DNA of 64,000 nt, taken from assembly GCA_964036195.1 (NCBI GenBank), contig OZ038453.1:18327206-18391205 (forward strand), written 5' to 3'. The notes under the pieces are model-generated. The model saw only the letters and a list, made by a program, of their open reading frames with translations, searched no databases and was not told the origin of the DNA. Both the position numbers and the translations under genes were made by a program. This stretch comes from Sphaerolaimus hirsutus (lineage: Eukaryota > Nematoda > Chromadorea > Monhysterida > Sphaerolaimidae). Positions within the stretch are counted from its first letter, which is position 1, and the number at the start of each line of letters is the position of its first letter. Shown piece by piece: positions 1 to 64,000 of this stretch.

Positions 1-747
1 ATGTTTGTTATTCGTCTGATTTCTGCCGTGATGACTGTCAAAAGTTCGCCGTAAGTGTGATAAATTTGCCTTTCTCTTCAAAAAAATTATTCATCTATTT
101 GATATCTCGTAAATAATGAGTCAGCTTAATGTGATAATCAGTGGTGTAAAAGCGCCATGGAACTGAAAATGGCGCCAAGGGAATAGCAGTATGGCTCCAT
201 ACTTTTTTAAACAAATAAACAAAACATTGGTCCCGGGCCGAAGATTCGAGACCCTGTGTTTTTACCCTGTCGCGCATTTACTTTTTGAAGGTATTTACCC
301 TGATCCCATTTAACAAAACAAATATTTACCTTACATGTTGTAAATTTACCTTGGTAGGGTATGCATTTACCCTGGAGGTAAGTTTCAAGTGGCAAAAATT
401 TACCTTCACATGAGTGGATTTACCCCCATAATCAAGTATAGGGAGGTGAACTCAAAGGCATGATTCATAAGTACCTGTGTCTGTTTGGTGCATTTTCATG
501 TGTGCAGATGAGTGCAAATATTCACTATGTAGACAGAGACATTTAGTGCACAACAAGTAAATATAAGTACATAAATAGGACATTCTCATTAGAAAAAATA
601 TTTGTGCAATGTTAAAATGCAGATATATAAGCAAGCATAAGCATTTGGCATAAGAAAACTAGTCTAATTCAACACCAAGCGACAACGACAAAGCTTCCCC
701 AATGCTGCTGCCAGCCTGCACAGATTTGCACAAATTAATGCACTGTA

Positions 748-905
748 TGTGCAAATCGAAATTTCGATTTGAAAAAATTACTGTATTTACATGTGCAAAT
801 TGAAATTTCGATTTGCACAAATTACTGTATTAACATGTGCAAATCGAAATTTCGATTTGCAAAAATTACTGTATTTACATGTGCAAATTGAAATTTCGAT
901 TTGCA
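748..905. repeat. 44-bp tandem repeat with palindromic core
   Basis: About 3.7 units repeat every 44 bp. Each contains a perfect or near-perfect palindrome GCAAATCGAAATTTCGATTTG separated by ATTACTGTATTTACATGT. Units differ by single bases. Confidence 0.85.
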
Positions 906-1697
906 TCTCTCTTTTTTTCTATCGAAATTTTGAAACATATTAAAATCATTTCTGCACCTATGTGAATATTTAATTGATACCTAATTGTTCAAAAAAGTGA
1001 GAAAGCTGGTGCTTTCTGCACTCTCTGCATTAAATTTCAAAACACCATTTGAAACACTTTTGGCGTCAGGCGCCAGCCAATCTTATGGCGCCTTTATCAC
1101 CACTTGTGATGAATCTTTTATTTTGAGTTTCATTTCTATTTGATCCCAAAACATTTGTGGCAGATTTGATCTATTCAGACACATTTAAGGCTAATTTTTC
1201 TTCCTACTGTTAAACCACAAATAATATCAACATTGAATGTAAAAACTTCCCCATTTTCATCCATAAATAGAAGTATTTATACAAATTTACTGTGAATATT
1301 TTGAATCTTTTGAAAAGGTTTCAGAACCAAAGGTAACAACAGGGTTCAATCCTAAATTAAGTCAAGTGATGTTTTTTTTGACAAATTTTCAAATGTATTT
1401 TAATTACCTAAAGGGTATGAGTATAAATATGAAACTTAAATTTTCACTTGAGAGTACATTTGAAACTTTAATTTTCACTTGACAGCACATATTTTATGAA
1501 ACTTTACTTTCAAATTTACAATCTGGAATTATACTTGACATTGTGTAAGATTGGCACCTTATGATTGGGCAAAATGAGCATAAAAGCATTCATCACAATA
1601 TGTATGCATTTCATGTAGTTGTCAGATTTTGATTCACACCAGCTTATCAGTGCATTCAAGTTGGGAGTTTTGGAAACTTGAATTTAAGGTATCTGGA

Positions 1698-1943
1698 CCT
1701 GGTGCCATTTCCGCAAATTGAGACGTGAGAAGTAAAATGGCAAATGCGAAGTGAATTGAAAGAAAATTGGCAACAGCGAAGTGAAATGGCAAGTAAATTG
1801 GCAAAAGAAAAATAATAAAAAAATAGAAAAAGTAATTTCCCTTCGCTTTTGCCAAATTCCTTCTCAATTCACCTCTCACTTCTCATTTCACTAAGAATTT
1901 ACCATTTTACTTCTCACTTCTCAACTTGCGGAACTGGCTCCTG
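1698..1943. mobile_element. Foldback element, TTCCGCAA family
   Basis: CCTGGTGCCATTTCCGCAAA at the left is the inverse of the right end (TTGCGGAACTGGCTCCTGG). The arms consist of AAGTAAAATGGCAAA-like words and their complements. Confidence 0.7.
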
Positions 1944-3526
1944 GTTTTGATTTCTGTTTGCAAAGTTCTTTACAAAAATTTTGAAATACTAAACGGCTTT
2001 GGAAATACGTTTCTTTTTAATGCAAGTAGTGTAAAAACTTGTTTATTTAGGCTTAAAAATGTATCCAGTCATCCTAAGGGAGCCTCAAATTGAAACTCGC
2101 CCCTGGTTGATTGATTTCTTGGTGCTGACTCACCAAAACATATTTTCCTTTTTGGCACCATTGCCAAGTTTCTCTCAGTTTTGTCGTTTTTAAATTTGGC
2201 ACATTTCATCATAAACACACCAACCGGACCAGCATTGCTTTCTATTTGAAAAATTTTCCTTAGTGGACTTTTCCCGTTAGCTATTTTCTAGGAAGTTTTA
2301 AGAACTAGGACTTGATAAAAAGTCTGATTTATAGGACATTGATTTTTCTGTAAATAGATCTTCGAAAAATGATCGGATTCTGATGAGATTCTAACGCTTC
2401 AATGCTTCAATTTGGTTTAAAAAAAAACAATTGATTTGGAAACTTGCAAAACTTGACCATGAATTTCCAAGAAAATTGATTTTTCTTCCGTTCAACAAAT
2501 ATCATTTTCGAAGACTCTATTTACCGTCCTCGAAATTGTCAGAATTGACATACTCAGAACACAGAATTGCCTGAAAATATATATATAAATACGTATGACA
2601 TCATAAAATATACCTTAACCCATTGGCGTAATTAGCGCCGTGCAATTAGCACTGCACCGCACGTGCGCGAAAATAAGAACTGTGCAAATCCCGGCCGCAC
2701 GTTTGCGTGCTGCTCAAATCGAAATCGGGCTCTGGAGCTGGATTTAATCAGCCCGATAGTTTTGTGTCGGGCAGCCCGACAAGTTGTGAACGGTGCCCGA
2801 TTGTATGTGGTTTGATTGGCAGCTGGCTGTCAAAGAGAACCTACCAAATTGGATGCCCAGTGGTCGATTCTAAAAGTGGACAAAGTGACTAGAAAAGTGA
2901 CAGATTTTAAGTGGAGTGTTGAGTGTAAAAGAAGTGACAAATAAACTTGAGTTTAAGTAAGCTACTTTACGACCACTTTCAACTTCACTCACCACTTACC
3001 ACTTTTCATGTCACTTCACTTGCCCACTTTCGAAATTGCCATCATAACAACCTGTCGGGCTGTTTCAATCTCGTCCCTGTATTCATCTGGATATGTACAG
3101 TGCATCGCATGTACAGAGAGTACGCATGAAGCTATCTGTTTCTGTACTTGTGCAGTGCAATGCACATTGGCGGAGTTGAAAATGATGCATTTGCACAAGT
3201 AAAATCGACTGTGCAAAAGCGTCACGAAAACGTTTTCCTACGTGCACATAACTGTTATCTGCTGCCAAGTTTTGTGATTGAGAGTCCACCATTTAAGTAT
3301 TCACAATTTAAACAATATCTCGTTAAAAATTGCTACACAGAAAAGTGTCCCTTTTCCATCAATGTCCTTACCTGCGGCGAATTATTAGCAAATGAAACCC
3401 GGACGGAATGAGCACGCAATATTAGAATTAGCTGCGGTGCGCCCGTAAATGGAACAAGTTGTCCTATGCTCAAATATGTTCGTGTAGATATGCACGGTTC
3501 AACAAGTGTCATACTACCGGGTAGCA

Positions 3527-3911
3527 ATGTAGACCTTGTAAAATGCTCTGTAAAATGTAAAATGTCATGCAGAGTGTCAAAACTGAGTTACCGTATTTCC
3601 TCGATATACCCCCCTCCCCCCTCGAAATACCCCCCTCAAAATAAACACTATGAGTTTATAACCCCCCCCCCACTCGTTTAACCCCCGTCAAAAATCCCAC
3701 TCTGAAAAAATAAACCCACTAGGGGTATTTCGAGGAAATACGGTATGCAAAATTCCCTGAAAAATGACTTTTGAAACTTTGCATGTCATTTTACATTTTG
3801 CATGGAATTTTATATTTTTGACTTTTGACATTTTCCAGGGAGTTTTACACGACTATTGACACTTTGCCTGATGTTTGACATTTTACAGGGTCTGGGATTG
3901 GCACCAGGAAG
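3527..3911. mobile_element. Palindromic TGTAAAATGTCA element, interrupted
   Basis: The left part has GTAAAATGTAAAATGTCATG words. The right part is their inverse and ends GGGTCTGGGATTGGCACCAGG. A TA-type element (3589-3745) splits it. Confidence 0.65.
3589..3745. mobile_element. TA-flanked TACCGTATTT MITE
   Basis: The left end TACCGTATTTCCTCGATATA is inverted at the right (TATTTCGAGGAAATACGGTA). The interior is C-rich. It is inserted into the surrounding palindromic element. Confidence 0.8.
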
Positions 3912-4470
3912 CCGATTCCATACACATTGTCAAGTGACAAGTGATGTAAGTTAAGTGGCTTGAGACGTTCTCCAATTTTTCTGCACTTTGTTTACTTGTC
4001 ACCTGTTATTTTTCTTAGCACGCCACATTTTCGTCTATAAATTTGACAAGCTGCATCATTGGATTTATTACCACGATATATTTTTAGCTACATTAAGGAT
4101 TTTTTTCTTGTGTTGTCTATTGTCGGTTTAGAGTTTAGTATGACTAAATGCATGCTAAATTTGTAAAAAAATCACATTTTTATGTAGGTACCTAGATAGT
4201 TCTAATAGAAATAGCGATGAAATAAGGAAATTATTCACCCTTAAATAAGGGAAATTAAAATAATATTAATCATATATGGTTATGCACACCATGCTACTTT
4301 CCTCAATTAAAGACATTTTTGTATATTTAATATGCATTTAAATTTGTTAGTAGGTAAAATAGCATATATTTGTTCCATCCATAAATTCCCAGGTCTTGAT
4401 TTCCACCATTCATCCATCCCAAAAGCACAGATTCAATTAAATACATTTTCAGCGCTGAGAATCGTTTGAA

Positions 4471-5006
4471 GTTAGCATCAGAGTTGTCAAAAGTACTGAA
4501 CATTTTTAAAAGTAAACGTAAACGTAAAGTATTTTTATTTTACTCACCCCTGAGTACAGAAAACGTTAAGTATTTTGAAATACTTTTACACTGCGTAAAA
4601 CGTGAGTAAAATGCTTTTTCCGCAAGAAAACGTAAAAAAAGACTTTTTTTCTGGGGAAATGTAAAAATGTAAATGTAAATTTTTTCTCTAAGAAAACATA
4701 AAAGTTACTAAATATATTTGTCACAGAAAAGTCAGTATTTTTCCTTTTTACTCTGCTATGCATCAAAGATGTGTTTTTCTCTCTTGATGAGCATTTGTTA
4801 TGAAAATGTCTTACTTTCTGTTTGGCAAAATGACAATTTCTGGCCTCCCAAAATACGTTTTCTGTACTCGGGTACTTTCAGAAAGTACGCGAGTAAGTGA
4901 GTACCGGTATTTTTCACGCGAGGAAACGTAAACGTATTTACGCAGTACTCGAGTATACGTATTTATCGATTAAACGTAAATACGTTTTAACAACTATGGT
5001 TAGCAT
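4471..5006. mobile_element. hAT-like hairpin MITE with 8-bp TSD (GTTAGCAT)
   Basis: The element 4479-4998 starts CAGAGTTGTCAAAAGTACTG and ends TTTTAACAACTATG. It is flanked on both sides by GTTAGCAT (4471-4478 and 4999-5006). The arms are made of AACGTA-type words, for example GTAAACGTAAACGTAAAG, and their complements. No coding region is present. Confidence 0.85.
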
Positions 5007-5280
5007 CCAACCGACGCAAAGTTAACTTAAACTTGACGGCGCTTTTTCCCGATCGAATCAAAGAGAAATCCAGGCTTTTCTCGCATACAAATCGCTTCCC
5101 AGGCGCACATCAAAAGACGCCCGCTGTAAATTTACCATAGAAATTGTGCGGGTACACTTTGATACGGTAGCTGGAGAAGTCACTCTAACACCAAGACATC
5201 ACATCAAAGTTTTATGAGACTTACCGTATATTCTTGAATTCACACCGCTCGTAAATTCAATCTGTGAACAGAACCCGATG

Positions 5281-5714
5281 TACCGTATTACCTCGAATTA
5301 ACCCCCCCCCCTTGAATTAACCCCCCCCCCCCTCGAAATACCCCCCTAAATTTCGGCTGAGGAAATAATAAAGCCCCCCCTCGAAATACCCCCCCTAAAA
5401 TTGAGTGTAACGTGAACGTACATGACAAATACTGCAGTTTGTGATCTGTACAATGCAGAACACACGTTAAAACTGATGGTTAAGTGACGTTAGGGAAGGG
5501 TTTTTGTGTATATACAGTTATATATGCCTATAAACACATATACATCTATGTAATTGTTCGATTTTTCTACGTCTCCGTATGGGAAATTTCCGAAAATTTC
5601 TGGCGAAATAATAGACCCCCCCCCCTCGAATAAACCCCCCCTCGAATTATCCCCCCCTCAAATTTTGCTGGCGAAATAATAAACCCCCTGGGGGTATTTC
5701 GAGGTAATACGGTA
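5281..5714. mobile_element. TA-flanked TACCGTATTT MITE (434 bp)
   Basis: It starts TACCGTATTACCTCGAATTA and ends with the inverse (TTTCGAGGTAATACGGTA). Repeated CCCCCCTCGAA blocks lie inside. Confidence 0.8.
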
Positions 5715-5800
5715 AATAGAATAAGATAACGTTATAAAATATATAAGTACAAGATTGAATAAATGCATCGGTGAAAATTCATTCCTACTTGGTCATTAGA

Positions 5801-6224
5801 TACTGTATTTCCTCGAAATACCCCCCCCCACTCAAAATACCCCCAGCTGTTTTCGTGCTGGGGAAAAAATAAACCTCCCTCGCATAACTACACCCTCTTG
5901 AATAACTCCACTTGTGGGTGAAAATATGCTATGTAATTCACAAAAATGATCGATAAAAATACAAAATAATGTTGACTTATAGCAGCGACAGCAGATATTT
6001 TACATTACATGTACGCAGTGTATGTAAACCTTTTTGTTGTTGTTGAACTGTTAAATAGGTAGCTGGATTACATGAGTTGACAGAATGAATTCATACATTG
6101 AATTAAGTCTTCTGAGAGAAAAATAACTCCCTCCCTTGAATATCTCCTTCCCCTTGAATAACTCCCCCTCAAAAACTCTGACGAAAAAACAACTCCCTGG
6201 GGTCTTATTCGAAGATATACGGTA
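5801..6224. mobile_element. TA-flanked TACCGTATTT-family MITE
   Basis: It starts TACTGTATTTCCTCGAAATA and ends TTATTCGAAGATATACGGTA. The inner blocks are C-rich and more diverged than in the preceding copy. Confidence 0.7.
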
Positions 6225-8189
6225 TTCATGTCTCAGTCATCACAATTTTATTTTGGCTTTTGGAACAAAATTTGGCATCCAAATCAGTTTTTCCACTCTC
6301 CATGATTTCATTTGAATACTCATTAGGTATATCCAAATTTCATTCCTGAAAACACTACGCATCCAAAAATCGTTTCATCGCGACCAATTTGGAATAAATT
6401 CGCTGAAAATTGGTTTCTCTCAATTACACAAAATCGATTACTCGATTAAATCAGTTGTCAATTACTTTTATCAATATCAACCGGTGTTACAACAAAAATA
6501 TCAACGGCAAAAAACATCCCCACAGTGATCACCATCGAAAATTACCCACCCCCTACAATCCATTTTTCACACGACCTTCACAACTTCCATTTAAGCCTTT
6601 TAAGTAGTGTTTGGCCACAGGAATTAGTCTTTAAGGATACAAAAGGGCCCTCGGCGCTAAGTGAAGCAAGGTTAAGTAAAGTACTTTGGCACTTTACGCT
6701 TGCCGCTTTCCCTTTGATAGGCATTTGAGTGCGGAAATGTGTGTCCAAAGCGCTTGTAAGAGGGGTTTAAGCACTCTAATCGGACTAGGGGTAGAGGGTG
6801 GCCCATTTGTTTTTGTTTTGTTTTTATTGGGAGGTTTGTATGTGAAATGGACAGGATATTTTCTGTCAGATCTACGATATCCCATCTTAATGAAATGTCA
6901 AATATTTTATTTTTCTCTCGTCACATTACATTGCTCTCACTGTCTCTGAATTTGCATTGATTTGATGTTTGCATGAACTTATTCATCAAAATACGGTAAC
7001 TCTCTATGATAGCATTCAGTCCGATCAGTACATCAATTTTGGACAAAAACAGCTCAAAACTTCCGAGATTTTTTTACTTGAACCACACTGTACCTCAGAT
7101 TTGTTTGATACAAACGGGCCGCGCCAAAATTTCTCTCACAGTACAGCGAGCAAATCCCTGTAAACAGCGGTCTAACATGTTTACACAGGTCAAAATCCCC
7201 GGCGCCGCGGCCCTTTTACTTCGCCGCGCGTTTCCCCATGGGACACACCGTAAAACGGGAAAAGACACGTTTTTGGAAACTTGTCAGTTTGTCAATTTGT
7301 CAAAATTTGTCAATTTTGATGTTGTTATTACGGGTGATTGCTATCGATTCTCGAAAGTTCGCGTCTGTCGAGTGTATCTTTTATTCGTGAAATTACGGTA
7401 GCGAGTATTTTCGTTGGATGGTAACTGTCACAATGCATAATGGGATAGAGTCGCCGGGGCACGCATGGATGTACGCATGTACTATACCGTATTCCATTGA
7501 ATAAAACACCCGGATAACTATTTATTGGTCAAGTTTCGGCCGGGAAATAGATTTCCGAAAGACTTGATCAAACTCAACTACTTTTGGCATCACACTTGTG
7601 TCAACCTGGGAGTTATTCAAGGGGGGTTATATTTTGCTCTTTTTATGTCACCTTTTTACTCGGGATAGTTTTTCTAATTGAACTTAATCAATAATATATT
7701 GTATTATGTCCATTACCCCAGTAGCGAATGGGAAAATCGAAACCCTCAACGTCAAAACTGATTATGGTAGAAGAAAGTAAATTGTAAAATTGAAAAGACA
7801 AAGCTCTATAAAAAAATTAAACCACCCAGAATTTAATTAATTTCAATTCAACTCAATTGCGAAAACACGCGCAAATACATGAACTACTTCAAAAGATCTA
7901 AAATAAACTCCGTTACGAATACAATATCCGTTCCCCAGGGGGGCACTTAATTTGGAGATTTCCCTTTGTCCACCTCTCATAGTTTCCGCAAAATTGATTG
8001 TTCCACATTTGAGATTCAATGATTGAATGTTGATGTGTTTCGATCTGACAGATTTTGTAGCGAAATTTACGTGTTGTTTGGGAGGAAAACGTAAATGTAT
8101 CGGGCGAAACAATTTTTCTCTCGATCTGCGGTTTCCAAATTTAATCGAGCAACGTGATAAAAACGTTTTTGGTCGATTTAATTTCGACT
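6225..8189. other. Intergenic, no gene seen
   Basis: The DNA is largely unique and A+T-rich. A fragment of the TACCGTATTT family starts near 7495. A 131-codon frame at 7006-7401 has no recognisable protein features. Confidence 0.5.
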
Positions 8190-8355
8190 TCCTGTTGCCT
8201 AACTTAACAAGTGACAAGAAAGTTGACAAGTTAACTCACAACTGTCAAGTATTTTCAGTGACAACTTTACTGTAACTTATGAATTTACTTGTCACTCATC
8301 ACTCATAACGCGGCTTACCACTTTTTGTCACTTGTCCACTCTGCGGAATTAGCAC
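8190..8355. repeat. Partial TTCCGCAA-family element
   Basis: AACAAGTGACAAG words on the left and TCACTTGTCCACTCTGCGGAA on the right form an imperfect hairpin directly abutting the next foldback. Confidence 0.5.
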
Positions 8356-9081
8356 CCGGGGCCAGTTCCGCAAGTGGACAAGTTAAGAGTTAAAAGTTAA
8401 GAGTTGAGTAAAATGACAAATGGCGAGTTAAGAGTAAAGTTAAAGTTTAAGAGAAAAGTTAAAGTTTAAGAGAAAAGTTAAAATTTAAGAGTTGAGTCAA
8501 ATGTTAAGAGTGGAGTTAAAGGTTGAGTTAAATGTTAAGAGTTGAGTTAAAGGTTAAAAGTTGAGTTAAGAGTTGAGTTAAAGGTTAAAAGATGAGTTAA
8601 AAGTTAGTTTTAAAGACAAATGGGGGAAAAATGTAATACAAAAAAATAAAAAATAAAAAAATGAATTTGGATCTTGAGAGCGTTAGATTTGAAACAACGT
8701 TCCGCGATTTTTTCTTTTTTTAGCGATAATTTTTTTGGATACATCATTTTCAAATGACGTGCATACAACATTGGCACCATGCCAGCGAACAGCCATATCA
8801 ATACCAATTTCACATTTTATTTTATTTTATATTTTTTACCACCATTATCCACTTGTCTCTTAACTATCAACTCTTAACTCAACTTTTAACCTTTAACTCA
8901 ACTCTTAACATTTAACTCAACCTTTAACTCCACTCTTAACATTTAACTCAACTTTTAACTCAACTCTTAAATTTTAACTTTCCTCTTAAACTTTAACTTT
9001 ACTTTTAACTCGCCATTTGTCATTTTACTCAACTCTTAACTTTTAACTCTTAACTTGTCCACTTGCGGAACCGGCACCAGG
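8356..9081. mobile_element. Large foldback element with GTTGAGTTAAAG arms
   Basis: The left end (CGGGGCCAGTTCCGCAAGTGG, allowing small differences) is inverted at the right (CCACTTGCGGAACCGGCACC). Each arm is about 250 bp of reiterated GTTGAGTTAAAGGTTAA words, complementary in the other arm. A central unique region near 8640-8830 has an A/T-rich core and no coding capacity. Confidence 0.85.
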
Positions 9082-12000
9082 TATTACACTAAAAATTACA
9101 TAAAAGTAACCCCGCAGCTGCTACTTATCACACTTCACGCATCTCCACTTAATTCAGTTGTAAATTGGCCCTCCGCCAAAAAATGATGCCAATCGTGCAA
9201 AGACAAAGACAAAAAAGGATAGGCCGACACTGGAACAATTCCCATGACACAAAAGAGACTCGATTTTACCTGTATGATGCTCATCGGGGGATCTGTGTCC
9301 CTGTGGCATATTTTAGCGATGAAAAAGGCGCTAGGTTTTTGGCGCTGGCGCCAAACAATGGCGTGCGCCATGTGCGAAATTCAGTTTGGAAAAAAAAAAT
9401 TTTGTAGGGCAGCCTGATTTACGTTAAAGTTAAAGAGCTTGTGTTAAAGTCACACACCCTGCAAACTGTCATGCAAAATATGAAGTGTCACTCAAATTTG
9501 TGAAATATCATGCAAAGTGTAAAATGTCCATGCAAAGGTTAAATTTTATCTTTTTGACCGGGCTGTTTACAGAAAATTCAGAAGTTGGTATGACATCACA
9601 TTTTAAAGGGCACTCATCCCTGATTGGCCTCCAAAAATATGTCCTCAAAATTACCGGTTATCATCCCAAAATCACCATCAAATTTAACATCTCTCAAATG
9701 TGGGTATCGGCGCCAGCGCCATAAAAAAAGGCGCCAGGCGTCACAAAATCTCACGCCATCCCTAGGCACTTTGCAAAATAAAAGCCATTTTGCCGCTTAC
9801 GCGCGTGCCCCATGAAAACGGAGAGTGCCTAAAAAATGTCAAAAATGTCCCCAGCCGCTAATTGCGGCCAATCATTTACATGTGTAAAATAAATACCCAT
9901 GCGAATTGTCATGGGAAAACGGTGTTTCTCCTTTGATAGGTTTCCTTCAAAGGTTAACGTCAGACGTCTGGTTTGTAGGTTTTCTTTGATTTTTGGGGGG
10001 TTCAAAGACTTTTTTCTGGCGTCATGGGGAGCATGGGATACTTTTTGGGTTGCGCGAAAAAAGTTGTTTTGTCGTTCCGCCCGCTGGAAATTGTGCAGTT
10101 GTTTGTTCATTCTGAGATTTCATTCAGTCAGTTTTTATCTTCACGGATTCTAGACCAATTTTGTGGTTATTTTTTGCTTTTTAGGGTGTTTTATATCACT
10201 GTTACCTATACCTCATTTCACCGCCCGCGATATAAATATTTACGCCTTTCTTGATTTCATTTCCGCACATGTTTCTTTGAATACAGCGCAATTAGCGATA
10301 AGACCGATTAGAATAGGTGTCATATAGCGATTTTGTAACATTTTCCCACTTGAATAATATTCGTTCTTTGACCACAATCATTTGTGTATTTTCGGTCTAC
10401 GGAAAACTATTCGCAATTATGTCTATTCCATCAAAATTTGTAATCAACCAAAATCCAATAAAAAATGTAATCAGATATTCCGTCTCAAAATCCACCTCAA
10501 AAATATTCGACACCTCCAATTTTCGTTAATTTTCGGGCCGCAACTTTTGACCCAACTCTGCGAGATAAACAATTGATTTTCAATCATGTAAAAATCGCAC
10601 CCCGTCCCAAGCATTCGCCTTAACGCGTCTTATTATTAACACGGAAAATATACATGCCCATTTTCCAATTTCTTAAAATTTTCCGGCAATGATTTCATGG
10701 CGCATTTGCACCCGGGCCCCGGGTGGCACCTGGGGCGCTTTTGCATGGGCGGATAAGTTTGCAAAAACATTTTGATTTGAGACGAAAGTGGTAGAAAATT
10801 GAGGGTGAATTTTTTTTGGTTGGTTTCAAAGTGTTTTTAGTGCATAAGTACAAGGTGGTAAATATTCTACATTTCTAGAGCTATGCATGTGTTAAAACGA
10901 AATTTCGAAGGTCACAGTGTTTTGACAATTTCAATCATGCTTTCTTAGCAATCGATAGACCGACAAAATTCCAAAAAAAATCAATTTGCAAACATCGGAT
11001 GTTGCTTTTGCATGCGCCACTTCCCCACCCATGATCCATATTCACTTTGCATTGTTCGTATGCATGCACGTGCGTAGATTGTGGGGTCGCAGTTAGAATT
11101 GCGCCGCGGCGTCCCGTTCCAGCGACTACCCCCGCCCCCTCCCCTTCCCGTTTGCGTGCAGTCTCATGCATTTGCGCCAGCCTGGGGTCAGATCCAATTG
11201 GAGGGTAGGGCGCAAGGCGCACATTCGCCGGATGCAGGGTCCACATTCGATTGCAATTTAAGGTACCCCACACGCGGGCAGATGCAGGAAATTGTGAGCG
11301 CCTTAGGCGCACCTTGTTCCAATTGGATGTAGGCCCCAGGCTCGAGCAGCTGCACCTTTGCGCCTTGGGTTTCTACTTATACTTCTGGGCGGTTTGATTG
11401 CAGGGTGGGTCAAGATCTTTGTCATTTTGGGAGATTTTTTCTCTTGTTTGTGAAGTTTGGCGGAGTGACGTGCGGTTTTTTGAGGGTTTTTAGGTGAATT
11501 TAGTTTCTTTGAATCGTTTTTGAGCTCAGCTACGGTCAGTTTGCCACAGGGAATTAATTACCAATTATTTATACAGTTGAATATTGAGGGAGCATCTGAA
11601 ACTTTACTTGTCGTGGCTTGCAGGAAGTTCCATTCATCGTATCAACCTAAAATAATGTCTCAAAAATAAGTGACCATTAAATTTCTCGATGGCAAAGCTA
11701 AGTGGGTTACCATGTAAAATCGGGGGGGGGCGAGATTTTCTACTTCTGACGCGGTCCGGGGCAAAATTGGCAGCGAAATTGCGGGCCGAATATCGACTCG
11801 AAGAATTGTCGCGACATTTTCGGATGTCCAGCGGTTTCAGAAAAATTAGACCAATAAAAATTCACGCACAATTTCGAAAATCCACGTGAAATACGCAATA
11901 TATTGCGGTGTCCGCCCAGTTCATATTGGGGGCATTTATATTTATGCGGTGAAAGATTTCACTTTTGCGCACGCGCTCAAACGACTCGAGTTTTGGGTTA

Positions 12001-15000
12001 CTGTATTTCGAGAAGGCATCCTAGGAGTTTTCTGTTTTTCAAATTAGTGACAGTATTATCCAATTACTCAGATTGTCAAGTGAACTAAGTGGCAATAGTT
12101 TTATAAGTCTTGAAACTTGTGATTTGCAAAGAGAGGAAGGGCCAGCAGATTGAATGTATTTTAGGTTGTTCAATGTTTTTTAGGTGCGATTAGGTTCAAA
12201 CAGAACTGAAAACAATACAAACAGCAAGCTCTAAACACAATTCTAAAAAACATTTTGGTGTTTCATAAAATATGATGTTTCTTTCATGACTAGCATCAAG
12301 TAAAACTTTTCCAAGCACTTTCATATTACACATACAGTAATGTCCATGGCAGGGAACCATCTGTTTAGTCATGCATTTTCAAGTGTCTGGCAAAGTGACA
12401 AATGTGGCAAAAACGTGGTGATAAGAGAACCAGTGATTCTACCTACAAATCCGTAAGCACCAATGTTGTGAAGTGTGATCACACACATGTCGCTTCACAA
12501 ACATTGTCGTGAAGTATTTCACACAGGATATTTACCATATGGCAAATACTATTTCACAATTTAGCAGTTTGTGAAATGTGTGATTTCACAGTGAAAAGCA
12601 CTTAACACCTTTCGTAGGCACCGTGAACGTGAAGTGGCGTGAAGTGGCGTGAAATAACGTGAAGCACTGTGACACCATTTTTCTAATGTTTCGTCAAGTT
12701 GACAAAATGTGCTTCACACAGATGAAGCCAAGATCTACACACTTTTCACAAACACGAAACGTTTTCTGGCGCATTTCCATCTCAAATCAGTAGCTTTATT
12801 TTCTGTGAAATCAGGTCAGATCATGTCACTTTACCAAAATCTAATTTATTATCCCCAATATTCATTTTAAATACACATGTATGTGTAAATTCATTATGAA
12901 TTTGTGTGTGCGTGTGTGTTACATGATGCAAAATATTTATTGCTTCCATACTTGCGTCACATTATTTACCTCGCATTTTAGCTGCGACACTCGTTTGCAA
13001 CATGGGGGGAAATTTTTATTGAAAAAATTGGTAAATCAGTGAATTTAGGTGGGAAGATCACCTAAATATATTCACTGTATAAGCATTCAGGTTCCCAAGG
13101 ATCCCATCCGGGTAATTAACCCACTTACCCAACAAGAAAATTGGCAACATTCCAAAACTCACCAAAAGTGGCAAATTTCCAGCCCCCAAAATAAGGCCAA
13201 TTCCCCATCGATGAATTTAGTCGCAATTGCAGCAATCTTATTATTATTGAGTTGTCGTGCCGTTTTCACTTGCCGCCGCGCTTCAGTTCGGAGCTGGCGC
13301 GCAGCTGAGCGCATTGCAGGGTGGCCCAAAATGAATGTGTGCTATTGAGAATTGAGACTTTATCTGAGTATTTAGTGTGAAGTGTTAAAATTTGAATTTG
13401 ACCAATAACTATTAATACCAATAATTGGGAGGGTAAACTTTAGTGGACAGTATCTGCATATTATATTTTTGCAAGCATTCTGTTGAGGGAAGGTACTCTC
13501 TGAAAAATAATGTGGAGAATGTTGAGGGAAAATAAGCCTCTATTGATGGTGATTTTAGGGTTTAAGTCATTACATGTGGTGTACTCCAGTAGATCAAATG
13601 AAGTCCTACTGTCACCTATTTTTCCCCTGAGATACTTTTCTTGATTTCATGGAAAAATCTCGTCCTGATAATGGGCAGAAGATCAGGGAAGCCATCTAGG
13701 TTGAATATTGGGGGAAAAATCATTGTTTTGACAACAATAAACAACCACCCGGTAACCACTACCAAAATCACCATTTCAGTTAAAAATAGGCCACCCTGCA
13801 AAATTTGCTAATATACTGCACATGTTGCATCTGAGCATGCAGCACAACTGCTTCGCGCAGCCGAATTTGATGTAAATATACATACTTTGTGCATGCATAT
13901 GAATATACCTGCATGTATATCTAATAAATATATACCTGAAAATGTTCGGACATCCACTTTCCAGGGCAATTTTGAAAGTGCCCTCGCCCCTCCTTTCCAA
14001 AATTCACATTTTAAATACGATGAAAATTGCGTAAAACTGCTACTTGGGTGGTTTTGATGTTATATTTAAGATTCGATCGAATTTTGTGTGCAGTTGTTCA
14101 AGAAGTTTTGAAGTTTGATGTTTGAGGTAGTTCTATTTTTATTATTGGTGCTTACTGGGCAATTTGTATTTACTGTGTACACATTTGTCTTAATAGACAT
14201 GCGTTCGTGTTTATTCAACGGCGTGACCGAATTCAGTAGAAATTATAAGGTCTGCATTTTTATAAATACTAAAGTATTAATGTAAAGTTCTTCAAGTACA
14301 TTCGGTATTATGGCAGGTTTAAGCTCATTCCAGACAGCATTACACTCTTCACTACAGGGGTATCCTTCCGGGGGTTACCCCCAACCCCCATTGTACACAC
14401 CCGCTTCACTAAATGCAAAAAATCGGGCATCCCGAACAAAAAGTGCCAGGAAAATTTTATCACATAAAATACCCAAATTCCGCTTGACACCACAGTTGAT
14501 ATTTAGGATGGCAAACTAATGCATATTCAGGAAAAATATGTCACTTCTCACTTTCATCCGTATTTTTGGCGCGCCTGAATAACACAATTAATTACGCCAT
14601 GAATTAGTGATTTATTGCGCAGTCGCGAAAATATTTTCTCACAACGTCATAAAAAAATTTGCGGCGAAAAAATGGGCGGAGCTTGAGTGCATTCGGAAAG
14701 TTTTACGCATGAATGCCGTTCTACACTTTCGATCAAACTTAATATGAGAACTGGACACTTTTTATGTCATATTCACTTCACGTCGACCATAATTTGTTCG
14801 CGCAATCAAATTTTTATGTTCACGCAATTTTAAAGACTAGAAAAGGCACTTGGATTCAGTTTATGGGTTTAGCTTCACATTTTTTCGCCATTATTTCAAA
14901 CCCCTTATTACTTATTACAACATCTATGTATGTTTTCCCGACAGATCCCGTAAAAATATCGTCGCGTGTGTGCAATGTATTTTCACTTTGTGGACCAAAA

Positions 15001-16485
15001 CAAACAATTTTTCAATTGCTTTGCCCCGTTCGCGCGCCGCTTGAGTGGTTTGGGCGGGAAATTTTGAGAAATTTGACAAAAAAAATTTGAAATTTGTGAA
15101 AAAAATTGAAAATTGTCAATTGCGCGCCAAGAACTCTAAAATGATTTTCTGCCGCTCAAACGCTAGCTTAAAACGAAAAAATACCGGAAACTGTCACATC
15201 GATGGTTCATTTGTTCCTGGTGCAGAATTTTGATGACTTTTTTTCTGTGCATAAATGGAATAATATTCATCGACGAGAAATTTACGCGTATTGTATGGCG
15301 ACCCCGGGACATTGATTTTGACTAGTGGTCGAAATTGTGAATGAGGCACAAACTGTGAAGAAATTGTGAAAAAATTGTAAGCACAAACACCCATGGGCCA
15401 ATTTCGTTAAAAACTGCTAAGTCATGAAACTGTCAAGTTGACATGGGAGTATTTAGGAAGTATTTTAGCCTACTTGTCACATGAGTTTACTTGTCACGAG
15501 ACTTAACACTTCCCACTTATCATATCACTTATAACAAGTCCTACAAAGTCACTTGTCCACTTGCGGAATTTATACCAACTTTTACTTAAAACGCTTTCAC
15601 ACCCAAATATTTATACACATTACACACTAATCCCATTAAAACAAAATCCACAAAAATATACAGTCCCTCAAAAATCGGCCGACCCCCCTCAGAGTAACAA
15701 AACAGCGTGTGCACATGAATTAGCCCCGTATTTCGGTATGCCTTCCCCCATTTTCCGTTATTCCACCAGTATGGATACTGAAATGATCGTTTATTGGTCA
15801 CGTTTTCACCGTAAGCTCCGCCCATTTATATGGTTAAATTTGTAACTGGAAGAATATCAAACGGGCTCTCTCTCGGTGCTACGGGAATAGGTAATGGGTT
15901 CTTTAAAGCGTTTTCTAGCTGTGGAATATGTTTTTCGCGGCTAATTTTTGGTCGTAAATTTCAGTTTCAATTGAATTTTTTTTCGATTTTATTTGTTTTG
16001 TAACTAGGTAGGTAAATCTCGGCTTCAAGCTTTTCCTTTAAAAGAATTTTTCTTTTTCGTTATGAACACATCCCCATATTCAGCGAATAAATATTTTGCC
16101 GCTTCAAATCGCAAAAATGCAACCCAACCTGTAATTTGTCAATGTTGTTTTTAACGCCATTTTTTGCCGTTTTAAAATACGCTAAAATACACATCCTGTT
16201 TAAATATTTACGCGTGGAATATGTGTACCTATATAAATACTAAAAAAATCTAGCTATTTATTTCTGTTTTCCCTTTCACCTATTGTCCATAACGCCAATT
16301 AATTTCAAGTTGAATGAAATCGACCTCGTTACAATCTAATGGATATAAATGTAGGTTTTAGAAGCTTGTGGTCCCTAGGTGATAAATTTACTGGCCGCTT
16401 CAAATTGCAGAAACGTTTGTAACAAGTGTGTACGCAAAGTTTTTTTACATCATTTACATGTGCAAAATTGACGCTGCGCACACTA
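9082..16485. other. Intergenic, no supported gene
   Basis: This stretch contains scattered short repeats: GGCGCC words near 9330 and 9710, TGTCATGCAAA words at 9430-9550, TGAAGTGGCG words near 12610, and part of a TTCCGCAA element at 15420-15575. It also has long unique A+T-rich DNA. I see no splice-joined coding frames, tRNA or rRNA. Confidence 0.5.
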
Positions 16486-16666
16486 TTACACCAGAGAAAT
16501 TTGGAAAACTCAAAAATGTGTTTAAGACGCATTTGAGTTTACAAGAATGAGGATTCTGTTAACTATTGTTGACGGCGATTAATAGTTGTTCATCTTGGTA
16601 AACTCAAATGTGCTCAAAACATATTTATGTGTTCCCCAAATTTCAGTGGTGTACTAGTGTGCGTCG
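16486..16666. mobile_element. Hairpin element ending CACTAGT/ACTAGTGTG
   Basis: GCGCACACTATTACACCAGAG at the left pairs imperfectly with the right end GTACTAGTGTGCG. Inner AAACTCAAA words are inverted across the element. Confidence 0.6.
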
Positions 16667-16672
16667 CCACAT

Positions 16673-16840
16673 TGGCCCCACACACGCTAGTTGACATCGA
16701 CAACAAATGTCAACTGGTATCGATCTCAAAGCCAAGCTTTCATTTGAACGTCGTTCGTTAAGTCTTCAGCAAGCTTTGAATTGGGATCGAGACCAGTTGA
16801 CATTTGTCATTGATGTCAACTAGTGTGTGTGTGTGGGCCC
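16673..16840. mobile_element. Hairpin MITE, CACACACTAGTTGACA family
   Basis: CACACGCTAGTTGACATCGA at the left is inverted as TGTCAACTAGTGTGTGTG at the right. Inner arms AAATGTCAACTGGT and ACCAGTTGACATTTG also pair. No open frame is present. Confidence 0.8.
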
Positions 16841-18184
16841 AATAAAGCGGAAGTGTGCAGCGAAATGTCGTTGAAATTGTAACCTTTTCGTAGCGCAGCA
16901 TTGATATTTAGGTAGGTAGTTATAATTTTGCAATTTCAATTTTGTACGCGATTATTGCCAAGGGACTTTAGGAAACTGCTGGGATTGAGTAAGGAAAAAG
17001 AGCTAGCCGAGGTACATTTTGATAGGTTAAAGTCTGATTTAAGTAATGAAAAGTAAAATTGTATTTGATAGATATTTATCTACAAAATTTGCTGGACAGT
17101 GCACGTAAAATGTAAAACCCATTTCTCCACATAAATATTCTAAAATACTTTATCCAAACGTACAAAACATGTACCTAAACATTTCAGTTGTAATTTTTAG
17201 GCGTAATAAGCACATGTAAACTTAGATTTAGATCCTAATAGCGTGATTGCCGACAAAAATACGCATAGGTATATTTGCCAATATTTTGAACTGTATTTTT
17301 GTATCACGACCAGAAATTTTATCAATGAAACTACTTCAATATTTTTTTTCATTGTTCGATGAAGGTGAATCAGTCAATAATATTTTTACAAATATCCCCA
17401 TGATTGAGCATAATTTCCCTCGTGTGGGTGTTTTGTGAATGAATTGCCCATATGTACTTTTTGTGTGGAAAATTTGACAGCGAAAACATTTATTTTGTTT
17501 TCGACGTATTAACGAAACTTAAATATAAATGCATACAAATTCATTTATAAATATTAAATAATCATGACATTTCCAAAATTCTTCCAATGTTTCTGTTTGA
17601 TTAGCTTGCTTGAAAATGTTACTGTGGATGGTGTGTTCGCCGCTTTGTGATGTCCAATATTTGCACAGGTGTGTGCTCAGCTGAAAATTTGGCGAAAAAT
17701 TTGCGATAATTTTCCCATTTTTGGTCAAAATCTGCGCTGAGAAATTTTGCCAGCCTTGATTTCCATGGCTATAAGCATTTTTGTTTTCATGCAAATATCA
17801 GTTTATAAAACCATCATTCGACAACAAAAAATGCCAACAAAAATATTTCTAAATTTTTCTGCCAATGTCCAACGGCCGCCGCCAGCAGCCAAGTTTACAG
17901 TAAATAAAATCCAATATATTTTAAACTGGCGCCGCCGATTTTTGCGAACCGGCCGCAAAATTTTTCGAGTGAGGCAAAAATCACCCCCCCCCCCCCGCGT
18001 GATTTTGCGCATCAAATACGCATAAACATAAAATTATCGTATTCTATACTACCCTCTACAGTAACTGTGAAGTTGTTTTTAAACCCAGTTTGCATGCATG
18101 TTATTTTGAACCATTTTTCGAAGCTGCATTATTGTTTTTAGAATTTGCTGGTTTAAAAAAAAAGACGTGGTGAATTTGAAAGAT

Positions 18185-18407
18185 CAGGTGCCAATCTGAG
18201 ATCCCGTAAAGTGTGAAGTAAAGTGTCAAATATGATGTAAAATGTCATGCAAAGTGTCAATTGTCATGACAAATGCAAAGTAAAGTGTCATTTGTCATGC
18301 AAAGTTCAGTAATAAAATCTTTTCTTTTCTTTTTGTTTTGATTGACATTTTACATGACCTTTGACACATTACTTTACACTTTACAAGGCTTGGGACTGCC
18401 ACCAGGG
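18185..18407. mobile_element. Palindromic TGTAAAATGTCA MITE
   Basis: CAGGTGCCAATCTGAGATCC at the left mirrors the right end GGGACTGCCACCAGG. The arms are AAGTGTCAAA and TTTACATGAC words in inverse orientation. Confidence 0.75.
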
Positions 18408-19147
18408 CCTTCGCATAGAATCTATTTAGGCAGGCTTCAATTCCACATGCTTTCCAACGGCTAATTATCAGAAAAAGCTAGAAAAAAACTTTTCAAATAT
18501 TCATCGTCGCAATTTCAGCGCCATGGGTTTGAAAATTTCAAATCAATTTGTCACTTCTGCTTAGATAATCACTTCAGCTGAAACTTGCCTTGTCACAGGG
18601 GACTCAAAATAGGTTCCAGATAAAGCTATTTACGAATAATTTGATTTCAAACGTGTTGCTAAATAGCATCGCAGAAAATTGACGCGATCAAAAACAATAA
18701 AATTCTACTCAAATTCTCTGAATGGTGATTTACGAATTGGCATCACATTTTTTATATACCACCCCTCAAAATGGCCGCACGCCAACAATTGCATGAAGCT
18801 TAAAGAGTAAGATATGAAACTGTCAAATAGCACTGAGACATAAATATCTAAGACACATCTACATATTTATGTATTTGCATTACATAAGCACAAGCATTTC
18901 ACGGTGGCCCAACGCAAAACACCTGTATTACACCACTTTCTTATAAATATACTGTACAAATAATGCCAGAAGTACAGGTGTTTCTAATAATATGTACATA
19001 CAGATGTACATGGGGTGTGTATAAAGTAGTGGGATAGAAGGTTTTTTTGTGGGTAAATTGTGTACATAAAATATGAATCCTCTATAATTTATGTGTTCTA
19101 TCAGTGATCAAACTTTGGAGACATGTTGAAAATAAGAACCATTGACA

Positions 19148-19346
19148 TCCCACACACTAGTTGAGACATGTGCGTCAACTGGTCTGTGTCAACTCAGATC
19201 TCGGCTTCACTCTTCCGATGCACTTGCTGCAATATTCATTTTTCAGCATTGCCGCATGTGCATTTGCAGATCTGCATGTGATGTATAAAGTCAAAATCTG
19301 AGTTGACACAGACCAGTTGACACATGTGTCAACTAGTGTGCGGGCT
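19148..19346. mobile_element. Hairpin MITE, CACACACTAGTTGACA family
   Basis: CCACACACTAGTTGAGACAT is inverted at ACATGTGTCAACTAGTGTG. Inner CAACTGGTCTGTGTCAACTC pairs with its complement ahead of the right end. Confidence 0.75.
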
Positions 19347-19849
19347 GCCCCTTCACACTGCCAGAGGATAGTTTATGGTCACCTGAAACCATAGTTAATT
19401 GTCATTGTCACTGAATGCACACTGCAAACTTCAACTGGCATCTAAAAACCCACCTTAATTTCCCAACTTCTCAGGGCACTTTAAAGTGCCACAACCCCAC
19501 AGTCCCACTACTTTTCACATACCCGTGCACAGGTGTGAAGTGGCTGCCGTGTGTGTGTGTCGTTTTGTTACCACCCAGTGTCGATGAGATGTCAGTATGT
19601 AAAGTATGTATTTATTATGTTTGTTTGCTTAACGTTGCAGCCCTGGCCCCCTGGCTCGGTGGATATTGAGTTTTGGGCTGAGAAAAGGTGCCAAATGTCT
19701 ACTTGTCTGGATTGGTTTTTGGCGATTTTGTGCCACGCCTATAATCGTGTTTTTTTTGTAGTGCCCTGCGGTAGGGCGTCAGGGGAGAGATATAATGGGC
19801 TTGACACTTTTTGGCAGCCCTGTGATAAAATTTGACAGTGTATGATCTG

Positions 19850-20040
19850 GGGCAGCCCCAAACCCTGTAAAATGCCCTGTGCCCTGCTGTAAAATGCCCT
19901 GTCAAATTTCATGCAAAATGTCAAAACTAATGTAAAATGCCCTGGAAAATGGCAAAACTACGTTACAAAAGCACTTTACATAACTTTTGACATTTTTCAT
20001 TATATTTCACATTTCACATTTTAGGGCCTGGGTTTGGCAA
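19850..20040. repeat. TGTAAAATGTCA-family element, diverged
   Basis: Left: GCAGCCCCAAACCCTGTAAA with repeated TGTAAAATGCCCTG. Right: inverse CATTTTAGGGCCTGGGTTTGG. It lies about 240 bp upstream of the SoxB start. Confidence 0.6.
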
Positions 20041-20253
20041 AGCTTGTCGGGCTGACTCAATTTCTAGTTCGCATGCAGATTCAGCGCAGTGCAGTGTAAC
20101 TTATGCCCGCGTATTCACATGCCGCTTCAAATGTTCATCCATCCATGATTTTATTAATCCAACTTGATCATTTTCCTATTATCACCCATATATTTACACA
20201 TATTCACATTTTAGACACCTTGCAAGACCATCCAAAAAGACTCTGCTTAAATA

Positions 20254-20274
20254 CCCCCCCCCCCCAATCCACAG
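20254..20274 (+). promoter_or_regulatory. Splice acceptor just upstream of the SoxB start codon
   Basis: Twelve C residues, then AATCCACAG, end three bases before the ATG. This looks like a 3' splice site. It would serve either a 5'UTR intron or trans-splicing of a spliced leader; the sequence cannot tell these apart. Confidence 0.45.
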
Positions 20275-20277
20275 GCC

Positions 20278-24997
<4,720 letters not shown>

Positions 24998-25066
24998 ATA
25001 GTTTTTTTGGGGGGTCTGTGCAGTTTTTTTAGATGGGCCAGGCAATTTTGCATCTTGTTTAGTGGC

Positions 25067-25212
25067 AGGGTGCCAATTTTAGACCCTGTGAAGTGTGAAG
25101 TAGAGTGTCAATTGGCATGCAAAGTTCAGTAATAAAAAATTTTCTTTTTAGTTTTGATTGACATTTTACACTGGACTTTACACAATACAGGGTCTGGGAC
25201 TACCCCCAGGAA
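25067..25212. mobile_element. Palindromic TGTAAAATGTCA MITE downstream of SoxB
   Basis: CAGGGTGCCAATTTTAGACC mirrors the right end GGTCTGGGACTACCCCCAGG. It lies about 70 bp after the SoxB stop and is likely within the 3'UTR. Confidence 0.65.
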
Positions 25213-25298
25213 GGTGATAAGTATTCCATTAGGTATGTTGTACTTGGGTTCTTGTCACATGACAAGATGCAGAAATGAACATTGCTTCAAGATCACAG

Positions 25299-25304
25299 AA
25301 TAAA
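25299..25304 (+). terminator. Candidate SoxB polyadenylation signal
   Basis: This AATAAA lies about 300 bases after the SoxB stop and is followed by T/GT-rich sequence. An earlier AATAAA at 25131 sits inside a repeat. The true 3' end is unknown. Confidence 0.25.
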
Positions 25305-28300
25305 CTATTCAACTCAGGGATCATTTTGACAGATTTTTGTTACATTTGTTTGACATAAATAGGCAGTAAATTTGTCAATGAAAATCAAGTGAAAATATCA
25401 TTTTATTGACATTTGGAACTCAAACTCAAAAGTTGAATCCTGCTTATCTCAGAGAGGTTTTATTATTATCTGCACAATTTGCTTGTATTTTGTGTGTGCA
25501 TATGGAGAGCTTTATTGAAAGTCAGTTTATTCCAATGTGCAAGTTTGTTTTATTGAGTACATTATCATATTGTATCCATAAATTAATTTCTCTGATCAGA
25601 CCTCTGCATTTTCATTGTTATTCTTACATCAACATGTGGATATTTTCTGGTATCCGTTCTGAGTGTCCCACGCTGCACTGTGATAATTATTATTGTGTTT
25701 AGATGAAAATAATTTTTCTGCTACACATTTTTGTTATTAGATTTTCCTATGCCATCGAACAGGGTGTTTCAAGAATGTAGCATAAATATGTAGTATTTAG
25801 TAATGATGTTAGGACCATTTAAAAATTTTGTGAAACATCCAACTTCAATGTATTCACCAATCCGACACAATTTCTCATGTGCCCTGTCAGGTGATGAATT
25901 TCAGACAACTTTCATAACTTTGATAAAAATTTGATAGGGTGATTTTGAGAAAATATAATGTTAACTCCATGGAAATCCTAGAGAGAAAAAAAAGATTTTC
26001 TGATATTTTTTAATATAAATCACCCCTGCTAAATGCCATATAAAACGTCTACATTGTACAAATATAAAATTTCAGAATCTTAGTAACATTACACTCAAAT
26101 TTGTAAATTTGAAATTTTTCACTCAGCATGGCACTTGGAATCATCTAGGACTGGCCCCTGTACACTTTTGAATAGGAAAACTTGAAGGCCACAAAGTTAT
26201 AAATTAATATTGAATGATCTGCCTGAAACTACCAATTAATTATATTTTTAGAGTTAGCATCGTATTTTAAATTTTTATGCTATCAGAATGTCTCTAATTA
26301 CGCACCGCTAGCGCTCAGTTATTCATTTGTTTGCTGCAATTTTTTTGTCATATTGTGTAGGAGTTTATGCTAATAACCCATAGTATTCCTTCAAAAATTA
26401 GCTTTATTTTTTTGTCGAAATTCTCATATTGCGTTCACATTGTTTTAATCTAGCCTATGTATCTATTGAATTTCTGATGTTACATTCACGCCTCAGATAC
26501 CAGAGATATTACACCAGTGTGCTTCATAAAAATGGTCCTTGAATCAAATCGACTTCATTCCACAGCTCAAAAGATCAATACTTTAGATTTATAATAAAAA
26601 ACGAAAACAAAAAAAAAATCAACAAAAAAACTTGAACCACACCGCAACTATACCGAAAAAAGCGCAACAGCAAAAAAATTCAAAGTACCTAAAATATGTA
26701 TTTTATTTTGTATGTATTTGACGCAAAACACGCAAGGCGACGTTCAAGTGGACGCACGGACTGCACAAAGTACTTGAAAACATTAGACCAAGACATCTTG
26801 GCCGGTTGGCAAAAACAAGTTCTCAAATCGACCGTCTATCGGTTTGACATTTTTTTTGCCCGTGAATTTTTTTCGGGTTACCCGATTTTTCGGGTGGATT
26901 ATTTGCTGCCGGATCCGATGTGGGCTACCGCTATGACGTGTCATGTAAAGTGTCACATGGAATTTGTCAAATGTAATCTGAAATTGACCCTTTTCTGGGG
27001 TTTCTAGTTAAACTTTCATTCATTTTTTGCCAAGCATTTGTTATTTTACATGACACTTTACAAATTTGTGTGACATTAAACATCAGTCTGAAAACACCCA
27101 TTCAGAATTAATTAGATTAGTACGAAATTTTAAGAAATTATAAAAAATTTATTTTAAACAGTTACCTAAAGTCGGGATAGTCAGATTTCGTCTCAGTTTT
27201 GACAATGTGTAAAGTATTTTTATTTGTTTTTGTCAACATTTACCTCATGGAGGGATGTTGATTTTTGAAAAAATACACAAACATTTTGCATACACAGACA
27301 GACACGTGAATATATGAGTGGAGGCAAATTTTCCGCGCAGAAAAAAAATTGAAATGCGAAAGTGTGTACCGCGGTCGCCAAATTTCGTCATGGTAAATAT
27401 TCGAATAAAGCACAAATAAATATTTCAATAAAATAAACACGCAACAGATGTTCGTGACCGTTTCAAGGGCTATTTTGGCACACAAATTATGGCGCGATTC
27501 ACTTTTTATTCCATTTTACATAAAACAGCCAAGAAATGATGCTACGTGGCTCTTCTTATTGATAGCCGTGGAATTTTATCTGGGGTAGGGGTCTCCGATG
27601 GGGGTGGGGGATATTTGGGGGGTACCCAACAAACTTGCAGGAGTGTCGAGTCAGGATGCCTCATAATGAAACACTAATATGTAAATAAATACCTATCAGT
27701 TACCTATCTATGCATAGAAAACTGGTATATATATTTGGGTACAATATTTGAATCCTCCTGTCTCTGAAGAATAATTTTTTATAGCTTTTTTCTGCCAATT
27801 TTCCCTCTGGTTGCTCAATTTTCCCTCAATTTTTTAAGATAGAAATATATCATTTTGAAACATTTGAGCGTCACTATTAATGTTTACAGAAACATTTAAT
27901 ATTAAATTTATTCTGTCGGCTGTTCTTGTGCCTAGAGCCACTCCTAGAGCCTGTTAATCATCTCTAAAATGACAAATCTCATGCAAAGTGTCAAAAGTCA
28001 TGTAAAATTGGAAAAACAACAACATTGTTTTCCATTTGAAAGAGCATTTCTCATGACTTTTGACACTTCAAAAATGCCCTGTAAAATGTCAAATGTCATA
28101 CAAAGTCTATATCCGTGTCTATATATCCTAATTAGACGAATTTCAGCAACCCATCAAACTTGTAAATGTTTATAACCCTCCACCCCCCTATGGGATCAAA
28201 TATTGGAGACCCCAGATCGAAGAAAGTTTCTCTGCTTGTTTGTCGGCTGAATCAAAGCGCCTTGACAGTCCTATATGAAAGCTAAGGTTCACTCCAAAAA

Positions 28301-29436
28301 TGGCGCTAGCGCCATAAAAGATGGCAGAAGTTTTGGCACATATTTCTTTACGATGTCATCTGCATCACACGTTTGGCAGTATGCGAAGTAGACACAAAAA
28401 ATTCACAATAATGAAGGAGTTCATCAAACTCCAAATTTCGCAAGCCCTCAGCCAGCCTGATCGACTTGTCAGTATACCCAAATATGAAAAATTCTTTGGG
28501 AAAAATTGCCTTGATGGAAAATTTTGCAGTTATTTACCCAAATCAGTGTCCAGTGTACAGAGATAGAACATTTTACATTTACCATTTTATCCATGGTTTT
28601 TTGCCCACAAACTAGTCGGAATGAAATATTCTACTTCTTGTTGGCATTTGTTTAAAAAGTGTGCAATCTTTTCAACAGGTAGACTCAAAAAGTTGTGTAA
28701 AATGGTCAAATTTGGTCAGAATCACGCTTAGATCAGATGATGATGTCCCAGACCTACCACAGTATATTATAATATACCATAAGACACTTCTCAACTTTCA
28801 CAAATGTGCCATTTAGCATCAAACCACAACACAACCACTAAATTTCCATCCCAAAAATCCTCACGCCATAACGCCAAACTGACAACGCCATTTAAATGGC
28901 GCCAACGGGTCGCAAACTACAGTAAACTCTGCAGTCGGGCTGCATTTCTTATCTGCACCGCGGCACTTGAAAGCAGGGGGGGGGTGCGTCTTGGTGTAGC
29001 ATGAATGGTTTCTGATTGCAAGATAGCTAATGCTTCCGCAAAGAAGTACAGGGTGGGTCGAGAACTTTGGCAAGTGGTTTTGTGGTTCAAAATTTGAATT
29101 TCGTGACTAATTCCATCAGGTTCATACTGTATTTTATTTATTCTCATCGTTTGAGACGATATCAAAACGCTATACGCTTCTTTGGATCAGTGCCAAATTT
29201 CCGCTGCACATTTCACGAGAGATGGCCTTTATTGGACTGTTTCATTCCATAAAGTTGCATTTATCTCCAAAATTGATTAGATTCTAAAAATATTTTCAAA
29301 TGAGCCAGCCGGGTTAGATGCCGGGGCAGCTGGGCCGCGGAGCGAAAAATGTAATCAGGCCAGATGCAATGCAACAAGACATCAAAAGGGGCGGGGCGGC
29401 CCCTTTGAAGCCGCCCCCATATGGACGCTGGAAATC

Positions 29437-29685
29437 GGGCGTCAATCTCAGAGTCTGTAAAATGATTTGTAAAATGTCAAATGTCATGCAAAATTGTCAA
29501 AAGTCGTGTAAAAATTCCCTGTAACATGGCAAATGCCATTTAATTTCAACACTCATGTAATATTCTCTGCAAAATGTAAACGTTTGCAATTTTGCAGGGC
29601 ATTTTACATGACATTTGACACTTTGCATGCCATTTGACATTTGACATTTTACCAGGGCATTTACAGGCTCTGGGAGTGCCCCCTG
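29437..29685. mobile_element. Palindromic TGTAAAATGTCA MITE
   Basis: The left arm (TCTGTAAAATGATTTGTAAA) and right arm (GACATTTTACCAGGGCATTT) are inverse. The right terminus is CTCTGGGAGTGCCCCCTGG. Confidence 0.65.
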
Positions 29686-30736
29686 GTATCCCATTTTGAA
29701 ACCACTGCACTGCACATGTGAAAATAAGGGTGGCGCTTGTCTCTATTAGCTGATTGACAGAATGAAATGTGTTGATCGGAATGTTTCCATTATTAATAAT
29801 GCATTTTGTGGCCCATTCATTTGGCTAATCAGATATAAATATTGTGATTGGGATAAAAATGTTGTGATTTGGGGGTCGGCAAAAATAGTCAGAGTGATTT
29901 TAGAAAAAAATATCATTCTGGTTGCGTAGTGGAGCGCTTTTAGTGGACGTTTTCCATGCCGATAAATTCAGCATAGGTACGTAATTTCCCGTAAAATCGA
30001 AAATCCCCATCCAATTGAAGCAATTGTACGGAATCTATCATGAAATTGTGATCACATTTACCTCAACGTAACACCAATACTCAAATCCTACCCCGACCTA
30101 CTCACATTTTACACCCACTTTAAAGTACCCTACAGTCCATTACCCCCCAAAGTACCAAAAGACAGTGAATTATATCAGCGTAGAATCAAATCACTAGCGG
30201 AGCACTTCTAAAACTACCATAACGCACGCAGTGCTCAGTGCAGATTTGACACTGGTGCGGTGCAGCGAATTCTCTAAGTACAGTTTCTCTAAATGTTTAG
30301 ATTTAGAGTATGCTTGTGGATAAGTAAATATAAAATGTCTCTGCATGGGGCCCACTTATTTTATGGCTATAAGTTAGGCTGTATTTTATAATTTTCGAGT
30401 GAGGTTTAGTTTGAGGGACATTGAATTTAGTTGTTGTGAAGTTTTGGGAAAGTCAATTTGTGATAAAAAGTTCTGTTGTAGTTGTTTCGCGAACAAATTA
30501 CTCTAAATATCACTGGATCTGTACGTTTTTAAACGGTCACTGTCAATTCTAGTAGCTGATTGAACTTAATCATCTACTACACAATCATATTGATTGAAAA
30601 GTCTGTCTAGCTATATCCCAGGACTAGGAGGCAGGAACCACTCCCAGAACGAACCTGTAAAATGCCGTGTAAAACGTCAAATGTATCAAAAGTCATGGAT
30701 AATCGTAATAAAAATATCAAATGACCACTATTTTTT

Positions 30737-31973
30737 GACATTTTACATGACTATTGACAGTTTGCATGACATTAGACGTTTTACAGGGCAGTTTGCACTG
30801 TGGCTTAAAAATAACAAAGGCCACAGGTCATAACTTCTTTTCAATGCACTGACGAATAACTAAAAATGAAATGCATCAGTAAAACTGTAAATCCATTTCA
30901 AACTATCAAATGGGAGGTTTCTCTTCGGGTCGGATCGACTCAAATTATTGACTAACATTGGTACGTTTTAAAACTGGCACATTTTATGTTAATGCCTTTA
31001 TATCTGAAAAATCAGAAAGAAACCACAAGAAATAAACAATACATACAAAAATACGTATTATGCATGGAATTTACTACACCATTTGACATTTTAACTGCCC
31101 ACTAGACAGTCTAACGTGGTAATTTGTTCACGAACCTGTCACAGCAATGTGTGATCAGTAGTAGCATATCACAATGCTGCAGATTGTCTCCAGGGATGAA
31201 ATTTGATTTACTAATGAAATGGCCCGTCTTTTCGGGTTACCCGAGTCACTGAACCCGAAATAACCTGTCCGATTCAAGTTTTTTGGAATTGACATTTTGC
31301 GGTACAACGAATCGGGCTGCCCGACAACAAAACCGTCGGATAATCCAAACCACATAAAAACAGCCAAGTCACGATGCACACGCACCCGATCAAATCCACC
31401 GACCCAGGACCCAAATTCAAATAGAGGGTAGCGCGCCCGACAAACGATTGAGCAGCGAAACTATGCACCATTGTCGGGCGCCTTACAAGTGCCTTACGTT
31501 TCAATTGAATCTGACCCCAGAGGGAAATCCCAGACCCCAGAAAATTCCCTGTAAAATGTCAAATGGCATGCAGAGTCAAAAATGCCCTGTAAAATGTAAA
31601 ATGTCACGCAAAGTGACAAAAGTGTCCTGTAAAGTGTCGAATGTCATGCAAAGTGTCAAAAGTCATGTAAAATGCCCTGCAAAATGGCAACTCGTTTGCA
31701 CTTTTTCAGCTTAATTTCCACGACTTTCAATGTTACGTCAACGTACCAATGTTAGTCAATAATTTGAGTCGATCCGACCCGAAGAGAAACCTCCCATTTG
31801 ATAGTTTGAGATGGATTTACAGTTTTACTGATGCATTTCATTTTTAGTTATTCGTCAGTGCATTGAGAAGAAGTTATGACCTGTGGCCTTTGTTATTTAT
31901 AAGCCACTCCCAGTGCAAACTGCCCTGTAAAACGTCTAATGTCATGCAAAGTGTCAAAAGTCATGTAAAATGC
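30737..31973. repeat. Long inverted repeat, 230-bp arms
   Basis: Arms 30737-30966 and 31741-31973 are near-identical reverse complements, for example GGGTCGGATCGACTCAAATT on the left and AATTTGAGTCGATCCGACCC on the right. They are separated by about 770 bp. The outer parts of each arm contain TGTAAAATGTCA-family sequence. Confidence 0.85.
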
Positions 31974-33451
31974 CCTGCAAAATGGCAACTCGTTTGCACT
32001 TTTCCAGCTTAATTTCCACGACTTTCAACACTTTACATCCCACTTAACATTCCGGGCCACTTAACAGGCTCTGAAACCGCCCCCAGGGAGCAGCCGGCGC
32101 ACGGGACAGCATGCCGCATAGATATATGCATGGATCAAGTCCCTTTAACAATGGGGGGGGGGCGGGCGACAAGCCACGCCCACATATTGCGTGCCGCCGA
32201 GGGCAGATTGTGTAGTTCGTGTCTTGACAGCTAGTTAGATTTGTAGAGGGGGAGATGTATGGCTGTGGGTAGAATACTTGGGTTTGAATTGGTTGGATTT
32301 GTCACCAGATTTAGTTGACGGGGGGACTTTTCGAGGGGTGGGTGTATTTCATGTCATCAATTCACAAAATGTTTTGATGGTGCTGTGTAAAAATATATAA
32401 TGATGTGTCATGAATGGTGGATATTGTTTTGGAAATAATGCTGGGGAATTAGCTTGGGCTTGGGCTTGATCTAATGATATTTATATATCACTTTTCGATA
32501 AGATAAGTGGCACATAAATAAATCCAGTGGCAAGCAAACCTATAACGTTACTGTACTTTGCTATCGATGTGAACTTTTCATATACCTAGGCACTTGTGAA
32601 ATTGGCACCAGGATGGCCAAATTTACCTGGATGATATAAATTTACCAGGATGATAAAACGTTTTATGTGTCAGACAATGCATTAAAAAAATTTAAATCCA
32701 TACATGGGTAATAATATACCAGTAAAGACGACATCCCCTCACAGCTCAGCGAAGTCAAGTAACTCAGTTCACATTTAGTTAAACACAACATTTCGTGTTA
32801 AAGCTAAAAAGTAACATTTTACTGGCTATTAAAAATACACCTTCCAATTAGGTTTTACATTTATATCGCCCACAGGGAAAAAATCAAATGTAGGTAGTTT
32901 GATTGAAAAAGCCGAAGGCTTTCGATCTCACAAACCGCATCGACGCAATTATTTCAAGTATTACGGTAGTCGCATGCTTAGAGCACCCGCTGCGCATGTG
33001 TAAATTAGCCGCCAGACTGAGCACAGCATGCATATGCATGCGCTGGGCCCAATTCCAATTGCTAGGTTTGTCAAGTGACAAGACGGGGATCGAGGAAGTT
33101 CTAGTTGATTGTTCGGTGTCAACCAGGCGCCGGCGTGTCAACTAAAATGTCAAGTGTCGTGCCAAGTTTGACAAATATCATGTGATCAAAATGAGTTAAA
33201 ATGTGAAAAAGAGAATTGTATTTACTGAAAATTTTACATTTAAAATGAGATTTTATAGTGAGTGGGATTGATATTTGATACGCGCTTCGATTTTCTTGGT
33301 TGACACATTCATTTGCAATTTTAACTTTTACGGTTTTGACACTTTCTTGACACTTGACAAAGTGTGGGATAGAATCTCGTACGCCAATATTGGCATATAT
33401 TTATTTGAGCGGTGGCTAATGCTTATGCGAAACGTGCTCAAAAAGAACATT

Positions 33452-33874
33452 TATTGGGCTGTCGGGAAAGTTCGTTCCGTCTTCCCTTGGATGGTCGGGG
33501 ATTGTGAGTTTTGAGTCGGTGTATATAAGCTGGAATTACCGCTCAACGTAAAATTCAAAAATAAAAGTTTACCGCGAACTGGATTACATAAAAGTGGATG
33601 ATAATATGTACATATCTCCTACTTTATGTTTCCAGCCGATTTTACATTGAAATTTCATCGAAAAATCGAAAACCACGGAAACGCTGGATCGTTTTGAACA
33701 TTATTGAGAGATAAATCAGCACTGCATCGACTTTTACGTAATCAATTTTGTGGTAAAAATTTATGCTTGGATAAATTCCAGCTTATATACGCCGGCTGAA
33801 TGCCCACTGATCGTCCAGGACGATCCAATTGGCGACGATCCTGAAACGGCACGAACTTTCCCGACAGACCAATA
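33452..33874. mobile_element. Mariner-like MITE, TA target site
   Basis: TTGGGCTGTCGGGAAAGTTC at 33454 is inverted at GAACTTTCCCGACAGACCAA ending 33872; about 25 of 27 terminal bases match. TA flanks both sides. Inner GTATATAAGCTGGAATT is also inverted near 33776. At 419 bp with no transposase frame it is non-autonomous. Confidence 0.85.
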
Positions 33875-36800
33875 TGTGCGACGGTGTTAGAAAGTGTGAT
33901 CGTTTCAGGCCGACGTATTTGCACACGCAAAATGTATGTTGCAAAAACACAAAATGGATTTATCAACCGTCTGTCAGCATGCACCCCGATATGAATGCAA
34001 GTGAACATTTTACTTGTAAATTTACAAAAAAATTTGTCAGTTTTATCTATTTATCCACCGAAAAAGAACAGACCCTTTTTACGCATCAAATTCACAAGCA
34101 TCAAATTCCATTAACGAACCACCCTGTACACTTGAAGCTCCAACCCAAGTAAAATATGACCAAGTGTTATATCTGCGTGTGTTTCTACAGTAGCCCCCCG
34201 ATGATTTCAAATTTACCACCGCACCCGTGAAATGCTTGAAAGCATTTCGCATCAGACACATTTCTGTGGCTGGCCGCCCCGGTTTCAGCTACTGTTTTCT
34301 ATTTTAAGCCGTGAAAGGGAATATGTTATTATTGTACTTATTCTCTCCGATTGGATGAGATTTCGGTGGCGACGTTTTTTTAAAGTGCCGTCACTTGAAG
34401 TGACGGTAAGTGCGGTGACAGCAAAATAAAGACACTTTTTTTCATCCCGATAAGAAGTGACACATTGAGCTAAAGCGTCAATTCAAAGTTGAGTGATTGA
34501 AATCTAAAATTATGTCCAAATTCAAGGATGAAAAAAGCGACAAGGTGAGTAGGTAAACGTAAAATCAGAATTTTTACTCAAACAAAACATATCACTGAGT
34601 ACTTTTTTCGATTTTGTACCCAGGAAAAAGTAAAAGTAAGTAAAAGTAAAAGTGAGAGTTGTCACTTTACCTACCCTTGTAACTTCGATTACTTCTGCTG
34701 CCATTTTCGCAACAGTTTCAATTTGTCTGAGCCATTTTTACGATCTGTGCGACCCATAAATTTTTCTGAAATACGTTTTCTGCACGCGCGTACGTTAAAT
34801 AAGTACGCGTAAAAATGAGTACAGGTATTTTTTCCATGGGAAACGTAAACGTATTCACTCAGTACTCGAGTATACGTATTTTTCGAATAAACGTAAATAC
34901 GTTCGAACAACTATGCACTTAACGTGCATCCTGTCACTTCTCACAGCACTTAGCACTTTCCATGTCACTTTGCCACTTGCAAAATCAGCGCCAGCTCAGC
35001 GGGCACATCAAAGCCGAGCTTTCAAGCCGGACCGGTGCACTTTTTATCCCATTTGTTCCCCATAGCGCAAAAACACAACATATTGAGCGGGGGGGGGGGG
35101 TGTAAGCTGAATAATGGCTCTGGATTTTATTCCAGCCCGGCCGGCTAGACACCAAATGGAAATTGTTTGTTTCAAACGGCAATTAAGGTCGCCGCAATGA
35201 CCCATTTGCACCGGGGCTGGAAGGGGGACGATTGTTTGATCAAATTGTGAACATTGAGGGGGAATTTGTTTGATTAGCGACATTTTTGGAGGGCTGTGGT
35301 ATTTTTGTGATTGATTTTTGGGGGAATTTTCAGTTTTATACGATTGAACTTGATTTTTAATTGTGTATTTTCTTTTTTGTTTAAAAAAATTATTTTCTGT
35401 GTTTGTGGTTTACTAAAAAAATTTTGTAGAAAGTCCAATTTTACTCACATAATTTACAAAATTATATTCAACTTATCACTCGAGTTTCCTGAATTATATT
35501 ACCAGCTTCTAATCGATTAACATTTCATCACTATTAATTATTCACAATTTGGCAACCCAACGAATATAGAACAAATTTCCCCCAATGCAAAATGCCTGTC
35601 GGAAAGCGCTTTATACAGAGCAATTTCTATTGAACACACCTCCATCAGAAGAGTAGCATGCTTTCGGCACGAAACAGGTTACCGTAATCTGGGGAAATAA
35701 TGCCCCATGGGACAATGCTACATAAATTTTGGTGCAGTTTATGTGAATATGTAAATGAAAGAATGATGTGTGATATTACTGACAAAATAGTCAATGATAA
35801 TTTATTTCATCGACTTGTATCTCTGACCAAAAAGTTTCACTACAATTTTGTCATTCACTTGTCAGTAACAATTTATAAGTTCCTGATGTAAATGTAGATA
35901 ATTTAATATTAGAAGTTAGAAGAAAATTAAATAGAACATGAGTGATAAATATGCAATTGTGTAAATAAACTATCTTATTTATAATACACATTTCCTTCTC
36001 TCCCAATTACATCAAATTTTGGTCTGTCTATTTTTGTGCACACAAATAATTCCCACAAAAAAACAACCCCCAAATAGTTCCCCAATACACACAGAAAAAC
36101 ACCATGCGCTTCTATTCAAGCAGTCACCCTAAACCATATCAAGCCTACCATAATCCCGCATGGAACATTTGCCAAACGCTACCAATATGTATTTAGGTGC
36201 TTAGCATGGCGCCCTAATCCCATAAAGCTGTTTGTATTGTTGTAAATCTTTTTGCACGCTTAGCGGCACCAATAAAAGGATACATGGGGGACAAATGTGA
36301 TGTGTCCTAGTTTTTGCAGGGGTGATCTATTTTTTTCACAGTTTTGGTGTGAGAATTTCTTTTTTGGTTGATTTTAATGTTGCTATGGGGGTTGCGTGGA
36401 AATAAATTCAGTAAATATAAAATGTACTGGAAGATTATGGTAAATATCTGTCATCTGAATTAGGTTTGTGCCAGCTGTGCAAATTTTGGATGCTATATTT
36501 TACCATTTTCATTGCTCAGAACAATGGATGTGTGCTCAATCCCCGACTCTATAAATATATTGTCCCGTCAAATCACAAATTTCAGAAGGTAAAACCAGAT
36601 AAGTAAATTTCAGGTGTCCGTAAACTTGGAAGTTGAAAATTTGATTGAAATTTGTAATTTAACAGCGCACTTGGCAGTATGCCAAACTAATTCCAGACAG
36701 GTAAATATCCATGCAGCTTATCACGTCAATATTGAAACAAGTTTTCACGTTATTTCATCTGAAACGGTTAACAGACGCGGTTACATTGAAAGTAAAATAC

Positions 36801-37481
36801 TCACGTTTTATATTCAAGAATGCGTAAAAATAAAAAAAAGAAGCTTTGATGTGGACCGAAAATTGTTAAGAAAAGAAACTGTGCCATCTGATTCACAAAC
36901 GGAAAAGTCTGAAAGGGGAAAAAAGTGAAAAATATCATCAATTCGTAGACGTAAAAAGTTTCCATTGAACTTGGACGAACTTCAACGGCGTTCCCACATT
37001 AAATTGCGCCGAAAAACCCAATTTCAATTTAAAATAAAATATGAATCATAAAATGTGATGAAACTGGGGCTTCCGTTATATTTACCTATTTTCATTTTCA
37101 CTGCAACTTTTTTTTGCACATTTACAGCCAAAAAATAACATACGACTCCCCGGGGACGTTTTTTGCGCCTTTCGAAAACGAAATCGCATCATGAAATTTT
37201 CGTGAAATTTTTTAGTTTGTTGAAAAAAATTGATCGATGCACGGAGCGCATGAAATGTCGTTTTTTTGGCGATTTGTTTACCTTGTGACGGCGTTTTCGA
37301 TTTCCAAAAATAACGGTTTACCACCGGAAATTCGTAAATGTGTATTTATTTAGACATCGAAATATGTCTTTTTTTCTGAAAGCATGCCAACATCGTAGAT
37401 TCACGACAACAAATCACAAATTTTTGATGACTTTCAGTGTGTTTTGTTGTTAAATTAATCGTGTTTGGGCAGCCCAACTTT
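33875..37481. other. Intergenic, no supported gene
   Basis: The sequence is A+T-rich with one further element of the AGTTGTTAAAA family near 34545-34914, inside a diverged CACTTGTCACTT-type repeat. A 104-codon frame at 36614-36928 is unrecognised, and I do not call it. Confidence 0.45.
34545..34914. repeat. AGTTGTTAAAA-family element, diverged
   Basis: The right end AACGTAAATACGTTCGAACA followed by ACTATG matches the copies at 4479 and 38172. The left end is eroded and no duplication is seen. Confidence 0.55.
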
Positions 37482-37708
37482 ATGGACCCACACACACTAG
37501 TTGACATCAAAATTTGTGTCAACTAAATTAAACTACATTTTGATGAATTATGTGATTTCAACTTTCCTATGTGATTGCGCATAGTTACTTTTATATCGTG
37601 ACAGTTTATTAGTTTCTGTTAAGTGTAACGTCTAGAATTTTTTTTGTTTTATTGAGTTGACATTCAGTTGACAGTCGAACTTGCGATGTCAACTAGGGTG
37701 TGGGCCAA
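37482..37708. mobile_element. Hairpin MITE, CACACACTAGTTGACA family
   Basis: GACCCACACACACTAGTTGA is inverted at GATGTCAACTAGGGTGTGGG. The interior resembles the copies at 23346 and 50412. Confidence 0.8.
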
Positions 37709-38163
37709 AAGTAACGAAAAGTAGTCATACGCGTCGCTTCAGATAACCAAATAATCTCCTGATTAGAAACCAGCAGTGCAACAGACAAGGTGACTCGCGA
37801 AGTGGCCAGTTTCCGACAGTGTTCCAAACTTCCAGTAAACTACATTCAAGGATTCTGAAACTTTAATTGTAACTTGATAGGACACGTAATTTGGAAACAC
37901 ATTAAATCGATCATTGTAAATTTATTTCCCAAAGATTTCCATCAACCCACCCAAAAAACCTTGTCAACCCCATTGAATTCAATCACACCAAAATCACTTT
38001 TTCACACTTTGCGTTCGCACTTTTCGCTATAGCTGCTACGGTACTTAATTTAAGCTACCATAATCCCCGATGCAAAAAGCCCGTCAAACCGACAAAATTG
38101 GCGAAATTAATAAAATATTCATTCGCGACGGGTCGGGCGATAAAGCGCAGGGGCACCAGGCGC

Positions 38164-38679
38164 CAAAGCCCCAGTGTTGTTAAAAGTACTGCACTTTTTC
38201 GAAAGTAAACGTAAACGTAAAGTATTTTGATTTTACTCACAGGTGAGTACAGAAAGCGTCAAGTATTTTTTTAACTTTTACTCATGAGTAAACGTGAGTG
38301 AATTACTTTTGTCCCAGGAAAACGTACCAGTGGGTATTTTTTAGAAAGTTTGCCCCAATTTTCGCTCAAAATCACTAATTTTCAAACTTTTTCACCATCA
38401 AATTCACGAGTTAATGTGTTTTTGCTTATTTCTATGCAATTTTTTATATTTTGTCCCTATTTTTAGCTTTTCTTTCCTTTTTTTGCCTTTATGCCTTGTA
38501 AAAGCCTATAGCAAAGCCCATTTGAAATACGTTTTCTGTACTCGCGTACTTTCCAAAAGTACGCAAGTAAGTGAGTACCGGTATTTTTTTGGGAGGAAAC
38601 GAAATCGTATTTACGCAGTACTCGAGTATCCGTATTTATCGAGTAAACGTAAATACGTTTTAACAACTATGCAAAGCCC
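38164..38679. mobile_element. hAT-like hairpin MITE with 8-bp TSD (CAAAGCCC)
   Basis: The element 38172-38671 starts CAGTGTTGTTAAAAGTACTG and ends TTTTAACAACTATG. CAAAGCCC occurs on both sides (38164-38171 and 38672-38679). It belongs to the same family as 4479-4998, with AACGTA-word arms. Confidence 0.88.
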
Positions 38680-39141
38680 TACCTACGTATTTATAGATGA
38701 TGGCACTTTCATAAATTATTCATAAAGTGCAGCTAGGTTCCCGGGCACTTATGTCTTTATACCGTAAAGTGACAAATGTTTGAAAGCTTAAAAGGGGCGG
38801 CTTAAAGCCACCTGACTTTAAATACACTACTGATCTTGGGGGCCAGATCATTTTATTTTAGATGCATGGGAAGAAAGTTTATTATTCATTGATTCATTCC
38901 GATCAAGACCATCTTGGATCGGGCAGCATATTATATAATTACGAATACAAGGAATCGTCGGGCTGCCCGACAAAGCGGGATGCCCGGCTTATTTCATCAA
39001 TTACGATGTTGTGCTTATGGAAAACTTGAACACCCAAATTGTGTGGAATTCAAATCGTCGCCGATCGTCGACGATCAAATCGTGAAATCGCTTACAATTT
39101 TACTGAATTCGGGTACCCGACGGTAAATTCAGATTGGGAGC

Positions 39142-39287
39142 AGTCCCAAACCGTGGAAAACGCCCTGTAAAATGGCAAATGTCATGAAACGCGTTTGCCA
39201 TTTTGCGGAGCATTTTACATGACTTTTGACAATTTGCATGACATTTCACATTTTACAAATCATTTTACAGGGTCAAGGACTGGCACC
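39142..39287. mobile_element. Palindromic TGTAAAATGTCA MITE
   Basis: GGAGCAGTCCCAAACCGTGG mirrors GGTCAAGGACTGGCACCGGG, with inverse TGTAAAATGGCAAATGTCAT arms. Confidence 0.7.
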
Positions 39288-42200
39288 GGGCCAATTTAAT
39301 ATCGCCTTAGCCCCAGGATCGAAAAACCGTGATAAATCGTTACACGTAAAAGCGGCCAATCCCAAAGCACGCATTATGCAACCCTTACGCATCTGTAAAC
39401 ACAAAATACAGGTGTGCACATACCTGTATGCACACGTACAGTTCTATAGGTAAATATATAAGCATTCCTGGCGCATAAGCAGTCATGCAAACATTACCTG
39501 GGCGGCTTACATCAAAGGCAAAATGTATATGTCGGAATCAAGCATTCGTGCGTGGGAACAAATCTTATGCCACCAATTTGCATATATCGTTTGCAAATGC
39601 ATTTTTACAGAAGCTAGATGCCGACATTTTCTTAGGTTCTTGGTGGATTTTTTTTCTGGGGACTTTTTTGAAAAATTTTTTTGTAGAGCGGCAGATGTGG
39701 AGGTGATGTATTTTTTTGCGTGACATTTTTTCGCCGCGATGTTTAGTTTGGAATGTTAAATTTGAGTTTAGTATTCTTATAAAATATTTGAATTTGTACC
39801 CTTATATCACGTTCGAAATAAAGTGTCTTTTTCCACTTCTACGTTCAGGTATTTATATTACCAGAAAAATTGCACATTTTGCAACAAACCAAATCTGATT
39901 TGATAGGGATCTAACACGCGTGAACGCAGAAAATAAATAAATTGATTGGCATCGAATTTCAATGAAGTGCCGACTTCACGAATAATCCGATCATTTTACA
40001 AGCCAATTGTAAAAGCAGCCGATAACTATCTTCCAAAAACACGTTGCAGATGTATGTATGCATGAAAATACTGAATTTTTTTTCCAGATACCTAAGTAGA
40101 AATATGAATATAGACGCTGTCTCAAAATTGAAACATGCAAAATACGACCATTATCCTGATTAACCCCTTCTATTACACACATTACGGTAGACATTCAACA
40201 ATGGCGAAAATTACAAATCACGCATGAGCGTGTAGAACACATGCAAACCACACGCTGTGTTTCATGGGACAACACCTAGGGGGTGACCCAGATAAATACA
40301 GAATATTTTGAATTTAAATCGGGATTTTGGGGTTTAATCGAGGCTGGTACTAATTTGACATTTGATAAGTGATCAGTTGAGTTATCAGTGACATGTAGAC
40401 TTATTAGTGACAAGTAAATTTATGAACGAAAATACTTGTCACTTGTCTTACCAGTTATGACTTCACTTATTGACCATCACATTTGATAGCTGCACTATTT
40501 ACCTATTTACCTTCAATGTTACATTTCGCCTAGGATGTTCCTGTGCCATTCCTTCCAGACCGTATAAAATTTCATGGCAAAACTGTTGGTTGGCCAAAGT
40601 AGGATAGTTAAGTAAGGTAAATACAAAAAAAAATATACTAGAAAGAGAGAGCAACTCAAAAAGTATTGATGACTAGAACTGCACTATAATTTTTTACATT
40701 ATTACTCCTTTCCATTTTCTTTGTAAAGATTCAATCTTTTTCCAAGATTTCACAAGCCCAACCACTGGCAAAAATTTCGAAATAAAATGACCCACCCTGT
40801 AGCCGAAAATATCAAAGCGCAAATTGGCTACAGGCACGCATGGATTCAGAATTCATATTCGGGATTTGTAGTGGACAGCGGTCACTCAAAATGTCCACTC
40901 GAAAATGGGAAATTGCCCGCTTTGTTCCCACACTCCCAATGGCAGATCGGGCGATTTTGGCGCGAAAATGGCGCTGGGCGTTGGCGTTTTTAATAGCGTT
41001 AAAATTGTGATCAAATGTCACTTTTTTTAAACGATGATATTTATCACGTTATTTAAAAAAGATGTTGGTAATGCATATTTGAATGGATTGATTAAACTCT
41101 ATCCACTACACAAAAACCAGGGACCATTCCCGCACCCTGTAATGTCATGCAAAATGCCATAGACCCAGGACACCAATCACATAGGTCATAATCAACGCCA
41201 AAAAACCATGGCACTGGCGCCATTGCCACGCCAAAATGCCACGCACACGGCAGCCATGCAAAATGTCACTCGGTCACACAGACAAACTAATAATCAAATC
41301 CACGATTGGTTTCATCTTGTTCCGGTCATTGGATTTCTGCTCTCACGGCGCCCCAAAATCGCAAGTCGCAAATGCTGTGTTATAGTTCACATGTAAGTAT
41401 CCACTCTGAAGTACTTTATTTACACATTGGGAAGTGTGAAGAGTGAGGGGGTGATAGTTTTGCTTGTGAAGGGGGTCGGTTTGTACTTTGTTTGTAAATG
41501 TATTAGATGTTTAAGTCTATTAAGTTGGTGATGAATGTGAATGTCAAGTTAAACGTGGGCAGTCAAGTGACAGTAAATTGTCAAGTGACAAACATCACGC
41601 TGTGCAAATTCTGAGTAAACTTGTCACTCTAAACACAACTTGTCACATTATTTCACACTTGTCAAGCACCAACGCCAGTGTTTCAAATCGACTCAAAATC
41701 GACCCAAAAAGCACGTGCATTGTGGGCCAAAAGTGCACCTGTAGCCGTAGCTTCACGGTCGAATAGCGCAGCTGTGTTTATTGCGTGTGTCACATGTCAG
41801 CAATCATCGATTGTCGATAGATCGATCGATTATCGATCATCCGTGAATTTGTACGTGGAAGTGGCTCAGCGGATATATCGACGTACATGTATATTTATAT
41901 ACATTGCGATGCAATGCAGATTTTCACACGAGATACGGAATGTCAGTGCAAATAAAGTAGTCTAATAAATAATGGACACATATGCATGAAACAATGGAAA
42001 TGGATGTATTTATGTACAGATGTACACAAATGGTAATGGATGTTCAACATATTTGGGACAGGGCATCATTACATGGGTCACAGTATTTATGTAAACTGTA
42101 GCTAATTACAGCATGCAAATGTAACCCGTGTAATTTGTGTGAAGTTTTTTGGTGAATGTTTTCAAAGTGAAAGTAAAGCTGGGGGGGGGGGGGGGGGTTT

Positions 42201-43533
42201 GGGAAATAGACAAATCGAGGGCGAAAGTTATTGCCCTGTAGATACAAAGCAGTTATTTCATATTTAGGCCCTACAAACCATTCAATGGTCCCTGCATTTA
42301 CCCCACCGGAAACGATGTAAAATACCTATCCATCGGTATATTTGAATTAAACCCTCCAAAATTTCAGAGACAACTTTCCACTACAAAACGAAATTAGGTA
42401 TTCACATTCGGAAAAGTATGGTAAACTTCCATGTACTCCACCTTAAACAAACTAATAAAAAGTACGCAATAATTAGATCCGGGTGCCTAGCAAACAGTGC
42501 AGCCCACGCACAATTACGAGGGACAATTAAAAAATGTCCCGCTCATTAGCAATTGATTACAGGTATGTATTTAGTGTACATATATACCCCATACTTACCC
42601 AACCGTGTAACTAATATTTATTTTATTATATCATCCCACAATAAACTAAATACGCAGCGTGAAAATGTCAATAACTCAGCGGGTAGCCTACTATTCCAAT
42701 CTGAGAAACTACAGGTAATGACATTGCAATTTTGCATTCTTGCCACAGCGGAACAAGGTATTTCCCAGGGGTGATACTTTGGGTGGGTATCAGAAAGTAC
42801 CGTGGAGTTTTGAATAGAACCCCTGGGGAGCTTTTTATTGCCGGGAGTTTTGAGTGAGGATTTGTTTGAGGGGGTGGGATTTTTTTGTTGGCATATTTTT
42901 TGATAGGATTTTTTGCAATGATATTTTAATGCAATAAATTAATGAACTAGGGATTGTCAGATGCGCTTGCTTAACTTCCCCATTTCTGCTAGCTATGTAT
43001 CCCTCCGAAGGAGCGATTTACATCTATCTGAACCCCCGCAGGGGTCCAAATTCACTAAACCCCTGCCCATCATTCACAAGATTACTGTATCCCGAAAACC
43101 GGTGCCCACCCGCAAAGATGGCCAATAAAATTAATGGGATTTTTGGCGCATGCGCGCCAGCCCAAAAATTCCATTACCCAATGGTTTTCCCACGTGTTTC
43201 AGCTAATGCCCCACTAATTTACATACCATATTTGATCGTTTTGTCAACTGAAGGTTGACTGATCCCAAGTTTACGAAATTTGGGGGGGGGGGTGAATTTT
43301 GTTGTTGATAAATGAGGGAATTATGCGTGTTTGGATGACTAATTGAGGGGGGGGGGTAAATTGAATTTTGAATAAATGTGAAATGATGAATTTTAACGGG
43401 AACAGAGAGAGATAGCGGGTAGGGAAATTTTAAATCGAAATGTAACTGAAAGTAAAAAGGGCACTCGAATAAAAAAAATAGATAGGAAGAAAAAATAGAC
43501 CGCAGCTGAACGAAAATCTAAAATCAGAGTAAA
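39288..43533. other. Intergenic, no supported gene
   Basis: Unique A+T-rich DNA, a diverged CACTTGTCACTT hairpin near 40350-40480, an 18-base G run at 42181, and a fragment of the CAGGGGTC family near 42766-43075. No exon-like frames are seen. Confidence 0.45.
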
Positions 43534-43869
43534 TACCGTATATCCTTGAATAAGACCTCCCCTTGAATTACTCCCCCATGTTGGCCGAATGAGGAAAAAA
43601 ATAACTCGTCCACTTGAAAAACCCCGCTCTATGTATTTGGTATGTTTATCCGCAATGTGTATTTGAATGATTCAGATGCTGAAGAAAATTTTTAGAATGA
43701 ATACCTTCTTTTTGTTGTTGTTTAACTGTAAAATTCCTAGATTACACGAGTTGATGCAATGCATTCATACAATGACTAAAGTGAAAGTTCTGAGGAAAAA
43801 AATAACTCCCCCTCCAAAACTTCTGACGAAATAACAACTCCCCTGGGGTATAAGGATATAAATACGGTA
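43534..43869. mobile_element. TA-flanked TACCGTATTT MITE
   Basis: It starts TACCGTATATCCTTGAATAA and ends with inverse (TAAGGATATAAATACGGTA). The interior has blocks of AACTCCCCC. Confidence 0.8.
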
Positions 43870-44109
43870 GGTAAAAAACCTACACCACATGAACCAAGAG
43901 AGCAGGCAAAAAGAGCAGAACCAAAAGAAACGTAGCAAACTAAAATAGCACCTATGCCCACCCAAAATAACCCACCAACAAAGCGGCCTGGATATTGCTG
44001 GGACCCACAGTCAAAAGTTCCTCGAACGCGGAAAATAACCAAAAATGACCCTCGCAAAGCTTAAAAACGGGTGTTAGGTAGTTAGGTAACTGTTCAAAGT
44101 CAAAATAAC

Positions 44110-44408
44110 TACCGTATTTGCCTGAACAATTCTCACGTCGAATAATCCCACCATTCACGAAAGATGAGTGAGGAAAAAAATAATTCACCCCCCCCCTTGA
44201 ATAATTCCCCCCTTAAGGCATGATAGGTATGATGAATTGGACAAAAATGGCACGTTTATCTGCCAATAAAACATATTTTATGGAACAAGTTGATATAATC
44301 ATGCCTGAAAGTTATGACGAAATAATAATCCCCCCATCGAATAGTTCCCCCCTCAAAAAGTCTGATGACAAAATAATTCCCTGGGGTATTATTCGAGCAA
44401 ATACGGTA
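44110..44408. mobile_element. TA-flanked TACCGTATTT MITE
   Basis: It starts TACCGTATTTGCCTGAACAA and ends ATTATTCGAGCAAATACGGTA (one base shortened inside). AATAATTCCCCC blocks recur. Confidence 0.8.
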
Positions 44409-44692
44409 TCTCACCTTTGGTTTAACTAGTTTTGAAAAAGACGGCAGTTTGCAGTGCAAAAATATGCATTCATTTAAATTAGGTCAGCGACGGCGACAGC
44501 TTCATATTTATATTTTTTACAAATATTTTTTCAAATTAAAAGTGTACACGATAAAAATACGTAATAAGATGTCAGAACGGTATCAGGGAAGAATTGCGAC
44601 TATCATTTATGAGAGCACAAGATGAAAAATCAATGTTCAGGGACGAAATTTAATAACGACAACGTTTTTCGGGCAGTCCGATTCATTGTAAA

Positions 44693-44931
44693 TACCGGGA
44701 ATTTCCGTAATTGCTTGATTAATTCCCACTCTTGAATAATTTCCCAACAACCCCCCTGAATAATCCCCCTTAAGGTATATGGTCAATTTGTTTTCTCCTA
44801 TTGAACAAAAATGACATGTTATTTTGTGAATAAATCATTTTTCGTGAAATTCTGACGGTAATAATAATCCCCCCTCAAAAAATCTGACGAAATAATAATT
44901 CCCCAGGGGAATTATTCGAGCAAATACGGTA
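44693..44931. mobile_element. TACCGTATTT-family MITE, left end diverged
   Basis: The right end ATTATTCGAGCAAATACGGT is intact. The left end reads TACCGGGAATTTCCG. Inner AATAATCCCCC blocks match the copy at 44110. Confidence 0.65.
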
Positions 44932-45694
44932 TATGCTGTCCGATTCAATGTGGTCCCGATTGGCATCATGCCAAATGGTGTAGCACATTCCTTCCCGAAT
45001 TTTCGAGAAGCCCGGAAAAGCGTTGGCCCAATAATACGTTCGGAAATATTATTTCTACAAACAGTGATCAGAAATGTTAACAAAAACTACAGATTTCCTA
45101 TATTTACAAGATGCATTTACGTAGGTGTATACCAAGACATACACAAAAAAATAAATAAAAGGATCAGACATAATTTTTGTATCTTTCTTAAGCAAAATGC
45201 AACACTCTTGCACAACCCCAAGAAAAGCCATGTTATATAAATATATAAACATCCAAAAACACTCAAATAAACTTACCTACCTAATTCTCTCAAATGTGGC
45301 ACAACGAAAATGGGCATTTCACAACGCTTGCAAGGCGACGCTGCACTTGGTGCACACATAGGCTAGTACATTTGCAAATGCAAAAAAATGTTTGCAAAAG
45401 CATAAAATGGAGTAGGTAGATGTTTTAATTCAAAATTATATTTTTAAGTTAAAAAAACGTATTTTCAAGTTTTTTTTTAATAGGTAGGCGTAATGGCAAT
45501 CCACAGACGAAATAAAAACTTAGTGAAGGGGAAATACCTTTGCTATGTTTTTTGCACAGTTACGCTTTTGCATATGCAAATGTTCGAGTGCCTATGGGCT
45601 TCAATCACAAATTCATTAATATACAAATCGTATTTTGTTTAAAAATTACACTATGCAATTGTCAACTTTCTCATAACAAGAGCGCAAAAAGTGT

Positions 45695-45952
45695 TAACAA
45701 TGGCCCTACACACACTAGTTTTCACCGTGACCGATGTGAAAACTGAAATGGCCACATGGCGACATCCAGCCCACTCTTTTTGTATGCTACATGTGATTTA
45801 GTTTTCAAATTTTTAAATTTTAACTTTCAGTAATTTAAATTCCAATTAAAATTTAATAAAATCATTCAACCATGTTCATTAATTTGCATTTGAAAAAATT
45901 TCAGTTTTCCCACGAAGTCACGGTGAAAACTAGTGTGTGTAGGCACAATGTT
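45695..45952. mobile_element. CACACACTAGTT hairpin with ACAATG flanks
   Basis: GCCCTACACACACTAGTTTT is inverted at AAAACTAGTGTGTGTAGGC. ACAATG flanks both ends, a possible 6-bp target duplication. Inner TCACCGTGAC and GTCACGGTGA pair. Confidence 0.75.
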
Positions 45953-46400
45953 GTTAGATGAATGGAGCGAGAAAATTGATCGAAATTTTGAAAACATCGA
46001 TGTCGAAACATCGAAATAAAGTCTTACATATTCACTGCGATTAATTTCAATAATTTCAATTTTAGGAATTTTTCAATGACACACTTTCAAGAATCATGTT
46101 TCAATGCAATGTACTGGAACAAAAATGATGCCTCTACTAATTTTATGGAAGCACCAAAATCACTAAGCGGGAGCGGAAATCAATGTCAAAAATGTAATAC
46201 GACACGCTCAAATAAAAAGATCAGCAAAGAAAACTCACAAAAAATTGGAAATGCAGTTATCAAATCTGCCAAACATAAAATCAGTTCAGATCACAAATTC
46301 AAAATTCAATAAACTCAATCAAAATAAATACGCTAAAATCTGACGCAAGCAAAGCACATCACGCAAACACAAAAACGTCCCAAAAGTCTTGAGACAGCGC

Positions 46401-46539
46401 TCACTGTCTGGCCGTACTATTTCCAGAGTGGGGCACCTTCGGCTTGACCCAATATTTATCGGACACAGCAAAAGCGTCTATAGTTGCTGACAGGTGCTTG
46501 CTGGGGATTTTGGTGAACGATTTTGCGCCGCTGTCGTAT
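46401..46539 (-). CDS. Patronin: Patronin exon: CKK domain, part 3 and stop
   Basis: It encodes YDSGAKSFTKIPSKHLSATI and DAFAVSDKYWVKPKVP, matching the CKK end YNSDRKQFTLIPAKTMSVSVDA. A short tail follows, with TGA at 46401-46403. The acceptor is TTCCCAG|ATACGA. Confidence 0.97.
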
Positions 46540-49500
46540 CTGGGAAAGGGGAATGAAAATGAAATGTTGAGACGTTGGGAAGATTAAAATTGAGAATACT
46601 GTATTTTCTTAAATACTTTCCCTGAGGAATTTTTATTTCGTCCGACTTCTTGGGGAACTATTCGAGGTGGGTTATTCAAGATGATGAATTATAGTTTCAT
46701 CAAAAATTTCAAGCGTATTTCTATCAACTCGTTCACAAAATATGCTTTTTGTAACACAATAACGTGCATTTTTGTTCAAATAGGGCACAACAAATTGATA
46801 AAATATCCTTAGAGGGGAATTACTCACTCCAAAAACACAACTGAAACTGAAATCCAAACCCAAAAACTCACTTGAACATAAGTTGCATTTCACTCTCGTT
46901 CACTTGTTTGGGACCCATTCCACTGATTTTGTGCGCAGTGTCGCCTACTTCATCCCACGTGTACACGGCCCTGCGAAATATATTGAAATTTTTTATTTGG
47001 GTCCAGGGACCAAATTTAATTAGACCTAATTTAATATTGTATTTTTTCGAGCGGCCCCATTCATTGTAAAATAATTAGTATTTTGTCACTTCACATCAGT
47101 TTAATTTGAATGAGGACTTTTTAGTTTCAGATGCGATATGGTAGTTACAATGGTGGTACAAGCTTACATTATCACATTAGTGAACCATTTGCAGATATCT
47201 ATAACTTAAATTACTACTCAAGACAGCATTCGAAACTTTTTACCGACATTCTACACAAACCCGGCCTGAAATTTACCACTTTAACTGATAGGGAACTGGA
47301 CCTAGACATTAAGTTGCACATTCAAAATCACTAAAACACTCACGAACCTATATTGACACTTCTGATCCCTAAAAAGGATCAAAAAGTGTTTCGCTTGGCT
47401 CTTTGCCAACTCCTCCAAAACTTTCCCTTTCGCCTCGGCGTGCACGGCACCGGAAAATATTGAATAAGATAAAGCGTTGATAATTATTGCACGGTTGGAC
47501 TTTGTTGTCGGCTTCTTGAATAGTTTCAGCGCTGGAAAAATTGTGGTAAATATTGAAGAATAATGCGTTTATGAGGGCCAAGTTGAGGATTCATGTGCAT
47601 ACACAAAGTGATTTACGGCAGTTGACAGTTGAATTTTAGGTTGAAAGTTTGCGTCAAAATTATATTTAAATTTTTTCATTCAAAGTACTAATTTTAGTGA
47701 ATTCACATAGAATTTGATTTTGGAGACATCTCCAAATGAAATTCAGATTTGTAATTGGAAGTGTCATCGATTGGCGTCGATTGAAATTGAAGTGACATCA
47801 CTTATCGTGTAGACACAAGGATTTTTCAACCAATAATATGAAAACAAATATGACAGTCCCGATATGGCCAGTGGCGTGACGCGTGACAAAAACAAGCCAT
47901 TTATGTCTCAATTTTGGCTGATTTTTAACATTAAAAAACTCCGGAACTATAACATTTACAAAAGAGACAATTCCTCATAGTATCTTATTTATAAAATGAC
48001 AAAACAAATCCAACAATAGATTCAACTCAAACTCCAATTCCACTATCAATTGCACCCCTCACTTTTCCTCAAATAACAGACCAGGTTCTTGTATAGAAGC
48101 GACAGAAATCTTTTCCCTGGACCCTCGCCGCCCGCCGGAAACAGCAGCCAATTGGTTATCCGACGGACTTGATTTCATCTGCGTGTAAAAATACAAATGT
48201 TTAAAAAATTCACCATTATTCAAGTACACCTAAATATTTACACTGTGTTTGTCTCAATGGCCCTAAACACACTAGTTGACAACGACACCAAATGTGAACT
48301 GGTTCCCATCCCAATTCAGAGCTTGATGGGAGCCGACGAACGACGTTCAAATCCAAAAGTACCTAGGTAATCATGTTGCAAACGAGTAGTTTTTTGCAAC
48401 AAAATTTTCTCTCCATGGAAGTTCTCCACTATACTACACCCACAGGGGTAGGAATGGTTGGAGGGGGGGGGGCGTTACCCCCTACCCACGATTTCCACCC
48501 TTTCTTGAAAAAGCCTATATATTGAACCACCGGCACCCCTCCCCCCCGATTTTTCCATCTATCCGATGTGCTAAATATCTATCCAACCCCAGGAGGGTCA
48601 AAATCCACCCACTAGTAGAATACCCACTCTACCAGAAAAAAAACAAAAAAAGTAAAAAAAATCCACCAACCCTGCCCCCCTCCTCAGCTAATTTCTGCTG
48701 TGAAAGTGCCGATTTTATGCCGCCAGCACCCGCCGATGAAGCCACAACTTGCGATTTAGGGCGCCCAGGGGTTTGGCTCTTGGCGCGCCCTGAAAAAGGG
48801 GTTAAAGTGTGGGTTGAATTGCTTTGTTTTTGAGTGGTGTAAATATATTTAGGTGGATTGATAAAAGTGGCAGTGTACAGCACGACAGTGTGATGGGGAG
48901 AATAAACGCGGATGCAAAATCATATCTGTGCAAAAACCGGTTTCATACCGCAAAACCTGCACTGTTCTTTGGAAATCACCTAGGGATTATTGACACACCC
49001 AATTTATCATATCCCACGTGATCAGAAAAAAATTCTTTTACTCCATCACATAACGTTGAAATGTTTCTTTCCATAATTAGACTTGACTTCATCACGTAAT
49101 TTCATTCTTTTAAAAACTGTTTTTAAAAATTCTTTTAAAAATTTCCCATAAGCATGTGTCATAAATACTATCGTAAAGCATCGCACAGGGAAAAAACCAC
49201 ACGCTGCATACACACTGACACTTTCAGTGTCACAACAATTAGAACAAACGCGAATAAACAAGAAGGGGTCAACAGCCATTGAAGAGTTCAGAAATATAAA
49301 AAAACCCATGAGTGCAGAAAAATACGCAAGGCAACATCAAGTTTACCTGCCGCGAGTGCCTCCAATTCAGCTAAAAGGTGCCACAACTTGAACAAAACTT
49401 TTTTTGAAAAAATAACAAAACGGCCGCACCCAACTCATGAAATTTTACTGTCCGACAATTTTTCAGTAGCCCGATTCAAATGTGCTTGCGCACACTTCAC

Positions 49501-52500
49501 ACGAAACTTCACAACTCACAAATCAGTTGAGAGCGCATCTGAGTTTTCTACAGTGAGGTGGCCGTCAACTACAGTTGACGGAGATTAAAAATGACTCATT
49601 GTGGAAAACTCAAACACATTCAAAGCTCATTTATGAGTTTTCATAATTTCGTGCGAAAACTAGTGTGCGCAGGGCCGTTGTAACGAAGATATATAGGTAG
49701 GTATACTCGGCGGACCGCAAAGTATGCACCCAGAATTATTTATGTCTTGGTCGATCACGCGCGAGTTGGATACTTATGTATACACTTTCACAAAAAGAAA
49801 ATTATTTAAAAAAAGAAAAAGGCGGAGTCGCGTACAAACGATGAATGTTTTTTCCCGTCATGTTTTTTCGTATTTTACTGGAATTATTTTTATTTTATTA
49901 ATGATGACGTCATGATGGAGTGTTTCCTTCAGAAAAATGCATAGCATGCGGAGTATATGTACGAATTTTTTAACGTTTATAACCCCTCCACCCCCTAAGG
50001 GTCCAAATTTTGTAGACCCCAGATCGAAAGAAGCTTCTCTAGTTGTTGGCGGTAGAATCAATATGGTCTTATACTACCGTATTTCCTCGAAATACCCCCT
50101 TGGATGAACCCCTCTCGAAAAACCCCTCGTATTAACCCCCCTCAAAATACTGAGGAAAACTAGAAAGCTGAGGAAAAATACCCGCCCCCACGGGGGTATT
50201 TCCAGGAAACATGGTATTTATTAGGTGGATTTTTTCCTCGATCGGGCTGCCTGAAAAATGTCAGGCAATGAAAATTTCACGCCAGCCCGTAACTAATAAT
50301 GGCCTGCCTCCATCAAAGTGCCAACTAAAAAGCAAACTAATGCTGTGCACAAAACCTCCAACGACTTTGGAGAAAACCAGAGAAAAAAGCCATAAAAATC
50401 AACGTGTCAATGGGCCCACACACACTAGTTGACATCAAAATTAGTGTAAACTGTATTCAACAAAATTTTGTTTAATTATGTGATTTCAACTTTCGTATCT
50501 GATTAGAGCATTGAAAATTAAGCGTGATGCTTTTAAAAAGTTTTTTTCTGTGTGTTGACAATCAGTTGACACGAATTTGTGATGTCAACTAGTGACTGTG
50601 GGCCCAATATCTCAGCGAAATCATAAACATACTAAAAACACCTCCGCCACAAAAACTCCAATAAAATCAAATCCAACCACCTTCAAACTTTGCTAACCTT
50701 GCGCCTTATGGGGGGTCCTTTGCATGGTACCCCCGGGGGTACCCCCCGACGTGCCCAAAGACGAACCCCCGTGCAGCTGTTTTTCCAACGCTAGTTGTTC
50801 CGCTTTACGCTTTTCGTACTGCTCGCGGATTCGCTGCCTGCGTTTTGAGATAGGGTTGGGAAATGTGTGTTTTTTGACAGACACCAAAATTCACATAGCT
50901 CGAAATTTGAACGCAATTCAAACGCACCGATGCAATTCCTTTTCCACTTTTCTCATTTCCTGCTGCTCTTTTTCTCGCTCCTCCTTTTCCTTTTTTCGCG
51001 CCATTTTCTCTTCCTCCTCGGATTTTTTCAGCGCCATTTTCTGTTGGCGTTCCATGGCGTTGCGCAGGAGTTGTTCCCGTTTCGCTTGCATTTCCAGCGT
51101 CTGCACGTGGAAATGACCATAGTTGTAAAAAAAGTATTGAGTATTACTAAAAAAATACATATACTCGAGTACTGAGTAAATACGCTTACGTTACCATAGA
51201 ATAAAACCAGTATTTACCTTTACGCGTAGTTTCAAAAAGAACGTAATTGATACTTTTTTCGGATGTATAAAGAACAAAACGAATTGATACGGATGCAAAA
51301 AATGGCAGCGGGAATGATAGAATTTGCCATAGGTATGGAAAGCGACCACTCTTGCTTTTACTTTTACTGTTTTCCTACAAAATCGAAAAAATTCTAGCTT
51401 TAGGTTTCCCCGAGTAAAAATACTGGTATTTAAGTTTACTGAACTTTGATGCAGCGTAAAAGCACATGCAAGAAATTGTTTACGTTTTCAGTACTCAGGG
51501 GTGAGTAAAAAAATGCTTCACGTTTATGTTTAGTTTGAAAAATGTTCAGTACTTTTGACAACTATGGAAATTATACGGACGAGCAGTGATGCGCAATAAT
51601 TAGTAATACAAGTTATACAAGTTATATAAGTTATACAAGTATCCAGCGAATGTGGTAGATATCGCGCTGAGTGACCTGACATTGAAAATTGAAACATTGA
51701 AGACACACAGGAAATTTTTCTTAACACAGGTCTAGGGTTGGAAAAAAACGTTTTTTTTAAACTCGATGTTTTTTTTAAAACGTTTAAAAACATCTTAAAA
51801 CGTTTTAAAAAAAACATCGGCCAACCCTACACAGGTCACTTAACGGGTTTCGGTGCAATTAATTAAGCACCCCCAAAATCACCACGCACCCCAAAAACCA
51901 ACCCTAGTATCCGCATCAGAAGGTCCCATCTTGACCACAAATCCATCCGCGGACACATTCGTAATAGTTTTCACAGTATTCCCACCGCTAGTTGACCCGG
52001 TGGGAGTATGGGCTGGTGGATTTTGACTGGCTGACTGGTGACTTTGCGGTGATTCCAGTGGGTGGCTGCTGTAATAGGGTTGGGAAATTTGTGGTATATT
52101 TTGTTTGGGTGTAGAGTGCCAAAGTGTATAGCGTGTTTGTAAGAGGTAGGCTAAAGTTTTGTAAAAAATTTTGTGGTGCACTAAATTCTGCCACCCTTGT
52201 TGCGTGGTCCTTACGCAAGTGGGCAAGTGACATAAACAGTGGTATACTTGAGTGACTATACACCTTGCATGCATAGTTCGCGCTGGAAGTGTGCCAATGA
52301 CAGTTAAAGCATGTGATTTTCATAAAAACATTGATAAAAGTCACTGCTGTAATAAAGGTACATGCTAACGTACTCACAATAACTTGAATCTTTTTTTTCG
52401 AAAAGCGCATGCTTTAATTATCGTTGGCACCTTTCCAACATGAGACATAAATCAGTAGTGCGAGTGCAAAGTATCAAGTCCGTTGAGCATATTATGTAAA

Positions 52501-55500
52501 AATGTGGTGAGTCAACTGGCAAGTGAACTTGAAAATGTCAAGTAAATTCAAATAGAAACGTAGTCGTCGCTTACTGTCACTTCTAAGGTTAATCGTCAGT
52601 GGACTTACCAAGTGACTTAACTTGATTTTTTGTCACTTGTCCGCTTGCGTGATTTCTCACAAAAACAAAAAATACTATTCCTATATCAAAAACTCAAAAA
52701 ACTGGAATAACCCAATCTTCAACCCCAATCCCACCTCTCAGCAATTTCAACCTCCCCCTTATACTGATACGGGTGTTCCTGGTGCTGCTGCAAAATGTGG
52801 TTATTATTCCCTTCGGAACTGAGTTTGTGTTGGCTCGTTGCCAAGCCAGGCGGAACGTCCGCGGACCACTGCCGACGCGCTGAGCCGGGCATCTGGGTTT
52901 GCAAAGAAAAAGATTGAAGTAAGGCTACAAAATTCGGGAGGCCAATAATATAAAAAAACGTGTAAAAACGTGTTGAGTGTTCGTTAATGACATCTGTGAT
53001 GAGTAAATTTGTTGGAGACAATGGGTCCCATCTGGAGACCTGGGGCCAGTTCCGCAAAATGAGGAGTGAGAAGTGTAATGGTAAAGGCGAAGTAAAAGCG
53101 CAAAGGCGAAGTGAAACGGCAAGTGAAATGGCAAAAGCGAAATAAAAAATAAAAAGCAGTTTCTCTTCGCTTTTGCCATTTCACTTGCCAATTCACTTGC
53201 CATTTTACTTCGCCTTTGCGCTTTTACTTCGCCTTTGCCATTTCACTTCTCACTTGTCATTTTGCGGAACTGGCCCAGGGGTAGACACCATCTAAAAGCC
53301 ACGAAAGTTTAAAAAAACTCTTCATTGCAAAAACAACGCCGTCTAAGACAAATAAAAAGTCACCCCCAAACAAACCATCTCATTTTCATCCACACCCCCA
53401 CTCTGCTTCCTCTGCACAAACCCAGAATCGTCAAAACTTCCATTCTGAGCGGCACCCCCCTGTTGCCCTTGATTTTGACTCATAGCCTGTTGCCACATAT
53501 CGGCGTCCCAAGTTCTGCGGGGGGCCCTGCGCGAAGAATAGCCACCCCCTGAGCGGGGGGTGGTCATGGTGCCGCTCATTTGTTGGTGACGGAGGTTGTT
53601 GGGGGTGGGGTGGCCGGATTGACGTTTGTAGGTCATGCCTGAGGGGGGGGGGGGGGTTGAGAGGGGTAATATTAGCCCCTGCCCCCTAAATAGATATGAT
53701 AAATTTCACCCATTATCAGTTACCTGTGTGCTAGGGTTCAAACGGGATCCCGATCCCGATCCCGGATCCCGTGAAATTCCGGGATTTACCAGTCCCGATC
53801 CCGATCCCGAAACCCCAATCCCGATCCCGAAATCTCAAAAATACCAATCCCGATCCCGATCCCGAAAGTTTTCAAATCCCGATCCCGATCCCGAGAAACT
53901 CCCAAGTCCGGGATCCCGATCCCGGAAAAATTAGTGGAAATTATAAAAAGTGAAATAATGACGTTTTTGCATGCAAAAAGTGGATGCAATCCCCCAGCGT
54001 CAATTTTATGCCACTTTTCTGGCATCCAACAGTGTTTTGAGACCTTTATGAACAACTGTGAATGCCAGAAAAATGGCCAAAATCTCTATCCCTAGAACCC
54101 AATCCCGATCCCGGAAAAATGCCTATCCCAATCCCGATCCCGATCCCGTGACCCCAATCCCGGCCAATCCCGATCCCGATCCCGAAATCTCAAAAAACCA
54201 ATCCCGATCCCGATCCCGAAACCCCAATCCCGATCCCGATCCCGAAATCTCAAAAAGTGAATCCCGATCCCGATCCCGAAAAGTCAATCCCGTTTGAACC
54301 CTACTGTGTGCGTGAGACAAATTTTAGACATGCTACTGTACTGTACTGTTATTGTTACTGTTACTGTTACTGTTACTGTTACTGTTACTGTTACTGTTAC
54401 TGTCGTAGCTTTTGTTGTTTTTGCTATTCTTTTGACGGCTTAATGCAAAAATTCACACCTCTTCGAAATTTCTCGAAGGACATACAAAAAGTTATAGCAA
54501 TATTCCATGCAGTTCGCCCAGTATCATTCGATATACCGCAAAACCTACAAAATCACGCAAATTACACATTACAACATAATTAAGACATAGGTGAATCCCC
54601 CGCTAACCCCCCAGGTAATCCATTAAAACCCCGACAAACGAACCCCAATTAGTCAAATTTCTCTGCAACTCCAACTGAGGATCCAATCTACTCTCCGGTC
54701 CATTATCTGAATGCAATCGGAATGACTGGACATTTTGGTGGTCACTCCCGAAATTGGGGGGTGCCGAGGGGCTCACTTGGGAAGGATACCCCCCGCTCGC
54801 GGTGCTGGGGGTTATGATGGAAAATGACTGACCCCCGGGCGCCATGGTGGTACCTGGAAGGGGGTATTTTTGTTGTGGGTTTAGAATTGGGTCACATAAT
54901 TCTAAAATAAAAAATATTTATTTGTGTCAGGTTACAAATTTGTAAGTGGGGATAAATGCATGTCATTTGTCACCTGTCAACTTCAGGTAATGGGTAAAAA
55001 TGTAGAAAATAAAAATACAAATTAAGGTAAAAAAATACCCTCTGGAAATGCCCCTTCACAGGGGTCTCGAATGGGGGGGGGGTTACCCACCCCCCAAACC
55101 GCCCAGCTATCTATCTATCCCGGAGGCCGCTCAGCTATCTATCTATCCCGGAGGCAAAATTTTGGGCTACTACCTAGGGTGGCAGACGGTACGGCCTTGC
55201 GGTAAACCGTACGGTACGGTAAATTCTGCCACCCTACTACTACCCCCTAAACCCCCCCCCCCCCAAATCGCTCAGCTATCTACCTATCTGGAGCGATTTT
55301 TCAGAAACTATACCCCAATTTTCACTCAAAATCGCTATTTTGCATACCTATATATAGATTTTCACCTCCAAAATCACTGGTTCATGAGTCTAACTGCCTA
55401 TTTTCAGCTATTTTAAGTACTTTATGCTCTTGTATACCCATTTTGAGCTATTTTACACCTACTTTTAGCGATTTTTCTCCCTTTCCTTCCTTCTATGCCC

Positions 55501-58500
55501 CGAAAAAGCCTATATATCGAACCACCACAACCCCCCCAGAAAATTTTTCAGCTATCTATCCCTACGGAGGAGCGATTTGCTATCTATCCAACCACTCGGA
55601 GGGTCAAAATTCAAGATACCCCTGCCCCTTCAACCACATATGAGTCAGTTGACAGATGCTAGCACCGTATCAAAAGCTACAGAGATATGTGAATGGTAGT
55701 GTAAAATGTCAATAGTGCAGTATCTTTTACCAGACACATAAAGTGACCTAGGAGTAGTGATGTAAAAAGTGCCAGGAGTTAGGCGCCAAGCGCGCCATGG
55801 TGCTTTTTCGAACCCCAGCGCCAAGCGGCAAGGACGCCAAGCGCCAGCAGCGCCATGGCGTTTTCGCTTTGACGCTAGCGCCAGACACAAAAAGCGCCAA
55901 GCGCCAAAAGCGCCAATGCGCTTTTACATCACTACCCAAGAGGACCCCTTTATACCCCCCCCACCATTCCCCCCACAACCAACCAGCGATCTGCACCGGG
56001 TGCAGGGGGGTCGCGTAATTCGACTGCGCTTGGAAATTCGCGTGGGGAGGGGTCCGGCCCAGCGTCGAGTAGGGCGACGCCATTCCACCCCCGCCGCTGG
56101 CTGAGGGCACTGGGTTGGGGGGCGGGTGTTTTGGAGTGAGAATTGGGGCTATGTCAAATGTTATGGAAAATCTCAAAAGTCTTGTAAAATGATGGAAGTC
56201 AACGAAGTTTCCTATTTTACATAACTTTTGACACTTTCCATGACATTTGACATTTAACAAGGTTTGGGATTGCCAACTGTAGGCAGTTGTTTGTTTTTAG
56301 GTCTCTACATGAATGCATTTGACTTCGCGATTTTGATAATTCGCACGCGCAATTTGAAACATGAATTGAAAATTAAAATAACATATAGTGAAGGTAAGTG
56401 AAAGACAACTGTCGGAATACCAAAAAGTCGGCGAAAATCGGCGAACCAAAAAACCCAACATTCCAAAAACCACTCCCACCAACCATTAACCCTAGGACTG
56501 GCATAAATCGCAGGTTGACTCATAGCGTGACTCAACCCCGGCGCCATATTAACCCCAACCCCCTGCATCTGGGGTTGCCCCATCCCCATTGCAAACTGAT
56601 TCTGATGTTGTTGCGCTACGAACTGCTGTTGGGCCATGTTCGATTGGTCTAGTCCGGCGGACAAGCCGTTCAGGTTGTTCATGACGCTGCCGCCGCCGGT
56701 GAACATGTTCGACTGGGACGCGGCCGCTTGAAGCCGCTGAAGCTCGAACACTTCGTGCTGAAGGGGGGGGGTATAAATATGTGACAATGGCGGTATTAAC
56801 GTCGGTTTCCGGTATAAGTGCCGGTTCTCGGTTCCGGTTCGGGTATTTTTTTCGGTTCCGGTTCTCGGTTCCAAAATATGCGTGGAACCGCGGTTCGGTT
56901 CGGGTCGATTCGGGGGCACAACCATGTGGTAATTTAGTGGAAAACAACACTACCATTTTTCATCGAAATACAACCTTGAATTAACCCCCCCCCCTCGAAG
57001 TACCCCCCACCATCCACGAATAAGCACAACTCACTTACAACTTAACCCATCACTTGGCACTTTGTGTCACTTATTCACTTGCGCAATGGGCACCTGAAAA
57101 CGCGAACCTGCAGTCTCTCCAATTCATCTCTCATGGAGCTGTCGCGCCTACCGTAACCGACAGAACTAGGACTTGGCTCGGCGCCAAAATTACTGGGTGA
57201 GGCAGCGTTCATGTAGGGCCGCTGTTGGTGTTGCATTTGGCGACGCATGTTTTCCTGTGGTGGCGTGGATTTTTACAAGTGATCTGATTTAAGTGAATTT
57301 TAAAGTGACAAATTTTTTCGGGTAGTTGTAAAGGGAATTATACCGTATTTACTCGAAAAATTCCCCCGTGTTTGCCGAGTCGTAAAATATAAATAAACGT
57401 CCCACGATCGAATAATTCCGGAATATGATATTTACTTGATGTTGAATATTTCTATTGAATTTGAACAAAAAATGGAACGTTGTAGAGCATATTTCATTAA
57501 ATGATACAAACATGCTTGAAAATATTGACGAAAGAATAATCCCCCCATTGCATAGCCTCCCATCCCTCGAAAAAGTCGTGACAAAAATATTTCCCGTGGG
57601 AATTATTCGAGTAAATATGGTAATAAAAAGACGCTGCTTGATTTTATTCGGCACCAAACGGAATCAAGGTTTGAATGAAATGGATAAAACCCCACCCACT
57701 CACATTATCCATGGACAATCTCTTAATCTCATTCGTCAAATCGGCCAATCTTTTCTGCACAAAATCCCCCTGATTCCCGGGACTCTCATACTGGTGAGTT
57801 TCCGGCGCCGTACCGGAAACGCTTTCCGCAGCGACGAAACTCTCCGGTCGCTTTTGCGTTTCCGTTTGCGTTTCCCCGTGGGAAGTGTGTTGATTTTGAT
57901 CCTTGGAAGGCGTCGTGTGGGCGGAGTTTGCGGACGATTTCCCGCCGAGCTGAGGTTTTTTCCGCTTGACGTCGGGTCGCATTTTCGGATTTTTGGAGAC
58001 TTTTTGGGGGTAGTGATGTGAAAAGCGTCGTATGGAATAACGACAAAATCATATGAGATAAGGCATCATATATGAAGAAAACTGATTTTTTAATGACCCC
58101 GTTAAGAAAAATTTTTTTGACGGGGTCTTAAAAAAATCCGGCCATCTCAAAAATGAAAACTTTTTCACGGCCTTTTTTCCAATAGAAAAATAAAAAAATT
58201 TCATAAATTTTCGCGGCGCGATTTTTTCCAGCACACTTAAATTGTGACACTTTTAACATCACTACCCGTGGGCATAGGTCAAAACACTTTGAATTTCCGA
58301 CACAACTAAACTTTGCCGCGTACTCCCCCCGGTGTATTCAATAGTTGCTAAGTAAACCGGGCGGCACGCGTTCGAGCGAGTGCCCGGCTCAATGCATAAT
58401 AAATGCGCCTCGGAGAAAAGATGTGCACAAAGGCTCTACATAAACAATGGGCAAGGGTGTTTGTCGCCTATCAAACACCTGATAAGACAAATAAAATTGA

Positions 58501-61500
58501 TAGAACAGAGGGCTAGTACGTTTGAAAAACTGAGTTATCAAATCCATAAGTGTAATAATTTACATTTTTAACGGGCTGGGTAATTCTTCTTGACACGGAT
58601 ACTGATCACTGTGGTGTGAAAAACATTGTTTTTTTCGACCCCGTTTTAAAAAAATCTGATTTCCCGCACATGCCAACACACCACGTGGCGCTGCACACCA
58701 GTCGACAGTTGATCAGTGGTCAACTAAAAACTCAGTTAAAAAAATACAATTGAGTGAACTCCACTGGCAACTCAAGTGACCCACGGCAAGAACGTACGCA
58801 TTGCCGTTAATCCAAGACATTCAATATTGATTTTTCAGTTGACCAACGAGCACCCATCAACAACTGTTCAGTCAACTCACCGCCTTAAAAAAGGCATCCT
58901 TACTCTTCTGCTCCCGTTCCCTCTTCAACTGCGCATCAAGTTGCGCCCTCTGCGTAGCATAATGCCTTTTCCTTTCCTCCAAGCCCAATCTGATGCTGGC
59001 CGACACGCCCGGCATGCCCGGCACGCACGCGTCCGACGCCGAGGGGCCGGAGTTGGCGGGCGCGCAGTAGGATTGCATCGGGTTGGTGGCGCTCGTGTGG
59101 GAGGCTGGGGGGGGGATAGAGGTTTGGGTTTTTTTGTATTCTTGTTGTAAGAAAGATTGGAAGAAAGATTTCTTTCCATTGTCTTCACCGGTTCGCAGGG
59201 GTCTCCAACGGGAGTTGGGAGTTATACATTCCGGTAGCCATACAGACATTCAGACACTCTTACCGGTAGCTATAGTACTTGGCCTACTGTAAACTACACC
59301 CATCCCAACGAAAAAACCTCTACCTGATGCCAGTTGCGCAAAATGACAAGTGAGAAGTTAAATGGCAAAGGCGCAGTCGGAAATACTGAAGGCGGCGGCT
59401 TCGCCTTTGCCATTTCACTTCTCACTTCTCATTTTGCGGAACTGGCCCTGGGGTGCATTTTTGTGAAGCGTGGTATGGGTCCACGACCAGGGGTCTCCAA
59501 GATTTTGGCCCTCGCGGGGGCTGGATAGATTGCAAGTCGCTCCTCCGAAGGGATAGATAGCTGGAAAAAATTTCTGGGGGGGGGCTCCCGGGGGCAAAAT
59601 ATATAAGCTTTTTCAGTGCATAGAAGGCAGAAATTAGGAAAAATCGCTAAAAACAGGTTAAAAGTACCCAAAACAGGCTAAAAATGGCTAAAAACACGTA
59701 TATAAACATGTGTATAGGTGAAAGCCGCGATTTTGAAGGTGACAAACTATAAAATGGTGGGAAAATTAGCGAGTTTGAGCGAAAATTTGGGCGAGATTTC
59801 TCAAAATTCGCTCCAGATAGGTAGATAGCTGGCCGATTTTGGGGATAGATAGCCAAAAATTTTGCCCCCGGGATAGATAGATGGCTGAGCGGCCTCCGGG
59901 ATAGATACCTAGATAGCTGGCGGATTTGCCCCCCCCCCCTAGGAGACCCCTGCCACTGACAACATACATTTGACATAAAAGTTACTAAACACGAAAGATC
60001 AGAATAAAAAATACAAAACTTATTTTCGTATAAAACTAGTGGATAGCTTTTAATGTGACTTCAAAGTAAATACGCTAATAATCAGTGTATAGTATGTATA
60101 GTGTGACTGAGCATTGTGAATAGAATTCCGAAACAGTGCTCGCTGCGGACTCATGTAATTTATAGTTTTAGTCTCTCAAAATTTGTAGTCAAAATTCAGC
60201 TTGACAAAAATGGCAAAACACTTTTTTTCAGGCTCAGCGATGGATAAAATAATCCAAAGAAAAAGATCATGGCGACCGATGAAGCTGGGTCCCGTTTAAC
60301 AGATTACGTAATTTAAAATGACATAAATGAAACAAAGGTTTCTGGGGGATGGGGGAGGGGTTTGGGCGTGGGTGACACCTAATGTCAACTGGTTCCCATC
60401 CCAATTCAAAGCTTGCTAACGAGTAACACTACGCATTGTTGTATACGTATACACTTCATGCTCGTTTGTATTTGAACCTCGTTGTCGGCTCGTCAGCAAG
60501 CTTTGAATTGGGATCAGAACCAGTTGACAGTTGGTGTTGGTCAACTAGTGTTCGATTTACGCTAGGTAAGAATTTCCGACCCACCTGGATCCTGGAGTTG
60601 ACCAAAAGTTGTTGTAGGCGATTTGAGTAGATCTGCCGGCCGCTGCGCCTTGTAAGTTTTGTACTTTAGCGAGTCGACGCTTCTGCGGGACATTTTGGGG
60701 ATGGAAAGTTGAGATTGTCGCGATTTTGTTTTTAGGATTTTTTATGGATTGACATTTTTCAAGCGGTATGGTATTTTTATTTTGGTCACAAGGAATACAA
60801 ACAAATCAACTGAACAGCCAGTGGCAATTTTAGGGTTCAAATTGGACCACGGTCCCGGTAAATTATTCGGTAAAATCCCGGGACTGTGGCGGTCCCCGTC
60901 CCGATTCCGCGTTCCCGATAGAAAAATTAATGATCCCAGCCCGAAAAACTGATACCGTTTGAATACTAAGCAATTTAGCAAATTTACGGTTGCTCTTGCA
61001 AATATACAAGCTTGAAAATACGAAGAAAAATTCAAAAAGCCAACCTCTGTGTCATGAGTGAATCCATCGAATTGAGCATCGAAGTCGGCACATCTGTGAT
61101 AAGGAAAGTAATGGTAGCAAAGAGTCAAATACTCCGTCAAGTTACCGTATTTACTCGAACAATCCCCCGGATCCAAACACTCCGTCAACATACCGTATTT
61201 GCGTCAAAATTTTCAGCATTTTTCTATCAACTGAGTTCATGTAATGTGCTTTGTTAACAAAATACCATGCCATTTTTGTGCAGATAATGCACAATAAATT
61301 TCACATGTGCCTAAAGCATGCCATTTTTGTTCAGATTATACACAATCAATTTAACAATACACAATAATGTGCCTAAAGGGGGTATAATTCAAGGGAACAT
61401 TATTCAAGATGAGATTATTCAAGTAAATACGGTATAAGAAAAACTTCAGAAGCCTTTTTGTATTTATCATCCCTGTGTAACCGAAATTACAATCTCGAAA

Positions 61501-63207
61501 CGTAACCAACTATTCATATTGCCGTTAGGTTGACCCCTCCTCCCCGCTGGCACGTTCGCTTTACCGGAACCGGTACCGGATCGCAAATCCGGTATGGCCT
61601 GAATTTGCGGTGTGTGCCGCGCCCTAGCGTTGTTATTCCGAACTTGAGAATTAACCGACTGGTTTGGAGTTGACGGATTCTGGTCGGATTTCGGTGGATC
61701 TGGGTGGGCGGAGTTAAATGCAGACGCACTTGAATGTTTGGGGAAAAGCTACATAGAGAAATCGCATGAAATTGTGCAAATTGTGCAGTTGACCGCTGAC
61801 CCAATGGCAAATAGAACGAGTAGCACCATTAGGAGCCCAAACACTAGTTGGAACATGTGTGTCAACTCGTCTTTGTCAATTCAGATTTCGGCTTCACGTG
61901 TCGCAGAGCGACCTTCCAATGCACATGCGGCAATGTTGTAAAATAAAAATTTCGGGCATTGGAAGGTCGCTGTGCGACACGTGAAGCCGAAATCTGAGTT
62001 GACAAAGACCAGTTGACACACATGTCAATTAGTGTGTGGGCCGTCATTAAGAGGAAAACCGAAACCATTCGGAACTTCATTACATCCCACAAAAAACAAC
62101 GCTAAAATCAACCAAAAACTCCCCAAACAAACCATCCTTAGCCCCCTCAAAAGTCACAAACAAATCGGTCAAAAACGCGTTCACATTAGGCTGCATACTT
62201 TCCGGCATATACAACACGTCTTCCACGGACATGTGAAACGTGTTCACGGGTAGATCTTGACAAAACTTTTGCACTAAACGGACGTTGTAAGCGCAATCGC
62301 CCACCCCCATGGGATCATTCAGGCAAATGTCTGCATTTTTGTGGGGGGGGGGGGGTTAAATAAGGGGTCCCAAAATTGACCGTGACGAAAATCACACTGG
62401 GTACAGTGCGGGGCCAGTACACGCTAGTTTACAGACGAAAAGTGAGAAATTCAAGTCTTGTTCTTGACTGATTTGAGTTTACTCGAATAAATCATTTATG
62501 ATGCCTGTAAATAGTAGTTCACGGATGCATCATTCCGTAAACTCAAATGCGCTTGTCGGTGATTTATGTGTTGACGGATTTACCTATTGAAATTGAAGTG
62601 TGTGGAGATGTAAAATGTGAAATGTCAGATAAGTTTAACAAATAAATATATAACCGGTCAAAAGAGAAAATATTACCATGTAACCGACATTTTACATGGT
62701 ATTTGATAATTTTATATATATATACCTATGCCATGCCACGTCATTTTTCTGACATTTTACAGAACAGGATAAAGACCGCTCCCCACAGCGTAGATTTCCC
62801 CTACACACAAATACAACCACCTTCGAATAATCCCCCCTCTAAAAATCACTAGACTTCAATCCACAAAAAACACTAGCCCGAAACCCAATCGAAAATCAAA
62901 AACAACCACCCTCGAATAATCCCGCCACCAATAAATAACCATAAAAATCACCCGACTACCCTCATTAAAAACACTCGAATAATCCCCCCTCCAAAAAACC
63001 TTTTGAAATCACCCAACTCCCACTAACAAAAACACACTAGCCCCAAAACCCAATCCCAAACATTTAAAAAAAACAGCCATAACCCACCAGGTGCCTTCAT
63101 TTGTTCGGGCCTATAAAAAGCGCACACCGTACAAACACAGGCCCCATCACACATGTCCTCGTATAAATCTTCCATTTCTGGGATAACTGGACATTCGCTC
63201 AGGGCGC
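46401..63207 (-). CDS. Patronin: Patronin/CAMSAP microtubule minus-end-binding protein (5' partial), 22 exons
   Basis: CAMSAP/Patronin proteins bind and stabilise free microtubule minus ends and organise non-centrosomal arrays. The exons below join into 1,113 residues with every phase consistent. The order is: the C-terminal half of the CAMSAP CH domain (residues 1-106, with ICLNDPMGVGDCAYNVRLVQ), a short SVDSLKY/YKAQRPADLL segment, a charged helix (LGLEERKRHYATQRAQLDAQ, about 240-265), a long Gln/Ser/Gly-rich linker, a Lys/Glu/Arg-rich coiled coil (about 790-870), and a complete CKK domain (about 985-1105) from SNRAIIINAL to the C-terminus. The CKK is the minus-end-recognition module and defines the family. 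One gene of this type suggests an invertebrate. The first coding exons lie right of the window. Introns are full of repeats. Identity is secure; linker splice sites are inferred. Confidence 0.93.
46872..46970 (-). CDS. Patronin: Patronin exon: CKK domain, part 2
   Basis: It encodes AVYTWDEVGDTAHKISGMGP and KQVNESEMQLMF, matching the CKK segment FRALYSY-PDTEQIYKLTGTGPK. The acceptor is TTCGCAG|GGCCGT and the donor is TTCAA|GTGAGT. Confidence 0.97.
47348..47531 (-). CDS. Patronin: Patronin exon: CKK domain, part 1
   Basis: The acceptor is TTTCCAG|CGCTGA. It encodes LKLFKKPTTKSNRAIIINAL, a stretch with IFSGAVHAEAKGKVLEELAK, and HFLILFRDQKCQY. These match the CKK pattern SNR-II-NAL...GAVN---K-KVLEEL---...HFLILFRD. 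The donor is TATAG|GTTCGT. Confidence 0.97.
48082..48178 (-). CDS. Patronin: Patronin exon: linker before CKK
   Basis: The acceptor is ACACGCAG|ATGAAA and the donor is CCTG|GTCTGT. It encodes MKSSPSDNQLAAVSGGRRGS and REKISVASIQEP. The other two frames contain stops. The split Ala joins LKLFKKPTTKSN. Confidence 0.85.
48671..48789 (-). CDS. Patronin: Patronin exon: Ser/Lys linker
   Basis: The acceptor is TTTTTCAG|GGCGCG. It encodes RAKSQTPGRPKSQVVASSAG and then IKSALSQQKLAEEGGR. The donor GGCAGG|GTTGGT is phase 0. It bridges the phase-1 microexon and the phase-0 next exon. Confidence 0.75.
49347..49370 (-). CDS. Patronin: Patronin 24-nt microexon
   Basis: The acceptor is CTTTTAG|CTGAAT and the donor is GGCAG|GTAAAC, close to consensus. 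It encodes ELEALAA between split Ala and Gly residues, and fits phase 1 in and phase 1 out. It is short, so it could be skipped in some transcripts without changing the frame. Confidence 0.65.
49485..49680. repeat. Hairpin element in Patronin intron
   Basis: Left GCGCACACTTCACACGAAAC is inverted at the right end (GCGAAAACTAGTGTGCGC), with AAACTCAAAC and GAGTTT words inside. It is related to the element at 16486. Confidence 0.6.
50075..50216. mobile_element. TA-flanked TACCGTATTT MITE in Patronin intron
   Basis: It starts TACCGTATTTCCTCGAAATA and ends GGTATTTCCAGGAAACATGGTA. It is short with C-rich blocks. Confidence 0.78.
50412..50608. mobile_element. Hairpin MITE, CACACACTAGTTGACA family, in Patronin intron
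   Basis: GGGCCCACACACACTAGTTG is inverted at GTCAACTAGTGACTGTGGGC. The interior is A+T-rich and near-identical in layout to the copy at 37482. Confidence 0.82.
50698..50837 (-). CDS. Patronin: Patronin exon: end of coiled coil
   Basis: The exon completes the helix with QRIREQYEKRKAEQLALEKQ, then a Gly/Ser/Thr linker and MQRTPHKAQ. The acceptor is AACGCAG|GCAGCG and the donor is CAAG|GTTAGC. The split Arg joins the previous exon exactly. Confidence 0.9.
50928..51100 (-). CDS. Patronin: Patronin exon: Lys/Glu/Arg coiled coil
   Basis: The acceptor is CACGTGCAG|ACGCTG and the donor is CATCG|GTGCGT. Fifty-seven codons of nearly pure charged helix include TLEMQAKREQLLRNAMERQQ and MARKKEKEEREKEQQEMRKV, the coiled coil preceding the CKK domain in this family. 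Confidence 0.93.
51118..51566. mobile_element. AGTTGTTAAAA-family hairpin MITE beside a 3' splice site
   Basis: CATAGTTGTAAAAAAAGTAT is inverted at AGTACTTTTGACAACTATG. Flanking GAAATGAC and GAAATTAT match at 6 of 8 positions. It ends 17 bp upstream of the Patronin exon starting at 51100 on the - strand. Confidence 0.75.
51725..51837. mobile_element. hAT-like mini-hairpin with 8-bp TSD (CACAGGTC)
   Basis: TAGGGTTGG (51733) is inverted at CCAACCCTA (ends 51829). CACAGGTC flanks both ends exactly. The 97-bp interior is made of AAAACGTTTTT-type runs. Confidence 0.88.
51903..52068 (-). CDS. Patronin: Patronin exon: GFVVKMG segment
   Basis: The acceptor is ATTACAG|CAGCCA and the donor ACTAGG|GTTGGT is phase 0. 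It encodes SHPLESPQSHQSASQNPPAH and onward to ITNVSADGFVVKMGPSDADT. The GF-hydrophobic segment just before the coiled coil resembles the short GFF motif at that place in CAMSAPs, an inference from position. Confidence 0.8.
52771..52892 (-). CDS. Patronin: Patronin exon: His/Gln linker
   Basis: The acceptor is AACCCAG|ATGCCC. It encodes MPGSARRQWSADVPPGLATS and then QHKLSSEGNNNHILQQHQEH. The donor CACCC|GTATCA is weak. It was preferred to GGGAG|GTTGAA because only phase 2 keeps the next exon open. Confidence 0.7.
53039..53279. mobile_element. Foldback element, TTCCGCAA family, in Patronin intron
   Basis: GGGGCCAGTTCCGCAAAATG is inverted at CATTTTGCGGAACTGGCCCA. The arms are AAAGGCGAAGTGAAATGGCA words and complements, giving an almost uninterrupted hairpin. 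Confidence 0.85.
53376..53638 (-). CDS. Patronin: Patronin exon: MTYKRQ / TWDADMWQQ linker
   Basis: A 14-base C run and TCAG precede the exon. Eighty-seven codons include MTYKRQSGHPTPNNLRHQQM, RRAPRRTWDADMWQQAM and GSFDDSGFVQRKQSGG. The donor GAGATG|GTTTGT is phase 0. No fold is assigned. Confidence 0.85.
53724..54311. mobile_element. hAT-like element filled with CCCGAT repeats, 8-bp TSD (CTGTGTGC)
   Basis: TAGGGTTCAAACGGGAT at 53732 is inverted at ATCCCGTTTGAACCCTA ending 54303. CTGTGTGC flanks both ends exactly. Most of the interior is TCCCGATCCCGATCCCGAAA blocks; a unique segment lies at about 53935-54095. Confidence 0.92.
54334..54404 (+). repeat. (TTACTG)n hexanucleotide microsatellite
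   Basis: About eight to nine uninterrupted TTACTG units follow TACTGTACTGTACTG. It starts 23 bp after the right duplication of the CCCGAT element. Confidence 0.95.
54644..54853 (-). CDS. Patronin: Patronin exon: Ser-rich linker ending LTNWG
   Basis: The acceptor is CTTCCAG|GTACCA and the donor is TTGGG|GTTCGT. It encodes TTMAPGGQSFSIITPSTASG and then a segment ending LELQRNLTNW. The split Gly joins MTYKRQ of the next exon. Confidence 0.8.
55051..55632. mobile_element. hAT-like element with 8-bp TSD (CCCCTTCA)
   Basis: CAGGGGTCTCG at 55059 is inverted as the CCCCTG end at 55624. CCCCTTCA flanks both sides exactly. The interior has CTATCTATCTATCCCGGAGG words. A second, smaller hAT-like hairpin (55175-55236) is nested inside. 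Confidence 0.85.
55167..55244. mobile_element. 62-bp hAT-like mini-hairpin with 8-bp TSD (CTACTACC)
   Basis: TAGGGTGGCAGA at 55175 is inverted nearly exactly at TCTGCCACCCTA ending 55236. CTACTACC flanks both sides exactly. The interior is ACGGTACGG words in both orientations. Confidence 0.9.
55755..55934. mobile_element. TAGTGATGT-ended hairpin with GCGCCAA words
   Basis: TAGTGATGTAAAAAGTGCCA is inverted at GCGCTTTTACATCACTA. The interior is GCGCCAAGCGCC and GGCGTTTTCG words. Flanks CCTAGGAG and CCCAAGAG match at 6 of 8 positions. Confidence 0.75.
55984..56100 (-). CDS. Patronin: Patronin exon: Gly/Ser/Pro linker
   Basis: The acceptor is TGCCCTCAG|CCAGCG and the donor is CGCTG|GTTGGT. It encodes SGGGGMASPYSTLGRTPPHA followed by NFQAQSNYATPLHPVQIA. 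Phases match on both sides. Confidence 0.8.
56145..56277. repeat. TGTAAAATGTCA-family element in Patronin intron
   Basis: CAAATGTTATGGAAAATCTC and AAAGTCTTGTAAAATG on the left are inverse to the right arm ending AACAAGGTTTGGGATTGCCA. Confidence 0.6.
56484..56757 (-). CDS. Patronin: Patronin exon: Gln/Met/Asn-rich linker
   Basis: The acceptor follows a 9-base C run and TTCAG. The exon encodes HEVFELQRLQAAASQSNMF and then a Gln/Met/Gly-rich tract through MSQPAIYASPRVN. The donor AATG|GTTGGT (phase 1) was chosen over CCTAGG|GTTAAT because only it matches the phase of the next exon. Confidence 0.8.
57108..57254 (-). CDS. Patronin: Patronin exon: Gln/Arg-rich linker
   Basis: Forty-nine whole codons run from ENMRRQMQHQQRPYMNAASP to MRDELERLQ, with acceptor CACCACAG|GAAAAC and donor CTGCAG|GTTCGC. 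It joins HEVFELQRLQ of the next exon to form a continuous predicted helix. Confidence 0.85.
57341..57622. mobile_element. TA-flanked TACCGTATTT MITE in Patronin intron
   Basis: It starts TACCGTATTTACTCGAAAAA and ends AATTATTCGAGTAAATATGGTA. The inner ATAATCCCCCC blocks fit the family. Confidence 0.78.
57704..57949 (-). CDS. Patronin: Patronin exon: linker with LADLTNEIKRLSM helix
   Basis: The exon is phase 0 at both ends. The acceptor is AACCTCAG|CTCGGC and the donor GATAAT|GTGAGT is a strong consensus. The content is a polar linker ending QKRLADLTNEIKRLSMDN, a probable amphipathic helix. The acceptor could lie a few codons upstream. Confidence 0.8.
58011..58264. mobile_element. TAGTGATGT-ended hairpin in Patronin intron
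   Basis: TAGTGATGTGAAAAGCG is inverted at CACTTTTAACATCACTA. Inner GACCCCGTTAAGAAAAATTT pairs with the following GACGGGGTCTTAAAAAAATC region. Flanking octamers are only weakly similar. Confidence 0.65.
58881..59104 (-). CDS. Patronin: Patronin exon: first charged helix
   Basis: A C-rich acceptor (ending CCCCAG|CCTCCC) and a consensus donor GGCG|GTGAGT bound the exon. After a Ser/Ala/Pro linker it encodes SIRLGLEERKRHYATQRAQL and KREREQKSKDAFFKA. This corresponds to the conserved CAMSAP helix where KRR-IE--Q and KAAF/SAFL-like words occur, and supports the family call independently of CH and CKK. Confidence 0.9.
59323..59453. mobile_element. Short foldback, TTCCGCAA family, in Patronin intron
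   Basis: CCTGATGCCAGTTGCGCAAA is inverted at TTTGCGGAACTGGCCCTGGG. The arms AATGGCAAAGGCG and CGCCTTTGCCATTT are exact complements. Confidence 0.85.
59488..59952. mobile_element. CAGGGGTCTCC-ended hAT-like element (reverse copy)
   Basis: CAGGGGTCTCC is inverted at GGAGACCCCTG. The interior is the reverse complement of much of 55059-55624, including GATAGATAGCTGG words. Flanks CCACGAC and CCACTGAC differ by one inserted base. Confidence 0.78.
60365..60560. repeat. CTAGTTGACA-family hairpin, diverged
   Basis: GTCAACTGGTTCCCATCCCA and AATTCAAAGCTTGC are inverted at GCAAGCTTTGAATTGGGAT and ACCAGTTGACA. The outer ends are eroded. Confidence 0.65.
60585..60682 (-). CDS. Patronin: Patronin exon: SVDSLKY segment
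   Basis: The acceptor is CCCGCAG|AAGCGT and the donor is ATCCAG|GTGGGT. It encodes SVDSLKYKTYKAQRPADLLK and then SPTTTFGQLQDP, a Ser/Lys-rich linker. No domain is assigned. Confidence 0.8.
60823..60976. mobile_element. TAGGGTTCAAA hAT-like element with 8-bp near-duplication
   Basis: TAGGGTTCAAATTGG (60831) is inverted imperfectly at CCGTTTGAATACTA (ends 60968). Flanks GGCAATTT and AGCAATTT match at 7 of 8. The interior has GGTCCCGG and CCCGATT words, a diverged relative of 53732-54303. Confidence 0.78.
61045..61093 (-). CDS. Patronin: Patronin short exon (49 nt)
   Basis: The acceptor is TATCACAG|ATGTGC and the donor is CAGAG|GTTGGC. It encodes VPTSMLNSMDSLMTQ plus split residues at both ends, and restores phase between its neighbours (phase 1 in, phase 2 out). 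Its inclusion rests on that phase match and a good acceptor. Confidence 0.65.
61143..61434. mobile_element. TA-flanked TACCGTATTT MITE in Patronin intron
   Basis: It starts TACCGTATTTACTCGAACAA and ends ATTATTCAAGTAAATACGGTA. A second internal TACCGTATTT at 61191 suggests a nested or partly duplicated end. Confidence 0.78.
61565..61699 (-). CDS. Patronin: Patronin exon: linker after CH domain
   Basis: This is a Pro/Ser/Asn-rich linker (PPKSDQNPSTPNQSVNSQ and onward to IPDLRSGTGS). The acceptor is CACCCAG|ATCC and the chosen donor is TCCG|GTAAAG, the best consensus at phase 1. The open frame continues some 60 bases further, so the donor is the least certain point. Confidence 0.65.
61836..62042. 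mobile_element. CACTAGTTG hairpin in Patronin intron
   Basis: CCCAAACACTAGTTGGAACA pairs with TCAATTAGTGTGTGGGCC. Inner CGGCTTCACGTGTCGCAGAG and TGTGCGACACGTGAAGCCG are complementary, giving a long hairpin. Confidence 0.8.
62133..62330 (-). CDS. Patronin: Patronin exon: CH domain, C-terminal half
   Basis: The acceptor is AAATGCAG|ACATTT. Sixty-five codons include ICLNDPMGVGDCAYNVRLVQ and FHMSVEDVLYMPESMQPN, aligning with the DICL...ADSLYNLQLI...LEDMLYA pattern of CAMSAP CH domains. The donor is AAGGATG|GTTTGT at phase 1. Confidence 0.95.
63088..63207 (-). CDS. Patronin: Patronin exon: CH domain, first part in window
   Basis: The acceptor follows a 14-base C run (G run 63210-63223 on +). The exon encodes ALSECPVIPEMEDLYEDMCD and then a segment ending FYRPEQMKAP, matching the CAMSAP CH core where DGA and FYCPEQMK-like words recur. 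The donor is CCTG|GTGGGT at phase 1. It starts mid-codon, so an upstream exon exists outside the window. Confidence 0.9.
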
Positions 63208-63223
63208 CTGGGGGGGGGGGGGG

Positions 63224-64000
63224 TTATTTGTGAGTTTTGGTGAAGGATTTTTGGGTGAGATAAATGAGTAGGAAAATGTTTGGATTGGGGGATCCTTTAG
63301 ACGGATAAAAAGATTTGATTAACGACAACCACAGATTATCGGATATCGATCATTTCTTCATAAGAAAAACATAGGAAAATCGTCGAAACACATTATCAAA
63401 ATGTCATTATTAAAACTAGGCACAAAAAAATCCACCTTTCAATCTATTTACTTTAATTTAAGCTTTAAATCTAAATATACGATTATTTTAAATGATCCAC
63501 AAGTTTGGTGTAAGACGAGAATAAGTGTGCATAATATGTTGCCACGTCTTTGGTGGACAAAATGGAAAATCCTTAACTTATCAGATTTTTTAATTTCAAA
63601 TCTTAATCTATTGAAAAATCTTATCTCCTTCTCGATTTTTAAAATCAGATAAAAAATCCGTCATCAATACTTCCAGCTAATAAATGTAAAGGCAGCGGTG
63701 CCTTGGTGCTGGGCACCGCAGGGCACCAGCATCGGTGCTGGTGCCCTGCGGTGCCATTGCAATTTTCAGAGATGCCCTGCCGGTGTCGGTGCCATATTTT
63801 GGCCACCGGTGCCGGTGCTGTGCCCCTTTTGTCGGTACCAGTGCCCTTCCAAGGAATGACATATATGCCGGTGCGGTGCAGTGCCATATTTCCCGGTGCC
63901 CTTAACATCACTCAAATAGTTCCAACCCTCCAATCACCATAGCTCGATGTGCGCGCGACGCGGCTATTTTCGTGCAAATAAAAACTCTGCCCTCTAGGTC
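63224..64000. other. Patronin intron or upstream DNA, no exon seen
   Basis: The DNA is A+T-rich, followed by a GGTGCC-word hairpin at about 63690-63912. The remaining 5' coding exons of Patronin must lie beyond 64000 or be too short to recognise here. Confidence 0.5.
63690..63912. repeat. GGTGCC/GGCACC simple-repeat hairpin
   Basis: Reiterated GGTGCCTTGGTGCTGGGCAC words occur with complements GGCACCAGC. The right end CTTAACATCACT resembles the TAGTGATGT-ended elements at 55755 and 58011. The left end is eroded (AATAAATGTAAAGG). Confidence 0.7.

Follow-up and report, generated by a model that had tools for sequence, protein, structure and literature searches.

Probable non-autonomous hAT transposon families with distinct subterminal words in the nematode Sphaerolaimus hirsutus

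A stretch of 64,000 nucleotides from contig OZ038453.1 of the nematode Sphaerolaimus hirsutus, hereafter the window, contains several short elements that are bounded by 8-bp repeats and filled with simple words, and these words differ from one element to the next. This raises the question whether a single transposase moves elements with variable interiors, as a first-pass annotation had proposed, or whether each word is the property of a family. Our analysis indicates that the elements are very probably nonautonomous, MITE-like hAT DNA transposons belonging to several distinct multi-copy families, each characterised by short hAT-type terminal inverted repeats, an exact 8-bp duplication and clusters of a family-specific word near both ends, where the word would serve in transposase binding and sister families would part by joint change of its copies.

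The features of the window are collected in Table 1. The 8-bp flanks of E1, E2, E3 and E4 are all exact, as annotated, and E3 sits nested inside E4. An end-blind search of the 64-kb window, which accepted 6-base inverted ends of any sequence with equal 8-bp flanks, returned 11 rows at 8 bp, namely E1 to E4 and 7 others, 4 of which fall within the word array of E2. hAT tips follow a YARNG pattern, and the tips of E1 to E4 fit it although it was not used as a filter, while E5 was found with the pattern as filter. When the filter was applied (first 5 end bases equal, at least 7 of 11 equal), exact flanks were obtained 4 times at 8 bp, once at 6 bp and never at 7, 9 or 10 bp; 100 dinucleotide shuffles in 1-kb blocks gave a mean of 0.03 exact 8-bp rows and a maximum of 1. 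With two mismatches allowed the window yielded 14 rows versus 7.3 in the shuffles (maximum 15), and as such rows are near shuffle level, the case for E5 depends on its 11/11 end match. The GCGCCA repeats of E5 have the same orientation in its left and right halves. Agreement between the ends of E4, CAGGGGTC, is limited to 7 bases (CAGGGGT), and its relatives comprise one further element of the window as well as elements in loci L009, L028, L032 and L062. Note that E5 and the old element with E2-like ends were absent from the first-pass annotation; the latter holds remnants of a GTCCCG word, with two exact copies, one on each strand.

Table 1. Elements of the window and their flanking duplications.
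Feature	Positions	Strand	Remarks
E1 left target site duplication	51725..51732	.	CACAGGTC, exact 8-mer
E1	51733..51829	+	97 bp, ends TAGGGTTGG/CCAACCCTA, palindromic word AAAACGTTTT
E1 right duplication	51830..51837	.	CACAGGTC
E2 left duplication	53724..53731	.	CTGTGTGC
E2	53732..54303	+	572-bp hAT element, 17-bp terminal inverted repeat TAGGGTTCAAACGGGAT
E2 right duplication	54304..54311	.	CTGTGTGC
E4 left duplication	55051..55058	.	CCCCTTCA
E4	55059..55624	+	hAT element, ends CAGGGGT, CTATCTATCC repeats, E3 inserted
E3 left duplication	55167..55174	.	CTACTACC, within E4
E3	55175..55236	+	62-bp minimal element, ends TAGGGTGGCAGA, word ACGGTA
E3 right duplication	55237..55244	.	CTACTACC
E4 right duplication	55625..55632	.	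CCCCTTCA
E5, probable hAT element	55755..55934	+	ends TAGTGATGTAAAA, flanks CCTAGGAG/CCCAAGAG alike 6/8
E4-family relative	59488..59952	-	flanks TCCACGAC/CCACTGAC, match needs 1-base gap, by eye
Old element, E2-like ends	60831..60968	+	ends TAGGGTTCAAA, flanks GGCAATTT/AGCAATTT alike 7/8, by eye

The elements were then followed through 348 Mb of genome, using best-scoring copies and thus with a bias toward young and intact elements, and the expected recurrence of the duplications was borne out. Among the 30 best copies of E2, 28 have an exact 8-bp duplication and one more has a single mismatch. The element is represented by at least 43 match rows among the best 40 scored of 1177 first-look candidates, measures 561-597 bp across 29 copies and has the traits of a MITE: short and uniform size, high copy number and inverted tips. 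The E3 family shows exact duplications in 27/30 copies (a readable one is missing in L040, L043 and L059), and so do 11 of 20 relatives of E1, with two more at one mismatch; seven of these 20 have no right end inside the approximately 700 bp examined and hence no readable duplication. Pooling 107 sequences (363,468 bp, YARNG filter), which are non-independent in that families were chosen purposely and some sequences overlap, gave exact duplications for 103 elements at 8 bp versus 4, 3, 1 and 1 at 6, 7, 9 and 10 bp. Paralogous empty sites were also found. Seven of 28 E2 copies have an uninterrupted relative that spans the joined flanks with 93-100% identity over 91-120 columns, and 7 more copies have weaker counterparts at 77-84%; the empty site of E3 is provided by the E4-family element in L062 (90% identity). 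A further apparent E2 empty site, L021, was an artefact of an adjoining second partial E2.

The hAT dimerisation domain PF05699 occurs at 28 places in the genome, and three hAT open reading frames are supported at E values of 1.5e-11, 4.4e-18 and 4.5e-13. At L087, L088 and L090 the PF05699 fragment lies within elements that have YARNG ends, an exact 8-bp duplication and word arrays. Four other hAT fragments (L093, L094, L101 and L107) have a terminal CGTTTGAACCCTA like that of E2, preceded by ATATCG arrays; the tip they have in common with E2 is 13 bp long, and the word there is ATATCG rather than ATCCCG, with ATCTCG as the outermost word of L094. Since the 8-bp duplications are found genome-wide, paralogous empty sites exist and hAT fragments stand beside ends of the same design, the annotated assignment to the hAT superfamily is supported. 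The hAT genes were seen as 3'-terminal pieces only. Among these pieces none carried the ATCCCG word of E2 or the exact ends of E1, E3, E4 or E5, so that the anticipated autonomous hAT with the same ends did not emerge, and a full-length autonomous element was absent from the loci read. Seven of 20 hAT-domain loci (L089, L092, L095, L098, L102, L103 and L104) had no recognised end, and in the 2590-bp element with ATATCG words at L066:3404-5993 no open reading frame was recognised by eye as a transposase.

How the words are arranged bears on their role. Subterminal arrays occupy both ends in E2, the E3 and E1 families, L087, L088, L090 and L061. In E2 the ATCCCG arrays of the two ends share a predominant direction and enclose a middle that lacks the word, and CCCGAT is counted 10 times in the left and 11 times in the right half, always on the plus strand. 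Words mainly of one direction at both ends also mark the E3 family, E4 and E5, and such words are not the arms of a hairpin; for E2 and the E3 family the orientation counts rule the arms out. Of the other two annotated hairpins, E1 has a palindromic word and 25-nt arms of 96% complementarity, and E3 is a 62-bp stub. Most families with a directed word have it in the same orientation at either end, contrary to the prediction from the inverted tips. Orientation is mixed for the AAAGCG word of the TAGGGATGG family in L055 (left 2 plus and 3 minus, right 3 and 1), and at L065:4528-5185 the same word is inverted if read as directed (left 0/2, right 3/0). AAACGG is arrayed in 11+10 copies in L087 and 11+12 in L088, the TAGGGTGTCAAC group, and occurs at most once per half in E1 to E5. 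Heavy CpG methylation was considered for the CG-bearing words and rejected, as the CpG observed/expected ratio of the window is 0.92, without strong depletion.

The words might be passive microsatellites, the hAT tips alone being recognised while the arrays, as unstable DNA, would lengthen and become uniform through replication slippage. Word number does differ among E2 copies in 6-bp steps (of 14 gap runs, 12 have a length divisible by 6 bp), E3 and E1 retain few words yet have 8-bp duplications, and MITEs with hitch-hiking microsatellites are described in PMC9659126. We nevertheless consider this unlikely: word clusters recur across several families, often 30-40 bp apart (19-71 bp within arrays in examples), the word enters the inverted repeat and differs there jointly with the array, slippage alone does not explain why an element has the same word at its two ends, and the AAACGG word of one group is the hexamer that Ac transposase binds according to PMC3260210.

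The proposal of a single hAT transposase serving all elements with a common TAGGGT tip, with interiors that form afresh in every copy through local repeat expansion or template switching, is very improbable. It drew on three neighbouring copies with different words, and for these the observation is correct; within families the interiors are conserved. Length changes aside, E2 copies differ by a mean of 0.60% substitutions (29 copies), and the annotated view of the interior as a copy-specific microsatellite palindrome, in preference to a deletion derivative, is not supported. Local gain and loss of repeats is seen in the varying word number of E2, the second point in favour of the proposal; the copies read of the E2, E1 and E3 families share their interiors. 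Both E1 and E3 are short and derive by deletion from conserved families of greater length. Full copies of the E1 family measure 590-690 bp, and E1 with its 97 bp is a core-less member. The E3 family has long copies of 754-1397 bp, and E3 itself consists of their outermost left repeat joined to their outermost right repeat. In 24/24 long copies that have a duplication the first unit on the left lies at position 41, and in 21/24 the last unit on the right lies 21 bp before the end; 41 and 21 add up to 62, in line with an origin of E3 by deletion, and its structure is that of a deletion between homologous words of the two ends. The short form was found at three sites, each with a different duplication. 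Eight of 30 E3-family loci were first without a right end, and one of them, L033, was later given one. Six such loci were extended, four being copies of 763-834 bp in which the right tip is mutated and the duplication exact; no autonomous copy was seen among the six (open reading frames by eye), two of which had no readable right end. Between families, moreover, the tips agree in only 6-7 bases, and distinct transposase fragments bear distinct tips and words, so that ends, words and fragments alike split into several families. P-superfamily elements resembling the foldback-like Galileo, described as having long inverted repeats, would account for repeat-rich ends and for 8-bp target duplications, which P elements also make, but are barely credible here given hAT dimerisation domains within or beside elements of the same design, tips of the YARNG pattern and mainly direct repeats, the inverted repeat of E2 being only 17 bp long and its arrays direct.

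With several hAT families as the preferred reading, their relation to one another can be addressed. It seems that the word is exchanged between sister families whereas their tips stay the same. The pair L090 and L061 is the clearest case, where 13 of 13 aligned words share one change versus 15-17% difference elsewhere. E2 has 38 copies of ATCCCG and none of ATATCG, while the end of L093 has none of ATCCCG and 23 of ATATCG; in alignments of E2 with group B the ungapped words are exactly ATATCG in 3/6, 3/6 and 3/7 cases, the remainder being misaligned or variant, and against the MITE at L097 five of seven words are GTCCCG. Between the E1 family and its sister one ungapped word in four is exactly the sister word in each direction, a low agreement that arises because the arrays differ in length. 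The series of replaced words would be ATCCCG/GTCCCG/ATATCG, AACGTA/AGCGTA and AACGTT/AGCGCT. The concerted turnover of the words possibly reflects a switch in transposase specificity. It is conceivable, though we stop just short of calling it probable, that one animal genome holds a radiation of hAT families marked by replacement of a putative transposase-binding word in all subterminal copies and inside the tip, while tips and spacers remained homologous. By analogy with known hAT elements, the words would be subterminal repeats, putatively bound by the matching transposase through its N-terminal zinc finger, and the word, more than the tip, would decide which transposase moves an element. 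Sister families would part when transposase specificity and word copies change together, with repeat slippage and gene conversion homogenising the words and leaving tips and spacers similar.

Subterminal repeats matter for hAT transposition, and to our knowledge it is an open question how the recognition sequence of a transposon family can change at dozens of sites per element at once. We found no description, by title in the open literature, of concerted word replacement among hAT families. Sister families with similar tips and different words in one genome make such a recognition change open to binding and excision tests; if the replacement is real, the families display successive switches of transposase-DNA specificity, by which a new family escapes the transposase of the old. 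Simple-word arrays in MITEs, moreover, do not have to be read as hairpins or as microsatellites of accidental origin, and word-specific arrays would help to assign MITEs to their transposases.

Among known systems, SIMPLEHAT1 and SIMPLEHAT2 of Arabidopsis (Repbase) are nonautonomous hAT elements whose interiors consist of simple repeats, for example CCCGAA; they are plant elements, and the likeness is one of description. Ac/Ds of maize, as presented in PMC3260210, likewise has 8-bp duplications, short inverted tips and the binding hexamer AAACGG near both ends, the very word of the L087/L088 group, and Ds elements have common tips and some hexamers with varying size and interior. In contrast to Ac/Ds, one genome here holds several families with different words, sister families differ by the word, directed words keep mostly to one orientation across the two ends, and a full autonomous copy was not among the loci read. 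The account in PMC4890040 treats subterminal repeats as a defining feature of hAT elements and gives 17 and 18 copies for Tgf2, where the zinc finger contacts them, so that Tgf2/Tol2 resemble our elements in having many such repeats per end. Kat1 also has hexamer subterminal repeats, but their polarity, as outlined in PMC4763223, differs between its ends, while it is the same in E2, the E3 family and L087/L088. The lepidopteran 'mobile microsatellites' are short nonautonomous transposons with tandem repeats too; the microsatellites are called hitch-hiking in PMC9659126, whereas the words here are placed and clustered like hAT subterminal repeats. The word arrays fit the subterminal repeats of hAT elements, which bind the transposase in Ac and Tgf2.

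The first-pass annotation had described hAT-like hairpins with copy-specific microsatellite interiors, all moved by one transposase, a natural reading that was right in that the elements are real but partly mistaken. A search blind to end sequence found 11 rows in the window with inverted ends and equal flanking 8-mers, four being the elements E1-E4 and seven others, 4 of which lie within the E2 array of words, the short family-specific repeats clustered near both element ends. hAT ends follow the consensus YARNG, and when such ends were required the window held 4 exact duplications at 8 bp, 1 at 6 bp and 0 at 7, 9 and 10 bp. Since 100 shuffles gave a mean of 0.03 for YARNG ends with an 8-bp duplication, the exact duplications claimed for the four elements are not due to chance. 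E3 sits within E4.

Genome-wide copies also bear the duplications. In the 348-Mb assembly, where the window is C4:18327206-18391205, the E2 query gave at least 43 matching rows (40 scored among 1177 candidates), and 28 of the 30 best copies have an exact 8-bp duplication, the remaining two showing one mismatch (L010; L numbers denote other loci of the assembly) and a broken match (L025). Mean divergence from the majority is 0.60% over 29 copies (four minus-strand loci turned, L025 left out), in a best-scoring and hence young-favouring sample; copy length ranges from 561 to 597, and gaps come in multiples of 6 bp in 12 of 14 runs. The E2 interior is therefore conserved rather than copy-specific, with mainly the number of words varying.

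Empty sites were sought with the 60-base flanks joined by one duplication copy. Strong uninterrupted sites (93-100% over 91-120 columns) exist for 7 of 28 E2 copies (L008, L009, L016, L019, L022, L024, L028), and weak junction-spanning matches (77-84%) for another 7 (L002, L003, L006, L007, L012, L017, L018). An apparent site for L021 was an artefact, as a second partial E2 starts directly beside it. The matches of L019 and L022, 100% over 120 columns, lie within E1-family loci, so that E2 inserted into E1-family elements. L062 carries the E4 target site of E3 without interruption (90% over 121 columns); the one E3-family case tried, L034, gave no junction-spanning match.

The 62-bp E3 query (40 scored among 1020 candidates) yielded exact duplications in 27 of 30 family loci. 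Lacking one are L043, L059 and L040, whose flank is out of register by a single base. Three copies, L031-L033, are 62 bp long, each with a different exact duplication, and the other 24 with duplications measure 754-1397 bp. These long copies contain the unit ACGGTAAA at both ends, on the plus strand only, the first left unit at position 41 in 24/24; in 21/24 the last unit on the right lies 21 bp from the end (exceptions L046, L049, L055). As 41 and 21 add up to 62, E3 is structured as a deletion running from the outermost left to the outermost right repeat of the longer family would leave it, judging by these positions. The family middle (L037, L048) resembles E4 in reverse orientation over about 80-90 columns at 78-80%, and cores are thus partly modular between hAT families. 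Among 20 E1 relatives (40 scored among 101 candidates), 11 have exact duplications and two more one-mismatch duplications; L075 and L076 share theirs and are probably a local duplicate. In seven of the 20, no right end was found within the stretch examined. Full copies of 590-690 bp have a conserved middle that is missing from E1 and from L077 (82 bp), and E1- and E3-family cores have a short stretch with GCGCGCTTGCGCGC in common (88% over 42 columns). The elements transpose with 8-bp duplication, conserve their words family by family and give rise to deletion derivatives.

A survey of 107 overlapping sequences (363,468 bp) chosen for these families required YARNG ends, tips identical at 9 of 12 positions and an exact 8-bp duplication. 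It passed 103 elements; duplication lengths of 6, 7, 9 and 10 bp gave 4, 3, 1 and 1. Outside E1, E2 and E3 tips are 23 elements, 20 after dropping identical copies. Among these 20 rows, some read one element in more than one way (two rows in L009) or contain a nested one, and the rows whose tips agree at 9 of 12 (e.g. L043, L048) are less sure. Four loci (L009, L023, L034, L044) hold a hAT-type family whose 12-bp ends are CAGTGGCGTAGC; its 8-bp duplications are exact, but it shows no evident array of words belonging to it. E2 or E3-family elements are nested in its L009 and L034 copies.

The window and genome contain further repeats, tabulated below. In a separate family of true hairpins, whose ends are close to CC(T)GG(G)GCCAGTTCCGCAA, the arm motif differs by copy (AGTTAAGAGTTG at 8354, GAAGTGAAATGGCAAAGGCG types elsewhere) and no 8-bp duplication was seen by eye; they come closer to the annotated description. 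CACACTAGTTGAC or a close form, near the ends of repeats that are mostly hairpins, is often preceded by GGGCCCA. Elements assembled from a unit of 19-20 nt resembling AAATGTCATGCAAAATGTC include an inverted pair, 96% complementary over 233 columns. Among the matches listed of 225 places, the CGATCCCGTTTGAACCCTA end forms five same-orientation pairs exactly 478 bp apart (reversed-pattern control, 0), which may represent a tandem or composite element that is itself mobile.

Coordinates of elements and repeats in the window and, for pairs, in the whole genome (contigs C2, C6)
Feature	Sequence	Position
E1 (97 bp)		51733-51829
E2 (572 bp)		53732-54303
E3 (62 bp)		55175-55236
E4		55059-55624
Hairpin	CC(T)GG(G)GCCAGTTCCGCAA	1697-1945
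Hairpin	same	8354-9082
Hairpin	same	53043-53276
Hairpin	same	59329-59446
Repeat	CACACTAGTTGAC	16477-16663
Repeat	same	16679-16831
Repeat	same	19146-19347
Repeat	same	37493
Repeat	same	50411-50606
Repeat	same	60375-60537
Repeat	same	61835-62041
Unit element	AAATGTCATGCAAAATGTC	30739-31972
Unit element	same	29471
Unit element	same	39214
Unit element	same	56151-56253
Pair	CGATCCCGTTTGAACCCTA	C2:26251450/26251928
Pair	same	C6:10810556/10811034
Pair	same	C6:11902854/11903332
Pair	same	C6:11984338/11984816
Pair	same	C6:20712691/20713169

PF05699, the hAT dimerisation domain, occurs at 28 places in the genome (108/108 candidates scored), and the 3' side was examined in 20 loci (L087-L106) covering 21 of them. 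Downstream of the fragment, nine loci, Group A (L087, L088, L091, L096, L097, L099, L100, L105, L106), carry an end of the TAGGGTGTCAA or TAGGGCGTCAA type, which in L091 comes only after 1.5 kb, and CCGTTT (= AAACGG) arrays were present in all 7 inspected (L091 and L099 left out). Group B (L093, L094, L101) has the end CGTTTGAACCCTA with ATATCG arrays; a protein search with at least 88 matches (150 scored among 418 candidates) reached a fourth locus, L107. The 13-bp tip of E2 recurs in Group B along with a similar spacer, but with ATATCG in place of ATCCCG, and a MITE in L097 (duplication GTCACGTA) joins the same tip to GTCCCG. The ends of L090 are CAGAGTTG, and no end was recognised on the 3' side of the other seven loci. 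In L087, L088 and L090 the fragment lies within complete short elements with exact duplications, and hAT gene fragments thus reside in elements of the same design. No autonomous hAT with the exact ends of E1-E5 (E5 being a probable further hAT element) was found among the 3' sides examined. Membership in hAT is well supported for the design and the duplications; for E1-E5 themselves the support is less direct, because none of the transposase genes read has their exact ends.

The supposed hairpin arms of E2 run mainly in one direction at both ends: CCCGAT occurs 10 and 11 times on the plus strand of the two halves and 0 times on the minus strand, and ATCCCG 16 and 19 times on plus and 3 on minus, these three being in the left half. 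One main direction is likewise common to both ends in L087, L088, L061, L043, L065:1316-2792, E4, L062, L032, E5 and the L097 MITE, in several cases judged from few copies; L090 has 6 and 6 plus words, with 4 minus in the right half. AAAGCG of the TAGGGATGG family is a counterexample, with both directions mixed together in L055 and an inverted arrangement in L065:4528-5185. Direction is hard to judge where words are palindromic, as are AAAGCGCTTT (a longer AAAGCG), the E1 word and CGATATCG. Clusters often recur at 30-40 bp (19-71 within arrays in examples). In a plain tally, CG is in nearly every word (ATCCCG, GTCCCG, ATATCG, AACGTT, AGCGCT, AAACGG, ACGGTA, AACGTA, AGCGTA, GACTCG, GCGCCA), ACACAG and CTATCTATCC being without it.

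The part worth following is a concerted turnover of words between sister families. Counts of ATCCCG, GTCCCG and ATATCG on both strands are 38, 1 and 0 in E2, 0, 0 and 23 at the L093 end, 0, 0 and 15 at the L101 end, 0, 8 and 0 in the L097 MITE, and 1, 0 and 30 in L066. In the CAGAGTTG pair, the words of L090 show the same A-to-G change in L061 in 6/6 cases at one end and 7/7 at the other, with 15-17% differences outside words; read in reverse, 3/4 L061 end-1 words are AACGTA in L090. L081 (E1 family) and L055 (TAGGGATGG family) align over 612 columns at 73.5% (E 7e-90), with AACGTT at 5 and 0 and AGCGCT at 0 and 4, respectively; word-by-word alignment is poor because array lengths differ. From these counts and alignments, one pair makes a strong case; the other two have good support from counts and weaker support from alignment. 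The arrays are putative binding sites of the zinc finger and would thereby determine which transposase acts; slippage of repeats and gene conversion would keep them uniform, and a changed finger together with a changed word could found a new family.

By analogy, the arrays fit hAT subterminal repeats. These are a defining feature of hAT elements according to PMC4890040, where Tgf2 has 17 and 18 copies, comparable to the arrays here. For Ac, PMC3260210 gives AAACGG as cooperative binding sites and adds that some Ds1 elements without the hexamer can still transpose, so that words are not always required. In Kat1 (PMC4763223), repeat polarity differs between the ends, whereas in E2 it is mainly the same at both.
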